A DNA stretch of 64,000 nt from Gemmatimonadaceae bacterium (GTDB lineage Bacteria; Gemmatimonadota; Gemmatimonadetes; Gemmatimonadales; Gemmatimonadaceae): positions 1-64,000 of the forward strand of contig JAUSJA010000014.1 of assembly GCA_030647905.1 (NCBI GenBank), in the 5' to 3' direction. This document shows positions 1-64,000 of this stretch, piece by piece. The position numbers and the translations under genes are program-made. The notes beneath the pieces were generated by a model, which saw only the letters and a list, made by a program, of their open reading frames with translations, searched no databases and had not been told where the DNA came from. Within the stretch, counting starts at the first letter, position 1, and each line of letters opens with the position of its first letter.

Positions 1-61
1 GTGTCCAACCCTCCAGCGTCCGGCGCTCATCGTCCGTCAACTCGATTGCAGTGGCTCCCAT
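1..61 (-). mobile_element. IS630-like transposase, N-terminal fragment cut by the window edge
   Basis: A minus-strand ATG at 61 opens a frame that runs off the left edge. The 20 visible residues begin MGATAIELTDDERR and continue L-E-G-W-T, which resembles the start of IS630-family transposases (a short 'L(S/T)DxER..LE' helix before the first HTH). Only the N-terminus is visible, so family and completeness are uncertain. The element ends about 80 bp before the DUF2232-like gene, so it has probably inserted between that gene and whatever preceded it. Confidence 0.5.
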
Positions 62-141
62 GGTGATGCCTCCAATTGGAGTCTCCAACCCATGGACGAC
101 AATGTACAACCTATCGCTTATTTATGGAAGTAGGTACTAGA

Positions 142-1161
142 ATGACCGGACCCGCCGCGCCGGCTCCGGTCCGGGGATCGTGGCGGCGTCTCACGATCGG
201 ACTGGGCGCGTTTCTTCTCGCTCCGTTCGTGCCCGCAATGCGCGCCATCCTGCCTATCGAGCAGACACCACTGCTGCTCGTTGCGGTAGTGGCGGCGTGC
301 GCGGTGATCGGCTGGAAAAACGGCGGCCGTCTGTCGCTCGCGATCGTCTGGGTCGCGATCGCGGCGCTGCTGCTTTCATCTACCGTCGGACCTCCTGACA
401 GCGCTTACAACTGGCTCGCCCGGGGGTGGACGCTGCTCCTCGCGGCGAGCTTCGGACTCGTGAGCGTCATCGTGGCGACCGAGGCATTCTTCGCGAGGGC
501 ATTGTCGGCGCTCGCCGTCGCAGCGTCGCTCGGGTTCGCTCTGGTGCTCGTGTCGCCGGGAGGCCCGGTGCGCGTCGGCAACACGATGGCTGCCGAGTAC
601 AACCGGCGGAACGATCAGTCGATCGCTTCGCTGCGCGAAGTCAGCACGCAGCCGGGATGGAAGGAAATCGTTTCAGGCTCGCCGTCGCTGCAGCGGCTGA
701 CGGAGGAAAGCGAGGCGCAGCTGGCCGCGATTCCGAAGTGGTCGGCGCTGCTGCTTCCGGCACTGCTGGCGCTCGAGTCGTTGGCCGCGCTGGGATTGGG
801 ATGGGCGCTGTATCACCGGATGAGCCCCGTTTCTCTCGGGCCGGCGATGGGCAGGCTGCGCGATTTCAGATTCAACGATCAGCTGGTGTGGGGAGTTGCG
901 GTGGGGGCGTCGATCTTTCTCCTGCCGGCATTTGCGGACGCCAGGAACGCGGGACTGAACCTGCTCGTGTTCTTCGGCGTTCTGTACGTGCTGCGGGGGA
1001 TTGGGATTCTGGCGTGGATGTCGCGCACGCGTGCGCTGACCTTCATGCTCATTGCTCTGGCGATCTTCGCCTGGCCGCTCATAATGGCGCTGGCGTTCGG
1101 GATCGGGCTCGGAGACACATGGCTCGACCTGCGTACCCGCGCAAAGGCCAAACCGCTGTAG
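142..1161 (+). CDS. Multi-pass membrane protein, probably DUF2232/YybS-like
   Basis: A 339-residue protein with about eight hydrophobic segments spread along its length and one polar stretch near the middle; no soluble catalytic domain is visible. Its position directly upstream of rplI is the usual place of DUF2232 (YybS-like) genes in rpsF-rpsR-DUF2232-rplI operons, and this is the main basis for the call; no diagnostic motif was recognised. An in-frame ATG at 76 exists, but its residues are polar and lie close to the insertion sequence, so 142 (MTGPAAP...) is preferred. rpsF and rpsR are not visible upstream, where an IS630-like element begins. The role of the family is unknown. Confidence 0.6.
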   Translation: MTGPAAPAPVRGSWRRLTIGLGAFLLAPFVPAMRAILPIEQTPLLLVAVVAACAVIGWKNGGRLSLAIVWVAIAALLLSSTVGPPDSAYNWLARGWTLLLAASFGLVSVIVATEAFFARALSALAVAASLGFALVLVSPGGPVRVGNTMAAEYNRRNDQSIASLREVSTQPGWKEIVSGSPSLQRLTEESEAQLAAIPKWSALLLPALLALESLAALGLGWALYHRMSPVSLGPAMGRLRDFRFNDQLVWGVAVGASIFLLPAFADARNAGLNLLVFFGVLYVLRGIGILAWMSRTRALTFMLIALAIFAWPLIMALAFGIGLGDTWLDLRTRAKAKPL

Positions 1162-1230
1162 GAAACGCATAGATTTCAACGCGTCCGTCCGGCCGGGGCC
1201 GCGATTTACCTTTCAACTGGAACAGGCATC

Positions 1231-1674
1231 ATGGAAGTCATACTTCGACAGACAGTGGAGAAGCTCGGCCACCCCGGAGACATCGTTAAAGTCTCGCCGG
1301 GATACGCCCGCAATTTTCTGCTTCCCCGTGGATTCGCGTACGAGGCGACGCCGGGCAACAAGAAGCGCATCGACCAGGAGCGTCAGCGTCTCGAGGCGGC
1401 TGAAGAGGGCCGCCGCGGTTCGGCGCAGGAATACGCTGGCAAGCTCGAGCAGGTCTCGCTCACCTTCTCGGCGCGCGTTGGCGAAGAGGGCAAGCTCTTC
1501 GGATCGGTGACGTCGGCCGATATCGCCCAGCAGCTCGCCGAGCAGGGCTACGAGGTTGAGAAGCGGCAGATCGAGCTCAAGGAGCCGATCAAGGCGCTTG
1601 GCGTCTATCGCGTCCCGATCCGGCTGCACGCCGACGTACATCCCGAGATCAAGGTCTGGGTCATAAAACAGTAA
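1231..1674 (+). CDS. rplI: Large ribosomal subunit protein bL9
   Basis: 147 residues, the normal length for bL9. The N-terminus MEVILRQTVEKLG, followed by a GD-V-V/SPGYARNFLLP block, is the classic rRNA-binding N-domain signature (GxxGxxVxVxxGYxRNfLxP). A charged helix (residues about 45-80) then links to the C-terminal domain that ends near the ribosome's L1 stalk base. bL9 helps maintain reading frame. It is the last gene of the usual rpsF/rpsR/rplI group here and is followed by a heptamer inverted repeat that could act as its terminator. Confidence 0.97.
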   Translation: MEVILRQTVEKLGHPGDIVKVSPGYARNFLLPRGFAYEATPGNKKRIDQERQRLEAAEEGRRGSAQEYAGKLEQVSLTFSARVGEEGKLFGSVTSADIAQQLAEQGYEVEKRQIELKEPIKALGVYRVPIRLHADVHPEIKVWVIKQ

Positions 1675-1771
1675 CCCGTTAACCGTTACCCGCTACCCGT
1701 TACCCGTTACCCGATGCTCTCAGCTGCCTGCCGTCAGCAACGGGCAACGGGCAACGGGCAACGGGTAGCGG
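1674..1771. repeat. Inverted array of a degenerate 7-bp repeat after rplI
   Basis: The left arm (about 1674-1713) is built of five to six copies of a CCCGTTA-like heptamer. The right arm (about 1737-1771) contains four to five copies of the complementary CAACGGG-like heptamer. A 23-bp spacer separates them. The arms differ by transitions: plus-strand RNA would have A.C mismatches, whereas minus-strand RNA would replace them with G.U wobbles. The structure lies in the 202-bp gap between rplI and rsfS and contains no plausible gene. Confidence 0.85.
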
Positions 1772-1876
1772 CCCTTGAAATGCATTGATTCCACGTTAAC
1801 GGAACCTTCTGGCCGCCTCCATGATATTGTAGGGGGCGCCCCCGATGGCGCCGAAGAAAAACTTCAACGGAGCCGA

Positions 1877-2251
1877 ATGGCCACGTCCCTCTCTCCCGCA
1901 TCACCCGCCCGCGAGTCCGCCTCGCCAGCAGTGCGCGCAGCCGGCCTCTGCCACGACATGAAAGCCAATGACGTCGTGCTTCTGAATCTGAAGGGCGTTA
2001 CCGACATGACGGATTACTTCGTTATCGCGAGCGGAACTTCAGACACGCACGTCCGGTCGATCGGGGAGCACATAATCGCCGAGCTGAAGAAGGAGGGCGT
2101 AAGGGTACATCACGTCGAAGGTGTTCAGCAGGGCAGATGGGTATTGCTCGACTTCGTGGATTTCGTCGTTCACATCTTTCACCCCACGCTCCGTTCCTTC
2201 TATCAGATCGAGCGGCTGTGGAGCGATGCCGAAGTAGTGCCAACCGTATAG
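1877..2251 (+). CDS. rsfS: Ribosomal silencing factor RsfS (Iojap family)
   Basis: Iojap-domain protein that binds uL14 and blocks subunit joining in starvation. The core sequence has ANDVVLLNLKGVTDMTDYFVIASG followed by the 'H-V-R-S-I-G-E' helix, 'EG...G.WVLLDF.D.VVHIF' and a C-terminal 'R.FY.IERLW', which match the family block by block. The frame stays open to 1775, but the ATG at 1877, preceded by GGAG, gives a 124-aa protein with a short Ala/Ser/Pro-rich extension before the domain. The gene lies 13 bp before the next coding region and probably shares its transcript. Confidence 0.93.
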   Translation: MATSLSPASPARESASPAVRAAGLCHDMKANDVVLLNLKGVTDMTDYFVIASGTSDTHVRSIGEHIIAELKKEGVRVHHVEGVQQGRWVLLDFVDFVVHIFHPTLRSFYQIERLWSDAEVVPTV

Positions 2252-2264
2252 CGGAGCCGGAAAA

Positions 2265-5200
2265 ATGAGAGTGGTGCGAGCGTTTGCCATGAGCATTGTG
2301 CTCCTCTGCGCGTCGCGTCTTGAAGCGCAGCAGTATTTCGGCCAGAACCAGGTTCAGTACAAGCACTTCAAGTGGCGTGTGCTCGAGACGGAGCACTTCC
2401 TGGTGCACTACTATCCGGAGGAGAAGCCGGCGGTGACCGCAGCGGCGCGCATGGCCGAGCGGTCCTATGCGCGACTCTCGCGCATTCTCGGCCACCAGTT
2501 CCGGGAGAAGAAGCCGATCATCCTCTTCTCGTCGCGAGCCGATTTCGGACAGAACAACGTCACCGGTGACCTTGGCGAAGGCGTGGGTGGCGTGACGGAG
2601 TCCGCCCGGCACCGGCTGATTCTTCCCTTCACCGGTGACCTCGGAAGCTTCGAGCAGGTGCTCGCGCACGAAATGGTGCACGAGTTCCAGTATGACGTCT
2701 TCTCGCGGGGGCGGGCCGGTGCCAACCAGCAGACTCTCGAGCGGATCAACCCCCCGCTCTGGTTCATGGAAGGAATGGCCGAGTATCTCTCGATCGGCCC
2801 CAATCACCCGCTGACCGCAGGGTGGCTCAGGGATGCGGCGGTTTCGGGCAACATCCCGACGATCAAGCAGATGACGGATCGTCCCGACAAGTATTTCCCG
2901 TACCGCTTCGGCGAATCGTTCTGGCAGTACGTCGGTGACCGGTGGGGCGACGCCGCAATCGGCGAGGTTCTTCGCAACACCCCCGCAGTGGGCGTGGAGC
3001 GGTCGTTCCTGCGCCAGCTGGGCATGTCGCTTACCGACGTGGGTGCCGCGTGGCGCGAGGCGGTTCAGTCCCAATACCTGCCCGCGGCTTCCAATTACCA
3101 GCGGCCGCAGACGTTCGCCCAGCCGCTGCTCACCCGGAAGCGTTCCGGAGGCGAGATCTTCCTCGCTCCGGTGCTCTCGAGCGACGGCAACTACATCGCG
3201 TTCCTTTCAAACGGCAATCAGAAGCGCGGCGAGCTGTTCATAGATCTGTGGCTCGGCAACGCCCGCACGGGCGAACGCGTCAAGCGCCTGGTCAAGAGCA
3301 CGCTCAATCCCGATTTCGAGGAATTGCGACTGCTCTATTCACAGAGCGCATTCTCGAACGATGGCAGAACGCTCGCGTTCACGGCGCAGCGGAGCGGCAA
3401 GGACGTTCTGTATCTGCTCGACGTGCCCAGCCGGAAGGTGAAGAAGCGCGTCGATCTTCCGCTTGACGCGGTCACGGCGCCCTCGTTCTCGCCGGACGAC
3501 CGGCGGATAGTGTTCAGCGGAACCGAGGGCGGGATCACCGACCTCTACGTAGTGGACGTGGACGGCAGGAACCTCAGGCGTCTCACAAACGACATCTACG
3601 GCGATCTTCAGCCAAGCTGGTCCCCCGATGGCAAGCGTATCGCCTTCGCGACGGATCGCGGCGCGCCGACTGACCTGTCGCGACTTCGTTTCGCCAAGTG
3701 GCAGGTGGCGCTGATCGATCCCGGGACGGGCGCGATAGACGTGCTGCCGGGTCAGGCGGGCCACAATCTGAACCCGGCGTGGGCGCCCGACGGAAATTCG
3801 ATCGCCTACATCTCCGACCGCACAGGGGTCGCCAACGTCTTCCTGTACGATGTGCAGGACAGGCAGCAGTACCAGCTCACCAACGTGCTGGGCGGTGTGA
3901 CCGCCATCACCGAGTACAGCCCTGCCCTGACGTGGGCGCGTGGCGCTGACCGGATGGCCTTTACGTACTACGAGAAAGGCGACTACACCGTGTGGGCGAT
4001 GGACAACCCGCGAAAGCTCAAGACCGTCGCGTTCAGGCAGCATGCGCCGACGCCGACAGGCCTCGTGATGACGGTGCCGTCGCTGCCGGCGCCGACACTC
4101 GTCGCAGCCACGCCGGTTGATTCGGCGCGCCGCGCGGCTGACGCTGTCAATCAGGCGTCGGTGTACCGCGCGCCCGGCGGCTCACGAGCTTCAGCCGTGC
4201 TGTCAACGGGAGAAGCGCAGGCGGGAGAAGTCGAAGCCACGACGGTCGCCGTGCTCAACGCCAATCCCGACTTCGCGCTGCCCGACACGACACGTTTCCG
4301 CGACTACGCGTATTCGGTGGGATTCAAGCCCGACTACATCGCGCAGCCGGAAGTGGGGTACGGAACGGGGAATCAGTACGGCCTCAGCGGCTTCAACGGA
4401 GGAACGACAATCGTGTTGAGCGATCTCATTGGCAACCACCAGATCGCTCTCTCAGCTTCAGTTTATGGCCAGCTTCGCGACGCGAGCGTCTTCGCCGCCT
4501 ACGCCAATCTCAGCCATCGCTGGCAGTACACCGTGGGCGGTTACCAGCAACCCGTCTTCCTGCCCCAGTCCGGCGGAACGATCGAGCGGCTCCCCGACCG
4601 CGACCGGTACTCCACGCTCTACACGCGCTACGTTCTCAGAAACGCGTTCCTCACGACCCAGTATCCGCTCAACCGCTTCACGCGGTTCGAGACTGGCGTG
4701 CAGTTCAACAGCATCGGCCGGTCGCTGATATCGCTGTCGCAGGATTGCTACTTCAACGGCTGCACCGCTCCGGAGATCAACGACGTCGCCAACGCGCCGG
4801 CATACAACTTCCTGTCGCCGTCGGTGGCGTACGTGTCCGACAACACGCTCTTCGGCTACACGGCACCGGTCATCGGACGCCGCTATCGCTTTCAGATCTC
4901 ACCCTCGGTGGGTAACCTCCGCTGGGTCGAATATCTCGCCGACTATCGCCGGTACGATCCGATCATCTTCAACACGATCACGATCGCCACCCGGTTCCTC
5001 GGGAGCGCGTCTGTGGGCCGGGACGAGACGGCGTTCCCCAAGTACGTCGGCCGCCCCGAATACGTGCGCGGCTACGACGGCGCGAACTTCAGCGGCTACG
5101 AGTGCACCGCGTACATCGGTGGCGGGGCGTCATGCAACACGGCTCAACTGGTCGGCAGCCGGGTGATGGTGGCCAACGCGGAAATACGCTTCCCGATCAT

Positions 5201-5480
5201 TCGCCGGTTCGATCTCGGCAACCTGCCGGTGGGTCTCCCCCCGATCGAGGGCCTCGTTTTCTACGACGCCGGACTGGCGTGGAGTAAGGGCCAGACGGTT
5301 TCGCTGACCAAGCCGGCCAATTATGATTTCGAGTTCCAGCGTTATCCACTTCGGAGCTATGGAGTGGGACTGCGCGTGAATCTGTTCAACCTAGCGATTC
5401 TCAAGTGGGATTACGCGAAACCGCTCGACCAACCTGGACGCAAGCCGAACTGGACCTTCTCGCTGGGACCGAGTTTCTAG
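2265..5480 (+). CDS. Secreted peptidase-MA/beta-propeller/outer-membrane barrel fusion protein
   Basis: 1071 residues. A signal peptide (about residues 1-22, ending EAQ) is followed by a gluzincin-type metallopeptidase domain with HEMVH at about 135-139 and a downstream WFMEGMAEY helix supplying the likely third zinc ligand (E near 170). Residues about 300-600 are TolB/WD40-like propeller repeats, visible as recurring 'PSWSPDGKRIAFA' and 'P.FSPDDRRIVF' blocks. The C-terminal ~400 residues are aromatic and amphipathic, ending in a strand-rich segment with terminal F, typical of a BamA/TamA-like barrel. Such three-part proteins are frequent in Gemmatimonadota; substrate and role are unknown. 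The downstream lipoprotein gene starts at its stop codon. Confidence 0.85.
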   Translation: MRVVRAFAMSIVLLCASRLEAQQYFGQNQVQYKHFKWRVLETEHFLVHYYPEEKPAVTAAARMAERSYARLSRILGHQFREKKPIILFSSRADFGQNNVTGDLGEGVGGVTESARHRLILPFTGDLGSFEQVLAHEMVHEFQYDVFSRGRAGANQQTLERINPPLWFMEGMAEYLSIGPNHPLTAGWLRDAAVSGNIPTIKQMTDRPDKYFPYRFGESFWQYVGDRWGDAAIGEVLRNTPAVGVERSFLRQLGMSLTDVGAAWREAVQSQYLPAASNYQRPQTFAQPLLTRKRSGGEIFLAPVLSSDGNYIAFLSNGNQKRGELFIDLWLGNARTGERVKRLVKSTLNPDFEELRLLYSQSAFSNDGRTLAFTAQRSGKDVLYLLDVPSRKVKKRVDLPLDAVTAPSFSPDDRRIVFSGTEGGITDLYVVDVDGRNLRRLTNDIYGDLQPSWSPDGKRIAFATDRGAPTDLSRLRFAKWQVALIDPGTGAIDVLPGQAGHNLNPAWAPDGNSIAYISDRTGVANVFLYDVQDRQQYQLTNVLGGVTAITEYSPALTWARGADRMAFTYYEKGDYTVWAMDNPRKLKTVAFRQHAPTPTGLVMTVPSLPAPTLVAATPVDSARRAADAVNQASVYRAPGGSRASAVLSTGEAQAGEVEATTVAVLNANPDFALPDTTRFRDYAYSVGFKPDYIAQPEVGYGTGNQYGLSGFNGGTTIVLSDLIGNHQIALSASVYGQLRDASVFAAYANLSHRWQYTVGGYQQPVFLPQSGGTIERLPDRDRYSTLYTRYVLRNAFLTTQYPLNRFTRFETGVQFNSIGRSLISLSQDCYFNGCTAPEINDVANAPAYNFLSPSVAYVSDNTLFGYTAPVIGRRYRFQISPSVGNLRWVEYLADYRRYDPIIFNTITIATRFLGSASVGRDETAFPKYVGRPEYVRGYDGANFSGYECTAYIGGGASCNTAQLVGSRVMVANAEIRFPIIRRFDLGNLPVGLPPIEGLVFYDAGLAWSKGQTVSLTKPANYDFEFQRYPLRSYGVGLRVNLFNLAILKWDYAKPLDQPGRKPNWTFSLGPSF

Positions 5481-5481
5481 A

Positions 5482-6966
5482 GTTTCGACCCGGCTGTTAG
5501 CGCTGACGCTCGCCGTCGTCGCCTGCAAGGGCGACCGGCAGGCGTCGGCGGGCGCGCGCGCGGCGTCCTCACCGCGCGAACCGGATCAGATTGTCCTCCG
5601 AATGCCCGCCGCGGGCGGAACGGCGCGCGCATACGTCTATCCGCGCCTCGATTCCGCGGTCTGGGCCGCCGCTGGTGCGCCGCCGGTGGCGCGGGTGCTT
5701 GGGTTCGACCCGGACGATGGCGCCGCTGCGCTTCTCGACGACAAGGGGCAGCCCCGCAGGCTCGATCTCCGCGCCAGCGAGGTCCGATTCGCATCGAAGG
5801 CGAGGCTCTCGGCGGTTACGTCCATCAACGGCTCGGACATCTACGGTGTCACCGAAAAGGGCGCTGTCGCGAGGATGACGCCGAGCGGAGACTGGAGCTT
5901 CGAGCCCCCTTCCCCGGCGCGATGGGTTTTTCCGCAGCCGAACGGGTCGGTCGTGATCGCCGGCGACCAGGGAAGCCATACGCATCTCTGGTTGATCCGT
6001 CCCACCGACGAGGAAATCATCGAGTCGGCCACGCTGCCCCTGGTCTCGCGCGCCGCGCGAACGCAGGTGGGAGACCGGATCTATTTCGCCGTGGACACCG
6101 GCCTCATCGGTGTGAAGACTCGCGACCTGTCACCCGTCAGGAGCATCCGCTTCCGCGAGCCGATTCAGGCGGTCGTGCCCACACCGAGCGGAGACCGGCT
6201 GTACGTCGCGCTGAAGGGTGTGAATGGTCTGTCCGTCGTTGACAGGTACACGGAGTCCGTGACGGAGAAGGTGGATCTTCCTTCGGCTGCATCAGATCTG
6301 AGGATGGACCCGCTCGGCCAGAACATTCTCGTCAGGCCCGCGGGCGGCGGAGATTCTGCGTGGGTTGTCGCCGTCGGGACAGACCGAGTCAAAGGGGTGA
6401 TCCGTGGCGAATGGAGGAATGATCTGCCGGCGTTCGCGCCGGGCGGACACATCGCCGCAACGCGCGGCGGAGATGTCGCGCTCGTGGACGCGCAGACTCT
6501 TGCCGTCACACAAACGATCGCCGGAGGAGCGAAGGATTACTGGTATTTCTTCGTGTGGAACGGATTTCGTCCAAGATCGGCCGGTCTTGACCGGCCCGTG
6601 ACGTTCGAGTCGGCCGCCTCCGCTCCTCCAGCCGATTCGACTGCCGTGCCGCAGCCTGCGCGCGACAGCACCCCCTCGCCGCCGCTGCGCGATGCCACGC
6701 CGACGATGGTCGAGCCACCGGCTGCGGTTGCCCCCCGCCCCGCGCGCTACATCGTATCGTTCGCCGCAGTCCTCAACGAACAGAAAGCGAATGAGATCGC
6801 CGCAGGCATCACGGTGACCGGAGTGAAGCCGCGAGTGGCTGCAGTTCCATCGGGAACGACTACTATTTATCGGGTGGTGCTTGGACCTTACGTCACTCGC
6901 GACGAAGCTGAGCGCATGGGCCGGGAATCGAGGAGACAGTACTGGGTGTACGAGGAATCGAAGTGA
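5482..6966 (+). CDS. Putative lipoprotein with beta-propeller-like repeats and C-terminal SPOR domain; start codon unclear
   Basis: The frame downstream of the previous stop encodes STRLLALTLAVVACKG, a good lipoprotein signal with Cys in the lipobox, yet no ATG, GTG or TTG lies upstream in frame. The first canonical start is ATG 5602, which would remove the signal. I give 5482 (codon GTT) as the frame start; CTG 5494 or an assembly error are alternatives. The body has YVTN-like repeats ('GDRLYVALKGVNGLSVVDRYT'-type), then a Pro/Ala/Thr linker, then about 70 residues of SPOR fold (RYIVSFAAV ... YRVVLGPYVTRDEAERMG). SPOR domains bind denuded peptidoglycan at division sites. Its stop overlaps the next start by four bases (GTGA). 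Confidence 0.75.
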   Translation, partial: VSTRLLALTLAVVACKGDRQASAGARAASSPREPDQIVLRMPAAGGTARAYVYPRLDSAVWAAAGAPPVARVLGFDPDDGAAALLDDKGQPRRLDLRASEVRFASKARLSAVTSINGSDIYGVTEKGAVARMTPSGDWSFEPPSPARWVFPQPNGSVVIAGDQGSHTHLWLIRPTDEEIIESATLPLVSRAARTQVGDRIYFAVDTGLIGVKTRDLSPVRSIRFREPIQAVVPTPSGDRLYVALKGVNGLSVVDRYTESVTEKVDLPSAASDLRMDPLGQNILVRPAGGGDSAWVVAVGTDRVKGVIRGEWRNDLPAFAPGGHIAATRGGDVALVDAQTLAVTQTIAGGAKDYWYFFVWNGFRPRSAGLDRPVTFESAASAPPADSTAVPQPARDSTPSPPLRDATPTMVEPPAAVAPRPARYIVSFAAVLNEQKANEIAAGITVTGVKPRVAAVPSGTTTIYRVVLGPYVTRDEAERMGRESRRQYWVYEESK

Positions 6967-8252
6967 CGGTCGCCGTGTCGCGTCCTCCCGGAGGCGCGTA
7001 CGAAGGCGCGGGACGCCAGGCTGCACTGGCGGTGCGCGGATATTCGTCGGTGATCGTCACTTCCGACGATGCCGTCGCGGCGGCGCACGCGGCGATCGGC
7101 ATCGCTCTCGCCGAGAGCGTCCACCGGCTCGTTATGATCGCCGATCTCGCGGGAGAGGCGCCTCCCTTGCAGACGCTCGTCCGTGACGAGGATTCGCACG
7201 GCATTTACGACAGCTTCGAGTTCGGAACTTCCTTCATGCGCATCGCGCGCGAGGTTGCCGGCGCGAAGAACTTCTTCGTGATGCCGAGCGGAACCGAGTC
7301 CGCCGCGATCGAGCGGATCATCGGAAGCGAGCGGTGGGCGACTTTTGCATCGGAGTTCGCCAACGCCGATGAGCTGCTGCTGATAGTCGTGAAGTGCGAC
7401 GCTCCCGGCCTCGCCACGCTCGCATCGCGAGTGGATGGCGCCGTGCTGGTTGGCCTGCAGCGCCTGGACTCCGCCCCCGACGCCAACGTCCTTGCAAGGA
7501 TTCCGCATCCGACGATCATTCCTCCTCCGCGCATAGACATCGCGCCGCCGCGGGTGCAGTGGTCTCTCCCGAAAGTCGGGCTTGCCGCAGCCGGCCTTCT
7601 GGCGCTCGGCATCCTGAGCGGGGCTCTGCTGAAGAGTCGCTCGTTCGGCGAATCGCCTCCGACTGTCGCCGCTCCCACGGTTTCGGCTGATTCGTCGGCC
7701 ACTGACTCGGTCCCGACGGCGCCTCCGGCCGCGCTTCCGGCGAATCCTCAGGATTCCGCGGATGCGACGCCTTTCTCGATCGAAATTCTCGCCTCAAACA
7801 CATCGGAGGGTGCTAACTTTGAGATCAAGCGCCATGGCTCCGTAATGCCGGCGGCGACCATTTCACTCGTCCCGATCGGAGACACCGAAGCTACATGGTA
7901 CAAGGTTTTCGCTGGAGCTTTCGCTGACAGCGCGCAGGCCGAACGCCTGCTCACAACGCTCCGCCGCCGCCGAACCGTGCCTGATTCGGCCGGAACGGTG
8001 GTCCGTGTGCCGCTCGCCCTTCTCGTTGACAGCATTCCGTCTCAGGCCGGGATGACGTCGCGAGTGCGTGAAAGAGTTCAGGCATTCGCAGCGAAGGGTG
8101 TGCAGGCGTACGGTCTCGTCCAGTCCGACGGCAGTGCGAGGATATATGCTGGCGCGTTCGAGTCGCCCCAGCAGTCTTCGCTCGCCGCAACGGCACTTCG
8201 GGTCGCGGGCCTCACGCCGGTCCTCGAATACAGAACAGGGAGACTCCCGTAG
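6963..8252 (+). CDS. Membrane-anchored protein with degenerate MinD/CpsD-like N-domain and SPOR-like repeats
   Basis: 429 residues from a GTG that overlaps the preceding TGA. Residues 1-180 look like a Rossmann/P-loop-derived fold ('SSVIVTSDD.VAAAHAAIGIALAES', 'RLVMIADL', 'DELLLIVVKCDA') but contain no Walker A, so nucleotide hydrolysis is unlikely. A single hydrophobic segment (about 200-222, VGLAAAGLLALGILSGALL) and a Pro/Ala/Ser linker follow. The rest contains two SPOR-like units, each with a 'WYKVFAGAFADSAQAERLL' or 'ARIYAGAFESPQQS' pattern. It is translationally coupled to the SPOR lipoprotein upstream and to smc downstream, which suggests a cell-division or chromosome-related role (inference). 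Confidence 0.75.
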   Translation: MTVAVSRPPGGAYEGAGRQAALAVRGYSSVIVTSDDAVAAAHAAIGIALAESVHRLVMIADLAGEAPPLQTLVRDEDSHGIYDSFEFGTSFMRIAREVAGAKNFFVMPSGTESAAIERIIGSERWATFASEFANADELLLIVVKCDAPGLATLASRVDGAVLVGLQRLDSAPDANVLARIPHPTIIPPPRIDIAPPRVQWSLPKVGLAAAGLLALGILSGALLKSRSFGESPPTVAAPTVSADSSATDSVPTAPPAALPANPQDSADATPFSIEILASNTSEGANFEIKRHGSVMPAATISLVPIGDTEATWYKVFAGAFADSAQAERLLTTLRRRRTVPDSAGTVVRVPLALLVDSIPSQAGMTSRVRERVQAFAAKGVQAYGLVQSDGSARIYAGAFESPQQSSLAATALRVAGLTPVLEYRTGRLP

Positions 8253-11200
8253 TGCGTCTGACGAAGCTCGAGCTTCAGGGATTCAAGTCGTTCGCTGATG
8301 ACACCGAGCTCCTCTTCGAGCCCGGCGTGACGGCTATCGTCGGGCCGAACGGATGCGGGAAGTCGAACGTATCCGATGCCGTGAGATGGGTGCTCGGCGA
8401 ACAGCGCGCGCGCGCGCTTCGCGGCGCGAAGATGGAAGAGGTGATCTTCCAAGGATCGTCCGGCCGTCGCCCGGTAAACATCGCAGAAGTCTCGCTTCAC
8501 TTCGATAACGATGACGGAGCGCTCGCCGTACCGTTCCGCGAAGTTGTGATCACCCGCCGGCTCAGCCGTTCCGGGGAGAGCGACTACCTGCTCAATAATT
8601 CGCCGTGCCGCCTGCGCGACATTCACGACATGGTGCGTGGAACCGGGCTCGGCGCGGACTCGGGCGTCGTCATCGAGAGCAGGATGATTGACGCGCTTCT
8701 CTCCGACCGCCCCGACGAGCGACGCGAGCTGTTCGAGGAAGCGGCCGGAGTCGGCCTGTATCGCGACCGCAAGCGCAGCACCGAAAGGCGGCTCGAGGAG
8801 ACGGCCGTGGACCTCGGCCGCCTCGACGATCTCATTTCCGAAGTGCAGACGCAGGTGCGCTCGCTCGCCAGACAGAGACGACGCGCGGAAAAGCACGTCG
8901 AGCTGATGAAGCGCCGCTTTACCGTGGAAGTGGCGCTCGCCGCGCGCGAGATGGATGCGTGGCGCGGAGAGCTGGAACACCTCGAGACTCGTGTAGCGCA
9001 GTTGCGCCAGGAAGCGCCAGCGGCGGAAGAGAGTGTAGCGGCGGCCGAAGCTGCGCGCGACGGCGCCCACGGCACGCGCGCTGCGGCCGAGGCGCGCCGC
9101 AGTGAGCTCGCGCGGCTTGCAGCGGAGCAGCGCGAGAGCACGCAGCAGCTCCGGGCTGAGATCGCCGTCGCCGAGGAAAGGCAGCGCAACGCTGTGGCGC
9201 GACGAGAGCGCGCCGAGCAGGAGCGACGCGATGGAGATTCGACGGTCGAGCGCGTCAGTGAGGATTTCGAGCGCGCGGTCGCGCACCGCCAGCAGCTCGA
9301 GACGGAGCTCGCGCTCGCGAACAGTTCGCTCGCGGGACACGTGGTAGAGGAAGAAGCGGTGCGGACTGCTCTTGCCGCCGCGCGTGCCGCGGTGGAAACC
9401 GCCGAGCGCGCCGCGCGAGAGATGCGCGAGCTGGCACATCGTCATGCTCTCGATCGGCAGACGACGGAGCGGGAGCTCAGCGAGCTCGCGACTCGCCGCG
9501 CCGCGCTGGTGGACGAGCAAGCGCAGCTCTCCGACACTGAAGCAGCCGTACGTCGGGAGCTCGCCGAGGTCGAGGAGGCGCTCAGTGTGGCGCGCGACCG
9601 GAATGCGCTCCTCAACGCCGAGCTTGCATCGGCACTCGCCGCGGTGCGCGCGGCGCGCGACACCGACTCCGGCGCGCGCTCGTCGTTGCTTCGCGCAGAA
9701 GAGGCGCAGACCGCGCTGGAGAGCAAGCTGAACGCGCTCGAAGGACTGGAGCGCGAGAGGGTCGGGCTGGCGCCCGCGGCCGCGAAGCTCCTCCGCGAGC
9801 GCGATCGCTTCGGGGAAGGAAGCGTCATTGGCCCGCTCAGCGATTTCATAAGCACCGAAACAGAAGCCGCGTCGCTCGTGGAAAGATTCCTTGGCGCCAC
9901 CGTGCACGCCGTGCTGGTGCGCGATCGCAATGCGGCCGAAGAGATCCGTGTGTGGCACGCCGCGACGAATCCTGGACCGCTGCTGCTGCTTCCGGCCGAC
10001 TCGTTGTCGTCGAATAGCGATGACGGAGACGGCGACGACGATCTGTCGCGTCTCGTTCGCTCCGAGTCCCCCGCCGCCCACTGGGTCCGTACACTGCTCG
10101 GCCGCGTGAAGGCGATCGACAACGGCACCGGATTCGTGGATGCCCGCGGCGCGATCTGGCTTCCCGCGAATGTCGCGGGGCCGGGTCCGCTGAGGCGACG
10201 CGCCGAGATCGGTGAATCGCGCCGCGCCCTCGTGGACGCGAGGAATGCTCTCGCCGGCGCCGCGGCGGCGGCGGACACGATTCGCGCCCAGCTGCACGCC
10301 GCCGAACAGAACGCCGCTCAGGCACAGGATGCGGCACACGTCGCTTCGCGCGAGGCCGCCGAGCGCGAGGACCATTTCACGGCCGTCACACGCAGGCATC
10401 ACCGCGCGCTGAAGGAAGCCGGCGATGCGGTAGCGCTGCTCGAGCGACTTGCCGCACGCGAGCTCTCGCTCACGGAGAACATCGCGCGCGTCGCACAGTC
10501 AATTTCCGAAAAGGAATCGGGAGTGGCCCGGCTCGATTCCGCGGTCGCAGAAGCGCGCCGCCGTCTCGCCGAGACGGAGACGCGGCAGGACGAAGCGCGG
10601 GACCGTCGCACTGCGAGCCAGGTGGCGAGCGCGCAGGCGCAGGCGCGACTCCAGGTTGCGGGCGACAGGGAGCGGCACCTGCACGAGGAATACTCGACCG
10701 CCAATGCCCGTCTCGAGTCGCTTCAGTCAGAGCTTAGCACTCTGTCGGCGGCGGACGGCCAGCTCGCGCAGCAGCTGGCGAGCTGGCAGCTTGACCTGGA
10801 GGGCCGCCAGGCGACGCTCGAGGGTTCGGAGACGCGACTCGCAAACACCGAGCTGGCGGTGAAGACGGCCGACGAGAATCTCGAGTCGGCGGGGCATGCA
10901 CTGACAGAGATCAGGCATCGCGCGACCGGCCTGAGCGACGACCTGCATGCATCGGAGCTGCGGTTCACCGAGCTGTCGGGTCGTCGCGCCGCGATTCGAG
11001 GGCGGCTCGAGACCGAATGGCGGAAGCCGCTCGAGGAGCTGCTGGACGAGTCGCCGCAGATCGAGCTGGACGACGACGCGCTGCGGGCAGAGGCAGTGCA
11101 GCTGCGCGAGCAGCTGGACACGCTCGGCCCGGTGAATCCGCTCGCCATCGAGGAGCACGAGGAGGAGCAGAAGCGCCTCGAGCTTCTGACGTCGCAGCGT

Positions 11201-11788
11201 ACCGACCTTGCCCAGGCAAGGCTGTCGTTGCAGCAGGCCATGCGTGAGATAGATACGACTGCGCGCGAGCTGTTCCTCGCGATGTTCGTACAGGTCCGCG
11301 AGAATTTCAAGAAGATCTTCATGACACTGTTCGACGGGGGCGAGTGCGACCTCCGTCTGGAGAACGCGGAATCACCGCTCGAGGGCGATATCGAAATCCA
11401 CGCGGCACCGCGCGGCAAGAAGACGCAGCGGATTCACCTGCTCTCGAGTGGAGAGAGGGCGCTTGTCGCGCTGTCGCTCCTCTTCGGCATCTTCCTCACG
11501 AAGCCGAGCCCGTTCTGCCTCCTCGACGAAGTGGATGCGCCGCTCGACGACGCGAACATCGGCCGGTTCGTCCGGATGCTGAACGAATTCAAGAGCAACA
11601 CGCAGTTCATCGTCATCACTCACAACCCACGGACCACGACCGAAGCCGCAGACGCGGTCTACGGCGTGACGATGCAGGAGCCGGGCGTCTCGTCGCTCGT
11701 GAGCGTCCACATGCGCGGAGCCGCCGTTGACGAAGCGATCGCCGGCAATCTTCGCGCAACCGAGCCGGTTGCGGCGCTGAGCGCCTGA
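8252..11788 (+). CDS. smc: Chromosome segregation ATPase SMC
   Basis: 1178 residues, the normal length for bacterial SMC. The N-terminus MRLTKLELQGFKSF leads to Walker A GPNGCGKSN at 31-39. Two long Ala/Glu/Arg-rich coiled coils flank a hinge (roughly 500-660). The C-terminal head has the ABC signature LLSSGERAL and Walker B FCLLDEVDAPLDD. SMC dimers with ScpA/ScpB compact and segregate the chromosome. The start is GTG in a TAGTG overlap with the SPOR gene stop; no ATG is available upstream. High Arg/Glu/Ala bias of the coils produces long antisense open frames that are not genes. Confidence 0.98.
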   Translation: MRLTKLELQGFKSFADDTELLFEPGVTAIVGPNGCGKSNVSDAVRWVLGEQRARALRGAKMEEVIFQGSSGRRPVNIAEVSLHFDNDDGALAVPFREVVITRRLSRSGESDYLLNNSPCRLRDIHDMVRGTGLGADSGVVIESRMIDALLSDRPDERRELFEEAAGVGLYRDRKRSTERRLEETAVDLGRLDDLISEVQTQVRSLARQRRRAEKHVELMKRRFTVEVALAAREMDAWRGELEHLETRVAQLRQEAPAAEESVAAAEAARDGAHGTRAAAEARRSELARLAAEQRESTQQLRAEIAVAEERQRNAVARRERAEQERRDGDSTVERVSEDFERAVAHRQQLETELALANSSLAGHVVEEEAVRTALAAARAAVETAERAAREMRELAHRHALDRQTTERELSELATRRAALVDEQAQLSDTEAAVRRELAEVEEALSVARDRNALLNAELASALAAVRAARDTDSGARSSLLRAEEAQTALESKLNALEGLERERVGLAPAAAKLLRERDRFGEGSVIGPLSDFISTETEAASLVERFLGATVHAVLVRDRNAAEEIRVWHAATNPGPLLLLPADSLSSNSDDGDGDDDLSRLVRSESPAAHWVRTLLGRVKAIDNGTGFVDARGAIWLPANVAGPGPLRRRAEIGESRRALVDARNALAGAAAAADTIRAQLHAAEQNAAQAQDAAHVASREAAEREDHFTAVTRRHHRALKEAGDAVALLERLAARELSLTENIARVAQSISEKESGVARLDSAVAEARRRLAETETRQDEARDRRTASQVASAQAQARLQVAGDRERHLHEEYSTANARLESLQSELSTLSAADGQLAQQLASWQLDLEGRQATLEGSETRLANTELAVKTADENLESAGHALTEIRHRATGLSDDLHASELRFTELSGRRAAIRGRLETEWRKPLEELLDESPQIELDDDALRAEAVQLREQLDTLGPVNPLAIEEHEEEQKRLELLTSQRTDLAQARLSLQQAMREIDTTARELFLAMFVQVRENFKKIFMTLFDGGECDLRLENAESPLEGDIEIHAAPRGKKTQRIHLLSSGERALVALSLLFGIFLTKPSPFCLLDEVDAPLDDANIGRFVRMLNEFKSNTQFIVITHNPRTTTEAADAVYGVTMQEPGVSSLVSVHMRGAAVDEAIAGNLRATEPVAALSA

Positions 11789-11789
11789 C

Positions 11790-12887
11790 ATGCTCGTCGT
11801 GATGCAGCACGGCGCGGGCTCCTCCGAGGTCAACCGCGTCGTCGAAGTTATCGGTGAGATGGGCTACGAAGCCCGTCCGATGCCGGGCGCCCAGCGAACC
11901 GCCATCGGGGTCGTCGGCAACGATGGGCGAGTGAACGCATCACGTCTCGCAGCGCTACCGGGCGTGCAGGAGATCATCCACGTCACTCAGCCCTACAAGC
12001 AGGTCTCGCGCGAGTGGCGGCCCGAGAGCACTGTCGTGACCATCGCCCCCGGCGTCTCGTTCGGAGGGAATGACATTCCCATCATCGCGGGACCATGCTC
12101 GGTGGAATCGGAGGAGCAGATTCTGGAGTCGGCGCGCGCCGTCCGCGCAGCGGGGGCGACAGCGCTTCGCGGCGGAGCATTCAAGCCGCGGAGCTCGCCG
12201 TATTCCTTCCAGGGACTCGGCAAGAAGGGACTCGAGCTGCTCAATCTCGCCCGCCGCGAGACCGGCCTGGCGATCGTGACGGAAGCGATGGACAACGAGG
12301 GCGCGCACCTCGTTGCCGAAGTCGCCGACTGCATCCAGATCGGTGCGCGCAACATGCAGAATTATTCGCTGCTCAAGACGGTGGGCAGAATCGGCAAGCC
12401 CGTGCTGCTGAAGCGCGGCATGGCGGCGACGATCACCGATCTTTTGCTGAGCGCGGAGTACATCCTCTCCGAGGGCAACCCGCAGGTGATTCTCTGCGAG
12501 CGCGGAGTACGCACCTTTGATCCGTCAGCCCGCAACATGTTCGATATCACGGCGATTCCGACGGTGCACAAGCTCTCGCACCTTCCAATCGTCGGCGATC
12601 CGAGTCACGGAACGGGTATTCGCGACAAGGTTACCCCGATGGCGCGCGCGGCACTCGCCGCAGGCGCTGACGGCATTCTCGTCGAGATGCATCCGCATCC
12701 CGACAACGCTCTCTCGGACGGAGCGCAATCGCTCTATCCCGACCAGCTCGTCACGCTGATCAAGGAGCTTCGCGCCGTCGCAGCCGCGATCGGGCGCCGC
12801 ATCACTCCGGTAGTAGACTCCCGGCGTGACGCCGCTCCGGATCCATCCACAACCGGAACCGAGAGGGCAGCAGCGGGTACGCATTGA
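11790..12887 (+). CDS. aroF: 3-deoxy-7-phosphoheptulonate (DAHP) synthase, type I-beta
   Basis: 365 residues. The first ~75 form the ferredoxin-like regulatory domain of the AroF/AroH-type (Thermotoga-like) enzymes, followed by the TIM barrel with IIAGPCSVES, GATALRGGAFKPRSSPYSFQG, the GARNMQN and LLKRGM segments, and the C-terminal DPSHGTG and EMHP metal-site motifs. It condenses phosphoenolpyruvate and erythrose-4-phosphate in the first committed step of the shikimate pathway. The start lies one base after the smc stop, and lolA follows after one base, so all three are probably co-transcribed. The ~30 C-terminal residues after GRRITP are low-complexity. Confidence 0.96.
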   Translation: MLVVMQHGAGSSEVNRVVEVIGEMGYEARPMPGAQRTAIGVVGNDGRVNASRLAALPGVQEIIHVTQPYKQVSREWRPESTVVTIAPGVSFGGNDIPIIAGPCSVESEEQILESARAVRAAGATALRGGAFKPRSSPYSFQGLGKKGLELLNLARRETGLAIVTEAMDNEGAHLVAEVADCIQIGARNMQNYSLLKTVGRIGKPVLLKRGMAATITDLLLSAEYILSEGNPQVILCERGVRTFDPSARNMFDITAIPTVHKLSHLPIVGDPSHGTGIRDKVTPMARAALAAGADGILVEMHPHPDNALSDGAQSLYPDQLVTLIKELRAVAAAIGRRITPVVDSRRDAAPDPSTTGTERAAAGTH

Positions 12888-12888
12888 G

Positions 12889-13557
12889 ATGAAGACATGC
12901 ATCGCAGCGATCATCGCTATCGTGGCCGCCGGTGGCGTTCAGGCGCAGTCACCCGACGCGGTGATGGACCGCGCGGTGAAGGCATACTCGGAAATGAGCA
13001 GCGTTCGCGCCGAGTTCAGGCAGACGATCACCAATCCGCTCACCGGAACGACGTCTACGTCGCGCGGCGTGATGCTCCGCAAGGCGCCGAACCTCCTGTC
13101 CATCAACTTCACAGACCCCAGAGGCGATCGGCTCGTGGCCGACGGAAAGTCGGTGTGGGTGTATCTGCCGAGCAGCGCGCCCGGACAGGTGTTACGGATG
13201 CCGGCCAGCGGCAACAACTCACTGGCGATGGTCGATCCCGCCGGAGTGTTCCTCTCGTCTCCGTCGAGCCGCTACACCATGAGCACTGGGGGAACGGCGA
13301 CGATCTCGGGCCGGAAGGCAAACATCGTGTTACTCGTGCCGCGCAAATCGAACAACGCGTTCAGCCGCGCCAAAGTCTGGGTGGACGTCACGGACGATAC
13401 GATCCGCCAGTTCGAGGTGGTGGACGCCAACGGGCTCACGCGAATGGTGACGATCACGAAGCTTCAACCGAACGCACCGATCGGCCGCGGCGAGTTCAGC
13501 TTCACTCCGCCGAAGAATGCGCGAGTGCTGGATTCGTCGGCGCTTTCAGGCATGTAG
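12889..13557 (+). CDS. lolA: Outer-membrane lipoprotein carrier LolA-like protein
   Basis: 222 residues from ATG 12889, one base after the aroF stop; an in-frame upstream ATG (12826) lies inside aroF and is less likely. A clear signal peptide (MKTCIAAIIAIVAAGGVQAQ) precedes the LolA-type fold: MDRAVKAYSEMSSVRAEFRQTI, a 'G.LRKAPNLL..F..P.G..LVADGKSVWVYLP' block and the long curved sheet with 'F....V.VD..'. LolA shuttles lipoproteins across the periplasm to LolB. The gene ends the plus-strand run and faces the DUF2520 gene. Confidence 0.9.
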   Translation: MKTCIAAIIAIVAAGGVQAQSPDAVMDRAVKAYSEMSSVRAEFRQTITNPLTGTTSTSRGVMLRKAPNLLSINFTDPRGDRLVADGKSVWVYLPSSAPGQVLRMPASGNNSLAMVDPAGVFLSSPSSRYTMSTGGTATISGRKANIVLLVPRKSNNAFSRAKVWVDVTDDTIRQFEVVDANGLTRMVTITKLQPNAPIGRGEFSFTPPKNARVLDSSALSGM

Positions 13558-13583
13558 GAGCCTCAGCGCACGCGCGCAAAGGA

Positions 13584-14444
13584 CTATCGGAGCAACAGCA
13601 GCTTCCTCATCTCCTCGACCTGGCCCCGGTCCGTGCCTCGGCGAGCGGCCATTTCCAGCGCGGCGAGCGATAGCCGCTTGTAGACGGCGCGCGCCTCGGG
13701 GTCGCCGCGGAGCGCCGCGAGATGGCGCATCACAGTGTCGGCGTCTCCGCGCACTACCGGGCCCGTGAGCGCATCGAAAGGCGCGGTGTCGGCGATGTTC
13801 GAAACGGCCCCCTCCATCAGACTGTGCACGGCCTGCTGCGCGCTGCGCTCCGGGATGCCAAGGCCCCGCAGGAGATCACCGGCAAGTGAAGCGAGCACCA
13901 CCGGAAAATTGGAGCTCATCACAGCGGCGGCGTGATACACGCTCTTTCCACCTGCCGGGATCTCGAGAGTGCGCGCCCCGACATGGCCGGCCAGGCGGCG
14001 CGACGTCGCTCTCGCCTGATCGTCGCCGTCTATTCCGATCCATGCACGCTTCAGCAGCTCCAGCGCCCTCTCAGGATTGGCGAATGGAACGAGCGGATGA
14101 AAAGTCCCGCCACTCAGGCCGATCTCCTGCAGCCGGGGGATCAGCTCCGGCTCTGCGCCGCCGGATGTGTGCAGGATCACTGTCCCAGACGCGATCCTGC
14201 CGCGGCCAGCCGCGCCGCGCTCGGCAATCAGCTCCGACAGAGCGGCGTCTATCTGGTCGTCGCGTACGGCGACGATGACTGTGTTGGCGTTGGCGATAGA
14301 CGGCGGAAGCGCGCCACTCGACGTCGTCCATCCGGAAGGCCGCCTGCCATGCAGGCCGAGCACGTCCACCCCGGAGGCGCGAAAGGCGCGGAACAACCCG
14401 CGCCCTACCTGACCGGCCCCGATGATCAGGACCCGCTCGGTCAC
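13584..14444 (-). CDS. DUF2520-type NAD(P)-binding Rossmann protein (ProC-like)
   Basis: 286 residues. The N-terminus MTERVLIIGAGQVGRGLFRAF is a GxGxxG dinucleotide fold, followed by 'IANANTVIVAVRDDQIDAAL' and 'TVILHTSGG', the pattern of the F420-reductase-like/pyrroline-5-carboxylate-reductase-like family. The helical C-terminal half contains 'YHAAAVMSSNFPVVLASLA', typical of DUF2520. The substrate is not known for the family. The start overlaps the ctpA stop by four bases, making this the last gene of the rpmE-to-DUF2520 operon. Confidence 0.88.
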   Translation of the reverse strand: MTERVLIIGAGQVGRGLFRAFRASGVDVLGLHGRRPSGWTTSSGALPPSIANANTVIVAVRDDQIDAALSELIAERGAAGRGRIASGTVILHTSGGAEPELIPRLQEIGLSGGTFHPLVPFANPERALELLKRAWIGIDGDDQARATSRRLAGHVGARTLEIPAGGKSVYHAAAVMSSNFPVVLASLAGDLLRGLGIPERSAQQAVHSLMEGAVSNIADTAPFDALTGPVVRGDADTVMRHLAALRGDPEARAVYKRLSLAALEMAARRGTDRGQVEEMRKLLLLR

Positions 14445-16069
14445 TCGCCGACCGGCGCGCGCTGCTGTCGCTGCTGCTGCTGCCGGGACAGCGCGCGCTG
14501 AAGCAGCACCTGCTGCGATGTGGCGCCCATCGTCAGCTCGAGGGCCGTCGCGATCGCGCGGTCATGCGCAACCCGCTGCTTGAACTCCGCCTCGGGACCG
14601 AATACGTAACGCGCAATGTCGTAGCTCAGTAGCTGGCGTACAACCGGCGCCGACTCGTCGTAAATGCCGCGATCCATCACCACTCCGCGCGCGACCATCC
14701 TCTTCCAGACTTCGTCGAGCATTTGCTGCGTCACCGTGAATTGCGGCGACGCGACTCCGTGCCTGGCCTTGAGATTGAGCGCGTAATCAGTGAGCGCGTC
14801 CCGGAACTGCCCGACCTTTCGGCCGAGCACCGACTGCAGCTGGCGAACAGCATCGGAATATACGCTGTCGCTCTCGATCACGTCCGGAGTGATGCCTCCA
14901 CCGTCGTACACAATGCGACCCGACGCGGTGCGGTAGCGCCTGCGGTCCTCTCCGGCAGGCGGCGTGTCGGAATCGTCCCGCACGAGGCGCTTGCTTATGG
15001 ACCTGCCCGACGGCGTATACCATCTCGCGGTCGTGATCTTGAGACCACCTTCCTCGCCCAGCAGGATGATGGACTGCGCGCTTCCCTTCCCGTACGTGGA
15101 TTCTCCGACGATCACCGCACGGTCATGGTCCTGCAGCGCGCCGGCGACGATCTCGGCGGCGCTGGCGCTCTTCTCGTCCACGAGAACCGTGAGCGGCAGC
15201 TTCGGCCAACGCTGGCTGGTGCTGTCGGTGTAGACGCGATTGGCCTCCGGCGTACGCCCCTTCAGAATCACGATCTTCTGCCCTCTGCCGAGGAAGAGAT
15301 CGGCGACGCTGGTGCCCTGCTCGAGCAGACCGCCCGGGTTCGATCGGAGGTCCAGGATGAGCGACTTCGCGCCGCGCGAAAGGAGGGCGTTGACACTGCG
15401 CGTCATCTCCCTGTCGGAAGAGTCGCTGAACGCCTTCAGGTCGATGTAACCGACACCGTTCGGCAGCATCGCCACGCGCCTCACTGCGCTCTGGTGCAGC
15501 GGCTTCCGGAGCAGCGTAAGCGGAATTAGCGCGACAACGCCCGGCCGCTCAATGCGCATGGCGACCGACGTTTCAGGCTTTCCGCGGAACGACTTCATTG
15601 CCTCTTCGAGCGTCCATCCATGGGTTGTGCGCCCGTCCACCTCGACAACGCGATCGCCCGGCTGAATGCCCGCGCGCTCGGCCGGACTGCCGGATGTCGG
15701 CGCAACGACGACGATCCACCCATCGCGCACGTCCACCTGGACGCCGACCCCCGCGTAGTTGCCCGTCGTCGTCTCGTTCAGGCGTCCGAGCTTCTCCGGC
15801 GCAAGGAGCGATGTATACGGATCCTCGAGCTCATACAGCATTCCATCCACGGCCATCCTGTACATGGACGGTGCGCCGATGGAGTCCACGTAATTCCGGT
15901 AGATCTGGGTGAACACCTCGTCGAACAGCCGCGCAGCCTCGGCTCGCGTCGTGAACGCGCCGGCGCGTGTACCGTGCTGGAGGAGCCAGCCGCCGGTCAC
16001 GAGGGACAGGAGGAGGAGCGCTCCGGCGGTGATTGTGCGGGACCGTAATCCGGGCTTGATGTCGAGCAT
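14441..16069 (-). CDS. ctpA: C-terminal processing peptidase, S41 family (CtpA-like)
   Basis: 542 residues with an N-terminal membrane anchor (about 12-32, ITAGALLLLSLVTGGWLL), a helical segment with DPYTSLLAPE, a PDZ domain (about 95-180, including GVGVQVDVRDGWIVV and GSPAERAGIQPGD) and the S41 catalytic core. The nucleophile Ser is in VDEKSASAAEI and the general-base Lys in VGESTYGKGSAQ, with the structural DLRSNPGGLL strand before them. These periplasmic serine proteases trim C-termini of envelope proteins, including peptidoglycan hydrolases. Its ATG overlaps the tmk stop (TGATG). Confidence 0.95.
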   Translation of the reverse strand: MLDIKPGLRSRTITAGALLLLSLVTGGWLLQHGTRAGAFTTRAEAARLFDEVFTQIYRNYVDSIGAPSMYRMAVDGMLYELEDPYTSLLAPEKLGRLNETTTGNYAGVGVQVDVRDGWIVVVAPTSGSPAERAGIQPGDRVVEVDGRTTHGWTLEEAMKSFRGKPETSVAMRIERPGVVALIPLTLLRKPLHQSAVRRVAMLPNGVGYIDLKAFSDSSDREMTRSVNALLSRGAKSLILDLRSNPGGLLEQGTSVADLFLGRGQKIVILKGRTPEANRVYTDSTSQRWPKLPLTVLVDEKSASAAEIVAGALQDHDRAVIVGESTYGKGSAQSIILLGEEGGLKITTARWYTPSGRSISKRLVRDDSDTPPAGEDRRRYRTASGRIVYDGGGITPDVIESDSVYSDAVRQLQSVLGRKVGQFRDALTDYALNLKARHGVASPQFTVTQQMLDEVWKRMVARGVVMDRGIYDESAPVVRQLLSYDIARYVFGPEAEFKQRVAHDRAIATALELTMGATSQQVLLQRALSRQQQQRQQRAPVGE

Positions 16070-16740
16070 CAGCTTTCTTTCGCCAGCATGGAAAGACTCT
16101 CAGGCAAATTCCGCGCGAGCGATTCCACGACACGGGCGTGAACGGCTTCAGGGGCGCCGCTTCCATTCACGCGCACAATCTGCCCGCACTCCGGATGCTC
16201 TCTCTGCCAGTCGTCGCCGATAAAGCGGGAGAACGCCGATTCCACCCGCGCGTGGAACTCGGCTCCCGAGGCTTCGATCCTGTCGTGACCTCCGCGGGCT
16301 GAAGCGCGCACGAGTCCCTCCGTCGCCGGTACATCGAGAACCAGCGTCAGGTCGGGCACTAGCCCCCCGGTCGCGAGCGAGTTGGCGAGGCGGATCTCAT
16401 TCTCCGCGAGCCCTCTCCCGTCAACCTGGTAGGCATATGTTGAAAGGAAGAACCTGTCCATGAGTACAACTACACCACGGGCGAGCGCAGGGTCAATCTC
16501 TTCGCGGACGAGCTCAGCCCGGGATGCCATGAACAGCAGGGCCTCGGCTTCGGGCGAGATTCGCCGCACCGGGTCGAGCAGGATCGCCCGGATCGCGTCG
16601 CCAAGCGCGGTGCCCCCCGGTTCGCGGAGCGTGAGGACCTCGAATCCGGCCGCGCGCAGACGGCCGGCGAGGAGACGCAGCTGCGTCGTCTTGCCGGCGC
16701 CTTCGGAGCCCTCGAATACAATGAGCTGCCCGTTGCGCAC
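16069..16740 (-). CDS. tmk: Thymidylate kinase
   Basis: 223 residues. The P-loop is FEGSEGAGKTTQ (residues 9-20), followed by the DR(Y/F)-type motif in VLMDRFFLSTYAYQ and the TREPGGT-like substrate loop LREPGGTALG. The lid region resembles the type with Arg after the DR motif. It phosphorylates dTMP to dTDP for DNA synthesis. The gene sits 11 bp after the YlbF-like gene and overlaps ctpA by one base in a same-strand operon. The C-terminus is about 15 residues longer than average. Confidence 0.96.
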   Translation of the reverse strand: MRNGQLIVFEGSEGAGKTTQLRLLAGRLRAAGFEVLTLREPGGTALGDAIRAILLDPVRRISPEAEALLFMASRAELVREEIDPALARGVVVLMDRFFLSTYAYQVDGRGLAENEIRLANSLATGGLVPDLTLVLDVPATEGLVRASARGGHDRIEASGAEFHARVESAFSRFIGDDWQREHPECGQIVRVNGSGAPEAVHARVVESLARNLPESLSMLAKES

Positions 16741-16751
16741 GGTCGGAGGCG

Positions 16752-17105
16752 TCAGGACAGTGTGATGATCGAGCTCGTCGCGCCCTTTTTCATGCCTTCC
16801 ATGATCCAGTTGTTCACCTGGAACATGACCTTGTCGAAGTTCTCCTGCGCGGATATGGCCTGCTGATAAACCGGGTTTGTCTGTACCTTCGACAGCAGGT
16901 CGTCGAGCTGCTGTTCCATCTCCGCCGCAGGATGCTCTCCGCGCTGGATGAGCTGCTGCGCGTCCATGCGGATCTTCTCCATCTGCTGAAGAATCGTCAC
17001 CGCCTCGCGATCGCTGTTGAGCACATCGCTCGAACGCTTCACCGCCTGGTATTCGGGGCTCTGTCCAATCACGCGTCCCAGATCGCGTGCCTTTTCTTCC
17101 AGCAT
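16752..17105 (-). CDS. YlbF/YmcA-family protein
   Basis: 117 residues if started at the ATG at 17105, which has GGAG five bases upstream; an in-frame ATG at 17123 is an alternative. The protein is almost wholly helical: MLEEKARDLGRVIGQSPEYQAVK, then a heptad-rich middle and 'NPVYQQAISAQENFDKVMFQVN'. This is the Com_YlbF pattern. In Bacillus, relatives work with RNase Y in mRNA maturation and competence; the role outside Firmicutes is unknown. It lies between prmC and tmk in the operon. Confidence 0.8.
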   Translation of the reverse strand: MLEEKARDLGRVIGQSPEYQAVKRSSDVLNSDREAVTILQQMEKIRMDAQQLIQRGEHPAAEMEQQLDDLLSKVQTNPVYQQAISAQENFDKVMFQVNNWIMEGMKKGATSSIITLS

Positions 17106-17130
17106 CAATTCTCCGTTATTCATTGACTCG

Positions 17131-18045
17131 TCAGATGCGCGACGCGAACACGAATCGCTCGCGCCCGGTGAGGTCAAGCCTCACGCCGATACCCTTATAA
17201 CTGCCGTGCCTCATCATCGTCTCGGCGACGAGCGACGCACGCCGCTCATCGACTTCGAGCGCCAGAATGCCGCCCCGGACGAGAATGCGCGCGGCGTCGC
17301 GAACGATCACCGTCGTCGCCGACATTCCGTCGTGCCCACTCGCGAGCGCGATGGGCGGCTCCCAATCGCGAACGCTTGCCGGGAGCGCATCGAGCTCGGA
17401 GAACGCGATGTACGGCGGGTTCGATACCACGACGGCCGCTTTCACACCCCGCACCGGGGCGAGAAGCGAGCCATGACGCAACTCCACCGCGGCGCGAAGC
17501 ACACCAGCCGCTCGCGAGACATTGGCGCGCGCAACCTCGATCGCGTCGAGCGAGACGTCGGTAGCGATGACGCGGTCGAACCGGCCCTCGCTCGCCAGCG
17601 ACAGCGCTATCGCGCCCGAGCCCGTGCCGATGTCGATTGCCGTTCCCCATGTGCCGGGCCCTGGTTGCATCGCTTCCATGCGCTCGAGCACCTCTCCGAC
17701 GAGAACTTCGGTCTCGGGCCTCGGAATCAGCACGCGCTCGTCAACGCCGAGATTGAGTTTGCGGAAGGAAGCGCACCCTACCGCATAGGCGAATGGCGCG
17801 CCGCCCGCGAGCTTTCGCGCTGCATCCTGCGCGGTCGTCGCGAGCTCGCGGTCAATGCTGGCTTCACGATTCATCACCGGCCACGACCGCGGAACCTCCA
17901 GCAAGGCGGCGACGATGTCGGTGGCGACCCTGCGCGGGTCGGTGATTCCGGCGAGCCGGAGAGTTGCCGTCAGCTCCTCGATCACGGTGAGTATCGTCGG
18001 ATCGGCGTGGTACAACGGCTGAGTGCGCTGCATGACTCTATTCAC
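17131..18045 (-). CDS. prmC: Peptide chain release factor N5-glutamine methyltransferase
   Basis: 304 residues. The helical N-domain is followed by IPRPETEVLV, the SAM-binding AIDIGTGSGAIALSLA and the catalytic VSNPPYIA motif that binds the target glutamine. PrmC methylates the GGQ glutamine of RF1/RF2. Its substrate gene prfA is directly upstream and overlaps it by 8 bases, the typical prfA-prmC pair. The 18045 start is GTG; an ATG four codons later (18033) is equally plausible. Confidence 0.95.
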   Translation of the reverse strand: MNRVMQRTQPLYHADPTILTVIEELTATLRLAGITDPRRVATDIVAALLEVPRSWPVMNREASIDRELATTAQDAARKLAGGAPFAYAVGCASFRKLNLGVDERVLIPRPETEVLVGEVLERMEAMQPGPGTWGTAIDIGTGSGAIALSLASEGRFDRVIATDVSLDAIEVARANVSRAAGVLRAAVELRHGSLLAPVRGVKAAVVVSNPPYIAFSELDALPASVRDWEPPIALASGHDGMSATTVIVRDAARILVRGGILALEVDERRASLVAETMMRHGSYKGIGVRLDLTGRERFVFASRI

Positions 18046-19102
18046 CGAGCCGGTCCTCGACGTCCGCGCTGCGGAGCGCTTCGATCACTGGCTCGATGTC
18101 CCCGTCGAGGACCTTCGTGAGCTCGTGCATCGTGAATCCGATGCGGTGATCGGTGACACGGTTCTGCGGAAAGTTGTACGTGCGGATCTTGGCGGAACGA
18201 TCGCCTGTGCCGACCTGAGTCTTGCGCATGCGCGAGCGCACCGCTTCCTGTTCGGCGAGTCGCGCATCGAGCAGTCGCGCGCGAAGAACCTCCATCGCCT
18301 TGAGCTTGTTCTGAAGCTGCGATTTCTGATCCTGCTGACTGACGACGATGCCGGACGGGATGTGGGTGATGCGGACGGCTGAGTCGGTGGTGTTGACGCT
18401 CTGCCCACCGGGGCCGGACGAGCGGAACACGTCGATGCGCAGATCCTTGTCCTCGATCCTGAGGTCAATCTCCTCGGCTTCAGGGAGAACCGCCACTGTC
18501 GCGGCGGAAGTATGGATGCGGCCCTGATTCTCGGTCACGGGTACGCGCTGCACACGATGCACGCCTGACTCCCAGCGCATCGTTCCGAATACGCCATCGC
18601 CCTTGACCTTGAAGACCACTTCCTTGACGCCACCCAGAGTGCCCTCGGAGAAGGAGATCATCTCGATCCGCCACCCGCGCTTCTCGGCGAAGCGGGTGTA
18701 CATGCGATAGAGATCCGCGGCAAAGATAGCGGCTTCGTCGCCGCCCGTGCCGGCGCGTATCTCGACTATGGCGGGCCGGTCGTCGAGCGGGTCGTGCGGG
18801 ATGATGGCGGGCTTGATCCGCTCCTCGAGCTCGGTGATGGACAACTTGAGGCGGGCCTCCTCGGCACGCGCCTCGGCGGCCATTTCCGGGTCGTCAGCAA
18901 GAGCGAGCTCGCGTACTTCCGCGAGCTCGTTCTCGTATTTCTGAAGGAGCCTGGCCATTTCCACGAGCGGGCCCAGATGGCGGTGCTCCCGGCCCAGCGC
19001 TGTCATGCGCTGGGCGTCCTTTACCGTCCTGGGATCGGAGAGCTGCCGCTCGACCTCGCCAGCGCGGTTGAGCGCGTCGGCGAGGCGATCCCGGAGACTC
19101 AG
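18038..19102 (-). CDS. prfA: Peptide chain release factor 1; probable CTG start
   Basis: RF1 recognises UAA/UAG. The GGQ loop is in [11 protein letters not shown], and the domain-3 segment ends with the ITDHRIGFT-like [12 protein letters not shown]. Starting at ATG 19006 gives only 322 aa. The frame stays open to 19102 and encodes [20 protein letters not shown] and then [12 protein letters not shown], which aligns well with the expected RF1 N-terminal helices and gives 354 aa, the normal size. The only possible start there is CTG at 19102, overlapping the rpmE stop (cCTGA). No ATG, GTG or TTG occurs between. I therefore annotate 19102, with the start codon itself an inference. Confidence 0.93.
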
Positions 19103-19332
19103 GTCTCAGGCGTCGCCGGTGCGGCGTCGCGGGTCTTGGTGGCGTACTTCTGACGGAAGCGCTCGACGCGGCCAGCGGTGTCCACCAGCTTCTGCTTGCC
19201 GGTGAAGAACGGGTGGCACTGCGCGCAGATGTCAGTATGTATATCAGCCTGCGTGGAGCGGGTCTGATAGGTGTTGCCGCAGGCGCACTTTACGGTCGCC
19301 GTGGCGTACACCGGATGGATGTCAGCTTTCAT
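19099..19332 (-). CDS. rpmE: Large ribosomal subunit protein bL31, zinc-binding (C+) type
   Basis: 77 residues from ATG 19332, which has AGAGGGG six to seven bases upstream; the frame is open further but without homology. [16 protein letters not shown] and [15 protein letters not shown] are the diagnostic bL31 segments, with the four Cys (CxC and CxxC) of the zinc-bound form. It is located in the central protuberance and bridges the subunits. The tail [11 protein letters not shown] is a normal low-complexity extension. It is the first gene of a seven-gene operon. Confidence 0.97.
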
Positions 19333-19369
19333 TTTGGCCCCTCTGTAATTGGCTTTGGTGCAGCTTGGA

Positions 19370-19398
19370 AATATCACCAGAAAAGGCCCGAGATTCAA
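19370..19398 (-). promoter_or_regulatory. Putative sigma-70-type promoter of the rpmE-prfA operon
   Basis: On the minus strand TTGAAT (19398-19393) and GATATT (19375-19370) are separated by exactly 17 bp; each matches the consensus hexamer at four of six positions. A start site near 19363 would leave a short leader before the bL31 ribosome-binding site. The -35 box lies inside the left copy of the duplicated flank of the IS1202-type element, so the insertion seems to have left the promoter intact. Prediction by eye only. Confidence 0.4.
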
Positions 19399-19417
19399 CT
19401 GTGCCGGGATGAATGTG
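19394..19417. repeat. Left copy of the probable target-site duplication of the IS1202-type element
   Basis: The 24 bp TTCAACTGTGCC...AATGTG recur at 20853-20878, immediately outside the other end, as a 26-bp copy that differs only by an AC insertion after TTCAAC. Direct repeats of this length flanking both termini fit the long duplications known for IS1202-like elements. Five bases separate the copy from the start of the left terminal repeat, so the exact insertion boundary is not certain. Confidence 0.6.
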
Positions 19418-19422
19418 TCCAG

Positions 19423-20852
19423 CACGGATAGAAATGTCCCCGTTCTTACACGGATAGAAATGTCACCCTGGTGAGGGTTCAGTTTGTGTCCGTCTTGCCA
19501 GTGCTTCTGCTATCTCCATCGCGGCGCGGAGTCGCCAGGGATGATTTGCCCGGGGTCTTTGTGGTTCGCTCCGTGGTGCCCGTGCGCGGGGAAGCTCGAC
19601 TCGCTTGGCAGCGATGTGCTCCTCCCAGGGGAGTGCGTACTCGATTCCCGCTCTCGACCGATAGACCACTCTCACGGCTCCATCCTCTGCGCTTCGCACG
19701 AAGACCCACGCTCTCTGTGGCATGTCGCGCCTGAGCTTAAGAGAGAAGAGCCTCGATCTGAAAGAGATCACCCCGTCCAGGCTCATTCGCCGCTTCTCTT
19801 CCAGGCACCAGGTGTCGGCCGTGTCCAGTGACTTGAGAAGCGGCAGGTGATAATCGGTGGAACTCTCCGGCCGGCGAGCAAATCGCGCATTGTGCGCCGG
19901 CAGATAAGTGGTCTCGAGGTATTCGTTCACTTCCTCGTGCGTCGAGATGCCCTTGAGCCTGAGCTTCTTGATCAGCCGGTCCTGATTCGTTCCGTGACTG
20001 CGCTCGACCCGCCCTTTCGCCTGAGGCGATGATGCCGCGATCAGTTCGATTCCAAGCCTCGAGCAGATACGGCCGAACTGGGTCGATTCGATCGACCGCT
20101 CGGGACGCGGCGAGTGGTAGAGGGTTTTCCAGTCGGTGTAGAGCGCCCTCGGCACTCCGTACTCGGATATCCACGCTCTCAGCACTCTCACCGCATCCCA
20201 GAAGGTTTCCTGAGCACCGAGTCGAGCCAGCATGGTGCCCGTCGCATCGTCGGTCATGGTCATCATGCACCCTGCCGGGCCACGACCCTCCAGCCAGTCG
20301 TGGAAGCTGCCGTCGAGCTGGACCAGTTCTCCGAAGTGTGCCTTGCGATCACGACGCCTCCGGTGAGGCTTCCTCTTTCTCCGCCGTGACCACAAACCCT
20401 CGGTGCGCATCCAGTCAGTCAGCGTCGAGATCGGGATCTCAATCCCTTCATCCTCGGCCAGATGCTCACTCAAAAGCGTCGGCCCAAAGCGTTGTCCTGG
20501 ACCGGCTTCAGCCCGGCCGCCATAACGCTCGCGTACAAGCTCGATCACTCTCTCCCGCTCCTCGGTGGGGCGAGTGTGATTCGACCGACGCCCATAGCTG
20601 GCGTGAACCAGTCCTTTCGCTCCACCATGCCGGAACCGCCTCGTGAGCCTCTTTATCTGCCGTCCGCTCAAGCAGAGGAGTTCACCAGCTTCACGCGTCT
20701 TCAGCTCGCGGTCAACAACCCGTCTGATCACGCCCACCTTTACCAGATCCCGATCGCTCAATGTCATCCTCTCCAAGCTCCCTCCTCGCCAGAGGGAACA
20801 TCTTGAAGGGTGACATTTCTATCCGCGAATCAGGGGGACATTATCATCCGTG
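19423..20852 (-). mobile_element. IS1202-type (ISNCY) insertion sequence
   Basis: About 1430 bp. The left end carries CACGGATAGAAATGTCCCC, a second CGGATAGAAATGTCACCCT copy follows at about 19451, and the right end carries the inverted counterparts (AGGGTGACATTTCTATCCG, then GGGGACATTATCATCCGTG). Each terminus therefore has two tandem transposase-site-like repeats. A single long transposase gene fills the element in the minus direction. The element lies between the rpmE operon and the M16 peptidase gene, both on the minus strand. Confidence 0.9.
19463..20776 (-). CDS. Transposase, IS1202/ISNCY type (DDE)
   Basis: 437 residues, apparently intact. The N-terminal HTH region ([21 protein letters not shown]) and a second HTH precede a retroviral-integrase-like core: first Asp in [13 protein letters not shown], second Asp in [12 protein letters not shown], and Glu in [16 protein letters not shown]. 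The C-terminal domain includes '[11 protein letters not shown]'. Length, layout and terminal repeats fit the IS1202 group rather than IS481 or IS3. Being intact with both ends present, the element may still be active. Confidence 0.92.
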
Positions 20853-20878
20853 TTCAACACTGTGCCGGGATGAATGTG
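20853..20878. repeat. Right copy of the probable target-site duplication of the IS1202-type element
   Basis: This copy starts directly after the right terminal repeat. It is followed by a further partial iteration (the 14-mer TGTGCCGGGATGAA occurs twice in tandem here, at about 20861 and 20875, and once in the left copy). These 14-mers resemble the element's own CGGATAGAAATGTCC repeat, hinting that the insertion landed in, or next to, a degraded end of a related element. Confidence 0.55.
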
Positions 20879-20910
20879 CCGGGATGAACTATCTCGTGGT
20901 TCTTGCGTAG

Positions 20911-23871
20911 TTACCTGGCGAACACCTCTGCAACTGGCGTGATGCGAATGCGGTCGGGAGCGATGTTCAGCTTCCGCGCACCGATCACCTTGTCTTCGTC
21001 GAGCAGCTCCTGCGGTTTCTCTCCATCGTACTTGATCGGCGAGAAGGCGTCCGCGAGAAGCTGTTTCTTCAGCCCCTCGGCGTCCTTCGTGATTATCACC
21101 ACCGAGAGATCGGTGGACGAGAGGTGCTTCTTCAGCGCACGATTCACGTCCTCGCGGGTGAGCTTCTCGAGCTGCGATCTCATGTAGCTCGTGTACTCGG
21201 GCATGCCATACCACTTCGAGTCGAGCGCGTAACCTGCCTGCTGGTCCTGCGTCTGCGTCATTACGTACACGTTCTTCATCAGGTACTGTCGCGCCGCCTG
21301 GAAATCCTCCTCCGACAGGCCGTTGCTGATCATCCTGTCCAGCTCGGCAATTCCGATGCGAAGAGACATGTGCGCGTTCTCCGGCACCACCGGCCGGATC
21401 CAGATCTCGAAGATCTGTCCGTGGCGGGCGATGTTGGCGTCGGGGAAGAACTGGAACATTCCGCGGGGGAACGCCTCGATGTAGGCGTAATCGCCGTAGT
21501 TGATGCCGCGGATGCCGCGAATGCGGTCGTACAGCTTTCCGGTGGACATGCGGTGCTCGCCCAGCCACGCGCGCGCAACGTTCAGCGCCGCGAAGTCGGG
21601 GTGGGTGCGGGTGACCGCGATCGGAAGACCGAATGAGATAGCCGTTGCGCGCGTGTCCTTCTCGATGATCTCGACGTCCAGTCCCTTCGGCCGCGTGCCG
21701 GCCAGCGCGGCGTGCGTCGTCGGCGCGGGCGTGCCTGACGGGAGCGTCGCCAGCGCCGCGCGGAGCTGACTTACCTGCGCGTCGGAGATGTCGCCGTTCA
21801 CGGCCATCGTCAGGTTGCCATCCGTGTACTGGTCGCGGATGAAGCTCTTCACGTCGTCGAGGGTGATGGACTCGATGCCCGACACGGTACCCACGACGGG
21901 ATGAGCGTACGGAGTGCCGGCAAAGATGTTGGTCTGAAGACGCTCCTTGCCCAGCTCCTCCTCGTTGTTCGCGATGAGATCCTGAATGAGCGAATTCCGA
22001 AGTCCGTCCTTGTTCCGCCTGAAATCCTCCTCGCGGAATCCCGGATCGAGCAGCATCGGGAGGGCAACCGTGACGAAGCGGTTCCAGTTGTCCCTGTGGA
22101 TCGCGCCGGTGAATGTCGTCATCTCCTTGTCCACCTGGCCGCCGAAGCTGCCCGCCACCGGGTAGAGTGCCTTGTTGATCTCGTCGAGCGTCATCGGCTT
22201 GGAGCCGGCGCCGGATATCATGCGCGCGGAGAGCGCGGCGAGACCTTCCTTCCCCGCGGGATCGCTGGCCGAGCCGACGTTGAACAGCATCTTCATGCGG
22301 AGCTGCGGGAGCGGCGTCTTCTGAACGATGACCTTCGCCATCGAGATCGACCGGGCCTGGATTCCGCCGGCAACCATCCACGGCGCGGTATCCCGGGGCT
22401 TGCCGGGCGGAGTCATCGTCTTCGTGGACGTCGCCATCGAGCCGGCAGGCGCAGCGGCGATCGCGAACGACGAGATCTTCGGAATGCTGCTGATGGCGGC
22501 CGGGAGAGTTGCGCTCGACACCGTGGCGACGACAATGTTGTTGTCCACGAAGTACGTGCGCGCAGCGCGGCGCAGGTCCTGCGGCGTCAGCGCGTCATAC
22601 AGTGCGTAAGCGCGATTGATCGTGTTGTAGGACCGGCTGTAGCGGACGAACCGCGTGAGAGTAGATGCGATGCGGTCGGTGTTGTCCAGCGACCTCACGA
22701 ACGAATACCGCGCGTTGGACTTCGCTTCGGCCAGCTGCGACGCCGATACGAGCGAGGCCTTCGCTTGCGCGATGGTCTTCAGTATCTCGTCGCGGACATA
22801 GACGACGTCCTCAGGCTTCTTCACGCGGGCGAAGATCGTGAACAGCTCGGGATCGGCGTTGCTGGAGTTGTTGGCGCTGAACCCGTCCACCTTCTGCTCG
22901 CGCTGGACGAGCTTCTTGTAGATGTCCGACGTCGGGCCGAACCACAGGTTCGCCACGAAATCGAGCGCCGCGTTGTCGTTGCTGACCTCCGAGAACGCCG
23001 GATTGTGGAAGGACACCGCGAGATACGGAAGTGTCGGGCTCGACCAGCTCACGTGCGCGTACTTCGGGCCCTTCCCCGCCGGCTCCTGCGGAATCGCCGC
23101 CTTGTAGCTGCCGCGCTCCCACTTGCCCCAGTACTTCTGGACGAGCGGCATCACCTGCCCGGGAGTGACGTCTCCGGCGACGATTATCGTCGTGTACTCC
23201 GGCCGGTACCAGCGCTTGAAAAACTCCTTCGAGTACTGGAACTGGTTCGGCATGTCCTCGATGTCCCTGATGAAGCCCATCGTGGTGTGCTTGTACGTGT
23301 GCGTCGTGAATGCGCTGTCGCGGATGGCCTCGAAGAGTTTCGATGTCGGGTTAGCCGAGTTCTTGTTGTACTCGCCGAGAACGGCCCGGGCCTCCGTCTT
23401 GAATTCAGCTTCGGGATACTGGAGGTTCTGGAAGCGGTCGGCCTGAAGGGCCAGCATCGCCTCGAGGTCTTCCCTGGCGAAGGTGATGTAGAAGTTGGTG
23501 AAGTCGTCGGTGGTGTACGCGTTCTCGCGCGCGCCGGCCTTCGTGAGGATGCGGCTCATCTCCTCCTGGGTCTGGTTCTTCGTGCCGCGGAACATGATGT
23601 GCTCGAAGAAGTGCGCGAAGCCCGATTTGCCCGGCTCGAACTCGTTGCGCGATCCCGTCTGCACCGGAATCTGGAGCGAGACGATGTTCGGGAATCCCGT
23701 GGGAACGATGACGACCTTGAGGCCGTTGGGGAGCGTCCGCTCCGTTGCCTTGAACGGCAGAATGTCGCGCGACGCGGCTGCGACCTGGGCAAGGGCCGAC
23801 CGCATTGCGGGCATCGCAGCGGTGAATGCCAAAGCTGCCATTGCAGCCGTGGTGAAACGACGATGAGTCAT
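20911..23871 (-). CDS. Secreted M16 (insulinase-type) zinc metallopeptidase
   Basis: 986 residues: a two-domain-pair M16 peptidase. A signal peptide (about 1-29, ending SALAQ) is followed by 'TLPNGLKVVIVPTG', the inverted zinc motif HFFEH in SGFAHFFEHIMFRGT, and the downstream Glu in 'EARAVLGEYNKN'. The second half (about 500-960) is an inactive M16 C-terminal pair with ARSISMAKVIVQKTPLPQLRM. Such periplasmic enzymes degrade peptides. The gene is 33 bp from the duplicated IS flank, which therefore lies just beyond its 3' end. Confidence 0.95.
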   Translation of the reverse strand: MTHRRFTTAAMAALAFTAAMPAMRSALAQVAAASRDILPFKATERTLPNGLKVVIVPTGFPNIVSLQIPVQTGSRNEFEPGKSGFAHFFEHIMFRGTKNQTQEEMSRILTKAGARENAYTTDDFTNFYITFAREDLEAMLALQADRFQNLQYPEAEFKTEARAVLGEYNKNSANPTSKLFEAIRDSAFTTHTYKHTTMGFIRDIEDMPNQFQYSKEFFKRWYRPEYTTIIVAGDVTPGQVMPLVQKYWGKWERGSYKAAIPQEPAGKGPKYAHVSWSSPTLPYLAVSFHNPAFSEVSNDNAALDFVANLWFGPTSDIYKKLVQREQKVDGFSANNSSNADPELFTIFARVKKPEDVVYVRDEILKTIAQAKASLVSASQLAEAKSNARYSFVRSLDNTDRIASTLTRFVRYSRSYNTINRAYALYDALTPQDLRRAARTYFVDNNIVVATVSSATLPAAISSIPKISSFAIAAAPAGSMATSTKTMTPPGKPRDTAPWMVAGGIQARSISMAKVIVQKTPLPQLRMKMLFNVGSASDPAGKEGLAALSARMISGAGSKPMTLDEINKALYPVAGSFGGQVDKEMTTFTGAIHRDNWNRFVTVALPMLLDPGFREEDFRRNKDGLRNSLIQDLIANNEEELGKERLQTNIFAGTPYAHPVVGTVSGIESITLDDVKSFIRDQYTDGNLTMAVNGDISDAQVSQLRAALATLPSGTPAPTTHAALAGTRPKGLDVEIIEKDTRATAISFGLPIAVTRTHPDFAALNVARAWLGEHRMSTGKLYDRIRGIRGINYGDYAYIEAFPRGMFQFFPDANIARHGQIFEIWIRPVVPENAHMSLRIGIAELDRMISNGLSEEDFQAARQYLMKNVYVMTQTQDQQAGYALDSKWYGMPEYTSYMRSQLEKLTREDVNRALKKHLSSTDLSVVIITKDAEGLKKQLLADAFSPIKYDGEKPQELLDEDKVIGARKLNIAPDRIRITPVAEVFAR

Positions 23872-23944
23872 GGGATTGTCCGTTGGCTGGTTGTGTCCGA
23901 CGCCTTGAATACCCGGTCCGGGGCCGATGTTGCCACACCTAGAT

Positions 23945-25636
23945 TTACCTCGACGGGGCCTCGTAGACCACCCTGCCCCCGACTACCGTCATGAGGACGC
24001 GGGCGTCGCGTATCGCCGGGCCTGGTATCCGCGCGATGTCCCCGTCGATGAGAACCAGGTCGGCGAGCTTGCCGCGCTCGAGTGACCCCTTGATCGCGTC
24101 CTCGAATGAAGCGAACGCTCCATTGATCGTATATGCGCGAAGCGCGTCCTCCACTCCGATCTTCTGCTGGGGGATCCACCCATCGGGGTTCCTGTCGTCG
24201 AGCGTGCGCCTGGTGACCGCGGCGTAGATCCCCTCGAGTGGAGTCGGTGGCGCGACGAACCAGTCGCTGCCGAACGCAAGGCGCGCTCCGGCGTCGCGCA
24301 GCGATCTGAAAGCGTACGTCGTCCGGCTGCGCTCGTGACCGATCACCTTCTCCGCCCACCGGCCATCGTCGATCGCGTGATACGGCTGCATGCTGGGAAT
24401 CACCCCCAGCTCAGCGAAGCGCGGAATGTCGCGCGGAGCGAGATGCTGCGCGTGCTCGATGCGAAAGCGCCTGTCGCGCGGCCCGTTCTCCTTCATGACG
24501 CGCTCGAAGATGTCGAGCTGCGTACTGATCGCGCGATCTCCGATCGCGTGCACGATGAGCTGCAGACCGGCCTTGTCGCCTTCCGATGTCCATCGGTAAA
24601 GGTCCTTCTCGGTCTCCACGAGAAAGCCGGAATCCTTCGGCGTGTCGGTGAACCGCGCGAACATCGCGGCGGTGTGCGATCCAAGAGAGCCGTCTACGAA
24701 TCCCTTCAACCCTCCAATCCGGACCCACGCGTCACCCTTTCCTCTTTTCGAGACCGTATCACGAAGACGCTCCCACTGCGCGATCGGCGTCACCGCGTAG
24801 ATGCGGGTGATGAGAGACTTCGCCGCGTTCGCGCGCTCGAAAGTCGCGAGATCCTCGAAGGTCCCCATGTTCTGCACCGACGTCACCCCGCGCTCCGCGA
24901 CGTACCGCATCGCCGCCGCCAAAGCACGGTCATTCAGGTCGGCGGAGCGGGGCGGCTCGGCGGCGCCGACGTACGACTCGGCGTTGTCCTTGAAGATGCC
25001 GGTCGGCTCGCCGGCTGCGTCGCGCACGATGGTTCCGCCATCGACGTCAGGAATTGCACGCGTGACCTTCGCGGCGGCGAGCGCGGCGCTGTTGGCGAGC
25101 GCCATGTGGCCGTCAAGGCGCGAGACCCACACGGGATTATTGGGTGTGACCGAGTCTATCCAGTCGCGCCGCGGGAGCTCCCCACCCCATTGCTGATGAT
25201 CCCAGTCCCCGCCGGTGATCCACGTTCCGGGAGTGATCGTCGCGGCGTACGCCTTGATGCGGGCGACGAACTCGGCAGGCGTCTTTGCGTCACGGAGCTG
25301 CACCGACGCAAGCCGGAACCCGCCGTCAACGAAGTGCACGTGCGAATCGATGAATCCTGGAGTGACGAATCCGCCCTTGGCGTCTATCACTCGCGCCGAA
25401 GGAGCGGAGCGGGCCAGCTTGGCGATCTCCGCGCTGGATCCAACAGCGATGATGCGGTCACCGCTCACGGCCACACCCGAAGCCCATGGCTGGCGAGGAT
25501 TCGCTGTCCACACGCGCGCGTTGACGATCGCGAGGGTCACATCGTTTCGTTGTGTCATGGTGGTGGCGCAGGCGTCGAGCGTGAGGATTGCGGCCGCGAC
25601 GGCGAGTACGACACGGGCGCGCGCATGCGTCGTCAT
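23945..25636 (-). CDS. Exported amidohydrolase, YtcJ-like (Amidohydrolase_3)
   Basis: 563 residues. An N-terminal hydrophobic segment (RVVLAVAAAILTLDACATT) is a signal, possibly with a weak lipobox at Cys22. The catalytic fold begins with 'AIVNARVWTANP' and 'GGFVTPGFIDSHVHFVDGG' (HxH metal site), with ITGGDWDHQQWGG, IRIEHAQHL and 'LAFGSDWFVAPPTPLEGI' further on; this order is typical of the YtcJ/NfdA group. Substrates of the family are mostly unknown. Its ATG lies within the last codons of the DUF4105 gene (4-base overlap). Confidence 0.92.
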   Translation of the reverse strand: MTTHARARVVLAVAAAILTLDACATTMTQRNDVTLAIVNARVWTANPRQPWASGVAVSGDRIIAVGSSAEIAKLARSAPSARVIDAKGGFVTPGFIDSHVHFVDGGFRLASVQLRDAKTPAEFVARIKAYAATITPGTWITGGDWDHQQWGGELPRRDWIDSVTPNNPVWVSRLDGHMALANSAALAAAKVTRAIPDVDGGTIVRDAAGEPTGIFKDNAESYVGAAEPPRSADLNDRALAAAMRYVAERGVTSVQNMGTFEDLATFERANAAKSLITRIYAVTPIAQWERLRDTVSKRGKGDAWVRIGGLKGFVDGSLGSHTAAMFARFTDTPKDSGFLVETEKDLYRWTSEGDKAGLQLIVHAIGDRAISTQLDIFERVMKENGPRDRRFRIEHAQHLAPRDIPRFAELGVIPSMQPYHAIDDGRWAEKVIGHERSRTTYAFRSLRDAGARLAFGSDWFVAPPTPLEGIYAAVTRRTLDDRNPDGWIPQQKIGVEDALRAYTINGAFASFEDAIKGSLERGKLADLVLIDGDIARIPGPAIRDARVLMTVVGGRVVYEAPSR

Positions 25637-26949
25637 GCGCCGTCCGGCGTGGAGTCATGACGTGCGGTCACGGCGAGAAGCGCGGCGACGACGCCAAGAT
25701 GCAATGGCAGCGCGAGCGCGATCACGTCCCCGTTGACCTGGTAGAACGACGGCAGAATCTGGAGCACGAAGCCGAGCACCGACAAGCCGGCGATGATCCG
25801 GGCCATGCGGAGCGTGGAATGCAGTTTCTTCGTGGCATCGGCTGAGCCAATACCTCTCCGGATCCATATCAGGCGGACGAGCAGCACCGCGAGCACGAGC
25901 GACAGCGAATTCAGCTGTAGCACATTCTCGTTTCTGTAGCTGTACAGGTGGTCGGTGAACGCCCACAAGCCGGCGAGCAGCGTTCCTCCAAGTCCGGCGA
26001 CGAGGCTCCATGCCGCGGCGAGCGCAAGAAGTCCGGCGCTGCGCCCATCGCGCGCACCGAACCGCCATATCCCGAATCCGAGAATGAGAATGGCGCCCGC
26101 GATCGCGAGATATCCAGCCATGCCTCGCCGTACGCGTGTGTCCTCGGGAGGACGCGTCGCCTGCACCAGCACGCGCTCGCCGATAACCAGCGGTACGGAA
26201 CCCGCCGCGCCAGCGATTCTTATGGACCTGAACTGAACCATCATCCTTACCGGCAGGAACATCTCATTCCACGCGCTGATCGGGCGATCCACCGGCTCGC
26301 CCAGTCCCATCATGGTCCCTGTGAAGATGGGCCAGTCATCCTGCGTCAGTCGCGACGTATGAAAACGATACGTGGTGTGTGTCGGGATTCTTTCGGAGGC
26401 CGTCCTGATCGCGCCGCCCAGCGCGGCGTCGAGCGCATCGCGGACGCGGGTCGAACAGTTGTCGCGAAAATAGTCGTAGTGGTAGTAGCGATTCTCGGGG
26501 CGGACATTCCACGCCACGAACTCTGCCAGGCGCTGTCGCTGGTCCGGCCTGAAATTCAGCTCCTGAACCCACACGGTGCGATTGGCTCGGCGATACGCTT
26601 CTATGGTCTCGCTCATGTCGAACGCTCCCATCGAGTAACGCATGCGTCCCTGGACGAAGCGCGGGACGAAATCCTTGTCTGCGAAGTCGAACAGGCCCCA
26701 GTGATATGCGATGTCGGTGCCGTTCGCAGCGTCATGGATCCAGATCGCGTTATGGCCGAACTTCTCCCACACCTGATCGCCGTGCCCCATGGTCAGGAGA
26801 TAGATCGTCAGCTGCGAGCCGGGCGCCCTGGCCGCGGACGCAGCGGCAGACGCAGGGACCGGCTTGCCTTCAGACATAGAGGGGGGCTGCGCGCCAGCAC
26901 GGAGAGAAAGAGCGGAGATCGCGATGGCCGCCAGAAAGGCGTGCTTCAC
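25633..26949 (-). CDS. DUF4105 (Lnb N-terminal domain-like) membrane protein
   Basis: 438 residues. A signal peptide (ending RAGAQ) precedes a periplasmic domain of about 200 residues containing MGHGDQVWEKFGHNAIWI, 'AYHWGLFDF', 'VPRFVQGRMRYSMGAF' and 'YHYDYFRDNCSTRVRD'. The conserved His and Cys in the last segment suit the NlpC/P60-like active site described for DUF4105. Residues about 275-420 are five membrane segments. In Bacteroidota a DUF4105 protein (Lnb) N-acylates lipoproteins; a similar role here is possible but unproven. It overlaps both neighbours by 4 bases. Confidence 0.85.
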   Translation of the reverse strand: MKHAFLAAIAISALSLRAGAQPPSMSEGKPVPASAAASAARAPGSQLTIYLLTMGHGDQVWEKFGHNAIWIHDAANGTDIAYHWGLFDFADKDFVPRFVQGRMRYSMGAFDMSETIEAYRRANRTVWVQELNFRPDQRQRLAEFVAWNVRPENRYYHYDYFRDNCSTRVRDALDAALGGAIRTASERIPTHTTYRFHTSRLTQDDWPIFTGTMMGLGEPVDRPISAWNEMFLPVRMMVQFRSIRIAGAAGSVPLVIGERVLVQATRPPEDTRVRRGMAGYLAIAGAILILGFGIWRFGARDGRSAGLLALAAAWSLVAGLGGTLLAGLWAFTDHLYSYRNENVLQLNSLSLVLAVLLVRLIWIRRGIGSADATKKLHSTLRMARIIAGLSVLGFVLQILPSFYQVNGDVIALALPLHLGVVAALLAVTARHDSTPDGA

Positions 26950-27944
26950 AAGCGGATCTCGCGGCCCTCTTCAGCTGACTTGTAGATCGCCTGCATCACC
27001 GCCATCACTTTCAGCTGATCCTCGGGCGGCTCATACTCCGCTTCTCCTCGCAAGACCGCAACGAAGTGCGTGAGCTCGGCGCGGTATGACTGGAGGAAAA
27101 CGCTTTCTCTCGCTGCAGCTCCCGTCGGGGAAACGTTGGTCGGCCGGCCATTGAGCTCCTTCACGACACGCAGCGGCGACAGGCGCGCACTGCCGCGAGT
27201 CAAGATCACCTCGAACCACCACCGCTCGTCCTGCCCAACGTACGCCCACGACACGTCAATGCTCAAGCTCATGCCGTTGGCGCACTCGAGATGCACGAGC
27301 ATCATGTCCTCGACGGATCCGGGCCGCGTCTTGTCCATGTGCGCCGTGACCCGTGTTGGCTCGGGAAAATCGGCGAGCCACAGCGCGAGGTCGAGGAGCG
27401 GGTATCCGTACTCGAGGAACGCGCCGCCGCCGGCCTCCGCCTTGTTGTATCGCCAGCCCTGCACCGACCGGAACTGATACTGGCCGGCGCGCATCCCGAT
27501 GACGCGGCCGAGCTCGCCGCCCTGGAGAAACCGGCTCAGCTGCTGCACATCGCTGCGGAAGCGATGGTTGTTGCCGACGACGACCTTGCGCTCCGCGGCC
27601 TTCGCCGCGGTGAGGATGCGAGTCACTCCCCCCGACGTGAGCGACAACGGGCGCTCGCAGATCACGTGTACCTTCTGCTTCAGAGCGCGAAGGACGTGCG
27701 GCTCGTGGAGATGATTCGGCGTCGAGATCACGACGGCATCGAGCTCATCCGAATCGAGCAGCTCATCAATGTCGGTGAAGATGTCGGGTACGCCGAGCCG
27801 CTGCGCGAGCGCGCCCGCCTTCGGGCCGTCGTTGTCGCAGATCGCCACGAGCCGCGCGCCGCGAATGCGCGACAGAACCGGCAGGTGAGCCAGCTGCGCT
27901 ATCGCGCCCGCGCCGACGAGGCCAATCCTGATGTCCGAGCTCAC
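26946..27944 (-). CDS. Gfo/Idh/MocA-family oxidoreductase
   Basis: 332 residues from GTG 27944, five bases after the SpoIID-like gene's stop; the frame is open upstream but only as antisense of that gene. The N-terminus DIRIGLVGAGAIAQLAHLP is the NAD(P) fold; 'LDAVVISTPNHLHEPHVLRAL' and 'VHVICERPLSLT' (EKP motif with R for K) follow. The C-terminal sheet has AGGGAFLEYGYPLLDLALW. The EKP Lys, often important in catalysis, appears as Arg (ERP). The substrate cannot be predicted. Confidence 0.9.
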   Translation of the reverse strand: MSSDIRIGLVGAGAIAQLAHLPVLSRIRGARLVAICDNDGPKAGALAQRLGVPDIFTDIDELLDSDELDAVVISTPNHLHEPHVLRALKQKVHVICERPLSLTSGGVTRILTAAKAAERKVVVGNNHRFRSDVQQLSRFLQGGELGRVIGMRAGQYQFRSVQGWRYNKAEAGGGAFLEYGYPLLDLALWLADFPEPTRVTAHMDKTRPGSVEDMMLVHLECANGMSLSIDVSWAYVGQDERWWFEVILTRGSARLSPLRVVKELNGRPTNVSPTGAAARESVFLQSYRAELTHFVAVLRGEAEYEPPEDQLKVMAVMQAIYKSAEEGREIRL

Positions 27945-27948
27945 CGAA

Positions 27949-29238
27949 TCATCCGCTGATGCGCCCCACTGTCGTTCCCTGATAGTACGTGGTGAGGATC
28001 GTCCTGTAATCCTGTCCCGCGCGAGCACGTCCGATTGCGCCCCACTGACACATTCCGATGCCGTGTCCGTAGCCACCGCCGCGAAGGACGAGCCGCGATA
28101 TCGCGCCTGCCCCGTCGGAGGTCGTTTCGGCCGTGAAATATGTGCTGTTGAGAAGACTGCCGCTCGGCGTGCGCAGAATGAACCGCACGTCGTTTCCGCG
28201 CACGACGTAGTTGCCGCGCTCAGCCTGAATGGAAACCGCGGCGATGCGGTCGGAAGCGGTCCTCCCCTGGATTCGAAGGCCCGTGATCCTTCCGAGCGAG
28301 AGACGGGCGGCACTGCTGTTCGCGGATACCGATGGCTCCGAACCAGCCGTCACCGAGCCCAGGTACTTCTCGAGAGTGCTCTGGAGCTGATCGCCTTCGA
28401 ACGTCGCCGTCCAACGGAACCGCGGAGACGGATCACAATAGTACGAATCGGTTCCCGGAATGCGGTCGCTGACCGGACGCAGATAGGGCTGATTCGGCTG
28501 GCGCCACCATACTTCCTGCACCTCGGCAGTGCTTCCGCCACAAGTGGAGTGATACGGCGTATTGATTATTCGGCCGCCGTAGCGGAGCACCATGCCACGC
28601 GTGGACTCGACGGCGGCGTCGCTGATCGGCTTCTCGGCGTCTACTCCGCCATAGACCTGGTCCTGTACTGACGCAAACATGTCGAAACCGCGGCTACCCG
28701 ACTCGGCCATGTGGATGTACGTGTAGCTTCGCGCCGCTACCGCCTGAGCTTCGACCGCCGCTTCCTCGCCGGGCTTGCGGTCGCCGATCTCGAGAGGAAC
28801 GACGCCGCGGAGATACGACTCCACCCCGAGACGGTTCACGACGAGGAGTCCGCCGTTGCCGGGGGTGATCATCAGCTCGCCGCGATAGCGTTTGCCTTCG
28901 TAGGTCACGTAGGATCCCGGCGTAATGGCACGAACGAGGAACGGTCCCGAATGTCTCGACGTCACCGAGCCGTTGTCGCGCAGCGCCACCAGTTGTCCGC
29001 CGCGCATCCGCACCGTCATCGTTTTGCCGGGATTGCCACGCGTCACGAGATTGGTGCTGTTGCGACTGTAGATGCGCCACGAGCCGGTACCTCCAACGCT
29101 TGGCCTCTGCGCGGACGTGGACAGCGCGATTCTCACCGGCTGGTCGCCATCGTCCACGGATATGTCTTCCGCGCGCCGAGGCAGCACAGAAGCGCAGGCA
29201 GCGGCACCGGCCACGGCGATGAAGAGCAATTTACGCAC
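27949..29238 (-). CDS. SpoIID/LytB-domain protein, probable peptidoglycan lytic enzyme
   Basis: 429 residues with a signal peptide that carries a probable lipobox (LFIAVAGAAACASV). The SpoIID domain shows 'VESYLRGVVPLEIGDRKPGEEAAVEAQAVAARSYTY', with the catalytic Glu expected in VPLEI, then ISDAAVESTRGMVLRYGG, 'TPYHSTCGGSTAEV' and the C-terminal 'LRGGGYGHGIGMCQWGA', the family's hallmark. SpoIID-type enzymes cleave denuded glycan strands, fitting the SPOR proteins encoded earlier in the window. The ATG lies inside the 3' end of hemL (8-base overlap). Confidence 0.93.
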   Translation of the reverse strand: MRKLLFIAVAGAAACASVLPRRAEDISVDDGDQPVRIALSTSAQRPSVGGTGSWRIYSRNSTNLVTRGNPGKTMTVRMRGGQLVALRDNGSVTSRHSGPFLVRAITPGSYVTYEGKRYRGELMITPGNGGLLVVNRLGVESYLRGVVPLEIGDRKPGEEAAVEAQAVAARSYTYIHMAESGSRGFDMFASVQDQVYGGVDAEKPISDAAVESTRGMVLRYGGRIINTPYHSTCGGSTAEVQEVWWRQPNQPYLRPVSDRIPGTDSYYCDPSPRFRWTATFEGDQLQSTLEKYLGSVTAGSEPSVSANSSAARLSLGRITGLRIQGRTASDRIAAVSIQAERGNYVVRGNDVRFILRTPSGSLLNSTYFTAETTSDGAGAISRLVLRGGGYGHGIGMCQWGAIGRARAGQDYRTILTTYYQGTTVGRISG

Positions 29239-30529
29239 GGGCGTACCTCATCGCGTCCTCGAGACGATCGAGTGTCTCATCCACTTCGGCGTCGCCGTGC
29301 GACGCCGACATGAACCCGGCCTCGAACGGGGATGGCGCGAGATAGATCCCCCGCTCCAGCGCCGCGTGAAAGAATCGCTTGAACATTTCCACGTCGCACT
29401 CCTTTGCATGCTGCAGACCGTGAACCGGGCCAGGGTGAAAGAAAAAGCCCCACATCGATCCGGCCGAATCCGCAGTGAACGGAACCGACAGTCGTGACGC
29501 GATCTCGGTGAGACCGGCCACGAGACGCTGCGTGCGCTTTTCGATACGCGCATGCAGCTCGGTCGTGAGCGCGGTGAGTGTCGCGAACCCGGCGGCCATC
29601 GCCAGCGGATTTCCCGAAAGCGTGCCGGCCTGATACACCGGTCCGGTCGGTGCGACGCGCTCCATGATATCCCGCCTTCCGCCGTATGCAGCCGCGGGAA
29701 GGCCGCCGCCGATCACCTTGCCAAGCGTCGTGAGATCGGCGGTCACACCGAATCGCTCGCGCGCCCCGGCTGGCGCAATTCTGAAACCCGTCATCACCTC
29801 ATCGAAGACGAGCAGCGCCCCCGAGTCGTCAGCGATCTGCCGCAATCCTTCGAGGAAGCCTGGGAGCGGCGGAATGAACCCGGAGTTGCCAACGACCGGC
29901 TCGACGATAATCGCGGCCACTCCCTCATGGCAGCCGCGCACGAGCGCGCGTGTTGCGTCGAGATCGTTGAACGGAGCGGTCAGGGTAAGCGCGGCGAGCG
30001 CGGCCGGCACGCCCGGCGAATCTGGCAGTCCGAGCGTGGCCACCCCCGATCCCGCGCGCACCAGGAACGAGTCGGCGTGGCCGTGGTAGCACCCTTCGAA
30101 CTTGAGGATTGCTTCGCGGCCAGTGAACGCGCGTGCCAGTCGGATGGCGCTCATCGTCGCCTCCGTTCCGCTCGAAACGAAGCGCAGCATCTCCATCTGA
30201 GGCATGCGCGCGCGAATCAGTTCACCGAGCGAAACCTCGAGCTCGGTCGGCATCCCGAACGTTGTCCCATCGCGCATCGCGGCGTCCAGAGCATCGAGAA
30301 CCATCGGATGAGCGTGGCCGAGCACCAGAGGTCCCCACGACAGGACATAGTCTATGTACTCATTTCCGTCCGCATCGCGGATCCTCGCTCCCTCTCCCTT
30401 CGCGGCGACGACTGGATCTCCGCCAACTCCATGGAATGCGCGCACCGGCGAATTCACGCCGCCGGGAAACATTTCGCGTGATCGTTTCAGGATTTCAGCG
30501 GAACGGGGTGCCGGTCGCATTCCAGTCAT
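29231..30529 (-). CDS. hemL: Glutamate-1-semialdehyde 2,1-aminomutase
   Basis: 432 residues. The N-terminal 'MFPGGVNSPVRAFHGVGG' and 'DYVLSWGPLVLGHAHP' blocks, the 'FVSSGTEATMSAIRLARAFTGR' PLP-phosphate region, 'LLVFDEVMTGFR' and the Schiff-base Lys in TTLGKVIGGGLP identify GSA aminomutase. It makes 5-aminolevulinate in the C5 tetrapyrrole pathway. The C-terminal part includes the expected 'LAPSPFEAGFMSASH'. No other tetrapyrrole genes are adjacent. Confidence 0.97.
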   Translation of the reverse strand: MTGMRPAPRSAEILKRSREMFPGGVNSPVRAFHGVGGDPVVAAKGEGARIRDADGNEYIDYVLSWGPLVLGHAHPMVLDALDAAMRDGTTFGMPTELEVSLGELIRARMPQMEMLRFVSSGTEATMSAIRLARAFTGREAILKFEGCYHGHADSFLVRAGSGVATLGLPDSPGVPAALAALTLTAPFNDLDATRALVRGCHEGVAAIIVEPVVGNSGFIPPLPGFLEGLRQIADDSGALLVFDEVMTGFRIAPAGARERFGVTADLTTLGKVIGGGLPAAAYGGRRDIMERVAPTGPVYQAGTLSGNPLAMAAGFATLTALTTELHARIEKRTQRLVAGLTEIASRLSVPFTADSAGSMWGFFFHPGPVHGLQHAKECDVEMFKRFFHAALERGIYLAPSPFEAGFMSASHGDAEVDETLDRLEDAMRYARA

Positions 30530-30581
30530 GCCGGTTCAGCGGCTCGACTGAATCGAGTTTGCCGCCGGTCCGGCGACTTCT

Positions 30582-31967
30582 CTACCGGCCATAGCTCCCG
30601 ACAGTGGCAACCATCGGAAGGGATCGCGCGGAGCGAACGACCGCACGCGGCGCGACGGCGGCGATACAGCGCACGACCGTGGCCCGGAAGTCGTAGTCGT
30701 CCACCACTTCCTCGACCGCGACGTCGGCGAACTGTCCGATCGCAACGCTTTCGTCGAGGTACGTGACTCCGTCCACGTCGTCGGCCTGCCACGGCAGCCG
30801 GCCGATCGCCTTGCCCGATTCATCGGTGCGATCCACCAGAACGCGCGCGACACTCCCGACGCGCGACTCATAGCGCTCGGCGGTGATCGACCGCTGGAGC
30901 TCGGTCAGCTGCTCGAGCCGCTCGCGCTTGACTGGATCGGGGACGTCGTCGTGCATGTCGGCTGCCCGGGTGCCTTCCTGCGGGGAATATGTAAACGCAC
31001 CGACCCGGTCGAACTGAATCTCCCCGAGGAACTCGAGCAGCTCGTCGAAGTCCTCCTCCGTCTCCCCGGGAAAGCCGACGATGCAGGTGGTGCGGATGGC
31101 GACACCAGGGACTGCCTCGCGAAAGCGCGCGACGCGGTCGCGGATGGTGCGCTTGCGCTCGGGCCTCCGCATCCGCGCGAGCACCGCATCCGACGCGTGC
31201 TGCATCGGCATGTCGAGGTAGGGCAGGATGCGGTCCTCCTTCGCCAGAACATCGAGAAGCCGCGGCGTGATCCCGGTCGAGTAGAGATAGAGCATCCGGA
31301 TCCACGGAATGGACGTCTCGGCGACGAGAGATTCGAGGAGCTCGGGAAGGCGGATGCCGTCCCTGATATCGCGCCCGTAGTGCGCCAGGTCCTGAGCGAC
31401 GAGATTGATCTCGCGCGCACCCTGCAGCTCGAGAAGCTGCGCTTCGCGAACCACTTCGCCGAGCGCGAAGGAGCGATGCTTCCCTCGCATGAGGGGAATG
31501 GCGCAGAAGGCGCAGCCGTGATCGCAGCCTTCGCTGATCTTGAGATACCGGACGTGCGGGAGATCGCCGGTGTATATGCGTACTCCTGGATGCAGGGCGA
31601 CGGGGTCCCCGCCGACGATGCCGCGTTGCGCCAGCTCCTGGGCGAGCCGGCCCATCTCCGACGCGCCGAGGAAGAGATCCACCTCGGGAAGCGCTTCGGC
31701 GAGCTCCGCCTTGTGCCGCTCGATCATGCAGCCGACGCCGACTACCGCCTGGCAGGCGCCATCCGATTTGTAGCGCGCGGCCTCGATCATCGCGTCGATC
31801 GATTCCTTTTTTGCGGCGTCTATGAATCCGCAGGTGTTGACGATGATGACATCGGCGTCAGCGAGCTGCGGCGTGTACTCACCGCCGTAGTCCGAAAGCT
31901 CGGCGAGGTAGCGCTCGGTATCGACGGTGTTCTTGTCGCAGCCGAGAGTGATGAAGCCGACTTTCAC
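30582..31967 (-). CDS. rimO: Ribosomal protein uS12 methylthiotransferase RimO
   Basis: 461 residues. The N-terminal UPF0004 domain has FITLGCDKNTVDTE, NTCGFIDAAKKES and GVGCMIER (three cluster Cys). The radical-SAM motif is GCDHGCAFCAIPLMRG (CxxxCxxC), and a C-terminal TRAM region follows. The 'LGCDKN..D.E' and 'GFIDAAK.ES' variants are typical of RimO rather than MiaB. The start is GTG at 31967, just after the yajQ stop. The extreme C-terminus (about 20 residues after DYDFRATVV) is not conserved. Confidence 0.95.
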   Translation of the reverse strand: MKVGFITLGCDKNTVDTERYLAELSDYGGEYTPQLADADVIIVNTCGFIDAAKKESIDAMIEAARYKSDGACQAVVGVGCMIERHKAELAEALPEVDLFLGASEMGRLAQELAQRGIVGGDPVALHPGVRIYTGDLPHVRYLKISEGCDHGCAFCAIPLMRGKHRSFALGEVVREAQLLELQGAREINLVAQDLAHYGRDIRDGIRLPELLESLVAETSIPWIRMLYLYSTGITPRLLDVLAKEDRILPYLDMPMQHASDAVLARMRRPERKRTIRDRVARFREAVPGVAIRTTCIVGFPGETEEDFDELLEFLGEIQFDRVGAFTYSPQEGTRAADMHDDVPDPVKRERLEQLTELQRSITAERYESRVGSVARVLVDRTDESGKAIGRLPWQADDVDGVTYLDESVAIGQFADVAVEEVVDDYDFRATVVRCIAAVAPRAVVRSARSLPMVATVGSYGR

Positions 31968-31970
31968 GTG

Positions 31971-32471
31971 CTACCGGTAGTTTCCGAACTTGAGCTCGAC
32001 GCCGAAGTCCTTGCCGCGAAGAAGCGTCATCGCTTCCTGGAGGTCGTCTTTCGACGGAGATGACACGCGCACCTGATCACCCTGTATGGCGGCCTGGACT
32101 TTCTTCAGCTTCGCGTCCTTGATGGCGGCCGAGACCTTCTTCGCCGTGTCGCCGTCGAGCGACATCTTGAGCTTGATCTGGCGAGTGACCTTGTCGCCTC
32201 CCGCCGGCTTCACGTCGCCGATGTCGAGGTTCTTCACGGGGACACCGCGCTTGATCAGCTTGGCCTGGAGAACGTCGAACAGCGCGTCCATGCGGTACTC
32301 GCTCTCCGCCGTCAGGTCGAGAGTTCCCTCGGCGCGCTTGAACTCGATCGTGGCGACCGAGCCCTTGAAGTCGTACCGCTGAGCGATCTCCTTCTGCGCC
32401 TGGTTGACGGCGTTATCAACTTCCTGGAGGTCCACGCCGGTGGTGACGTCGAATGAGGATTGGCTTGCCAT
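31971..32471 (-). CDS. yajQ: YajQ-family nucleotide-binding protein
   Basis: 166 residues, the usual length. MASQSSFDVTTGVDLQEVDNA, 'IAQRYDFKGS', 'LDVLQ.KL..RGV.'-type and 'VKKVQA.IQGDQVRVSSPSKDDLQ' blocks match YajQ (two RRM-like ferredoxin folds). Some YajQ homologues bind cyclic di-GMP; an HD-GYP phosphodiesterase-type gene is also in this window but is disrupted. It lies four bases upstream of rimO. Confidence 0.95.
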   Translation of the reverse strand: MASQSSFDVTTGVDLQEVDNAVNQAQKEIAQRYDFKGSVATIEFKRAEGTLDLTAESEYRMDALFDVLQAKLIKRGVPVKNLDIGDVKPAGGDKVTRQIKLKMSLDGDTAKKVSAAIKDAKLKKVQAAIQGDQVRVSSPSKDDLQEAMTLLRGKDFGVELKFGNYR

Positions 32472-32531
32472 GAAGGCAATTTAACGGAGGAGGGGCGGAA
32501 AGGCGGAACTACATCACTACGGAACTTAGAA

Positions 32532-33389
32532 CTACCCGAGGAAGGACTCCAGAGCTCTCCGACGCGAGTTGTGCCGCAGCTTCAGCAGTGCCTTCTCCTT
32601 GATCTGCCGGACCCGCTCGCGGGTGATGCCAAGAAGTGTCCCGATGTCCTCCAGCGTCATCGGATCCTCGCCGTCGAGCCCGAAGTAAAGCCGCAATATC
32701 TTCGACTCGCGCTCCTTCAATCCGGAGAGCGACTCCTCGATCGCCTCCGTCAGAGCTTTCTCGAACGTCTGCTCGTCGGGAGTGCGGTTGGTCGTATCGG
32801 GGAGGTAGTCGAGGAGGCGGTTGTCTTCGCCAGGGGTCATCGGCGCGTCGAGAGACAGATGCACCTGCGAGATGAGCATCGTCTTCGCGACTTCTTCCTC
32901 GGTGATGTCGAGGCCTTCGGCGATCTCGCTGTGCGTCGGCTGCCGGCCCAGCTCCTGGAGCAGACTGCTGGCCCGCTTGCCGATCCGATGCAGGGCGCCG
33001 GCTCGGTTGAGCGGCACGCGCACGATCCTCGACTGCTCGGCCAGGGCCTGGAGGATGCTCTGCCGGATCCACCACACCGCGTACGAGATGAACTTGATTC
33101 CCTTCGTCTCGTCGAACTTGTGGGCGGCGCGGATGAGCCCGAGGTTGCCCTCGTTGATCAGGTCGGCCAGCGACACGCCCTGATTCTGGTACTTCTTCGC
33201 CACAGAGACGACGAAGCGCAGGTTCGACCGGACGAGCTTGTCCAGTGCTTCCTGATCGTTGGTGCGAATGCGCTGCGCGAGAGTGACCTCCTCCTCGCGC
33301 GTTATCAGCGGATAGACGCTGATGTCACGAAGGTATTGATCCAGCGAGCCTTCGTCGTACTGCGATTTTCGAGTTACCGAGACCGCCAT
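32532..33389 (-). CDS. rpoD: Primary-type RNA polymerase sigma-70 factor
   Basis: 285 residues with regions 1.2 to 4.2 and no region 1.1. Region 1.2 is LDQYLRDISVYPLIT; region 2 contains NLRFVVSVAKKYQNQG, LIQEG-type 'LINEGNLGLIRAAHKFD' and 'GIKFISYAVWWIRQSI'; region 3 is 'VRVPLNRAG'; region 4.2 ends with 'LGITRERVRQIKEKALLKLRH'. The near-perfect group-1 sequences of 2.3-2.4 and 4.2 mean it should recognise ordinary -10/-35 promoters. Short RpoD proteins without region 1.1 are known from several phyla. A ribosome-binding AAGGAG is about 11 bases before the ATG. Confidence 0.93.
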   Translation of the reverse strand: MAVSVTRKSQYDEGSLDQYLRDISVYPLITREEEVTLAQRIRTNDQEALDKLVRSNLRFVVSVAKKYQNQGVSLADLINEGNLGLIRAAHKFDETKGIKFISYAVWWIRQSILQALAEQSRIVRVPLNRAGALHRIGKRASSLLQELGRQPTHSEIAEGLDITEEEVAKTMLISQVHLSLDAPMTPGEDNRLLDYLPDTTNRTPDEQTFEKALTEAIEESLSGLKERESKILRLYFGLDGEDPMTLEDIGTLLGITRERVRQIKEKALLKLRHNSRRRALESFLG

Positions 33390-33460
33390 ACCGGATACTG
33401 CTCCTTACCACGACCACGGTAATATGCCTGGCTTCGCCGGTACGCGCGAGCCAACTGTCT

Positions 33461-34255
33461 TCACTGAATCATCTCGCCGAAACGCTTCCATCTCACGCGA
33501 GTGAGCCAGTCGAGCTTCACTGCGCCGTCAGGATCGTAGCTATAATAGACAACGAGAGGTTGGCCGCGCACAAGTGAGTCGGCCACGAATCCCCAGTACC
33601 GGCTGTCGAGCGAGTTGTCCCTGTTGTCGCCGAGAACGAAGTAGTTCCCCCTTGGGACGACCAGCGGGCCCCAGTTGTTTCGGGAAGGATGATATCCGGG
33701 GCGCGCCTCGAGAGTCGCGACCGTCATCGGAGATCGCGGCGCGTCTTTCAACGGATGCGCCGCGCCGAGAAGATACGCCAGCTGCCAGTTGAACTCCTCG
33801 TCGGAGACGTCGGACCCCGGTGCCGTGTGCAGTGCGTATGACTCACGCTGGGCCGAACCGTTCCGGACCAGGTCTCCGCCCTTCATCTCCAGCGTGTCAC
33901 CGGGCATGCCGACAATGCGCTTCACGAAATTCTTGGTGCGATCCACCGGCCACTGAAAGACGATGACGTCACCGCGCTGCGGAGTGCGGATCGCGGGAAG
34001 CTTCACTTTGGTGAACGGCACCTCGGCGCCGTACACGAGCTTGTTCACGAGAAGGAAATCGCCGACGAGGAGCGTTCCTTCCATACTGCCCGTAGGAATC
34101 TTGAATGCCTCGACGAAGAAGGAGCGAATCACGAAGAAAAGGGCGAGCGCGATGGTGACCGAGCGCAGCCATTCCAACAGGAATGCCATCCTCCCGCTCT
34201 GCCGCCGGTTCGCCCTTACGAGAGCGGTCGCCCGCCGTCTCTCAGTGAACTTCAT
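33461..34255 (-). CDS. lepB: Signal peptidase I
   Basis: 264 residues. A membrane anchor (about 29-45, VTIALALFFVIRSFFVEAF) leads to the catalytic Ser in IPTGSMEGTLLVGD; the catalytic Lys is in NFVKRIVGMPGDTL; and box E is 'YFVLGDNRDNSLDSRYWGFV'. It removes signal peptides of Sec and Tat substrates on the outer face of the inner membrane. The start at 34255 gives a basic cytosolic N-terminus; an internal ATG before AFLLEWLRS would also leave a functional anchor. Confidence 0.96.
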   Translation of the reverse strand: MKFTERRRATALVRANRRQSGRMAFLLEWLRSVTIALALFFVIRSFFVEAFKIPTGSMEGTLLVGDFLLVNKLVYGAEVPFTKVKLPAIRTPQRGDVIVFQWPVDRTKNFVKRIVGMPGDTLEMKGGDLVRNGSAQRESYALHTAPGSDVSDEEFNWQLAYLLGAAHPLKDAPRSPMTVATLEARPGYHPSRNNWGPLVVPRGNYFVLGDNRDNSLDSRYWGFVADSLVRGQPLVVYYSYDPDGAVKLDWLTRVRWKRFGEMIQ

Positions 34256-34276
34256 CCGCCCGATTCTCTCCTCTGC

Positions 34277-35776
34277 CTAGTCCGGTGTCCGAGGATAGTT
34301 GTCGATCTGCGCTCTCTGTAAAGTGCCGGAGAAATCGGCGTAGCCGACTTTGGTCTCCGAGAAAAATTCGTACACCTGCCATCCGCCTTCGCGGTGCCCA
34401 TTCCCGGTCTGCTTTACACCACCGAACGGGAGGTGTGCCTCAGCGCCGATCGTCGGCGCGTTGACGTACGTGATGCCGTTGTCCAGCTCGTTCAGCGCGC
34501 GGAATGCCACGTTCACATTGGATGTATAAATGGAAGACGACAGACCGTACTTCACGTCATTGTTCACGGCGAACGCTTCGTCAGTGGTCGAGACGCGAAT
34601 CACCGACAGTACCGGACCGAAAATCTCCTCCTGCTCCAGCCGCTGTCCCGCTTCAACGCGCGCGAAGATCGTCGGCTCGAAGAAATTCCCATCGTCGAGG
34701 CTTTTCCCGCTGGCGCGACGGCCGCCGCAAAGCAGGTCGTTCCCCTCCGACAGACCGATATCTATATACCGCTCGACCTTCGCCAGCGCCGCTTCGTTGA
34801 TCATCGGGCCCACGTCGGTACCATCCTCCCGTCCGTCGCCAAGACGGAGCGCTCGCGCCTTGTCCACGAGCATGCCAAGGAACCGGTCGTGAATTCCCTT
34901 CTGAAGAATGAGTCTGCTCGTCGCGGTGCAGCGTTGCCCCGTCGTTCCGAACGCGCCCCAGAGCGCACCCTCGAGGGCGACGTCCAGGTCCGCGTCGTCC
35001 ATCACGATCTGCGCGTTCTTGCCGCCCATCTCCAGCGACAGCCGCTTGTGCATCCGGCCGCAGATCTCGCCCACGATTCGTCCCGTCTCCGTCGAGCCGG
35101 TGAACGACACGACTGGAATATCGGGATGCCCGACGATCGCCGGCCCGCAATCCTCCCCGCGGCCGTGCACGAGCTGAACGACTTCGGGAGGCAGCCCTGC
35201 CTCGAGGAGAATCTCGACCAGCAGCGTTCCGGTGTGCGGCACATCTTGCGCCGGCTTGAAGATCACCGAGTTCCCGCAGACGAGCGCCGGGAACATCTTC
35301 CATGTCGGGATCGCCAGCGGAAAGTTGAACGGGCAGATGAGTCCGGCGATTCCGATCGGGCGCCTGTAGCTCATTGCCCATTTGTTGCGCAACTCACTCG
35401 GCACCGTGTGGCCGAACAGACGCCTTCCTTCGCCCGCCGCGTAATAGGCGGTGTCGATTCCCTCCTGGACGTCTCCGCGAGTCTCCGTCAGTGGCTTCCC
35501 CATCTCGCGCGTCATCGCGTTCGCGATCTCTTCCTTGCGCCGCGTGAGCAGATCGCCGACGACTCGGAGTACGTCGCCGCGCGCCGGTGCGGGGGTCACG
35601 CGCCACTGGGCGAAACCCCGCTTCGCGCTCTCTGCCGCGCGATACACGTCGGTTATTCCCGACAGCGGGAACTTCCCGATCAGGTCGGTGCGGTCGGCGG
35701 GGTTCCTGTTCTCGAAGTATTCACCGGAATCGGGGGGCACCCAGGAGCCGGCGATGAAGTTCTTGAATTGTTTCAT
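34277..35776 (-). CDS. Aldehyde dehydrogenase family protein
   Basis: 499 residues, complete. The NAD(P)-binding region has ICPFNFPLAIPTWKMFPALVCGN, VIFKPAQDVPHT and VSFTGSTETGR; the catalytic Glu is in LSLEMGGKNAQ and the catalytic Cys in TTGQRCTATSR. The C-terminal EEIFGPVLSVI motif is present. The sequence resembles the semialdehyde dehydrogenase group (aminoadipate/glutarate-type), but the aldehyde cannot be assigned. It stands between lepB and the NtrC-type regulator without obvious pathway partners. Confidence 0.93.
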   Translation of the reverse strand: MKQFKNFIAGSWVPPDSGEYFENRNPADRTDLIGKFPLSGITDVYRAAESAKRGFAQWRVTPAPARGDVLRVVGDLLTRRKEEIANAMTREMGKPLTETRGDVQEGIDTAYYAAGEGRRLFGHTVPSELRNKWAMSYRRPIGIAGLICPFNFPLAIPTWKMFPALVCGNSVIFKPAQDVPHTGTLLVEILLEAGLPPEVVQLVHGRGEDCGPAIVGHPDIPVVSFTGSTETGRIVGEICGRMHKRLSLEMGGKNAQIVMDDADLDVALEGALWGAFGTTGQRCTATSRLILQKGIHDRFLGMLVDKARALRLGDGREDGTDVGPMINEAALAKVERYIDIGLSEGNDLLCGGRRASGKSLDDGNFFEPTIFARVEAGQRLEQEEIFGPVLSVIRVSTTDEAFAVNNDVKYGLSSSIYTSNVNVAFRALNELDNGITYVNAPTIGAEAHLPFGGVKQTGNGHREGGWQVYEFFSETKVGYADFSGTLQRAQIDNYPRTPD

Positions 35777-35791
35777 TGGTCGGATATGCGT

Positions 35792-37159
35792 CTATGCGTG
35801 TTCACGCGTGAGTGCGTAACGCTCGATCTTCTTGTAAAGGTTGGACCGCGGCATCTCCACCGCGCGCGCCGTCTCGGAAACGTTCCAGTCGAATTCGCGG
35901 AGCTTGCTCAGAAGATAAGCACGCTCGGCGGCTTCCTTGAACTCCTCGAATGTTCTGAGCGCCGTAAGACTTCCGAGGCCCATGTCGTCGGCCACTCGCG
36001 CTCCCGCCAGGCGGTCCACGTCCTTCGCCGTCAGTTCCGGACCCGTCGCAAGGATGAGCATTCTTTCCACCGTGTTGCGAAGCTCGCGCACATTTCCCGG
36101 CCAGTCGAGCGACATCAGGCGCTCGAGCGCGGACTCGCCGACCCGGCGCGGCGTGATTCCCTCGCGCTCGGAAAGAACAGAAACGAAATACTCCACGAGG
36201 TCGGGAATGTCCTCGCGATGCTCGCGCAGCGGCGGGACATGAATCGGGACGACGTTGAGACGGTAGTACAAATCCTCGCGGAAACGTCCGGCCGCGATCT
36301 CCTGCTCGAGATTCTTGTTCGTCGCGGCAACGACCCGCACGTCCACGGAGATGGGCTTGGAGCCGCCGATCCGTGTGATCACGTTGTCCTGCAGCACGCG
36401 CAGCACTTTCGCCTGCGCCGCCGTGCTCATGTCGCCGATCTCGTCGAGAAAAAGCGTCCCGCGATTGGCCTGCTCGAACTTCCCCGGGCGATCCGCGATC
36501 GCTCCCGTGAAGGAACCTTTCATGTGGCCAAACAGCTCGCTCTCGATCAGCTCGCCGGGAATCGCCGCGCAGTTGACCTCGACGAACGGCTTGTCCGCCC
36601 GCGTCGAGTGGCGATGAATCGCCCGCGCAACCAGCTCCTTGCCCGTTCCGTTCTCGCCGGTGATCAGCACCCGCGCCGGCGTCGCCCCGACCTTCCCGAT
36701 CTTCCCCACCAATGCGCGCATCACCGCTGAATCGCCGATTATCTCGTATGGCGAGCCGGTGACGTTGCGAAGTCTCGAGTTCTCCTCGCGCAGATTGAGG
36801 TGATCGAACACGTTGCGCAGCATCACGAGGATACGGTCCGTATCGAGCGGCTTTTCGAGGATCTCATAGGCGCCGAGCTGCGTCGCCTCGACTGCCGTGC
36901 GGATGGTCGCATGCCCGCTGATCATCACCACGGTAGCAATGGGATCGATCTCCCGGATCTTCTTCAGCGCCTCCATGCCGTCCATCCCCGCCATCTTCAC
37001 GTCCATGAAGACGAGGTTCGGCTTCCACTTCTGGTATTCCGCGATTCCCTCCGCAGCACTGGAAACGGCGCGCACTTCATAGCCCTCGTACTCGAGAAGC
37101 TGGCCGAGCGCTGCGCGGATTCCCCGCTCGTCGTCAACGACGAGAATGCGGCGGTTCAT
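35792..37159 (-). CDS. Sigma-54-dependent response regulator (NtrC family)
   Basis: 455 residues: receiver domain (1-120) with phospho-acceptor Asp in VFMDVKMAGMDGM, AAA+ domain (about 140-380) with Walker A TGENGTGKELVARAIH, the sigma-54 contact loop as GSFTGA (the usual motif is GAFTGA), and Walker B GTLFLDEIGDM, then a Fis-type HTH (about 410-450, ETARAVEMPRSNLYKKIERYAL). It needs sigma-54, which is not encoded here. No cognate histidine kinase is adjacent. Its ATG overlaps the stop of the upstream anchored-protein gene. Confidence 0.95.
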   Translation of the reverse strand: MNRRILVVDDERGIRAALGQLLEYEGYEVRAVSSAAEGIAEYQKWKPNLVFMDVKMAGMDGMEALKKIREIDPIATVVMISGHATIRTAVEATQLGAYEILEKPLDTDRILVMLRNVFDHLNLREENSRLRNVTGSPYEIIGDSAVMRALVGKIGKVGATPARVLITGENGTGKELVARAIHRHSTRADKPFVEVNCAAIPGELIESELFGHMKGSFTGAIADRPGKFEQANRGTLFLDEIGDMSTAAQAKVLRVLQDNVITRIGGSKPISVDVRVVAATNKNLEQEIAAGRFREDLYYRLNVVPIHVPPLREHREDIPDLVEYFVSVLSEREGITPRRVGESALERLMSLDWPGNVRELRNTVERMLILATGPELTAKDVDRLAGARVADDMGLGSLTALRTFEEFKEAAERAYLLSKLREFDWNVSETARAVEMPRSNLYKKIERYALTREHA

Positions 37160-37833
37160 TGCGTGTTCTTGTAGACTGTTATGCGCCCGTTCGCGATGCG
37201 CACGTCCCCGATGTATGCGGGCAGCTTCATCGGCAGCGCATCGGCCGCGAGGCCTTCAGGCATCGGTCCCTTCCTGATTCTTCTGACGAGGCGCGGAATG
37301 ATCGCCGACGGCACCGGGAACGCCCCGACCCTGACAGTCTTCACCTGGAATTCGCCGACTCCCGGACGCAGAACGTTAATGGTTCCCCCAAGCTGCACAG
37401 TATCGCGCTCGCCGAGCAATGCGCCCAGCGGACCGAGCACCCTTGTGCCACCGAAATCGCGGAGCGCGACGTTGGCGCGAACGTAAAGGCGATCGCCCTT
37501 GACGGACGACGAAATGTCCTGCGACGACGCCGGCAGCTGCTTCGCCACCGCGAGGAAGATGTAGGACGCAGCTTCCCCCGCCGTGAGATTGACGAAAACG
37601 GGGCCGCTCCGACGGGACAGAGACTCGACGCCGCGCTGGCCGCGCGTCGCCTTGTCAGCGGTGAGTGGCTCCCACCCGCCGGGAAGTCGAATCATCGAAG
37701 CAGTGTCCGCCGCTGGCGGACCGCCGGCATACCGCCGGTAGATCGCCTCGAGGCGATCACGGTTGAACCAAGCGAGGACGCCCAGCACGACAAGAATTAC
37801 GAGACAGCCAAGCCTGCGAAAACAGCCGAACAT
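37156..37833 (-). CDS. Small membrane-anchored protein of unknown function
   Basis: 225 residues. Residues 1-23 (MFGCFRRLGCLVILVVLGVLAWF) form an N-terminal anchor, with the remainder outside: a polar linker with an 'IRLPGGWEPLT' stretch and a C-terminal domain with several predicted strands ('LYVRANVALRDFGG', 'VQLGGTINVLRPGVGEFQVKTV', 'YIGDVRIANGRITVYKN'). The latter resembles lipid-binding tubular or AsmA-like strands, but I do not recognise the family. It is translationally coupled to the NtrC-type regulator (ATGA overlap), suggesting co-expression. Confidence 0.75.
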   Translation of the reverse strand: MFGCFRRLGCLVILVVLGVLAWFNRDRLEAIYRRYAGGPPAADTASMIRLPGGWEPLTADKATRGQRGVESLSRRSGPVFVNLTAGEAASYIFLAVAKQLPASSQDISSSVKGDRLYVRANVALRDFGGTRVLGPLGALLGERDTVQLGGTINVLRPGVGEFQVKTVRVGAFPVPSAIIPRLVRRIRKGPMPEGLAADALPMKLPAYIGDVRIANGRITVYKNTQ

Positions 37834-37937
37834 GTTGGGTCCACCCGTCGGGATTTGCGAGTGAGGGAATATCCCTGATCGGTGACGCGAAACAAAGGCC
37901 GCCGATCAATCCTCCTGGGCAAACCCCGAGCCGGATG

Positions 37938-40900
37938 TCAGCCTCCGGGCGGCCCCAACCTGCCCTGGCCTTCTCCGTCGCGCGGGCGCTGGAACGGTTC
38001 CTTCACTTCCTTCGGAACTTTCGCCCACTGCTCCGGCGTGAGAATGGCTTCCGCCTCCTTGATCGCCTTCTGCGCGATCGTACGCCCTTCCTGGATGCGC
38101 CCGCGCATCCGCATGCCGAGCTGCATCGGATCGGCGTTGCGCGCATCCGATCCCCCGAGTGTCTGCGCCAATGCGCCCACGAGAGTGTCAGCCTTCACCT
38201 GAAGCGAATCGCCCATCACCTGAAGCTTCGTCGTCTGCTCGGCCGTGAGATCGAGCTTGAGCGAATCGTTCAGATCGAGTATCTGCTGGAACGGATTCGG
38301 AACCGCGCGCGCCAGGCGCTCGCGGAAGTCGGCAACGCTCGGCCGTCCGCCGCCACGGCGTCCGAACACCGCATTCATCTGCTGTCGCGCGGGATCCATG
38401 CCGAGCGTGAGGCGCGCTTGCACCGCCAGCTGGAATGGAACCCGGAAAGCGTTCCGCGTCCCGTTCGCCGCGCCGAAATGCTCGTTCACCTGATAGATGA
38501 ATTGCCTTGACGCGGGATCGAAGCCCCGGACGTAGAGAAGCGTGCGATCGGGGAAAACGGGCTGCCCCCAGCCGCGGAGATTGTCTTTGCCGTGCAGGAG
38601 CTGGTCCATTCCGGTAAGCGTGTTGAGGCCGACGACCGAGATGGTCAGCTTTCTCTGCAGTCCGAAGCCGCTCGGCCGAAAATTGGCCTGCAGGTCGAAT
38701 GATGAAGACCAGGGAACGGAGCAGCTGTTGCGCGATGCGACCGACCCCATCTGGCCCGCGAGACACTCTCTCGCGCGCGCCGGAGCAGCGGCGAGAAGGC
38801 GCGACATTCCGTTGGCCAGAGCGGTATCCGGGGATAACGCCGGATCGAAGATGAAAGGCCGGTCGTTCCTGATGCCGTCGCCGTTGACATCGGCGCCGAC
38901 GATGGGAGTGAAGAATCCACCCGATGTCACACGCGCGATGGCGGTAAGCTCCACCGCCGGCTTGATCGGCCATGTGAACGTTCCGATCATCGAGTGACGC
39001 CGCTCCTGATCGCTCGTTGCACGCTCGGCCAGATTCGGATTGCCCGCGGTAGAGGCACCAGAGCCCCCACCGAACCCGCCGCCTCTGCCGCCTCCGCCAA
39101 ACGTCGAAACGCCCTGCGCCTCGTCCCTCGAGCGCGTATACGTATACGAGGCGTTGAAGATCATCGCCTTCATTGTGATTCCGTTGAAGCTAGCCGTGAG
39201 CTGACGCGTGCCCGACTCGAGATCCGAGTTGATCTGGCTGACGACTCCGAATTGGGGCTGCAACCTGGATCCCGTAAGTGCGACGGCTCCGGTCGAGGGA
39301 ACGATGGACGTCACCGGCGCGTAGACCGGCCGGTTGCCTTCGTTCGCGAGAGCGAATTTGGGCGTCGTGTCGAGATTGATGTCACGCGCGCTCGTCTGCG
39401 ATACTCCACGCGCGAACGACGCATCCACCGAGAAGTTGTATCGCTCGGCGAATCGCCGGTTGAATCCAAGCGAGCCGCGCCACGCGCGGGGCGCGCCGAA
39501 GTCGTCGCTGAATACCGTCACATTGCGGCGCTGGTTCCCGAACTGCTGACTCGAGCCGTTGCAGCTCGATGGAACGGCGAAGGGATCGTCCAGGAACAGC
39601 CGCCATTCCGAAGCGGGAACGGTCGAGCCCACGCACACTATCTGCGACTGCCCGTTGCTCAGTCCATTCGCGTCGGCGGCGGACGCGAAAAGCTGCGAGG
39701 GGGCCCTGCCCCGGAACTCGCCGAAACCGCCGCGAATGCTGCCGAGCGCGGGACCGTTCTGAGACGCGCCATAGTTATAGGTGAAACCGACGCGCGGGCT
39801 CAGGTGTGTTTCCGTCGGGAACCGGTCCGTGCGCGCGCCGAACAGCGAGTCAATGGCCGGATTCAGCTCCGGGGCGTCAGGATACGCCGAGGTCTCCAGA
39901 CGGGCGCCGTAGGTGAACTGAAGGCGCGGCGATTTGCGCCATGAGTCGCCGAGGTAAACGGCGCCGTTGATGCTGCGGGCATTCCTGTCGCGACTGGAAA
40001 GCGTGCGGGTGAACATCGCCGGGCGGCCCGCCTCGAAGTCGGCCAGCGAGTTGAATGTGAACGTCCCCAGCGCATTGGTGAACGAGCCGTTCTCGCTTCT
40101 CTCCTCGTTGAGGAGTCCGCCGAGCTTGATGCGGTGCGCGGCGTTCTTCGACACCCGCGAGATCTCGTCGCTCAACTCGGTGAGTCGGCTGCGCGACTCC
40201 TGCGGGAGCGAGGGATTGACGCCGAACTGCAGAGTCGAGACGCCGAGCGACCCGTCGGGAAGATTCGACGCGACCGTCACGCGGCCTGAGGGAACGCGCA
40301 GATACGGATCGGTGTTTCTCGAATCCACTGACGAATAGGCGCGCAGCTCGTTGATCAGCGAAGCCCAGTGAGACGTGAGCGTAATCATGCCACCGCCGCC
40401 CGAGCCTCTGGCGTTGCCGCCGCTGTGAGGCACCGCAAACGGCGAGATGCGGCTCGCGTCCTGGACGGATCCACGCCAGTCGCCGCGAAGCATGAGACTG
40501 TGCGCTTCCCCGAGGCTGTAGTCCACGCGAACGAGCGCCGAGGCATTGTTGTTGAGCCGCTCCTCGGGGATGATCGGCGACGTCGGCTGCAAGCCGAACC
40601 TGTCCAGCAGCCCGATGAACCGCGCGACCGAGTCGCCGTTGGTACCGATGCGCTCGAGCGCGAGCGGATCAGCGGCGAGAAGCGACTGGAGCGGGTCGGT
40701 GCGCCGCGTGTACGAAACGGCGCCGAATGTGAACAGCTTGTTCTTGATGACCGGCCCGCCGAACCCGCCGCTAATCTGGTTCTGTGTGTACTTCTGCGAG
40801 AACGTGTTCTCCGGATCGTCCACAAATTCAAGCGACGGATCGCGAAGCGAGTAGTTCACGGCTCCCTGGAATACATTCGTGCCGCCGCGCGTCGTGCTGG

Positions 40901-41603
40901 CGACCTGTCCGCCGGTGAACTGCCCGCGCGCGACGTCGTAGGTGCTGGTGATGACGCGCGTGTTGCGGACGGCTTCCTGGGGCACGCTTCCCGAACCGAA
41001 CGTGAGTCCGTCGAGCGTGAGACTGTTCTGATTCGCCGGCTGACCGCCGACGGAGAAGGAGGCGGAGGTCGAATCCGTGGCGGCGACGCCGATGACGCCC
41101 GGTGCCAGCGTCGCGAGGGCGTTCAGGTCACCGGCCTCTATTGGCAATCGGTTGACGAGACCAGGCGGAAGTCCCCTTTCGGTCGAGCCGGCCTCGGGCC
41201 GTTGTCCCTGCCCCTGGCGGTTGGGAGCGGCCCGGACCTGCACGCTCTGAAGCACGGTGGCGGTGCGGCCCATCACGACATCGCGCACAAGACGGTCCTC
41301 GTCCGATTGCCGGGCGAGGTTGAAATTCTGCGGCGCGTATCCGATGTAGGTGACCTGCACTCTGTACGTGCCGCCGCCATCAGGAAAGAGAATGGTGTAC
41401 CGTCCGTCCGCATCGGTCGCCCTGGAGCGCGTGATCTGCGTTTCGGTGGACGTCACTGATACCCTGGCCCCCGCGACCGGAGTGCCCTCGGGAGAAGTCA
41501 CGCGGCCCATGATGATATCGGTGGTGGATCCCACCTGGGCACGAAGGGATACGGGGACGAGCAGCATGGCGCAGAGCAGCGCGAGCCGGGACAGAAGCTT
41601 CAT
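37938..41603 (-). CDS. TonB-dependent receptor with N-terminal carboxypeptidase-regulatory-like domain and C-terminal helical tail
   Basis: 1221 residues. A signal peptide (about 1-22) is followed by a CarboxypepD_reg-like Ig domain (IIMGRVTSPEGTPVAGARV, about 30-110), a plug with 'LNALATLAPGVIGV' and 'NQNSLTLDGLTFGSG', and a long barrel of the OmpA-related Oar type. The barrel appears to end near residue 1070 (LAVQARLTLGMD). About 150 further residues are helical and include LTAEQ (about 1123) and LTPEQ (about 1188), a Spy/CpxP-like LTxxQ pattern. Ligand unknown. It probably takes up a large substrate or acts in adhesion. Confidence 0.88.
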   Translation of the reverse strand: MKLLSRLALLCAMLLVPVSLRAQVGSTTDIIMGRVTSPEGTPVAGARVSVTSTETQITRSRATDADGRYTILFPDGGGTYRVQVTYIGYAPQNFNLARQSDEDRLVRDVVMGRTATVLQSVQVRAAPNRQGQGQRPEAGSTERGLPPGLVNRLPIEAGDLNALATLAPGVIGVAATDSTSASFSVGGQPANQNSLTLDGLTFGSGSVPQEAVRNTRVITSTYDVARGQFTGGQVASTTRGGTNVFQGAVNYSLRDPSLEFVDDPENTFSQKYTQNQISGGFGGPVIKNKLFTFGAVSYTRRTDPLQSLLAADPLALERIGTNGDSVARFIGLLDRFGLQPTSPIIPEERLNNNASALVRVDYSLGEAHSLMLRGDWRGSVQDASRISPFAVPHSGGNARGSGGGGMITLTSHWASLINELRAYSSVDSRNTDPYLRVPSGRVTVASNLPDGSLGVSTLQFGVNPSLPQESRSRLTELSDEISRVSKNAAHRIKLGGLLNEERSENGSFTNALGTFTFNSLADFEAGRPAMFTRTLSSRDRNARSINGAVYLGDSWRKSPRLQFTYGARLETSAYPDAPELNPAIDSLFGARTDRFPTETHLSPRVGFTYNYGASQNGPALGSIRGGFGEFRGRAPSQLFASAADANGLSNGQSQIVCVGSTVPASEWRLFLDDPFAVPSSCNGSSQQFGNQRRNVTVFSDDFGAPRAWRGSLGFNRRFAERYNFSVDASFARGVSQTSARDINLDTTPKFALANEGNRPVYAPVTSIVPSTGAVALTGSRLQPQFGVVSQINSDLESGTRQLTASFNGITMKAMIFNASYTYTRSRDEAQGVSTFGGGGRGGGFGGGSGASTAGNPNLAERATSDQERRHSMIGTFTWPIKPAVELTAIARVTSGGFFTPIVGADVNGDGIRNDRPFIFDPALSPDTALANGMSRLLAAAPARARECLAGQMGSVASRNSCSVPWSSSFDLQANFRPSGFGLQRKLTISVVGLNTLTGMDQLLHGKDNLRGWGQPVFPDRTLLYVRGFDPASRQFIYQVNEHFGAANGTRNAFRVPFQLAVQARLTLGMDPARQQMNAVFGRRGGGRPSVADFRERLARAVPNPFQQILDLNDSLKLDLTAEQTTKLQVMGDSLQVKADTLVGALAQTLGGSDARNADPMQLGMRMRGRIQEGRTIAQKAIKEAEAILTPEQWAKVPKEVKEPFQRPRDGEGQGRLGPPGG

Positions 41604-41731
41604 CGTTCTCGATTGATGACAGGGAAGCGCCTCGAGGGCGGATAACCAGCTTACGCGGTGCTCGCCCCGGTTGTTGTGACCGACGCGAGGTGCGGGCGAA
41701 GCCGCGCTGCGCCGGTTAGTTTTTTCGACAG

Positions 41732-43135
41732 ATGAGCGACGCCGCCCTTCCCCGCCAGACCTTTTTCAATCGCGTAGCGCTGCCGGTCTTCTCGTGGGGC
41801 CTGCCGTTCCATAGCCTCGTTGTTGCCGTGCTCTTCGGCGGCGTGGGAATGGCCGCCGGCACCGTGCGCGGATTCGCAGCGTGGAAAGAGGCAGCCGTCA
41901 TCGGCCTCGTCGTGCTGGTCATACTGCGCGCGGCGACCGGCAAGGGTCCGCGCGTCGCCGTGTCGTGGGTGGATCTCGCCGTCGGCTCGCTCCTGATGAT
42001 CGCGTTCGCGTTCCTGATCGGCGGAAAGGCACTTCTTCAGATCGAGCTTCCGTCGGGGACGGAGCTCTACGGAATTCGCGACATCGCGTTCTTCCTGCTG
42101 CTTTACTTCGTCGGCAGAGCGAGCCCGGAGATAGCGGACGACCCGCAGACCCTTCGCCGCCTCTATATCATCGCGCTTCTCTCGAGCGCGATCGCCATCG
42201 TCGAATGGTTTCTCGTCACGCCCGACATGCTCGTGCTGCTCGGCGTCGCGTCCTATTTCCAGGATTTCCTGAACGTTGCCGCGTTCACCGCCGGGAACGA
42301 ATACGGCCTGCCGATGAACTACTGGACGCGAATCGGCAACGTCGAGATGCAGCGCGCGGGATCCATTTACCTCTCGAGCCAGGGATTCGCCGTTCCGTTC
42401 CTGATTCTTCTCCCGGCCGCCACGGCGTACGTGTTTGGCGCGGCGAAGCGGCTGACACTCTCGATGAAGATCGAGTACGCGATCATCTGGACAGGGCTGC
42501 TGCTGAGCATTACGCGAATGACGATCCTCGTCTGCGCCATCCAGCTCGTGCTCGTCATCCTCATGCTGAGGAAGCCCGAGTGGGCCGTCGCCGGCCTGGT
42601 GGTCGGCTGCCTCTCGGTAGTCGTAGGGATGGCTTTCGTGCCGGGGCTGCCTGGCTTCATCTGGGATACGCTGACGTGGCAGACCGGCAGCAGCGCATCG
42701 CACGTGAAAGACTGGAGCAAGGGTTTCGAGGCCTTTTTCGAGCATCCGTGGGGCGCGGGGCTCGGCACAACCGACCAGTCCGCGGTGCGGTTTGGACTCG
42801 AGCCACTCACCGCCGACAACGGCTACTTCAAGTACGCCGTCGAGCTCGGCATCGAAGGTCTCGTCGCGCTCCTCGCCGTCTTCGCCGGGATATTCATGAA
42901 GTCTTTCCAGGTCGCACGGCGCGCGAGCACGCTCAACCGGCGACTGCTCGGAACCGTGGTCCTGTTCACGACGATCGGTGTGATGCTCAACGCCACGACC
43001 GGAGTGGTCTTCAACGCGCTGGTCCTGTCATATCTCTACTTCTGGTTCGCCGGCGTGATAGTTACCGTCGCCCAGCGCGATCCCGCCGCGCAGCCGGCGC
43101 CACAGCCGCAGCCCCTCGAACTCGCGCCGGCGTGA
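41732..43135 (+). CDS. O-antigen ligase-like polysaccharide polymerase (Wzy_C type)
   Basis: 467 residues with about 11 to 12 membrane segments and one larger periplasmic loop (roughly 275-340) with 'FEAFFEHPWGAGLGTTDQSAVRFG' and 'DNGYFKYAVELGIEGLVALL'. The latter is the H/GxG...NxYLxxxxExGxxG-like signature of the O-antigen ligase/Wzy_C family. Such enzymes join or polymerise undecaprenol-linked oligosaccharides. The C-terminus is Pro/Gln-rich and cytosolic. It is divergent from the TonB receptor and overlaps the methyltransferase gene by four bases. Confidence 0.85.
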   Translation: MSDAALPRQTFFNRVALPVFSWGLPFHSLVVAVLFGGVGMAAGTVRGFAAWKEAAVIGLVVLVILRAATGKGPRVAVSWVDLAVGSLLMIAFAFLIGGKALLQIELPSGTELYGIRDIAFFLLLYFVGRASPEIADDPQTLRRLYIIALLSSAIAIVEWFLVTPDMLVLLGVASYFQDFLNVAAFTAGNEYGLPMNYWTRIGNVEMQRAGSIYLSSQGFAVPFLILLPAATAYVFGAAKRLTLSMKIEYAIIWTGLLLSITRMTILVCAIQLVLVILMLRKPEWAVAGLVVGCLSVVVGMAFVPGLPGFIWDTLTWQTGSSASHVKDWSKGFEAFFEHPWGAGLGTTDQSAVRFGLEPLTADNGYFKYAVELGIEGLVALLAVFAGIFMKSFQVARRASTLNRRLLGTVVLFTTIGVMLNATTGVVFNALVLSYLYFWFAGVIVTVAQRDPAAQPAPQPQPLELAPA

Positions 43136-43833
43136 CTTCCGGCAGACGGCCGGCCGCGTCAGCCGCCGGCGGTTCGCTGATAAAATCGCTTGCCGACAAC
43201 AGCGACGCGGCGTCGCTCGCAACCCGCATGCGACGCGCGCGGTTCGCGCTGTTCCTGTCGCTGCTGGCGAGGCTCGAAGGCCACGTCGAAGTCCTCGACA
43301 TCGGCGGAACGCAGGAGTTCTGGACCCTGATGACCGGCGGTGATCCCGGCGACGTCCGGGTCACGCTCCTCAACATCGCACGCCAGCAGGTGACGTCGCC
43401 GAAGTTCGTCAGCGCGGTCGGCGACGCGCGAGCCATGCCCCAGTTCGATGACCGATCGTTCGACGTCGTCTTCTCCAACTCGGTGATCGAGCACGTGGGG
43501 AGCTACCAGGATCAGCGCCGCATGGCGGACGAAGTGCAACGCGTCGGGAAGCACTACTTCGTTCAGACTCCGAACAAGCGCTTCCCTCTGGAGCCGCACT
43601 TTCTCGTCCCCTGGTTTCAGTATCTGCCGTCCACGGTTCGCGCCTGGATGGTGAACCGGTTCGACGTGGGGTGGTACAAGCGCATTCCCGAGCTTGCCGC
43701 GGCGCGGGCGGAGGTGGATTCGATCCAGCTGCTCACCCGGAAACGATTCACTGCGCTTTTTCCGAGCGCGACGATTCATATCGAAAAGCTGGGCGGGCTC
43801 GCGAAGTCCTTCGTGGCTTACGGCGGCTGGTAG
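43132..43833 (+). CDS. SAM-dependent methyltransferase (class I, type 11-like)
   Basis: 233 residues from GTG 43132 (GTGA overlap with the preceding stop). Motif I is EVLDIGGTQEFW, an imperfect GxGxG; 'FDDRSFDVVFSNSVIEHVGSY' is the motif IV/V region typical of Methyltransf_11. The C-terminal half is aromatic (HFLVPWFQYLP) and basic, common in methyltransferases of polysaccharide clusters. With the O-antigen ligase-like gene it probably modifies a surface glycan (inference). Confidence 0.85.
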   Translation: MTSGRRPAASAAGGSLIKSLADNSDAASLATRMRRARFALFLSLLARLEGHVEVLDIGGTQEFWTLMTGGDPGDVRVTLLNIARQQVTSPKFVSAVGDARAMPQFDDRSFDVVFSNSVIEHVGSYQDQRRMADEVQRVGKHYFVQTPNKRFPLEPHFLVPWFQYLPSTVRAWMVNRFDVGWYKRIPELAAARAEVDSIQLLTRKRFTALFPSATIHIEKLGGLAKSFVAYGGW

Positions 43834-43854
43834 CAAGCTCCGGCCGACACCGGA

Positions 43855-45192
43855 TCAGGAACCGATCGCGACGCGCAGATGACGAGTGGCTTCGGCGAGC
43901 GCTTCGGTGGCCAGAGCGCAGAGCTGAGTCCTGCTTCCGGCGCGAACGATCTTCAGGGCCGCTTCGCGGCTGAAGCCGACGCGATACGGACGGTGCGCGG
44001 TGAGCGCCTCGTAGATGTCGGCGACACAGAGAATCCTCGCCGGGAGGTCCAGCTCCTCACCTTTCACGCCCCATGGATAGCCGGTTCCGTCCAGCTTCTC
44101 GTGGTGCAGCGCCGCGGTGCGCGCGAAGCCCGAGAACGCACCGACTCGCTGAAGTATCTCCCACGTGAACAGCGGGTGCCGCTGCATCTCTGCCCGCTCG
44201 TCCATCGTCATCGGCCCCGCCTTGTCGAGTATCGCCGACGCAACTCCAAGCTTGCCGATATCGTGCAGCAGAGCTGCGCGATTGATCACCGATACCTCGC
44301 GCCTCTCGAAGCCGAGCTCGTACGCCGTAGCGCGGGCGTACTTCGCAACATTGGTCGAATGCTGATATGTGTACGACGACTTCGCGTCAATGATCTCGGC
44401 GAAAGCGCGGGCTACTTCGTCGAGGCCCTTGTCGTCCACGTACCGCGTGTGCTGCTGCGGCTCGAGTGCGAGGGCCATGGACATCGCGTCCGGAGAAAGA
44501 AGCGCCTCCCACCAATCCGTATCCTCGCGCCAGCTGCGGGCGATGCGGACCAGCGTCGGATCGAACCACTCCCCGCTCCGCTCGCGGGCCATGCGGAGAG
44601 CGCGAAACAGTCCGCGCTGCGTGTGAAATGCATCGAGAGTCTGCGCCAGCAGGATTATCCGGGAGAATATGGGGATCTCGTGCCCGATCCTTCCCTCCGG
44701 CGCGCCGGTTCCGTCCCAGTGCTCGTCAATACACCGAATGGCTTCGGCTGTAGCTGTCGAAAAGCCCATTCTCAGCGCCATGCTCTCGCCTCGCTCGGCC
44801 CGCGAGAGCGAACGCCGCAAGGGAGCAGAGCGGGAGTGCGATCGGCCGAGGATCGTTCCGACGCTGCCGCGAACGACACTGCTTCCGGCCGAGCGGGCGG
44901 ATTTCAGGGCCGTCAGCGTTCACTGCTGTATCGAGGCGAAACTCACGCGCTGTTTCTGCGCCGGCTCGTCGGCACTCACGACTTCATCAACACGCGACGC
45001 ACCCGCCGAGCCCGAGTCCTTGAGCCAGAGCGCCCCGTAGAGAGCGACGCGATCGAATACCGGCAGGTCGAGCTCTTCCGCGAGCCGCATCCCTATGATG
45101 CACGTGCGGACCGTGTGGCCGACGGACTGCCCTTCGGTCAGGTCGAGAGCGCGCGACATCGCGGCGAGGACTTCGGACAACGCCACGTGCAC
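43855..45192 (-). pseudogene. HD-GYP double-domain protein interrupted by an in-frame TGA
   Basis: One frame from about GTG 45192 to 43855, broken only by TGA at 44922-44920. Before the stop it encodes 'ALSEVLAAMSRALDLTEGQSVGHTVRTCIIGMRLAEELD' and a KDSG motif; after it come EHWDGTGAPEGR, HDIGKLG and HHEKLDGTGYP, the HD-GYP signature. The residues around the stop (...FASIQQ*TLTALKSA) align with the place where relatives usually carry Trp, so TGG to TGA is the simplest change. A downstream restart (ATG 44778 or TTG 44820) could still give the HD-GYP half. HD-GYP enzymes hydrolyse cyclic di-GMP. The true start could be any of three closely spaced GTG codons near 45192. Confidence 0.8.
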
Positions 45193-45452
45193 CACGGCCG
45201 CCTGGGCGGCAGGCGTTTCCTGGTGCAGCGGATTTTGCCTCGACGGGACAGAACCAGCCAGGATCAAAGTGGACCCATGCGTTGAGAAGGACTTCGGGAT
45301 CTCATGAGAGCGCGACGGTTGGCCCTCGCGCATCACATTGACGCGCCAGCGGGCGGCGCGTTTCGGAACGCCAGTTCGAGAGCGAGCGATCCCCTCACGC
45401 GCGGTTGGCTGTTACGGGCCCTCGGCCGATATCCTTTTTTTCGCCTGCCGGA

Positions 45453-45935
45453 TCAGCTTCCCGGGACAGGCGGCCTGTACCGGAGAGCTTCTGCGATGTG
45501 CAGCTCGGCCACCGAGGGGGAGTCATCCATGTCGGCGATTGTCCGCGCCACCTTCAGGACGCGATGGTACCCGCGCGCGGAAAGCGACAGCGAGGTTGCC
45601 GCCGTCTGGAGCAATCCGCGCGCGGCCGGGGCGATGCCGCCGTGCTCGTCGAGCCACCGCCCCGGCGCGTGAGCGTTGCAGCCAACGCCATGCAAGCGCG
45701 CGAACCTCCGCTGCTGCCGGCCCCGCGCAGCCCCTACGCGGGCGCGGATGGCGGCGGTCGTTTCTCCGGCGGCCGGCGAGCTCAAGTCGCGCAGAGCCAC
45801 GGGGCCGACGGTCACCCGCATGTCGATCCGGTCAGCCAGCGGACCTGACATGCGGCGACCGTATCGCTCGACTTCCGACGCAGGACAGACACATCGCCCG
45901 GAAGGATCGCCGAAGCGCCCGCACGGACACCCTTG
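45453..45935 (-). pseudogene. comM: comM 3' remnant (YifB-type Mg-chelatase-like AAA ATPase)
   Basis: About 160 codons of the C-terminal part of a ~500-aa ComM. The frame shows GCPCGRFGDPSGRC with its Cys pairs, MSGPLADRIDMRV (sensor/arginine region), GETTAAIRARVGAARGRQ, and the C-terminal LSARGYHRVLKVARTIADM and HIAEALRYRP blocks. Similarity stops a few codons before the CPCG motif, where an unrelated HTH gene begins in the opposite direction. The Walker A and B regions are absent, so the product cannot act as a helicase loader. The break marks the left edge of the accessory island. Confidence 0.88.
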
Positions 45936-45937
45936 CG

Positions 45938-46390
45938 TTGCCCTACTACGGGTGGCGCCTCACAGCGTCAAAGCCAAGGCCGGGCTATCCCAGTGAGCTC
46001 AAGCACTTAGGCGATCATATCCGCAAGCGGCGGATTGATCTCGGACTCAATCGGAAGGAGTTGGCGCAAAAGCTCGGAACCAACGCTTGGACGATGAAGC
46101 ATTGGGAAGAACACCTGAAATTGCGGATAGAGATCAGGTTCTATCCCGCCATCCTCGCGTTCCTTGGCTATAACCCGTTGCAGGATCCCAAGACGCGTGG
46201 GCAAGCGATTAGACGCGAGCGGTATACGCGCGGTTGGTCGCGGCAGCAGTTGGCTAGAGCTGCCGGCGTTGATGAAGGCACGATTCAGCGGCTTGAAAAC
46301 GACCGGAAGGGTATGGCGAAAAAGCCCGCACAAGCCGTCCGCAAAGTGCTGGGTATCACAGCCGATCCTAACAAAACCGGGGGCCAATAA
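45938..46390 (+). CDS. Double-HTH (XRE-like) DNA-binding protein
   Basis: About 150 residues. The recognisable part begins LPYYGWRLTASKPRPGYP, then HLGDHIRKRRIDLGLNRKELAQKLG (HTH 1), 'FYPAILAFLGYNPLQDP', and 'IRRERYTRGWSRQQLARAAGVDEGTIQRLEND' (HTH 2). This two-HTH arrangement is a common small regulator family in soil bacteria, often near mobile DNA. No ATG is available; TTG 45938 is the best start, and the frame upstream is antisense of comM. The 5' end coincides with the comM break, so the N-terminus may itself be truncated. Confidence 0.65.
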   Translation: MPYYGWRLTASKPRPGYPSELKHLGDHIRKRRIDLGLNRKELAQKLGTNAWTMKHWEEHLKLRIEIRFYPAILAFLGYNPLQDPKTRGQAIRRERYTRGWSRQQLARAAGVDEGTIQRLENDRKGMAKKPAQAVRKVLGITADPNKTGGQ

Positions 46391-46551
46391 GTCTCCGCTT
46401 TTCCCTTATACGCCCGATTCGGATGTCCGAAACAAAAGCAACGCGCACATCTTTCAGATGAAGCACAAGGTCTAGGTCGCTGATTTGAGACGCGTCCGGG
46501 TCACTCGGCAACGTATTGGATCGTTGGAAGTTGATGGTAACCCAAAGACCG

Positions 46552-46578
46552 CGCCGGGCAATTCCCAGGCGGGTTTTT
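46552..46578 (+). terminator. Intrinsic terminator after the HTH gene
   Basis: The stem CGCCGGG / CCC-A-GGCG (seven pairs with a one-base bulge), a short CAATT loop and a following run of five T make a plausible Rho-independent terminator. The 160 bp between it and the HTH gene stop hold no convincing gene. Confidence 0.6.
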
Positions 46579-46581
46579 CGC

Positions 46582-46661
46582 CGGGAGTGTGTCACTCACA
46601 GACGGACTAGCGCACCTGAATGGGGTTCAGGGGGCCGCGGGTTCAAATCCCGCCGTCCCGA
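46582..46661 (+). pseudogene. Degenerate tRNA-Pro(GGG)
   Basis: From about 46600 to 46661 the sequence folds as a tRNA: D-stem 3' strand GCGC, anticodon stem CCTGA/TCAGG with loop ATGGGGT (anticodon GGG, Pro), five-base variable loop, T-stem GCGGG/CCCGC with loop TTCAAAT, acceptor 3' strand CGTCCCG and discriminator A. The 5' part does not fit: CGGGA (46582) can pair with the acceptor but the next two positions mismatch, the D-stem partner is missing, and the spacing is about five bases too long. It is therefore a damaged tRNA or the 3' scar of an integration event. Confidence 0.7.
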
Positions 46662-46696
46662 TATTGTAAGTAGTTGTTATTAGTAGAGATATGATG

Positions 46697-46731
46697 AACG
46701 CCCCGCCAGAGATTGACGGGGCGTTTTGTTT
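46697..46731 (+). terminator. Intrinsic terminator downstream of the tRNA-Pro remnant
   Basis: Inverted repeat AACGCCCCG / CGGGGCGTT around an 11-base loop, followed by TTTGTTTG. It is orientated with the tRNA-Pro remnant and starts 36 bases after its 3' end, as would be expected for the tRNA's native terminator. The retained terminator suggests that the DNA to the right was the original downstream flank. Confidence 0.75.
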
Positions 46732-47424
46732 GTAGGAAGCACATAGGAAGCCGTTGGAGCTATTTCGCCGGAGGGAGACGAACTTGTCGAAGACGCCAAT
46801 CGTCCTCCGTCTTCGATCTCAAGTTGCTCCACTGGCGTCACCCAAGCCTTGATCTGCTTTGTCCATCCACCGAATGAGAGAAAAACAGCACTCCGTGACA
46901 CGAAATCGACATTTCGGTAGGGCCCCAATACGGCCTAATATCCCAAGCGGCAAAAAACTTGACCGAGTGCCGATCGCTCCTGTCTCTGCGGTTCGAGGAA
47001 GCGTTTCAGGGAATGTCATGGTCGTGCATGGGAGGATGCGGTGCGGCTAAACGCAGAGCTGAAGCGTCCCGGCCTAGAGACTTCAGGTAGAGCTATTGAG
47101 GTGTCCATCAAATCGGAGGAGGCCCACTCCGCATAGCGCATATCAAATTCGAATGGCTGACGTTCGTTGATTTGCGGCACCCGTGCATTGTTGCTGCGTC
47201 GGCAGTACGATACCGCAGCAGAAAGCGCCCTTCTTACACGCGATATCAGTGGTTGTCGGTTACTCGCCTCGCGTCCCGGAGCGCGACCGAGACAAGCACT
47301 GTACTGTGTCAGCCGAACAATCTGTGCAGGAGCGTTGCCATCGTTCAGCTTGGCCCGCGGATCGTATCCCTCACTGAAGCCAAGTAGCCATGACGGAACT
47401 CTCCTGGAAATGTCGAGCCTCGGG
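46732..47424. other. About 690 bp without a convincing gene
   Basis: Short open frames occur on both strands (for example 46680-46928 and 46819-47019 on the minus strand), but none has a ribosome-binding site together with recognisable sequence, and they overlap one another. The G+C is lower than in the core regions to the left. I see no repeats, RNA genes or IS ends here. Confidence 0.5.
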
Positions 47425-48369
47425 TCAGAGCAAGAGTTCGGCGTACACTGGAAAGTATCTGTAAATCTCCCGGTACGACGCGATGTCTTCCGGGGCCATC
47501 TCGAACTCCTTCGGCTTCCAATCGTCACCACACGGCATGTGATGGTCGAGCGCGGTCCTCTCCTTCCGCGTTAATATCGGCACCCGAATGTGGTACGGAG
47601 AGAGTGTGACGTTCTGTCGGATGAAGGGAGCTCTCGAAAAATCGCAGCCGCCTACGACCCGCGCATCGGCGTCCGTGCCAATCATGCCACCGACCGTGAG
47701 CATCGGATGCCCGTCCTCGTAGAGAAAATTGAACAAGGGGATGAAATGCACGTTGGGGCGACTCGAAAGCCCCGAGTTGATGGCGTTGAACAAGACTTGG
47801 GCGTTTGTATTCGGAAGCGACTCTTGCGCGAACTCGTTTTCGGCGGTCCATCCCGGCCCGAAAAACTTGCCAACCTCGTCTTCGTAGAAATCGAACCAGT
47901 CGGTCGGCCCACCTTCGTCGGGCCGTTTCACATCGACTGTGACCAATAGAATTGAACCGGGCGAAAGGACAAACGAGGCCATCGCGGCGTCGTCCACCGC
48001 GATCTTGTTCATGCGAAAATCGTAGTCGAGCCAGAGAATGTGTTTCTGGTCGCGGTCCAGCTTTGGAATCACATCCTCCGCTTTCGACATCTCGATGCCG
48101 ACCGCCGAAAATGGCTTGTTGAACTTGATCCGCTTACGGATCGTTTTGTCTTTCTCAACCGTGAGCATCCGGCGGACGCCGAGGAGCTTGTGGACCAAAA
48201 TGAAATCGACAAAAAAGATCGAGCCAAATCCGGTGTACTGGGAATCTCGGATCGGGAAGCCCGCTGCGGCGAGAATCATCAGGGTATCAATGATCATGCG
48301 TCGCTCGATCTGCTTCGCCGTTCGCAGATCGTAGGGAACTTTCTTGTAGCTCTCGGTTGCTGTTGTCAC
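47425..48369 (-). CDS. Rossmann-like protein, possibly a SAM-dependent methyltransferase, of a three-gene cassette
   Basis: 314 residues from GTG 48369, which overlaps the GHKL gene stop (GTGA); GTG 48378 is an alternative. The central part reads as a Rossmann fold: 'DSQYTGFGSIFFVDFILVHKLLG', 'RMLTVEKDKTIRKRIKFNKPFSAVGI' and 'HILWLDYDFRM'. The acidic residue at the end of strand 2 (VEKD) fits SAM binding, but the glycine loop is weak. The rest has no motif I recognise. It is the third gene of an operon with a GHKL ATPase and a DNA methyltransferase, so a DNA-modification or defence role is likely (inference). Confidence 0.6.
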   Translation of the reverse strand: MTTATESYKKVPYDLRTAKQIERRMIIDTLMILAAAGFPIRDSQYTGFGSIFFVDFILVHKLLGVRRMLTVEKDKTIRKRIKFNKPFSAVGIEMSKAEDVIPKLDRDQKHILWLDYDFRMNKIAVDDAAMASFVLSPGSILLVTVDVKRPDEGGPTDWFDFYEDEVGKFFGPGWTAENEFAQESLPNTNAQVLFNAINSGLSSRPNVHFIPLFNFLYEDGHPMLTVGGMIGTDADARVVGGCDFSRAPFIRQNVTLSPYHIRVPILTRKERTALDHHMPCGDDWKPKEFEMAPEDIASYREIYRYFPVYAELLL

Positions 48370-49703
48370 TCCGCGCACTCCATGCGAAGGAAATACTTGA
48401 AGGTGTGGAGACCGACCGCACCGGCGCCCATTGAGGGTTTGTTGATCTTCTTCTTGATTTGCTCGACATCCGCCAAGGGCGCGCTGTACTGAACGGACAC
48501 ATTCTTCTTCGCCTGGCGAATGACCTTCGCTGTAAAGGCTGCGTTCGGCTTCGCGGTTATCGAGCGCAGATCGACAACCGTCAGCTTGTCCACCATGGTC
48601 CGCTCCGCGACATCCGGAGCCGGTTCGCTCGGATACATATTGTTCAGGAAGGTCAGCACGGGCCGCGCGGTAGCCATCATCTCAAGGCGGGTGCGGAGAT
48701 AGGCTTCCGATTCTTGGTTCAGACCCCGCTTCGTCGTCGTCCAGGGCAGAGAGGCTGGGTTCTCCGAGAAGAAAAACGCGATCCCGACGAATCCGCGGTA
48801 CTTGCTAACGAACTGCGGGCCGTTGAGGCCCCACCCGGTTGTCTCCGTCTTGTCGGCATGAACAACAACTCGGCCATTACAGAGGACGTACCAACCAGCG
48901 CGATCGATATTCCACTCCCCGGCCTTTCTTCCGGCCAACCCCGCAAAGAGTTCAACCTTCACGTCACCGAAGGTGAGTTCGCGAAAAGCCGGTTCCAGAT
49001 CTGCGGAGCTGCCAAGCGGAAGGGGCTTCGCGGCCACCGGCTTGTCGTTAAGGGTGATGTGTAGGAATCGTCCCAGGAACAGCGTGTAGGTGCTGGAAAG
49101 CCCCTCGAAGAGGCGCCTCATCAGGACGGGATCCTTGATGCGCAGTAGCACCTCGGGCGTGAGCTTACGGATGGTTATGGTCGTTCCCGCCTGCGCCTTT
49201 GATTTCGCCTTCGGAGCGACTTCGAAGGGAATCATCCAGCTGTCTTCCCCAGCCCACTTATTCACGTCGAGTCTCATCAGGAATCCATCATTTTCGGTGT
49301 GGGATTGGATCGTGATGTCTCGCCCGATCTTGAAGATTGCGCGTTTCAGCCCGATGCCGTAGACGCCAAGGGCGCTCTCAATCTCTGAGTCGACCCTGCC
49401 AATCCTAAACACTTCAGTTTCCGCCCTGTCAACGGCGATGCCACCGCATCGGTCTGCGATGACAATTTCGTTCGCGTTGACAGTTATCTTGATCGGGGGC
49501 GCCGCCGGAGCACTCGCGGGAAGTCCGCCGCCGTCAATGGCACCTCGGAGCAAGGCAGGTGACACGTCGATATTCCGAGTTCTGATGAACGCATCGATCG
49601 AGTTATCCACGAGGTCGAGAATCGCGTCTTCGAGGGTCAGATCCCGAGTCAGGTTATCGATGAAGAAGCGCTTCGTCGGTGTCGCATCGGCTTGAAGAGT
49701 CAT
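48366..49703 (-). CDS. GHKL-fold (Hsp90/MutL-like) ATPase
   Basis: 445 residues from ATG 49703 (ATGA overlap with the methyltransferase stop). The Bergerat ATP site is complete: N-box TLEDAILDLVDNSIDAFI, G1 VIADRCGGIAV and G2 'GVYGIGLKRAIFKIG'. This is the HATPase_c_3 type found in MutL, Hsp90 and MORC proteins. A transducer-like domain (about 190-320) follows. The C-terminal third lacks recognisable catalytic motifs. GHKL ATPases of this type have been described in restriction-modification-like operons, and the adjoining DNA methyltransferase gene supports that context. Confidence 0.85.
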   Translation of the reverse strand: MTLQADATPTKRFFIDNLTRDLTLEDAILDLVDNSIDAFIRTRNIDVSPALLRGAIDGGGLPASAPAAPPIKITVNANEIVIADRCGGIAVDRAETEVFRIGRVDSEIESALGVYGIGLKRAIFKIGRDITIQSHTENDGFLMRLDVNKWAGEDSWMIPFEVAPKAKSKAQAGTTITIRKLTPEVLLRIKDPVLMRRLFEGLSSTYTLFLGRFLHITLNDKPVAAKPLPLGSSADLEPAFRELTFGDVKVELFAGLAGRKAGEWNIDRAGWYVLCNGRVVVHADKTETTGWGLNGPQFVSKYRGFVGIAFFFSENPASLPWTTTKRGLNQESEAYLRTRLEMMATARPVLTFLNNMYPSEPAPDVAERTMVDKLTVVDLRSITAKPNAAFTAKVIRQAKKNVSVQYSAPLADVEQIKKKINKPSMGAGAVGLHTFKYFLRMECAE

Positions 49704-50512
49704 TTCTTTTCCCGGGTAGAGGCCTTGAGGCTGTCTAGGCGCCTTTCGATGACGCGACAATTGTCCTTCACAGCGTCGCAGGCCGCAAATCGCATCCCGT
49801 GTGTCACGGCCGAAACAAGAGCACTTCCACTTCCTGCGAACGGATCGACTGCAAGGCCACCCTTCGTGCCGCTGATGTGGAACACGCGATCAGTGACACT
49901 CAGCGGAAGCTGATTCTGCTTTCGCAACTTGGTGCTCGCATGGCGAACCGGGCTAACGTCGTCCCAAAAATCGCTGAGGTTGATGCCCTTCTTCTCGATG
50001 ATCGTTCGATAGCCCCCGTAGTCTTTGACGGTCTTCTTGCAGTAGCGGCAAACAACGGGCTTGACCTTCGGCCGTCGGAAGTTCTTCGGGGGTCCTTTCG
50101 TGAAGTACAGGAGCGAGTAGTGCGCTGGATATAGGCGTTTGCCTCGAACGAATCCGTTCTTCATCGAGATGGCGATCCAGTGGCGCAGAACAAGATCCCG
50201 TTCGACGATGCCGCCAAGCCGCATGGCCCAAATCGGGATGTGGTAGAGGTAGAGCGCTCCACCCGGAGCCAACACCCGGATCGCCTGTTTCAGGATGGTT
50301 TCCATCCAGGCCTGATAAACGGCCTCGGGCTGGTTATCCTGTGTGCGTTTCCTTGAGTTGTATTTTTTCCCCAGGTTAAAAGGGGGATCAAGAAAGACAA
50401 TCGATGCCGACCCGTCATCCAGCGACTCTAGGAGGTCAAGCGCGTCCCCATGGTACAGTCGGCCACGTGCACTGACCCTATCGAAGGCGCGAAATATTTT
50501 GAGCTCGGCCAA
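49700..50512 (-). CDS. DNA adenine- or cytosine-N4 methyltransferase (beta class)
   Basis: 270 residues. The catalytic motif IV is VFLDPPFNLGKK (residues about 39-50) and the SAM-binding motif I comes near the C-terminus as VDPFAGSGSALV; this order is the beta class of N6A/N4C methyltransferases. The central target-recognition part contains a CRYCKK pair that may begin a zinc-binding element. The start is TTG 50512 with GAGG five bases upstream; no in-frame ATG exists. First gene of the minus-strand cassette with the GHKL ATPase and the Rossmann protein. No separate restriction endonuclease is evident. Confidence 0.9.
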   Translation of the reverse strand: MAELKIFRAFDRVSARGRLYHGDALDLLESLDDGSASIVFLDPPFNLGKKYNSRKRTQDNQPEAVYQAWMETILKQAIRVLAPGGALYLYHIPIWAMRLGGIVERDLVLRHWIAISMKNGFVRGKRLYPAHYSLLYFTKGPPKNFRRPKVKPVVCRYCKKTVKDYGGYRTIIEKKGINLSDFWDDVSPVRHASTKLRKQNQLPLSVTDRVFHISGTKGGLAVDPFAGSGSALVSAVTHGMRFAACDAVKDNCRVIERRLDSLKASTREKK

Positions 50513-50769
50513 GCAAGCCTCGTCATCGTCCTAGTTTTGATTCGGTCAGCAATTCTACCGATGCCGCCGATGAAGGTCCAGAAGGCAGTACGAAAAGATG
50601 ATTCAGAAGACTATCGGGATCCAGGGCTGAGCCTAATTCGCTCCTTTCACTGCCGATCTCGTTCGATACTTGCCGTCTCTGAAAGCTTAAGGATCTTTGC
50701 TTCCCCTCGCCGTTTTGGTGTGCTTCGCCGTCGATGGGTTTTCGCTGGATGTCGAAGTCCACGAGGACG
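50513..50769. other. Upstream region of the methyltransferase cassette, no gene seen
   Basis: This 257-bp stretch should contain the promoter of the minus-strand methyltransferase operon, but I cannot pick out a convincing -35/-10 pair. Overlapping short frames on both strands have no recognisable features. Confidence 0.4.
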
Positions 50770-50936
50770 TGCCGCTAACGACGGGCCGCATCCATGTGCG
50801 TCGGCTCGGGCCTGATGGCACGACAGTCGAGTACACCATTCGCTACGCGCGGGTGTACGCATTTCGTAATGGTCGCTGGCAACTGCTGACGCATCACAGT
50901 ACCCAGCAGACTGCTGGGCCGCCGTTCCCGCCGTAG
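50770..50936 (+). pseudogene. SnoaL/DUF4440-like protein, C-terminal remnant
   Basis: The frame 'VPLTTGRIHVRR' ... 'VEYTIRYARVYAFRNGRWQLLTHHST' matches the C-terminal sheet of NTF2-like/DUF4440 proteins, in which 'YT.vyvrrdGrWqivahHsS' is the hallmark. The N-terminal two thirds are missing: upstream of 50770 the frame has no similarity. High G+C and its position beside the tRNA-Ile scar suggest a remnant of old chromosomal sequence on the non-element side of the attachment site. Confidence 0.65.
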
Positions 50937-50987
50937 GCTGCAAAGGTCTGCAGCGGAAGCCGTTGCAGAGGTGGAAGTTGAGCTCAG

Positions 50988-51034
50988 TCGGGGCGACTGG
51001 ATTTGAACCAGCGACCTCACGCTTATCAGGCGTG
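50988..51034 (-). repeat. 3' fragment of tRNA-Ile(GAT), probable attachment-site scar
   Basis: On the minus strand CACGC-CTGATAA-GCGTG (anticodon stem-loop with GAT), AGGTC, GCTGG-TTCAAAT-CCAGT (T arm) and CGCCCCG plus discriminator A reproduce the 3' 47 nt of a tRNA-Ile exactly. Upstream of the anticodon stem no D arm or 5' acceptor strand is present; instead the stop codon of ATPase 1 lies 13 bases away. This is the classic form of an attR left by a tyrosine-recombinase element entering the anticodon loop. The element should lie on the right side. Confidence 0.85.
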
Positions 51035-51046
51035 CCGGCCCGAGAT

Positions 51047-54000
51047 CTATTCTGAGCCTACGTCCGAGGTGGAACGCCGCTTCCGTGTCGCGAGCCAGGC
51101 GTCGAGCTCGTCCCGCTCATAGAGGACTCTCCGCCCCACCTTGAAGTACGGCGGCGAGTCGCCACTCCATCGCAGCTTGGCGAGGGTCTGTGTCGCGAGG
51201 CCGAGGTAGGCGGCAGCATCTTCGGCAATGAGCATACGCTGCGTCTCGGGAGCCTCCTTGCTATGCCCTTGGCCGCCCCCCCGAGACTTGATCGGGTGCA
51301 TCTCGTCCACCGGCAACTTCGGACTTTCGAATTCATCCAGGAACCCGATGAAGTCGTCCGGCGAGAGGAATCGAACACGCTTCTCGTCAACTTCGCCGAA
51401 AAGCGTTCGCGCTTCCGAGAGGGTCCGCTCATCCGGACTCACGAGAACCGCGTAGCCGAATCCGGCGGACAAGCACTTCGAGAGATTCTGAGTCTCGTGC
51501 TCAGCGCGCGTGCTCACCGAAATTTCGCAGCCAATAGAGAGTTCTTCCCGTTCGAGATAGACGTCAATGTGACCGTGACCATCGAGCACGCGCGTTTCTA
51601 CGGTCACCTTGAACCCGCGATCTTCGGCCAATTTGCGTATTAGCGACTGAAGATATTTGTGCTGAGGTCCGCCACGGCCGGGAAGATGATCGGCGGGTGG
51701 AGTCGAGACGGGTGTCGGCGAGGTTGTCTCTGGTCGTGATGTACGCCTTTTCGCAGTTCGGACCTCCTCGACTTCTCCGCTTCGTTCTGCTGCACCCCGT
51801 GCGCGGAGATCCGATTCAACCTCCTCTTTCGGCGTTGCGAAGTTCGTGCGTGACGCGTAAAGAACTGCATTCCGGCGACTTCGGCCAACGTCTTCTGGTA
51901 CTGGCGCGAGCGGAGAGGTCCGAAGGTTGAAGTCGAAATCCGGACGCTCGATTCGAGCGATTGCTTCGCCGATGCCAAGGTTCTGCAAGTCGTTGGCTTC
52001 GAAGAACGAGAATCCGTCCGCGAGCGTTTTCGCGTCCTGATCTCCCACGCGAAAGACGATGCGGGTAAATGCGTTCCCGAGCGCTGCGCTCGCGACCTCT
52101 TCGCTCCGACTCTTGAGCTGTCGCATCTCTTGATGCGCAAGAGTGAGACCGAGTCCGTACTTGCGAGCGCCAGAGAGAATAGCCGCCAGCGACGGCGTAA
52201 TGAAGTTCTGGAACTCGTCGATATAAAGGAAGAATGGAACTCGCGCCGCCGCCGCTTCGTCCTGCCGACTCATCGCCGCCTGGGCAATCTTCGCCACGAT
52301 GAGCGACCCGAGGAGATGCGAGTTCTCCTCGCCGATCCCACCTTGGGAAAGCTTCGCGACGAGAATCTTCTTCCCATCCATGATGGCTCGCATGTCGAGG
52401 CGATCTTCCTTCTGCGCCACCATGTGCCGAATGAGCTTCGGTCGGAGGAAAGTATTGAGGCGGGTCAGGATGGGAGCGTGCGGTAACCCCTTCAGAAGCG
52501 TGAACTCTTCCTGCCAGTACGAGACGACGTGTTCGTCCTGCACGGTTTCAAGGAACCGCGCTCGGAAACTCTTGTCGATAAGAAATCGGCGGAGATCGAG
52601 AAGAGTCCCGCCGTCGGTACTTTCAAGGAATGCGAGGATCGCATTCCCGAGCACCGCCACCATCTGATCCCCGAAACTCGTAGAGAGACGTTTGAAGACC
52701 GCTACCAAGTCGGACGATAGAAGCGTCCGTTCGAGTTCCGAATGCGCCGAAAGAATGTTGAAACCGACGGGGTAGGCTTCGTCTGCAGGATCGAAGACGA
52801 CAACGTCGCCCGCACGTTCCTCCGGAATACGTGCCAGGATGTCCTCGATGAGGTCGCCGTGCGGGTCAAGAACAGCGAAGCCATTACCGGCTGCGATGTC
52901 TTGCATCGCCATCGAGAGAAGGAGTGTGCTTTTCCCCGTGCCACTCGCTCCGATGACGTAGGTGTGCCGCAGGCGTTCTTCCGTGGAGAGGGACACCTGG
53001 AGCGTCTCTCCATCGTGCTCATTCGCACCGAGAAGAAGACCGCGCCCGACAGCGGATGCCGGAGCTGATTTCGTGCGCGCGCCCTGTCGTACCAGACGCT
53101 CAGAACGCACGGAAGTGGATGGCGGGTGAAGCAGCGTCAGGATTTCGGATAGTGAGAGCAGCATGCCGCTCCGATGGGCGGCGCGGTCCAGGAGGTCTTC
53201 AACCTCAGTCTCAAAGGAGTGTTCGCCCGAGTCAGCGAGAACCAGTTCGTTTGCCTCAGAGCGCATAGCCCCGGACACCGCGTACGCCAAGTTCCGCGCC
53301 CTTTCAACGGCGCGATCTTTCTCGGGTGCAATTGCTGCCACCCGAAGAACCGCGGCGAAAAGCGGCTCCGAGAACTTGGAACGAATAAGCGGAAGAACGC
53401 TGTCCGCATCTTCGATGCTTAATGCGAAGTTCTCGAACTCCTCTCCCCACGGTTCCTTCGCCGGTTCTACAATCAGCTGAACAAGGCCAAGCTCTCCCTC
53501 CGAGAGTCGGTTCAACTCTCCAATGATTCCGATGAGAGGATCGACGTCGAACTTGTCCTCGGTCCGAAGCTCCCTGAAGACGCGTTCCTCGAGACCGAAA
53601 CCGAGAATGACGCCGTATCCTTCATCTCGCTCCCATTCTTGCCGCAGGAAGTCTCTTCTCTCTCGGGCTTTCGCTTCGGGGAAATAGGAGCGCATCGAGC
53701 CAATTATGGATGCGGAATCCAGTACGCCGCAGGCGAGCTGCACCACTACTCTATCCGGCAGCCCAAGCACTTCAAAACTCAAGGGCTCGGTGAGGCTCCG
53801 CAGAGATGCCAGCCAGCTTCTCGCCGCGCCCGGCTTCACGGCGAAGTCCGCCGAAAGAAGAAGCTCGAACTCGACAATCTCCCTCTGAATCGCGGACCGG
53901 GGCGTCTCCGTGGATTCCGCTACTCCGCTCGGCGCCGGCTCATGGATTGTCGGGCGCGGGCGATCAAACAGTCCGGGCCTGCGCGCGTCGTCAAGAATGG

Positions 54001-54133
54001 GCTTCGGCGTCCGCTCCTTTGGAAAGAGTGGCGAGTACGCCGGTTCGATCGGAACACGTTGTGACGACGTGGTCACGCCACGGGTCCGCCCCTCCCACTG
54101 ATCAAAGAGGCGGAGGATGTCGGTCGGATGCAT
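51047..54133 (-). CDS. HerA/TraG-like ATPase fused to a PD-(D/E)XK-like domain and an excisionase-type HTH
   Basis: 1028 residues, complete. Residues about 1-350 have no recognised fold. The ATPase domain has Walker A VIGASGTGKSTLLL (near 395), VLDPHGDLIEDIL, and Walker B FFLYIDEFQNF (near 638), as in DUF87/TraG/HerA-like transfer ATPases. A segment near 820-930 has the alpha-beta-beta-beta-alpha-beta order of restriction-endonuclease-like folds, with D in HIDVYL and E in GCEISVST (the usual ExK Lys is not seen). The C-terminus (about 966-1018, EDAAAYLGLATQTLAKLRW ... VLYERDELDAWLA) is a HTH_17/AlpA excisionase domain. The start lies one base after the membrane-protein stop. Confidence 0.85.
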   Translation of the reverse strand: MHPTDILRLFDQWEGRTRGVTTSSQRVPIEPAYSPLFPKERTPKPILDDARRPGLFDRPRPTIHEPAPSGVAESTETPRSAIQREIVEFELLLSADFAVKPGAARSWLASLRSLTEPLSFEVLGLPDRVVVQLACGVLDSASIIGSMRSYFPEAKARERRDFLRQEWERDEGYGVILGFGLEERVFRELRTEDKFDVDPLIGIIGELNRLSEGELGLVQLIVEPAKEPWGEEFENFALSIEDADSVLPLIRSKFSEPLFAAVLRVAAIAPEKDRAVERARNLAYAVSGAMRSEANELVLADSGEHSFETEVEDLLDRAAHRSGMLLSLSEILTLLHPPSTSVRSERLVRQGARTKSAPASAVGRGLLLGANEHDGETLQVSLSTEERLRHTYVIGASGTGKSTLLLSMAMQDIAAGNGFAVLDPHGDLIEDILARIPEERAGDVVVFDPADEAYPVGFNILSAHSELERTLLSSDLVAVFKRLSTSFGDQMVAVLGNAILAFLESTDGGTLLDLRRFLIDKSFRARFLETVQDEHVVSYWQEEFTLLKGLPHAPILTRLNTFLRPKLIRHMVAQKEDRLDMRAIMDGKKILVAKLSQGGIGEENSHLLGSLIVAKIAQAAMSRQDEAAAARVPFFLYIDEFQNFITPSLAAILSGARKYGLGLTLAHQEMRQLKSRSEEVASAALGNAFTRIVFRVGDQDAKTLADGFSFFEANDLQNLGIGEAIARIERPDFDFNLRTSPLAPVPEDVGRSRRNAVLYASRTNFATPKEEVESDLRARGAAERSGEVEEVRTAKRRTSRPETTSPTPVSTPPADHLPGRGGPQHKYLQSLIRKLAEDRGFKVTVETRVLDGHGHIDVYLEREELSIGCEISVSTRAEHETQNLSKCLSAGFGYAVLVSPDERTLSEARTLFGEVDEKRVRFLSPDDFIGFLDEFESPKLPVDEMHPIKSRGGGQGHSKEAPETQRMLIAEDAAAYLGLATQTLAKLRWSGDSPPYFKVGRRVLYERDELDAWLATRKRRSTSDVGSE

Positions 54134-54134
54134 G

Positions 54135-54791
54135 CTAGGAGAGAGCGCTTCGAGACTGTGGCTTCAGTTTCTCAGCCGGTATCTCGGGGAGCTTGTTGAT
54201 GGTGAGGATTCCCTCCACCACCTGGACCACCACGCGATGAACGGTATCCTCAAACATCAATCGAGTGTCTTCGGAGTAGTACGTGACGGGATTCACGAAC
54301 TTCTTGTAGAGAAGCCCGATGATCGGCATGACCAAGATTGTGTCTTCGATTGCACTCCACCCGTCCGCGAAGGCGCCTCGTAGAATGGCTGTCCCGACGC
54401 CGACCGCGACCAGAGCGAAGAGGATGCCCTTGAAAAACCCCATCGCCCCAATGAAGACGAGAGTGAGGAACGAGAGGCCGACGAGACTCGCGCAGCCCCA
54501 AAGGGCCGCGAAGCCAGGTATTCGCTTGACGAGCCACCACGAGAAGAAGAAGTCCTTGCCGAACGGGGCGCCGCAGATGTCGAAGCTGAGACGTCCATAC
54601 CGGGCACGCAGATACTCGCGCTTGGCGGACAGGATACCGGACTCGCTCGCAGTGATCCGCTCGATTTGCAACTCAGGCACTTCCTTGTCCCGAAGCGCCT
54701 TCTCGACGGCCGCGTAGTAATCAAGGGTCGAGGTGCTCAAGCCCTCGACGGACTGGTGCCAGTGCGAGATGACCTCCACCGACTGTGCCAT
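54135..54791 (-). CDS. Membrane protein between the two transfer-type ATPases
   Basis: 218 residues. A soluble N-terminal part of about 80 residues (helical; EKALRDKEVPELQIERI) is followed by two to three hydrophobic segments (about 92-145: FAALWGCASLVGLSFLTLVFIGAMGF and FKGILFALVAVGVGTAIL) and a polar C-terminal tail with 'RLMFEDTVHRVVVQVVEGIL'. No known family recognised. An AGGAGG site five bases before the ATG predicts strong translation. It is coupled to ATPase 1 (stop and start one base apart), so the two products may form a membrane-associated complex (inference). Confidence 0.75.
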   Translation of the reverse strand: MAQSVEVISHWHQSVEGLSTSTLDYYAAVEKALRDKEVPELQIERITASESGILSAKREYLRARYGRLSFDICGAPFGKDFFFSWWLVKRIPGFAALWGCASLVGLSFLTLVFIGAMGFFKGILFALVAVGVGTAILRGAFADGWSAIEDTILVMPIIGLLYKKFVNPVTYYSEDTRLMFEDTVHRVVVQVVEGILTINKLPEIPAEKLKPQSRSALS

Positions 54792-54844
54792 CCTGCCTCC
54801 TGTCAGGGGGAACGAACCTAGGAAGAGAGCGCGATGAGGCGGGT

Positions 54845-54908
54845 GGCGGAAGGGTGGTGGCTGAATATGGTCGTGAAGACTCTCCGTCTATGAGGAGACG
54901 GAGATAGA
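54845..54908. repeat. Direct repeat A: displaced 3' end of the ATPase 2 gene (left boundary of the TIR cassette)
   Basis: 64 bp that match 58704-58767 at 61 positions. Read on the minus strand it still encodes YLRLLIDGESSRPYSATTLP, the C-terminus of ATPase 2, although no complete gene is attached. It contains a perfect inverted repeat TCTCCGTCT-ATGAGG-AGACGGAGA (54881-54904, arms of 9, spacer of 6). It lies in the 162-bp gap between the membrane-protein gene and the AAA-TIR gene, for which no clear promoter was found. Confidence 0.9.
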
Positions 54909-54953
54909 TTCTGTAGTCTCTCGTCAAATTTCGATTCAGTCCTGACCTAGCCA

Positions 54954-57161
54954 ATGCCCAAGAACGTTCCTTCCCCACCCGAGGTCTGGGTTGAAGGTGA
55001 AAAGATCCCTGACGGCCGCCTGGAGAACATCTTCCGGGCGCCACCGGGAGCACCACCTAGCTTCGTTCGAAGCTCGTTGATAGTCGGATCTCGTGGGGTC
55101 GGAAAGACTGTGTTGCTTCGTCACCACAAACAAACCCATCGCGGGATCGCCGTGAGTGTGGCGTTGGCAGCTGAACTCGCGAGCATCACAAAGCAGACAG
55201 GCCATGGACCGCTGTCCTCCGACTATTCGGCTGCGATGGAGGGACTCATCAGTAGCAAGGCTACCTCGTTACTCGCCGTGAGCATCGCTGAGCGGGTGAC
55301 CCGCAAGGGAATAGGCGTGGCCGCCGAAATCATCAATCCTTGCCTGCCCCGAAGCCTTCGGATCACCGCTGGTCTCATCGAACCGCAGGCCCTAAGTGAT
55401 CTCAGAGAAAAACTCGCCGAGGCCCCAGTACAAGATTTCATTGGCATCGATCTGAGGCGCGCACTACCAGAGAGTGTCAGTGCGTTAGCGAGCTTGGGAC
55501 AGACGTCGCACGGACCGCTGCTTCTGTTGCTGGATAAGGCGGACATGGTGCCCACGCCCGCACTGATTCCGGTCCTTGAACTGCTAGATCAGTCCAACGA
55601 GTACGTTGTCCTCGTCGCCCTCCGCCCGGGCCATGGCGGCTACACGATGAGCCGACAGGACGACGTGACCGGCGGTGACCATTACGCGATCGCGCACCTT
55701 GGCACTAATCCGCGGTCAACTGAGTGGCGCGCGTTTGTGGCTTCAGCTGTAGAAGCCCAACTCGGCGCCGCGTATCACTCGATCCCGTCCGAAGTGCGTG
55801 ATGAAGTCATCACCCTCTCGAGAGACTCTGTTCGCAACGCACTTGAGATCTTTGTCCGGTACCTCAGTGTTTCGCATGATGAGGCGAAAGAACAGCTTGT
55901 TGCCGCGCTGGACGACTACCGTGAGAATACGCTGCATGCTGCACAAAGCACACTTCAGCGGTTTCATCCAAGTTTTCGCGGAATGATTCGGCAGTTGCGT
56001 GAGGAAGCACTGGTACGACCCGGCCGAATCGACGGCCCGGTTTACCTTAGAGTAAACAGTCAGGCACCGGGCGATCTCTTCGGAACGCCCAGCGCCTTCA
56101 ACAGTTTTGTAGAGATGGCGCTTAGGACTGGAGCCATTGCCATGCCTGAAGGGGCCAGATGGATGCCCGGTGTCACCCCTTCACTAATTGAAATACCACC
56201 GATACTCACTTGGGAAAAGGGCGATCCACCTTGGAGTTCGCTTCAGCCCGCGCCGATCGTTCTAGTCCATACCGAGGCTCGGGCGCTAAGTGCAGGTGGC
56301 GGAGCAGTGAAGCCGCCTCACATCTTCGTGGCCTATCGCTTTCGCATCAACGAGAGCGTGCAGTTCCGCCGAGAATTGGCGAGCGCGATGGAACATCATC
56401 GAACACTCTCCCGAGTTGTACTCGAAGACGGCAGAGTACCGCACGGCGATCCCTGGGCACAGTCGGTCCGCGATCGCATCCGCCGCTCAAAGCTGGTAGT
56501 GGGTGATGTTACGGGCGTAACCTGCGAGGTCATGTTCGAGTTAGGATTTGCCTACGGCTTGGGGAAGAGTCGCATTCCCGTAGTTGCCGATCATGCTGCG
56601 TTGAAGACGATGCCCCGCTGGCTCACAGCGACCCAAACGGCGACGTTCGGCAGCGCCGATGAAATGCAGGCGTTGCTGAATAGCATCCAGGTCCAGCTTG
56701 CGGATCCCAGGCAACACAAGCCAAAGCAGCCCGTCCCGGGACTGGCAGTGTGGCTACGATCATTGGATTGGAACAAGCACGCGCTTGAGCAGTCGATAAC
56801 GGCGGCGGGCCGGGAAGGTCTTTCCATAGAATGCTTCGACACCAGCACAAGCGAAGAACGCCTAATCGAGCGCGCCGCTCAAGCAACGCTGGTTGTTGCC
56901 AGTTTTGATGGAACGCTTAACGACAGCATCGCACATTTTGTCTGCGGCGCAGTCGTAGCGATGCCCAGAGCGATGCAGCTCCAACGGCAACTTATCCTGA
57001 TTGAAGAGCATGGCGCGCAACCAGGAACATGGGTTGCCGACAGCTTGCGGAGGTGCACGGACATCGCCACGCTAATGGGGCTTGAAGATGTCCCAGCAGC
57101 TATTCGGCAGTTTGGCCAGCGATATCGCAAGTGGTCAACGTCGAAGGGAAACGAGGAATGA
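54954..57161 (+). CDS. P-loop ATPase with tandem TIR/nucleoside-deoxyribosyltransferase-like domains
   Basis: 735 residues. Walker A is SLIVGSRGVGKTVLL (near 42-56); the expected Walker B is LLLLLDKADMVP, where Lys replaces the usual catalytic Glu. A helical segment (about 270-440) resembles the arm of STAND/AAA proteins. From about 455 there is a Rossmann domain: PHIFVAYRF, WAQSVRDRIRRSKLVVGDVTG, then CEVMFELGFAYGLGK, with Glu placed as in nucleoside 2-deoxyribosyltransferases and TIR-like glycosidases. A second, weaker Rossmann unit follows (about 595-720, 'RLIERAAQATLVVASFDG'). An intact sensor-NTPase plus nucleotide- or NAD-cleaving effector is the likely plan (inference). It overlaps the next gene by four bases. 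Confidence 0.75.
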   Translation: MPKNVPSPPEVWVEGEKIPDGRLENIFRAPPGAPPSFVRSSLIVGSRGVGKTVLLRHHKQTHRGIAVSVALAAELASITKQTGHGPLSSDYSAAMEGLISSKATSLLAVSIAERVTRKGIGVAAEIINPCLPRSLRITAGLIEPQALSDLREKLAEAPVQDFIGIDLRRALPESVSALASLGQTSHGPLLLLLDKADMVPTPALIPVLELLDQSNEYVVLVALRPGHGGYTMSRQDDVTGGDHYAIAHLGTNPRSTEWRAFVASAVEAQLGAAYHSIPSEVRDEVITLSRDSVRNALEIFVRYLSVSHDEAKEQLVAALDDYRENTLHAAQSTLQRFHPSFRGMIRQLREEALVRPGRIDGPVYLRVNSQAPGDLFGTPSAFNSFVEMALRTGAIAMPEGARWMPGVTPSLIEIPPILTWEKGDPPWSSLQPAPIVLVHTEARALSAGGGAVKPPHIFVAYRFRINESVQFRRELASAMEHHRTLSRVVLEDGRVPHGDPWAQSVRDRIRRSKLVVGDVTGVTCEVMFELGFAYGLGKSRIPVVADHAALKTMPRWLTATQTATFGSADEMQALLNSIQVQLADPRQHKPKQPVPGLAVWLRSLDWNKHALEQSITAAGREGLSIECFDTSTSEERLIERAAQATLVVASFDGTLNDSIAHFVCGAVVAMPRAMQLQRQLILIEEHGAQPGTWVADSLRRCTDIATLMGLEDVPAAIRQFGQRYRKWSTSKGNEE

Positions 57162-58171
57162 TCACGTCGCTCGATTCAGGAGTCCGCGGCTTTTCACTCG
57201 CGGACGTGAGAAAGCTGGCGGCCGATGCTCGCAAGACATTCTGGATCGGGGCAGCAAGTTTCGAAGAGCGATGCTGTGGCGCAATGGCAACGATGATACG
57301 CGAGCGAGTCAGACTATCTTGCGGAGTCATTCTCGATTACCAGACGAATCTTGGCCTTGACCCCGACGGAGATCGGAATCGCCAACAGAACCTTGACCGA
57401 TTGCGCCGTGACGCGAGCGCCGTGTTCCCGGTAGAACCTTTCGAACATCCGGTTGACGCCTATTCGTTCGCGGAGTTTGCGGCGTTCTTGCGTGATGTGC
57501 TGTCACAAGAGCATGCGGATCTCACGGTAATCGACATAACATGCTTGACGAAGATTCACACGCTCGCCCTTGCAGCGGAGCTAGCCAAACTTAGCCCTGA
57601 ACAGAAATGGGTTCTCTCCTATACGCTTCCCGAGAACTACGGTGGGATCCATTCGGAGAGCGCCGAAGGGTGGCGCGACGTGATCATTGCTCCGCTCGCG
57701 CAGTCTGCACGATTATTCAATGAAGAGTATAGCAGGGGCATAATCCTGCTGGGTCATGAGGCGGATCGGCTCGTCTTTGCACTCAGTGAGCTCGAGCCGT
57801 CGGGGGGAATCATCGTTCACGTAGATACACCGCGAAGGCCGGACTGGAAGCTGAGAAGCGCGGCGGTCAACCGGCGTACGATTCGTCGCTTGAGAGGAAT
57901 GCGATTTGCGGACTGGGAGGCCGTCAGCGTTGATTCCGTAGACTATGGGCGCGTCGCATCGTTGGTCGGCGCGCAAATTGACTCCGCCAAGTCCCATGGT
58001 GCACCGGTCATCCTTTTCCCCTTTGGTCCGAAGTCTCTCATTAGTAATGTCGCCCTTCGCCTGGCTGCGGACTACGACCAAGCGTCATGGTTTGTGTACC
58101 CAGTGCCGCAGCAGTATGATGCCGGCTACACCGAAGGCATCGCTGACACTCGATGGTTCGGGATCGCGTAG
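57158..58171 (+). CDS. Unrecognised two-Rossmann-fold protein, partner of the AAA-TIR protein
   Basis: 337 residues from ATG 57158 (ATGA overlap). I recognise no family. The sequence falls into two similar halves. Half 1 has ARKTFWIGAASFEERCCG, 'RLSCGVILDYQTN' and DLTVIDITCLTKIHTLAL. Half 2 has SRGIILLGHEADR, SGGIIVHVDT and 'PVILFPFGPKSLISNVALRLA'. These alternating strand-helix blocks suggest two Rossmann-like domains, as in CARF- or SAVED-like nucleotide sensors, but the match is only architectural. No catalytic motif is evident. Close coupling to the AAA-TIR gene implies a stoichiometric partner. Confidence 0.7.
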   Translation: MITSLDSGVRGFSLADVRKLAADARKTFWIGAASFEERCCGAMATMIRERVRLSCGVILDYQTNLGLDPDGDRNRQQNLDRLRRDASAVFPVEPFEHPVDAYSFAEFAAFLRDVLSQEHADLTVIDITCLTKIHTLALAAELAKLSPEQKWVLSYTLPENYGGIHSESAEGWRDVIIAPLAQSARLFNEEYSRGIILLGHEADRLVFALSELEPSGGIIVHVDTPRRPDWKLRSAAVNRRTIRRLRGMRFADWEAVSVDSVDYGRVASLVGAQIDSAKSHGAPVILFPFGPKSLISNVALRLAADYDQASWFVYPVPQQYDAGYTEGIADTRWFGIA

Positions 58172-58308
58172 TGGCTTTCTCGCTGTTGTACTGATACGCG
58201 AGTTGCGGTAGACTGAATATCGGAGGTCGGGCGAGGCTGTTGGGAACCCGGTTCAGCAAGAGCGACGCGGTGATTCGTGTTGCTCTCCCTGCACCGGAGG
58301 AGGCAGTG

Positions 58309-58584
58309 ATGCCCAACGACAGTTTTGCTATGATATGCGCTCACGTCCATGTTAGCGCAACGAAACAATGTTCCGACCAGTTGACGTTGCTGCACGAGGC
58401 GCAATCGCTTCTTTCGCCGGTCTTCGACTCAACGAATGGAGCATCTCGTTTGAAAGCCGAGGAGCTGCGGAGACTTGCCGACTTGATCGGCAGTCTTGAG
58501 AGTTCGATCGTAAACGTCGGCGAATCCACAGACGCGCTGCTGCTGGAAAATCTCGATTTACGGCGGCAACTCTCGAACCCGTAA
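58309..58584 (+). CDS. Small helical protein of the TIR cassette
   Basis: 91 residues. The ATG at 58309 is preceded at five bases by GGAGGAGG, an almost perfect Shine-Dalgarno site; an earlier in-frame ATG (58240) has none. The sequence is mainly alpha-helical with heptads in the second half (LKAEELRRLADLIGSLESSI ... DALLLENLDLRRQL), suggesting a coiled coil. It has no known motif. It is the last gene before the operon's terminator; a regulatory or inhibitor role for the two larger proteins is possible (inference). Confidence 0.7.
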   Translation: MPNDSFAMICAHVHVSATKQCSDQLTLLHEAQSLLSPVFDSTNGASRLKAEELRRLADLIGSLESSIVNVGESTDALLLENLDLRRQLSNP

Positions 58585-58602
58585 TTCTCGGGACTTCAGT
58601 AC

Positions 58603-58635
58603 CCGCCGGACACATTCGTGTGCTCGGCGGTTTTT
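58603..58635 (+). terminator. Intrinsic terminator of the AAA-TIR operon
   Basis: CCGCCG / CGGCGG outer stem, inner ACAC / GTGT pairing, ATTC loop, then TTTTT. It lies about 20 bases beyond the small helical gene's stop and defines the end of the three-gene plus-strand cassette. Confidence 0.8.
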
Positions 58636-58693
58636 CATTACCTAGAAATGCGACATCGGTGGACTTCCAGAAGGAATCCAGCAACTCGCGCCA

Positions 58694-59878
58694 TCAGAAC
58701 GGCGGCGGAAGGGTGGTGGCTGAATATGGTCGTGAGGCTTCTCCGTCTATGAGGAGACGGAGATAGACGTGGTAGCGAGGAAGGCTGATGAAATCCTCCG
58801 CCGAGAAGACAGGCGCGAACTCGCGCGCCAGAAACGCTCCGTCGGCCGCTCCGACTCGAAACGAGATAATCGTGCCCGCGTTGCCGAAGACAGCGTCCCG
58901 GATGGCGGGATCGAGCTGCGAGAGGTGTTGGTTGGCGAGAACCATTCCGACACGGTACTTCCGAAGCTCAACGAGCATCGTCGCCACCGAGAGCGTGGTG
59001 AAGGTCTGAAACTCATCAAGCACGATGGCGAAATCTCTTCGCTCCGCTTCTGGAGTATCGGATCGCGCTACGGCTGAGAGAGCCAAGTGAGAAACGAGAA
59101 ACGAACCGAGGGTAGCGGCCGGTCCTTCGCCGATCCGCCCCTTGTCCAGATTGACGAGGAGAAATTTCCCAGCGTCCATGATCTGGCGCAGGTCGAGCCA
59201 CTCACCCGGTTCGGTGAGAATACGACGGAGGATCGGGTCCGTGAGGGGGGCGCCGATCTTGTTTTGAAGCGGCGCGACTACGACTGAGCGAAAACCCGGC
59301 GAGTACTTCTCGAATTCGTTCGTCCAGAACTCCTTGACCACCGGGTCCTCGATGCTCGCGATTATCCCGGACCGGAAGGTGCGATCCGCGATCAATCGCG
59401 GGATGTCTGCGAGCGACGAGTCCGGTCGTTCGAGCAGCGTGAATACCACGTTCCGCAGAAGATGCTCGAGACGCGGACCCCAGTCGTCCGACCAGATCTT
59501 CTTGAAGACCTCGACGAGCCCGGCCGCGGCGAGAGCGCGATGGCTTGGCGCGATGCCAGCGAAAGGGTTGAATCGGTAGCGAAGGGATGGATCTGCCGCA
59601 TCGAGGAGCACGATGTTCTGTCGGCCAGATTCGGGAACGCATCTCAAGGCTGCACGAACGAGATCGCCATGCGGATCGATCAGTGCGCCGCCGCGCTCCG
59701 CGAGAATGTCCTGGCACACGATGTTCTGCAGGAGCGTAGACTTGCCCGTGCCAGTCTTGCCGATGATCGCAATGTGACTCCGGCGGTCGAGCTGTCGAAT
59801 GCCAAATATCCTTTCGCTACGGCTGGTGTTAGTGCGTCCAAGATACGTGACTGCGGAGTCTCCGTTGATCGATTTCAT
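58694..59878 (-). CDS. TraG/TraD-like transfer ATPase (ATPase 2)
   Basis: 394 residues from ATG 59878. Walker A IIGKTGTGKSTLLQNIV, then ALIDPHGDLV, and Walker B AIVLDEFQTF define a VirD4/TraG-type hexameric pump or HerA-like ATPase. 'RKYRVGMVLANQHLSQLD' is the sensor segment. Unlike ATPase 1 it has no added N- or C-terminal domains. The extreme C-terminus (YLRLLIDGEASRPYSATTLP) is encoded by direct repeat B, so the reading frame seems to have been completed by the inserted cassette. The frame is open 31 codons further upstream (to 59971) without obvious function. Confidence 0.88.
   Translation of the reverse strand: MKSINGDSAVTYLGRTNTSRSERIFGIRQLDRRSHIAIIGKTGTGKSTLLQNIVCQDILAERGGALIDPHGDLVRAALRCVPESGRQNIVLLDAADPSLRYRFNPFAGIAPSHRALAAAGLVEVFKKIWSDDWGPRLEHLLRNVVFTLLERPDSSLADIPRLIADRTFRSGIIASIEDPVVKEFWTNEFEKYSPGFRSVVVAPLQNKIGAPLTDPILRRILTEPGEWLDLRQIMDAGKFLLVNLDKGRIGEGPAATLGSFLVSHLALSAVARSDTPEAERRDFAIVLDEFQTFTTLSVATMLVELRKYRVGMVLANQHLSQLDPAIRDAVFGNAGTIISFRVGAADGAFLAREFAPVFSAEDFISLPRYHVYLRLLIDGEASRPYSATTLPPPF
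58704..58767. repeat. Direct repeat B: 3' end of ATPase 2 (right boundary of the TIR cassette)
   Basis: 61 of 64 bases match 54845-54908 in the same orientation; the three differences are clustered next to the inverted repeat. The core TCTCCGTCT-ATGAGG-AGACGGAGA (58740-58763) is identical in both copies. Here the repeat is part of the intact ATPase 2 gene, which ends nine bases beyond it. Confidence 0.9.
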
Positions 59879-59972
59879 CCTCCCATTGTGATCGCCGGGC
59901 GGCCAACCTTCGCAGAGGGAACTTTCTGCACGGCTGGGGAGGCTGCCCGCGAGGAGTCGCGGAGCGAGCAAA

Positions 59973-60001
59973 GAAAAAAACCAGCGACTTCTGTCGCTGG
60001 T
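59973..60001 (-). terminator. Intrinsic terminator of the AraC-family gene
   Basis: AACCAGCGAC / GTCGCTGGTT (10 bp) with a four-base loop; on the minus strand it is followed by TTTTTTTCTT. It ends the AraC-family gene's transcript, so ATPase 2 must have its own promoter in the roughly 95 bp before its start. Confidence 0.85.
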
Positions 60002-60060
60002 TTGTGCTATTCGTCGGCTGAATCAACCGATCCCGCAATTGGATCGGGTCGCATCCTTTA

Positions 60061-60993
60061 CTAAGGCCTCGCCCGAGACAGCTCAGTCAAACCGAGTGGA
60101 TTGAACGACCGAAACGTGGCTTGATAAGGAACAATCAAACTCGTCGTGTACTGATTGAGTACAGTCGAGAACGAAGATCGCCTGAACTCACTTGCCGGCA
60201 CGCCTGCTATCGCGCGGATATGTCTGCCGAAGCTCTGCGGAGATGAATAGTCGAGCCGATAGGCGACGTCGGCGATTGAAGCCCCCGGCGAGTCCAACAA
60301 CGCTGCGGCGTAGACGAGTCTTATTTCAGCGAGGTATCGCTTCGGCGAGGGCAAACTCGCCCGAAAGAATCGAGACATGAGCGTGCTCGCGTGTGCCTGT
60401 AGTGCCACCGATGCGAGAACCTTCAGCGTCGTCACCTTCGGCGCCACCCGGACCAACGTATCGAAGAACTGTCGACTTCCCGGAGTAGGATCGCCAAGGG
60501 CTGAAAGTACCGACCCGAGAATCTCCATGGTGGTGGCGCGTGCGGCGTCGGATACCATTTCCCGCAACTTATTCCACCCATCGCGGTCGCTGAGATCGAC
60601 AAGTCGTCGAACGCCGCATGCCCCGAGGTCAAGCAATTCTTGACCAACAGTTGGGCCTTGGCCACCCAGAATCGCCACGGGTAAAACCCCCGTGCCACTC
60701 AATACGAGTTTGCCGATATCAGGAAGATTGAAGCCGTTGAGCATCCTGGGAGACAGCAGCAAGGCACGGGCCGAGGGATTCCGAACGGCTGCCAACGCAT
60801 CGTGAAGTGAATCCGTGTGGATTGTCAGGAACGAGCCGAGTGTGGCAGCATCTAGTCTGCTACGCATGGCGGGCTCGAGCATCGTTACGATCGTAGCCTT
60901 GGTTTGGCTTGGTATCTTGATAGTGTGTGCGAGAGCTTTGGGCGACTCTCTTGCAGAACGTCGTCGCCGCTTCGCGATGGGATACTCGTACAT
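60061..60993 (-). CDS. AraC-family transcriptional regulator
   Basis: 310 residues from ATG 60993, with GGGAGG five bases upstream. The N-terminus is strongly basic (KRRRRSAR), then comes a ~200-residue unknown domain in which 'SARALLLSPRMLNGFN' and 'ALLDLGACGVRRLVDLSDR' resemble the receiver-like or periplasmic-binding folds seen in some regulators. The C-terminal AraC HTH pair (about 215-280) has KRYLAEIRLVYAAALL, SIADVAYRLDYSSPQSFGRHIRA and GVPASEFRR. It presumably controls element or defence genes (inference). Bounded by its own terminator. Confidence 0.85.
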   Translation of the reverse strand: MYEYPIAKRRRRSARESPKALAHTIKIPSQTKATIVTMLEPAMRSRLDAATLGSFLTIHTDSLHDALAAVRNPSARALLLSPRMLNGFNLPDIGKLVLSGTGVLPVAILGGQGPTVGQELLDLGACGVRRLVDLSDRDGWNKLREMVSDAARATTMEILGSVLSALGDPTPGSRQFFDTLVRVAPKVTTLKVLASVALQAHASTLMSRFFRASLPSPKRYLAEIRLVYAAALLDSPGASIADVAYRLDYSSPQSFGRHIRAIAGVPASEFRRSSFSTVLNQYTTSLIVPYQATFRSFNPLGLTELSRARP

Positions 60994-61038
60994 CTTGACC
61001 TCCCGGCTCATGTAGGATTGAAACACGAGACGCCGCAC

Positions 61039-61346
61039 TCAGAACCGAGAAGTCGGCGTGAGTGCGGCGTCGCATGTGGGTGAAAGAACGGATCGGTCGC
61101 GGCTATGCCGCTACGATTCCACTCTCAATGGTAGACCCGATCAACTACTCAATGCAGGAGGGAGGTTTCTGCGTGGCGTGCACGACGCGCGCCGGATGCA
61201 AGAAACGCCGCGAGAACGGGGTTTCTTTGGTTGGAGCATATTCATGTTCGCGGCTTAGCACCCTCTTGCATTTGGTGCGATAATGAATCTCATGTTTACC
61301 CGTGAGCAGTGTATGGCAACGCCCGCATTACCGTCATTGGCACATC
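61039..61346. other. Intergenic region between the AraC gene and the NTPase; no confident gene
   Basis: 308 bp with overlapping short plus-strand frames. One (61062-61283, 73 codons) has a Cys-containing stretch GGFCVACTTRAGCKKRREN but no ribosome-binding site or known homology. The region should contain the promoter of the downstream NTPase gene; I found no clear hexamer pair. Confidence 0.4.
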
Positions 61347-64000
61347 ATGCAACCAAGTGAATTCATTCAACAAAATAAGACGCAGGTCAAGCTTGCCGGG
61401 CCTCGATACACTCCCGGCATGGATCCGAATGCTCCGAACATCGAAATCAAGTCAGTACTCCTAACCGGGAGCGCAGTTGCCTTGAATACGATTTGGGCGG
61501 AGCATATCAAAGCACTCAGAGACGGTTTGAAGAAAGCGTCCGAACATCCACCGGCTGCAGTGCGCAACACGTTCAAGAGACGGGTATACAATCTTGCTAA
61601 CCTGACGACGAAGCTTGATCAATTGATTACCGCCGATGCGGCAAATGTAGAGGTGCGAAGCGCTACCCTTCGTAAAGCAACAAAGCGCGTAGTGCGGTCG
61701 CTTTCCCATGTGTTGCAGGAGCTAGAGAAACTGCACGCGTCTGCACACGATGATAAGGCACGCCGGGACGTTGAGAACGCGATGCACTCGACGCGAGTGA
61801 TCCAAAACGCCGTGGAAGAAATCGTGCTGCTTGTGGAATCACCGGCGTGGAATGCTGTTACAAAAAAAGCAGTCCTGCTACTCGGTGAATGGGGTACCGG
61901 CAAGACGCACTTTCTGTGCGACCTCACGCTTCAACGCGACCGTCGGAAACTGCCGACTCTTTTCTATCTCGCTCAAAATCTTTCCGGTGGCATTGACCCT
62001 CTTCAGGCGATTTGCGATCAAACGCGTCTAGCACAAAATCCGCGCGCACTCTTCAAGCGGCTAGACGCACTTGGTCAACAATCGGCGAGCCGTGGTCTCC
62101 TCATTATTGATGGGATCAACGAAGGCGATCGTGCCCAGTGGAAGCGAAGCGTTCGTGCGATCACTGGGTTGTTAAAGGGATTAGACAATGTCGGCGTAAT
62201 CCTCAGTTGCCGACGTCCGTTCGACGATCAGATATTTTCTGCTCGCAGTCGTGCCGCGTTTGTTACCATAGAGCATCCGGGTTTTGAGACGGTGGAGTTT
62301 GACGCGCAGGTCGAGTATTTCGCGTACTACAGGATTCCAGCCCCGCATGTGCCGCTGTTGGCGCCAGAGTTTGCTCGACCGTTGTTCTTGAAAATGTTAT
62401 GCGAAACGGTTTACAGCCTCGCAGCGAACGGCAAACGAGCGTACTTGCGTGATCTGAGTTCCGGACAGAAGGGGATGACGCGCGTCCTGGAGGATTTCGT
62501 GAAGAAAATCGGCAGGCGCATAGAGACGGATTTCGCCTTGCCGGCGAAGGCATGTTGGGACTTGCTGAAAGGGTATCACTCGCAAGCGCACGGACTGATA
62601 ATTGGCATTGCGCCAATAATGGCCGCGTCCGTTCGCGAATACGTAACAATGCCGGAGGCTCTATCAGAGATTCAAAAGGTTACGGGATGGAATTCAAGCC
62701 GCCAATGTTCCCGACTGCTAGAGCGCCTGTTCGTTGAAGGCTTACTCCTGCGCGGAGTGAACTACGAAACAGCGGGCACCTATACGGAGGTTGTTCGCTT
62801 ACCCTACCAACGTTTCAGCGACCATCTGATATCGCGGCACCTGATGCAGGCGTACCTCAACACAAACACGCCAGGAACGATTCGTCGAAGTTTCTATTCC
62901 AATCGTCCGCTTGGAAAAATCTTCGCTCTTTCTCCTGGCGGCCATAGCTTCGCAATGCCAGGCCTCGCCGCAGCATTGATGTTGGAATTCCCGGAACGTG
63001 TCAAACGGGACGTCCCAAAAAGCGAGCGTGAACTCCTGACCTATCTTCCAGTTTCGCGAAGGCTCGTGAGACCCGTACAAAGGGCCTTTCTTGATGGCCT
63101 GGAATGGCGCTCAAGCGGTTCCTTCAGTAACGAAACCGATTACATCGTCGAATTCTTGTTACGGCGGGCAGGGGATGATGCGAAGAATCAGACACTCGAA
63201 TCATTGGTTGCGTTAGCGACCCGGCCGGGACATCCATACTCTGCAACGCGGCTTAGAGGCTACCTAGCCAAAGAAACCATGCCGGCTCGCGATCTGTTTT
63301 GGTCGGAGTACATTCGGCAAGCCTCAGACACCGCGACCATCTTCCGCCTCCTCGCCTGGCTTGATCGTACACAAAATGCTCCCATACCGCGTCGTGTGGC
63401 CCGGGATGCCATAACTCTATTGGCGCTGTTTCTTACAACAACGCGTCGAGCATTACGTGATCAAGTGACGAAAGCGCTGGTCCAGCTCGGGAGCCGGAAT
63501 CCCGCCGCTCTCTTCGCGGCTACAATTCAAAACCTCGGGTTTAACGACCCCTATGTGCCTGAGCGTCTGCTTGCCGCGAGTTATGGTGTGGCGATGCGCT
63601 ATTGGGCGGACCCTAACGGGGCTTCGGTCCGCAAACAATTACCGCGTCTGGCCAAGCAACTAACGGAGAAGATGTTCGTTCCACCAGCGCCTAACAGCAC
63701 GTGGCATGTTTTGATGCAAGACTTTGCGCTCGGCGTTGTTGAACTTGGGCAACGGATTCAACCGAAATGCATTCCCTCGCGCTCCAAACGATACGTGAAG
63801 AGCCCACTCACCCATATTCCCTCGCCGTTCCCAGAGGCCTCAGCGATCACAGACAATGAAATTGGGGACGTGGCAGATGCGCTACATATGGACTTCGATA
63901 ACTACACTCTCGGTCACCTAATCCCGGAACGCCGAAACTACGATTCCAACAATGCGGAGTATCAGACGGTCCGGCGTCAGGTTTTGCGGCGGATGGCAAA
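61347..64000 (+). CDS. Large STAND/NACHT-like NTPase, 3' end beyond the window
   Basis: The frame from ATG 61347 is open to the right edge (884 codons) without a stop. The start MQPSEFIQQNKTQVKLAGPRYTPG has the RYTP motif seen at the N-termini of nSTAND3-type and AVAST-like NTPases. Walker A is LLLGEWGTGKTHFL (near 184) and Walker B is GLLIIDGINEGD (near 251), the NACHT-like form. 'VGVILSCRRPF' is the sensor strand. Beyond about residue 350 come winged-helix-like and helical-repeat segments that usually bind the trigger (a phage protein). No nuclease or SIR2 domain appears at the N-terminus; an effector may lie at the unseen C-terminus or in a neighbouring gene. Ribosome-binding site weak. 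Confidence 0.75.
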   Translation, partial: MQPSEFIQQNKTQVKLAGPRYTPGMDPNAPNIEIKSVLLTGSAVALNTIWAEHIKALRDGLKKASEHPPAAVRNTFKRRVYNLANLTTKLDQLITADAANVEVRSATLRKATKRVVRSLSHVLQELEKLHASAHDDKARRDVENAMHSTRVIQNAVEEIVLLVESPAWNAVTKKAVLLLGEWGTGKTHFLCDLTLQRDRRKLPTLFYLAQNLSGGIDPLQAICDQTRLAQNPRALFKRLDALGQQSASRGLLIIDGINEGDRAQWKRSVRAITGLLKGLDNVGVILSCRRPFDDQIFSARSRAAFVTIEHPGFETVEFDAQVEYFAYYRIPAPHVPLLAPEFARPLFLKMLCETVYSLAANGKRAYLRDLSSGQKGMTRVLEDFVKKIGRRIETDFALPAKACWDLLKGYHSQAHGLIIGIAPIMAASVREYVTMPEALSEIQKVTGWNSSRQCSRLLERLFVEGLLLRGVNYETAGTYTEVVRLPYQRFSDHLISRHLMQAYLNTNTPGTIRRSFYSNRPLGKIFALSPGGHSFAMPGLAAALMLEFPERVKRDVPKSERELLTYLPVSRRLVRPVQRAFLDGLEWRSSGSFSNETDYIVEFLLRRAGDDAKNQTLESLVALATRPGHPYSATRLRGYLAKETMPARDLFWSEYIRQASDTATIFRLLAWLDRTQNAPIPRRVARDAITLLALFLTTTRRALRDQVTKALVQLGSRNPAALFAATIQNLGFNDPYVPERLLAASYGVAMRYWADPNGASVRKQLPRLAKQLTEKMFVPPAPNSTWHVLMQDFALGVVELGQRIQPKCIPSRSKRYVKSPLTHIPSPFPEASAITDNEIGDVADALHMDFDNYTLGHLIPERRNYDSNNAEYQTVRRQVLRRMA

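What the first reader, a model, noticed from the sequence alone, without database searches (positions are those of the whole stretch)
47425..50512. DNA methyltransferase-GHKL ATPase-Rossmann protein cassette without a nuclease
Three overlapping minus-strand genes (ATGA and GTGA junctions) combine a beta-class DNA methyltransferase with a complete Hsp90/MutL-type ATPase and an unknown Rossmann protein. GHKL ATPases in restriction-like loci are known, but I do not recognise this exact trio; no restriction nuclease is visible, so a new defence or epigenetic system is possible.
Basis: partly seen in the sequence, partly recalled or inferred. Interest (0 to 1): 0.65.

Follow-up and report, generated by a model that had tools for sequence, protein, structure and literature searches.

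The report
Mobile methylase–ATPase defence-like gene cassette
A mobile set of three bacterial genes pairs a DNA-marking enzyme with an energy-driven clamp protein and a second methylating-type enzyme; it recurs across unrelated bacteria without a DNA-cutting enzyme and looks like an unnamed way of telling self DNA from foreign DNA.

Summary
In detail: three overlapping minus-strand genes encode a beta-class DNA methyltransferase (49700-50512), a GHKL ATPase (48366-49703) and a 314-aa protein (47425-48369). No nuclease gene adjoins them.

The 314-aa protein belongs to Pfam PF20553 (Methyltransf_35). Its predicted fold (pLDDT 93) is a class I SAM methyltransferase. The conserved core is the ATPase+Methyltransf_35 pair, not the trio. 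In 40 cytosine-methylase loci the two proteins' distance matrices correlate at r=0.96, against 0.27-0.32 with the neighbouring methylase.

In 64 of 70 distinct loci the pair lies within 5 kb of a DNA-modification gene: C5 methylase 48, beta methylase 6, PAPS-reductase-like 6, Dnd phosphorothioation 3, MmeI/DISARM 1. The window's own version spans six phyla; in three beta-type loci it sits among housekeeping genes.

None of the databases searched names it. Best reading (confidence 0.5): a restriction-modification-like defence module in which the modification enzyme marks self and the pair surveys and acts on unmarked DNA without its own nuclease. Defence and the enzyme's substrate are untested. 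I rate it a new variant of the GHKL-containing restriction-modification kind.

The parts
49700..50512 (-). beta-class DNA methyltransferase, 270 aa (N6-adenine or N4-cytosine; the DPPF motif suggests N6-adenine, from recall)
   Evidence: Pfam N6_N4_Mtase 2.4e-23; PADLOC MTase_II PDLC03238 4.5e-68; PDB relatives include MboIIA and RsrI; 43-59% identical in L025-L028
48366..49703 (-). GHKL ATPase, 445 aa; ATGA overlap with the MTase stop
   Evidence: HATPase_c_3 2e-13; AlphaFold2 pLDDT 90.2; Foldseek best matches TRAP1/Hsp90, MORC3, MORC2, SMCHD1; invariant N, D, G and K positions in 61 homologues
47425..48369 (-). Methyltransf_35 protein (PF20553), 314 aa; GTGA overlap with the ATPase stop; predicted class I SAM methyltransferase, substrate unknown
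   Evidence: PF20553 4.3e-80; AlphaFold2 pLDDT 93.2; VIA-align Z 14.1 to Trm1 3axs, tied with other class I methyltransferases; ten invariant residues in 60 homologues

Best explanation
A mobile, restriction-modification-like defence cassette that works without its own nuclease. Step 1 (inferred from family): the DNA methyltransferase marks the host genome. Step 2 (inferred from the MORC/MutL-type fold): the GHKL ATPase dimerises on ATP binding, clamps DNA and surveys it. Step 3 (inferred from obligate pairing and position): unmarked DNA triggers the paired Methyltransf_35 enzyme, which acts as effector or adaptor, probably by a SAM-dependent reaction on nucleic acid that blocks the invader or the cell. 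Shown here: the pair is one co-inherited unit; its modification partner is exchangeable (5mC, beta-class base methylation, phosphorothioation, DISARM/MmeI); the beta-class trio moves between phyla as a self-contained unit; the putative catalytic residues of all three proteins are kept.
For: Pair adjacency in 62 of 70 ATPase-anchored loci; in 13 of 14 PF20553-anchored places an ATPase gene lies upstream, the 14th being cut by its contig end. Distance correlation OMT-ATPase 0.958, OMT-C5 0.316, ATPase-C5 0.272 over 40 loci. 64 of 70 distinct loci have a DNA-modification gene within 5 kb, concentrated in the first 1.5 kb: 57 against 7 further out. Partner type changes 9 times on the tree, shuffled mean 17.5. 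The beta-type trio lies alone between frr and dxr in L027, between MacB/FtsX and OPT transporter genes in L025, and between gyrB and comM in L030. A C5 version is carried as three genes by filamentous phage PfAC20. In sister phage two-gene systems (C5 MTase plus longer GHKL protein, no PF20553) the ATPase C-terminus matches PD-Lambda-5_A, a tested anti-phage system described as RM+Abi (PMC9519451).
Against: No phage or methylome data. 12 of 48 C5 loci also carry HNH or PD-(D/E)XK-type nuclease genes, one beta locus has type III R-M genes, and the Microvirga pair sits inside a DISARM locus, so the pair can accompany systems with their own effectors. The third protein resembles an active methyltransferase, which equally fits a modification role. 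Two loci (L072, L094) show the pair with no modification gene seen.
Confidence: 0.5

Rival explanations
1. The pair belongs to the modification side: the GHKL ATPase loads the modification enzyme or moves it along DNA, and the Methyltransf_35 enzyme adds a second mark. The trio is then an epigenetic or self-protection system rather than a restriction system.
For: The pair nearly always neighbours modification genes (64 of 70) and the third protein looks like an intact class I methyltransferase. It also accompanies complete restriction systems.
Against: A common second mark on 5mC, m6A/m4C and phosphorothioate DNA would be odd chemistry. Complete modification systems of each kind work without the pair elsewhere (recalled). 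The MTase varies while the pair does not, which fits a reader better than a writer.
Confidence: 0.2
2. The pair is an accessory of classical R-M systems; a nuclease acts in trans or has been lost at many loci, and the window trio is a remnant or borrows a host nuclease.
For: Vsr in 23 and other nucleases in 12 of 48 C5 loci; a type IIG-like protein lies about 20 kb from the window trio in the same contig; GHKL proteins with nucleases in R-M operons are known (PMC2292703).
Against: Vsr occurs in 0 of 16 non-C5 loci (Fisher p 2.4e-4), as expected of 5mC repair rather than restriction. No member of the four nuclease clusters is in any of the 6 beta, 6 PAPS or 3 Dnd loci. The beta-type trio stands alone among housekeeping genes.
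Confidence: 0.15
3. The cassette is a selfish or anti-restriction module of mobile elements: the MTase shields the element and the pair punishes its loss, as in post-segregational killing by R-M systems, with little benefit against phage.
For: Carried by a filamentous phage, plasmids and viral contigs; a tRNA-Pro fragment adjoins the window trio.
Against: The beta-type trio lies among chromosomal housekeeping genes in several phyla, and defence and addiction are not exclusive.
Confidence: 0.1

Closest known systems
MORC/paraMORC GHKL ATPases of restriction-modification operons (Iyer, Abhiman and Aravind 2008, PMC2292703)
   Same: GHKL domain plus a following alpha+beta domain beside DNA methylases in laterally mobile operons; fold match to MORC2, MORC3 and SMCHD1
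   Different: Those operons mostly pair with SFII helicases and endonucleases; the parts read (1-3 of 4) describe no methyltransferase-fold partner gene other than DNA methylases, and here the fixed partner is PF20553
PD-lambda-5 (Vassallo 2022, PMC9519451)
   Same: Small, often prophage-borne system with a methylase, read by its authors as compacted RM+Abi; its A protein shares a C-terminal region with the longer sister GHKL proteins
   Different: The window ATPase has no PD-Lambda-5_A match and the Methyltransf_35 gene stands in place of that C-terminal region
DISARM
   Same: The pair is inserted between the MmeI-type methylase and drmA in a Microvirga plasmid DISARM locus
   Different: No drmA, drmB or drmC at the window trio
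Dnd/Ssp phosphorothioation systems
   Same: The pair adjoins dndC/D/E with dndA or dndB in L066 and L069, and dndC/D with a DndE-HerA protein in L057; a PAPS-reductase-like gene in six Clostridia-type loci
   Different: No sulphur-modification genes in the window; none of the neighbours scanned matched DndF or DndG, and only the L057 DndE-HerA protein matched DndH models
MZA system (MzaB ATPase)
   Same: Weak similarity of the GHKL domain to MzaB (19.5 bits)
   Different: Far below the NCBIfam cut-off of 850 bits

Membership tests
MORC/paraMORC R-M systems | GHKL ATPase domain with conserved ATP-binding motifs followed by an S5-like domain | tested here: met
   Pfam HATPase_c_3, motifs, AF2 model and Foldseek to MORC/Hsp90 over the two-domain module
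MORC/paraMORC R-M systems | SFII helicase and endonuclease partner in the operon (about 70% of MORC operons have the helicase, per PMC2292703) | tested here: not met
   No such gene adjoins the window trio; among the six beta loci only L028 was seen to have type III genes
MORC/paraMORC R-M systems | MORC-specific S5 motif or the paraMORC1-5 family signatures | not tested
   Family alignments were not at hand
Type II restriction-modification | DNA methyltransferase | tested here: met
Type II restriction-modification | Cognate restriction endonuclease at the locus | tested here: not met
   None among the six window proteins scanned in and upstream of the trio
PD-lambda-5 | PD-Lambda-5_A protein | tested here: not met
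   No match for the window ATPase or PF20553 protein, nor for the L061 pair or the L065 ATPase
DISARM | DrmA, DrmB and DrmC | tested here: not met
   Not among the window neighbours scanned; present in L004
Dnd/Ssp | DndC/SspD-type sulphur enzymes | tested here: not met
   Not at the window; present in L057, L066 and L069
MZA | MzaB equivalog score | tested here: not met
   19.5 bits against a cut-off of 850
Class I SAM methyltransferase (third protein) | Seven-stranded Rossmann-like fold with SAM-binding motifs | tested here: met
   AF2 model and VIA-align Z 11.6-14.1 to many class I methyltransferases; G50, G52, E75 and D118 conserved in 58, 59, 59 and 60 of 60. SAM binding itself not tested
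O-methyltransferase (Pfam name) | Methyl transfer to an oxygen | not testable with these tools
   Name only; structural matches include N-, C- and 2'-O-methyltransferases of nucleic acids

The most novel reading that the evidence does not exclude
The GHKL ATPase plus Methyltransf_35 pair is a modification-agnostic non-self reader-effector. It can be plugged onto 5mC, m6A/m4C, phosphorothioate or DISARM marking systems, and it disables unmarked invader DNA (or its transcripts) by a SAM-dependent chemical modification instead of cutting: restriction by methylation.
Probability: 0.2. Interest if true: 0.88.

Novelty: new variant of a known kind. Interest (0 to 1): 0.62.

Why it matters
Reading the absence of a host mark is usually tied to one chemistry and one nuclease. 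Here the same two-gene unit sits beside several unrelated DNA-marking chemistries, and many of the loci have no recognised nuclease (23 of 48 C5 loci lack all four nuclease clusters). If it defends, it shows a general reader that can be rewired between marks, and possibly a nuclease-free effector. It would also explain 'incomplete' or 'orphan' methylases: a 2025 Pf-phage study called the PfAC20 cytosine methylase an incomplete R-M system (PMC11878078, passages), although the ATPase and PF20553 genes lie directly upstream.

Tried and rejected
Third protein as a housekeeping enzyme: rejected, PF20553 in 2 of 395 genomes of the phylum and 0 of 14 control genomes. Third protein as a disguised nuclease: not supported, the model is a class I methyltransferase. 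Sequence search of the PDB with the PF20553 profile gave only two weak, unrelated-looking hits (E 0.13 and 0.53). The C-terminal extension of the longer sister ATPases as a hidden PF20553 domain: not supported (hhalign probability 0.2%), and no clear PDB relative. Vsr as the missing nuclease: unlikely, because it tracks C5 methylases only. The Deinococcus m4C R-M paper as a description of the system: rejected on passages, its nuclease is GIY-YIG. DefensePredictor (passages and legends) lists a HATPase domain but nothing tying it to this system. The Dnd reappraisal paper (abstract, outline and passages) gave no hit for MORC, Hsp90, histidine kinase or HATPase; its listing counts 0 for GHKL. Paper searches that did not list a description of the pair: (0 papers for Methyltransf_35 or PF20553); the library lacks preprints and most subscription papers. 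The OMT search of viral contigs with the window subclade alone found nothing. Flank comparison with same-genus genomes gave only partial 66-76% matches in the comM-like part and was not pursued to an empty site.

Limits of the census: genes were called by a greedy longest-ORF script, which overlooked one OMT (L068, recovered), one ATPase (L031) and the OMT of L004. Loci were found with ATPase- or OMT-based patterns, so they are not a random sample. Dropped before the count of 70: L013 (same contig as L006), L002 (same 75,545-base contig length as L061), L001 (the window itself), L089-L091, L095, L099-L101 (contigs already held) and L096-L098 (same contigs as L092-L094). The distance test still held L002. 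'None' loci: L024, L029, L055 and L067 are cut by contig ends; L072 and L094 are not clearly so.
Full report
Observation. Pfam identifies N6_N4_Mtase, HATPase_c_3 and Methyltransf_35/PF20553 'Putative O-methyltransferase'. PADLOC names only the MTase (the ATPase has two weak hits, E 0.0024 and 0.02). Residue numbers below are those of alignments A5 (Methyltransf_35 'OMT', 317 aa, from base 48378) and A6 (ATPase, 443 aa, from base 49697, two residues short of the ATG start).

What the third protein is. With 60 homologues (A5) AlphaFold2 gives pLDDT 93.2. The 50 listed VIA-align rows have Z 14.1-11.6; the top is tRNA methyltransferase Trm1 3axs (Z 14.1, 223 aligned, 4.0 A), tied within 1 of RlmI-like enzymes and spermidine synthase. 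It is thus a class I methyltransferase fold without a specific family. Ten residues are invariant in 60 of 60 (R19, K22, R26, Y48, D58, W116, D118, D222, M226, E273) and the SAM-motif positions G50, G52 and E75 are nearly so. An active enzyme is therefore likely; its substrate is unknown.

The ATPase. The model (pLDDT 90.2) matches Hsp90/TRAP1, MORC3, MORC2 and SMCHD1. N32, D82, G85, G86, G116, K118 and K323 are invariant in 61; the position aligned with the usual catalytic Glu (recalled from MutL) is Asp in 54 and Glu in 7.

The conserved unit is a pair. ATPase-based scans gave 16 viral and 54 genomic loci. An OMT gene follows in 62 of 70: 9 of 16 viral and 53 of 54 genomic (L068 by hand). 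The eight without it are L015, L017 and L020-L023, whose ATPases are longer (573-631 aa), L019, which could not be resolved, and L062, which has one long and one normal-length ATPase and no OMT found. Gene junctions lie between -80 and +13 nt in 64 of 65 scored pairs; the other, L003, has about 3 kb between the genes (ORFs were called from the first possible start, so overlaps are upper bounds). From the OMT side, 14 distinct places (2 genomes, 2 plasmid records, 1 phage, 9 viral contigs) have an ATPase upstream in 13; in L007 the contig begins at the OMT. Across 40 loci with one C5 methylase each, OMT and ATPase distances correlate at 0.958, OMT-C5 at 0.316 and ATPase-C5 at 0.272 (permutation p 0.0005 each).

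The partner is a DNA-modification gene, exchangeable in kind. In 70 distinct loci the partner within 5 kb is a C5 methylase in 48, a beta methylase in 6, a PAPS-reductase-like gene in 6, Dnd genes in 3, MmeI in a DISARM locus in 1, none in 6. Marker genes per 1.5-kb bin and side fall from 0.456 (57 genes) to 0.027, 0.029, 0, 0.011, 0 and 0 further out. The labels C5, beta, PAPS, Dnd and none need 9 changes on the OMT tree against a shuffled mean of 17.5. Dnd identities rest on Pfam and PADLOC and, for the DndC/DndD clusters, on profile membership. One PAPS locus (L051) also has a DndA/SspA-like cysteine desulfurase.

The window's own branch. Window, L024, L025, L026, L027 and L028 form a starred clade (99) from Chloroflexota, Acidobacteriota, Pseudomonadota, Abditibacteriota and Verrucomicrobiota, besides the window's own phylum, inferred to be Gemmatimonadota because G066, of the same class, and the Gemmatimonadetes record behind L061 share a contig length. 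MTase identities are 59, 55, 53 and 43% to L025, L026, L028 and L027; the order MTase-ATPase-OMT is kept, with the MTase reversed in L027. L024's 4.1-kb contig shows no MTase; an ABC-transporter-like frame lies upstream. The trio lies between frr and dxr in L027, MacB/FtsX and OPT genes in L025, and (for the more distant L030 trio) gyrB and comM (a few unscanned ORFs lie between some of these). L028 adds type III R-M genes and a UvrD helicase.

Nucleases. By four cluster profiles, Vsr occurs in 23 of 48 C5 loci and 0 of 16 loci with other partners (Fisher p 2.4e-4). HNH or PD-(D/E)XK-like genes (c2, RE7; the 'EAK' and 'QAK' motifs are my reading, RE7 is PADLOC REase_II) occur in 12 of 48 and 0 of 16 (p 0.028). 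23 of 48 C5 loci have none of the four. Vsr repairs 5mC deamination products (recalled), so its pattern looks like a repair add-on. Other nuclease families beside the pair were not exhaustively searched: L037 has an mREase_IV-like and L051 a PbeA-like and a DrmC-like gene.

Mechanism. Iyer et al. proposed that MORC and paraMORC ATPases of R-M operons loop DNA between recognition and cleavage sites (PMC2292703, parts 1-3 of 4 read). A MORC-like clamp fixed to a methyltransferase-fold protein, beside whatever enzyme marks self, is best read as a surveillance-and-response pair. A sister arrangement supports the response role: viral-contig two-gene systems of C5 methylase plus longer GHKL protein lack the OMT, and their ATPase C-terminus matches PD-Lambda-5_A (best 3.6e-12). 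PD-lambda-5 is experimentally protective and was read as compacted RM+Abi (PMC9519451, passages and section 7). Clamp, sensing and effector steps are inference.

Against this reading: some pairs accompany complete restriction systems (12 C5 loci, DISARM, type III), two loci show no modification gene, and nothing here measures defence.

Known or new. No model in PADLOC 2023 or NCBIfam June 2026 names the pair; PHROGs hold both as unknown. The searches listed under Tried and rejected found no paper describing it in the held library. I file it as a new variant of GHKL-containing R-M-like systems, with the modification-agnostic pair as the new element.

Noticed in passing
window 50987-51020 (-): A 3' tRNA fragment identical to part of tRNA-Pro(CGG) lies just upstream of the trio; the genome holds two intact copies and another fragment on contig C25, suggesting past tRNA-targeted integration.
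   Followed up: partly
window 45453-45851 (-): An ORF that looks like the 3' end of comM (my reading of the translation), recalled as an island insertion gene; the distant beta trio L030 also lies beside comM.
   Followed up: partly
window 51047-54133 (-): A 1028-aa TraD/HerA-like ATPase with a C-terminal excisionase-type HTH_17 domain and mad8/DndH matches; may belong to the 'HerA/FtsK capture' theme of PMC10853773.
   Followed up: no
window 54721-55056 (-) and 58694-59971 (-): The two ORFs share a near-identical C-terminal stretch (YLRLLIDGE.SRPYSATTLPPP), suggesting a truncated second copy of the TraD-like ATPase.
   Followed up: no
window 54954-57161 (+): A 735-aa ATPase with a weak nucleoside-deoxyribosyltransferase/TIR-effector-like stretch: another candidate defence gene.
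   Followed up: no
L088 4792-7980 (-) and 1671-3101 (-): Beyond the window the same contig carries a type IIG-like R-M protein and an OLD/GajA-like ATPase: the trio lies in a defence island.
   Followed up: partly
L015, L017, L020-L023: Viral-contig two-gene systems: C5 methylase plus a 573-631-aa GHKL ATPase; the ATPase C-terminus matches PD-Lambda-5_A in the four scanned, L017 and L020 clearly, L021 and L023 weakly. The ATPase-fused form seems unnamed.
   Followed up: partly
L035, L037, L043, L045, L051, L068: Clostridia-type trio of a stand-alone PAPS-reductase-like protein (BrxP/SspD-like), the GHKL ATPase and Methyltransf_35; in L051 with a DndA/SspA-like gene. A possible compact sulphur-modification system.
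   Followed up: partly
L004 6558-8978: The pair is embedded between the MmeI-type methylase and drmA of a Microvirga plasmid DISARM locus.
   Followed up: partly
L003 3671-8816: In Sinorhizobium meliloti psymA the pair is split by about 3 kb of transposase-like sequence and the OMT start is missing: probably an inactivated copy.
   Followed up: no
L005 268-3711, L007, L076: Near-identical C5 versions of the trio in Pf phage PfAC20 and a Pseudomonas yangonensis genome, and its OMT and methylase in a viral contig cut at the OMT (tree); the phage's methylase was reported as an incomplete R-M system.
   Followed up: partly

What the first reader, a model, noticed from the sequence alone, without database searches (positions are those of the whole stretch)
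51047..54133. Transfer ATPase fused to a nuclease-like domain and an excisionase-type HTH
HerA/TraG-type ATPase, PD-(D/E)XK-like segment and a HTH_17/AlpA domain occur in one uninterrupted frame, ending 13 bp from the tRNA-Ile attachment scar. Coupling of DNA pump, nuclease and site-binding domain in one chain would be an unusual mobilisation or defence machine.
Basis: partly seen in the sequence, partly recalled or inferred. Interest (0 to 1): 0.7.

Follow-up and report, generated by a model that had tools for sequence, protein, structure and literature searches.

The report
DNA pump–nuclease with fused HTH
A single bacterial protein really does join a DNA-pumping motor, a DNA-cutting domain and a DNA-binding domain of the excisionase type; it is a conserved, once-evolved fusion carried with two partner genes on mobile defence islands inserted at proline tRNA genes, and its function has not been tested.

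Summary
Window 51047-54133(-) is one 1028-aa frame: an N-terminal region, a VirD4/HerA-type ATPase (~365-740), a PD-(D/E)XK-fold nuclease domain (~822-925) and a C-terminal HTH_17 (971-1017). It is no artefact. In the window's taxonomic family (179 genomes, 35 genera) all eight relatives that reach past the nuclease domain carry the HTH fused, one cut by its contig end inside the HTH. The HTH is under purifying selection, and the fused proteins form one clade (100/100), so the fusion arose once. In another family of the class and several other phyla the same protein lacks the HTH and ends in a different tail. The protein is encoded with a small membrane protein (1 nt upstream) and usually a second ATPase. 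Six of six family loci with enough flank contain a tRNA-Pro gene or tRNA-Pro-derived remnant; one island is delimited (32.6 kb, direct repeats, tyrosine integrase, many defence genes). The 'tRNA-Ile scar' is an Ile/Pro chimera. Best explanation: a membrane-tethered translocase-nuclease of the 'HerA/FtsK capture' kind carried as an island module, with an excisionase-derived HTH placing or regulating it. Defence against mobilisation is undecided. New variant of a known kind.

The parts
51047..54133 (-). FUS: 1028-aa translocase-nuclease-HTH fusion protein
51914..53041 (-). VirD4/TrwB/HerA-type ATPase domain (residues ~365-740), Walker A at 395, DE at 639-640
51359..51670 (-). PD-(D/E)XK-fold nuclease domain (residues ~822-925); H825, E846, D857, E870, E880, N883 invariant, K886 nearly so
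51068..51241 (-). HTH_17 / AlpA-excisionase-type DNA-binding domain (residues ~965-1022), replacing the conserved tail of unfused relatives
54135..54791 (-). MEM: 218-aa membrane protein, stop codon 1 nt before the FUS start; same spacing in G056, G328, G343, G405
58694..59971 (-). ATP2: ATPase-only paralogue (37% identical to the FUS ATPase core), directly upstream of MEM in G056, G328 and G310
54843..54911 (-). Duplicated 3' tail of ATP2 just upstream of MEM, marking where a cassette was inserted (coordinates approximate)
54954..58171 (+). Two-gene cassette (AAA ATPase with TIR/nucleoside-transferase-like end; CARF-like protein) lying between ATP2 and MEM, absent there in relatives
60061..61038 (-). 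AraC-type (HTH_18) regulator found upstream of ATP2 in five family loci, separated from it by a terminator-like hairpin
50986..51035 (-). Chimeric tRNA 3' remnant (attachment scar): anticodon arm of tRNA-Ile(GAT), T-arm and acceptor of tRNA-Pro(CGG)
46608..46662 (+). Second tRNA 3' remnant, tRNA-Pro(GGG), close to where GC drops from ~64% to ~56%
61302..63998 (+). Avs2-like NACHT/STAND protein (runs past the window end), neighbouring defence gene

Best explanation
FUS is the effector of a conserved small operon (ATP2 - MEM - FUS) carried on mobile islands. SHOWN by sequence and structure prediction: one chain joins a VirD4/HerA-type DNA translocase, a PD-(D/E)XK-fold domain with a conserved acidic set, and an excisionase-type HTH; a small membrane protein is co-encoded 1 nt upstream, and a second ATPase is usually nearby; the HTH fusion arose once and is under purifying selection; the islands sit at tRNA-Pro genes and carry defence genes. 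INFERRED mechanism: MEM tethers a FUS or FUS/ATP2 ring at the membrane; the ring threads double-stranded DNA past the nuclease domain, which cuts it. The HTH, derived from an excisionase/RDF of a tyrosine-integrase island, binds a short site and either loads or aims the pump (compare the FtsK gamma domain, from general knowledge) or represses the operon. I consider capture and cutting of incoming DNA (a 'HerA/FtsK capture'-like defence module) somewhat more likely than a role in moving the island.
For: Domain and fold evidence. HTH fused in 8 of 8 relatives that reach past the nuclease domain, one of them cut by its contig end within the HTH; single origin 100/100. HTH mean identity 0.78 and dN 0.16, beside linkers with identity 0.41 and 0.30 and dN 0.72 and 0.94; pS ~0.6 throughout. 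MEM lies directly upstream of FUS in nearly every homologue across several phyla where the contig allows; ATP2 near it in f1, f7 and some Bacteroidota. FUS was not found at 80% coverage or more on 72,556 plasmid or 50,697 phage records. The delimited G056 island (32.6 kb between two tRNA-Pro 3' repeats, tyrosine integrase beside one) holds DpdE/DrmD-, DrmMI-, GajB- and PDC-type genes and showed no relaxase or T4SS gene among the proteins scanned. Beside the window operon lie Avs2-like, Eco57I-methylase and AAA_15 genes. The ATPase core resembles MADS mad8 and DndH. Pump + REase + wHTH as an anti-invader theme: PMC10853773, PMC12839542.
Against: No activity, no DNA-binding site and no phenotype is known. 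The canonical ExK lysine is absent (S872); a lysine on the next helix (K886) is nearly invariant but its role is unproven. No modification enzyme is conserved with the operon, so self/non-self discrimination is unexplained. Site-specific recombinase genes lie within a few kb of FUS in about ten other loci, which could mean a mobility role. Defence neighbours may only reflect a shared island.
Confidence: 0.5

Rival explanations
1. Island mobilisation machine. FUS/ATP2/MEM move the excised island as double-stranded DNA, in the manner of the Streptomyces AICE protein TraB (FtsK-like pump with a C-terminal DNA-reading domain; from general knowledge). The excisionase-derived HTH couples the pump to the island's attachment or clt-like site, and the nuclease processes DNA.
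For: All six family loci with flank lie at tRNA-Pro genes or remnants; a tyrosine integrase lies in the G056 island. Serine recombinase genes or fragments lie near unfused FUS in L006, L007, L009, L012, L017, L018, L019, L050, G262 and G310, and Tyr integrases in L013, L018 and L020. HTH resembles the RDF RdfS (E 6.6e-7) and excisionase families.
Against: No relaxase or T4SS gene seen among the scanned proteins of the delimited island; recombinase type varies between phyla; no tandem repeat cluster resembling clt near the operon; a nuclease in the transfer pump would be odd.
Confidence: 0.25
2. The HTH is only an autoregulatory domain. It binds the operon's promoter and represses it, and has no part in DNA pumping.
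For: Excisionase-type wHTHs such as RdfS also regulate transcription, including their own promoter (PMC11963761); the region upstream of the AraC-type gene is partly conserved among f1 loci.
Against: A fused DNA-binding domain on a large pump is an unusual repressor; a separate AraC-type regulator is already present.
Confidence: 0.2
3. The fusion is a frameshift, stop-loss or assembly accident created at the island border, without function.
For: The ORF ends 11 nt before a tRNA scar, where recombination could create a chimera.
Against: Fusion present in seven further genomes of other genera, single origin, purifying selection on the HTH.
Confidence: 0.01

Closest known systems
'HerA/FtsK capture' anti-invader systems (incl. 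DndH, Orc/CDC6-linked operons, BRC; PMC10853773, PMC12839542)
   Same: HerA/FtsK-superfamily translocase combined with a REase-fold nuclease and wHTH, in mobile neighbourhoods that may include a Xis-type HTH and a Y-recombinase.
   Different: FUS has a VirD4/TrwB-like ATPase, a membrane partner (MEM), a second ATPase, no Dnd, Orc/CDC6 or PglZ partner conserved, and a single chain ending in HTH_17. It is not described in the passages read.
Type IV coupling proteins (VirD4/TrwB/TraG)
   Same: ATPase fold and Pfam domains.
   Different: No clear TM segment in FUS, extra nuclease and HTH domains, no relaxase/T4SS seen in the delimited island.
MADS (MAD8 ATPase, MAD1 HTH)
   Same: ATPase core matches mad8 (E 1e-18); HTH weakly matches MAD1 (21.8 bits, cut-off 80).
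   Different: Other mad genes are not conserved with FUS; mad1 and mad8 are separate models of separate proteins.
AlpA/Xis-type recombination directionality factors (RdfS, HTH_17)
   Same: The C-terminal domain belongs to HTH_17; closest solved sequence RdfS.
   Different: Fused to a pump-nuclease instead of a ~70-100 aa separate protein.
HerA-NurA and HerA-nuclease pairs
   Same: Pump plus nuclease logic; HerA-NurA among the structure hits.
   Different: Nuclease fused in cis and of PD-(D/E)XK type.

Membership tests
VirD4/TrwB type IV coupling protein | TrwB/TraG-type ATPase domain with Walker A and B | tested here: met
VirD4/TrwB type IV coupling protein | N-terminal transmembrane segment | tested here: inconclusive
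   Hydropathy scan gives only one marginal segment in FUS (129-147, 1.64), lying in a predicted folded region; clear hydrophobic segments are in the separate MEM protein
VirD4/TrwB type IV coupling protein | Encoded with relaxase and/or T4SS channel genes | tested here: not met
   No relaxase or T4SS match among the scanned proteins of the delimited 32.6-kb G056 island; not every ORF was scanned
PD-(D/E)XK nuclease superfamily | a-b-b-b-a-b core fold | tested here: met
PD-(D/E)XK nuclease superfamily | D...ExK active-site signature | tested here: inconclusive
   D857 and E870 invariant, but S at the K position; K886 on the next helix nearly invariant
HTH_17 / excisionase (AlpA/RDF) domain | HTH_17 profile above curated cut-off | tested here: met
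   38.9 bits against 27
HTH_17 / excisionase (AlpA/RDF) domain | Binds attachment site and directs excision | not testable with these tools
   needs binding and excision assays
HerA/FtsK capture system | HerA/FtsK-superfamily ATPase with REase and HTH in a mobile or defence neighbourhood | tested here: met
   theme
HerA/FtsK capture system | Membership in the described clades 1-6 or linkage to DndFGH, Orc/CDC6 or D5 helicase | tested here: inconclusive
   Conserved partners are MEM, ATP2 and recombinases only; no tree with the published clades was made; a weak ORC-CDC6-like match in the inserted, non-conserved cassette
MADS | Operon mad1-mad8 | tested here: not met
   Only mad8-like and weakly mad1-like domains; no other mad gene conserved with FUS

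The most novel reading that the evidence does not exclude
FUS is a site-reading DNA pump of tRNA-integrated islands: an excisionase domain was captured onto a VirD4/HerA-type translocase-nuclease so that one protein both recognises the island's attachment region and pumps or processes its double-stranded DNA, giving relaxase-free mobilisation (or element-versus-element exclusion at the tRNA site).
Probability: 0.15. Interest if true: 0.75.

Novelty: new variant of a known kind. Interest (0 to 1): 0.5.

Why it matters
It adds an apparently undescribed operon (ATP2-MEM-FUS) to the growing set of DNA-pump-plus-nuclease systems on mobile defence islands. It also gives a clean natural experiment: the same pump-nuclease with and without an excisionase-type HTH, acquired once. 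That makes the question of how such pumps find their DNA target directly testable by domain deletion and swap.

Tried and rejected
Artefact or frameshift fusion: rejected by conservation. Simple tRNA-Ile scar: rejected; no match to the chimeric 45-mer with up to 3 mismatches in 147 other family genomes, and the halves match two different tRNAs of the same genome. Plasmid or phage origin: no full-length match. Pfam and PDB-sequence annotation of the nuclease domain: no match, fold only. clt-like tandem repeats near the operon: none. Modelling of the HTH by AlphaFold2 failed, because the alignment rows allowed in that tool lack it and were misaligned there; the HTH rests on sequence. ARAGORN does not call the tRNA remnants; Rfam calls the one at 50988-51067 marginally, which includes coding sequence. 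Literature on TraB/clt was not in the library.

Full report
1. The observation. The ORF at 51047-54133(-) is a single frame of 1028 aa. Pfam finds TrwB_AAD_bind, TraG-D_C and T4SS-DNA_transf over the ATPase and HTH_17 at 971-1017. The closest solved sequence for the HTH is the recombination directionality factor RdfS, and PHROGs links it to 'excisionase and transcriptional regulator'. AlphaFold2 on the C-terminal alignment gives a confident a-b-b-b-a-b core that matches PD-(D/E)XK nucleases: AF1548 Z 11.1, EndoMS Z 10.6, Can2 Z 10.5, then FokI, BamHI, McrBC and Hjc. The full model matches VirB4, HerA and TrwB. In an alignment of 25 relatives H825, E846, D857, E870, E880 and N883 are invariant and K886 nearly so; the K of the usual ExK motif is replaced (S872), so catalysis is likely but not certain.

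2. Is the fusion real? Yes. In the window's family (179 genomes, 35 genera) eight relatives, the window included, reach past the nuclease domain: G000, G056, G328, G343, G030, G052, G443, and G405, which its contig end cuts within the HTH. All carry the HTH. G434 is a broken copy and G043 a distant relative; neither match reaches the HTH. In a maximum-likelihood tree the six fused proteins long enough to include form one group (100/100; one change; 0 of 500 shuffles as low). Within the family the HTH is as conserved as the nuclease domain (mean identity 0.78 and 0.76; dN 0.16 and 0.17), while the linkers on either side of the nuclease domain are at 0.41 and 0.30 (dN 0.72 and 0.94), with pS ~0.6 in all. 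Relatives in family f7 of the same class (G262, G310) and in Bacteroidota, Ignavibacteriota, Planctomycetota, Verrucomicrobiota and Eisenbacteria end instead in another tail, in most of them a 'KGYRVKV.Y...SLRR'-type one, and have no HTH. No HTH_17 gene of this kind was found near them except in the ignavibacterial locus L013, where a separate HTH_17 gene sits beside a tyrosine integrase about 1.7 kb upstream of MEM-FUS. Among stand-alone relatives of the HTH in the window's class, three of thirteen have a tyrosine integrase within 1.5 kb (L094, L165, L166). Together these make an excisionase origin of the fused domain likely (inference).

3. The operon. MEM (54135-54791) ends 1 nt before the FUS start; the spacing is the same in G056, G328, G343 and G405. 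A MEM relative lies directly upstream of FUS in nearly every homologue whose contig reaches that far, across several phyla. An ATPase-only paralogue, ATP2, lies upstream of MEM: compactly in G056, G328 and G310, near FUS in G030, G405, G343 (truncated), L004, L012 and L016, and ~18 kb away in G262. In this family an AraC-type gene comes next, separated from ATP2 by a terminator-like hairpin. In the window a two-gene cassette (54954-58171) lies between ATP2 and MEM, and the ATP2 tail is duplicated beside MEM, so this site accepts cargo; G405 and G030 have other genes there. Apart from FUS/ATP2, MEM and recombinases, no gene family is widely shared among the loci.

4. The islands. The six family loci with enough flank (G000, G056, G030, G052, G328, G343) each have a tRNA-Pro gene or a tRNA-Pro-derived 3' remnant within about 7 kb of FUS. 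In G056 two direct repeats of the tRNA-Pro(CGG) 3' half, 32.6 kb apart, bound an island with a tyrosine integrase beside one repeat; in G343 a remnant lies beside a truncated ATP2; in G052 FUS ends 113 bp from an intact tRNA-Pro(GGG). In the window the remnant next to FUS joins the anticodon arm of tRNA-Ile(GAT) to the T-arm and acceptor of tRNA-Pro(CGG), with the shared AGGTC as the likely crossover; a second remnant, tRNA-Pro(GGG), is at 46608-46662, near where GC falls. I read the chimera as recombination between two att remnants (inference). Orientation of FUS to the tRNA differs between loci, so FUS is not always at the same island end. The G056 island carries DpdE/DrmD-like, DrmMI-like, GajB-like and PDC-S11/S45 genes and a serine recombinase, with no relaxase or T4SS gene among the proteins scanned. 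Beside the window operon lie Avs2-like, Eco57I-methylase and AAA_15 genes. Outside the family, serine recombinase genes or fragments lie within a few kb of FUS in about ten loci, and tyrosine integrases in three.

5. Mechanism. Shown: architecture, conservation, operon, island context. Inferred: MEM anchors a FUS/ATP2 ring; the ring pumps double-stranded DNA past the nuclease; the HTH recruits or regulates. Work on 'HerA/FtsK capture' systems describes the same logic of translocase, REase and wHTH as anti-invader machines with mobile-element features, including operons with a Xis-type HTH and a Y-recombinase (PMC10853773; PMC12839542). Excisionase-type wHTHs can both direct excision and regulate transcription (PMC11963761). 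I favour capture and cutting of incoming DNA over island mobilisation, mainly because no relaxase or T4SS was seen in the delimited island and the neighbours are defence genes. That evidence is indirect, so I give it about even odds overall.

6. Verdict. A real, conserved, once-evolved fusion in a previously undescribed (as far as the libraries searched show) operon; a new variant of a known kind, not a categorically new machine.

Noticed in passing
window 50986-51035 and G000:C25:35423-53461 (L150, L151): The window's tRNA scar is an Ile/Pro chimera; contig C25 has an intact tRNA-Pro(CGG) followed by three further 3'-half remnants at 36370, 48770 and 53429, i.e. a tandem array of integration scars.
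   Followed up: partly
L004:7475-8138, L013:4511-5213, L050:2409-3138, L177:4682-5633 (G056): A small protein pair near FUS loci in several phyla: a ~160-aa RuvX-like protein (weak Pfam match, E 0.003 in L004), with a short partner or an XRE-type HTH protein beside it.
   Followed up: partly
L018:10949-12268, L019:3192-4550: In Verrucomicrobiota, FUS is followed by a serine-recombinase-like protein that starts at the DNA-binding 'Recombinase' domain; in L019 Pfam finds no catalytic Resolvase domain and the reading frame overlaps the FUS end.
   Followed up: partly
window 54954-58171: Two-gene cassette (AAA ATPase with TIR/nucleoside-transferase-like C-terminus, CARF-like protein) inserted with duplication of the ATP2 tail; possibly a separate defence pair.
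   Followed up: partly
window 45338-46390: XRE-type HTH protein at the island edge, related to the C-terminal HTH of a Bacteroidota large serine recombinase (L012).
   Followed up: no
window 47425-50512: Three-gene cluster on the other side of the scar: Methyltransf_35 protein, HATPase_c_3 (MzaB-like) and N6/N4 DNA methylase.
   Followed up: no
G058:C17:132874-137477 (L112, L090): A decayed copy: MEM matched in two separate pieces and only the first 59 residues of FUS matched, pointing to insertions or loss.
   Followed up: no
L023-L082: ATPase relatives of FUS (matches ending before the nuclease domain) are abundant in Patescibacteria.
   Followed up: no
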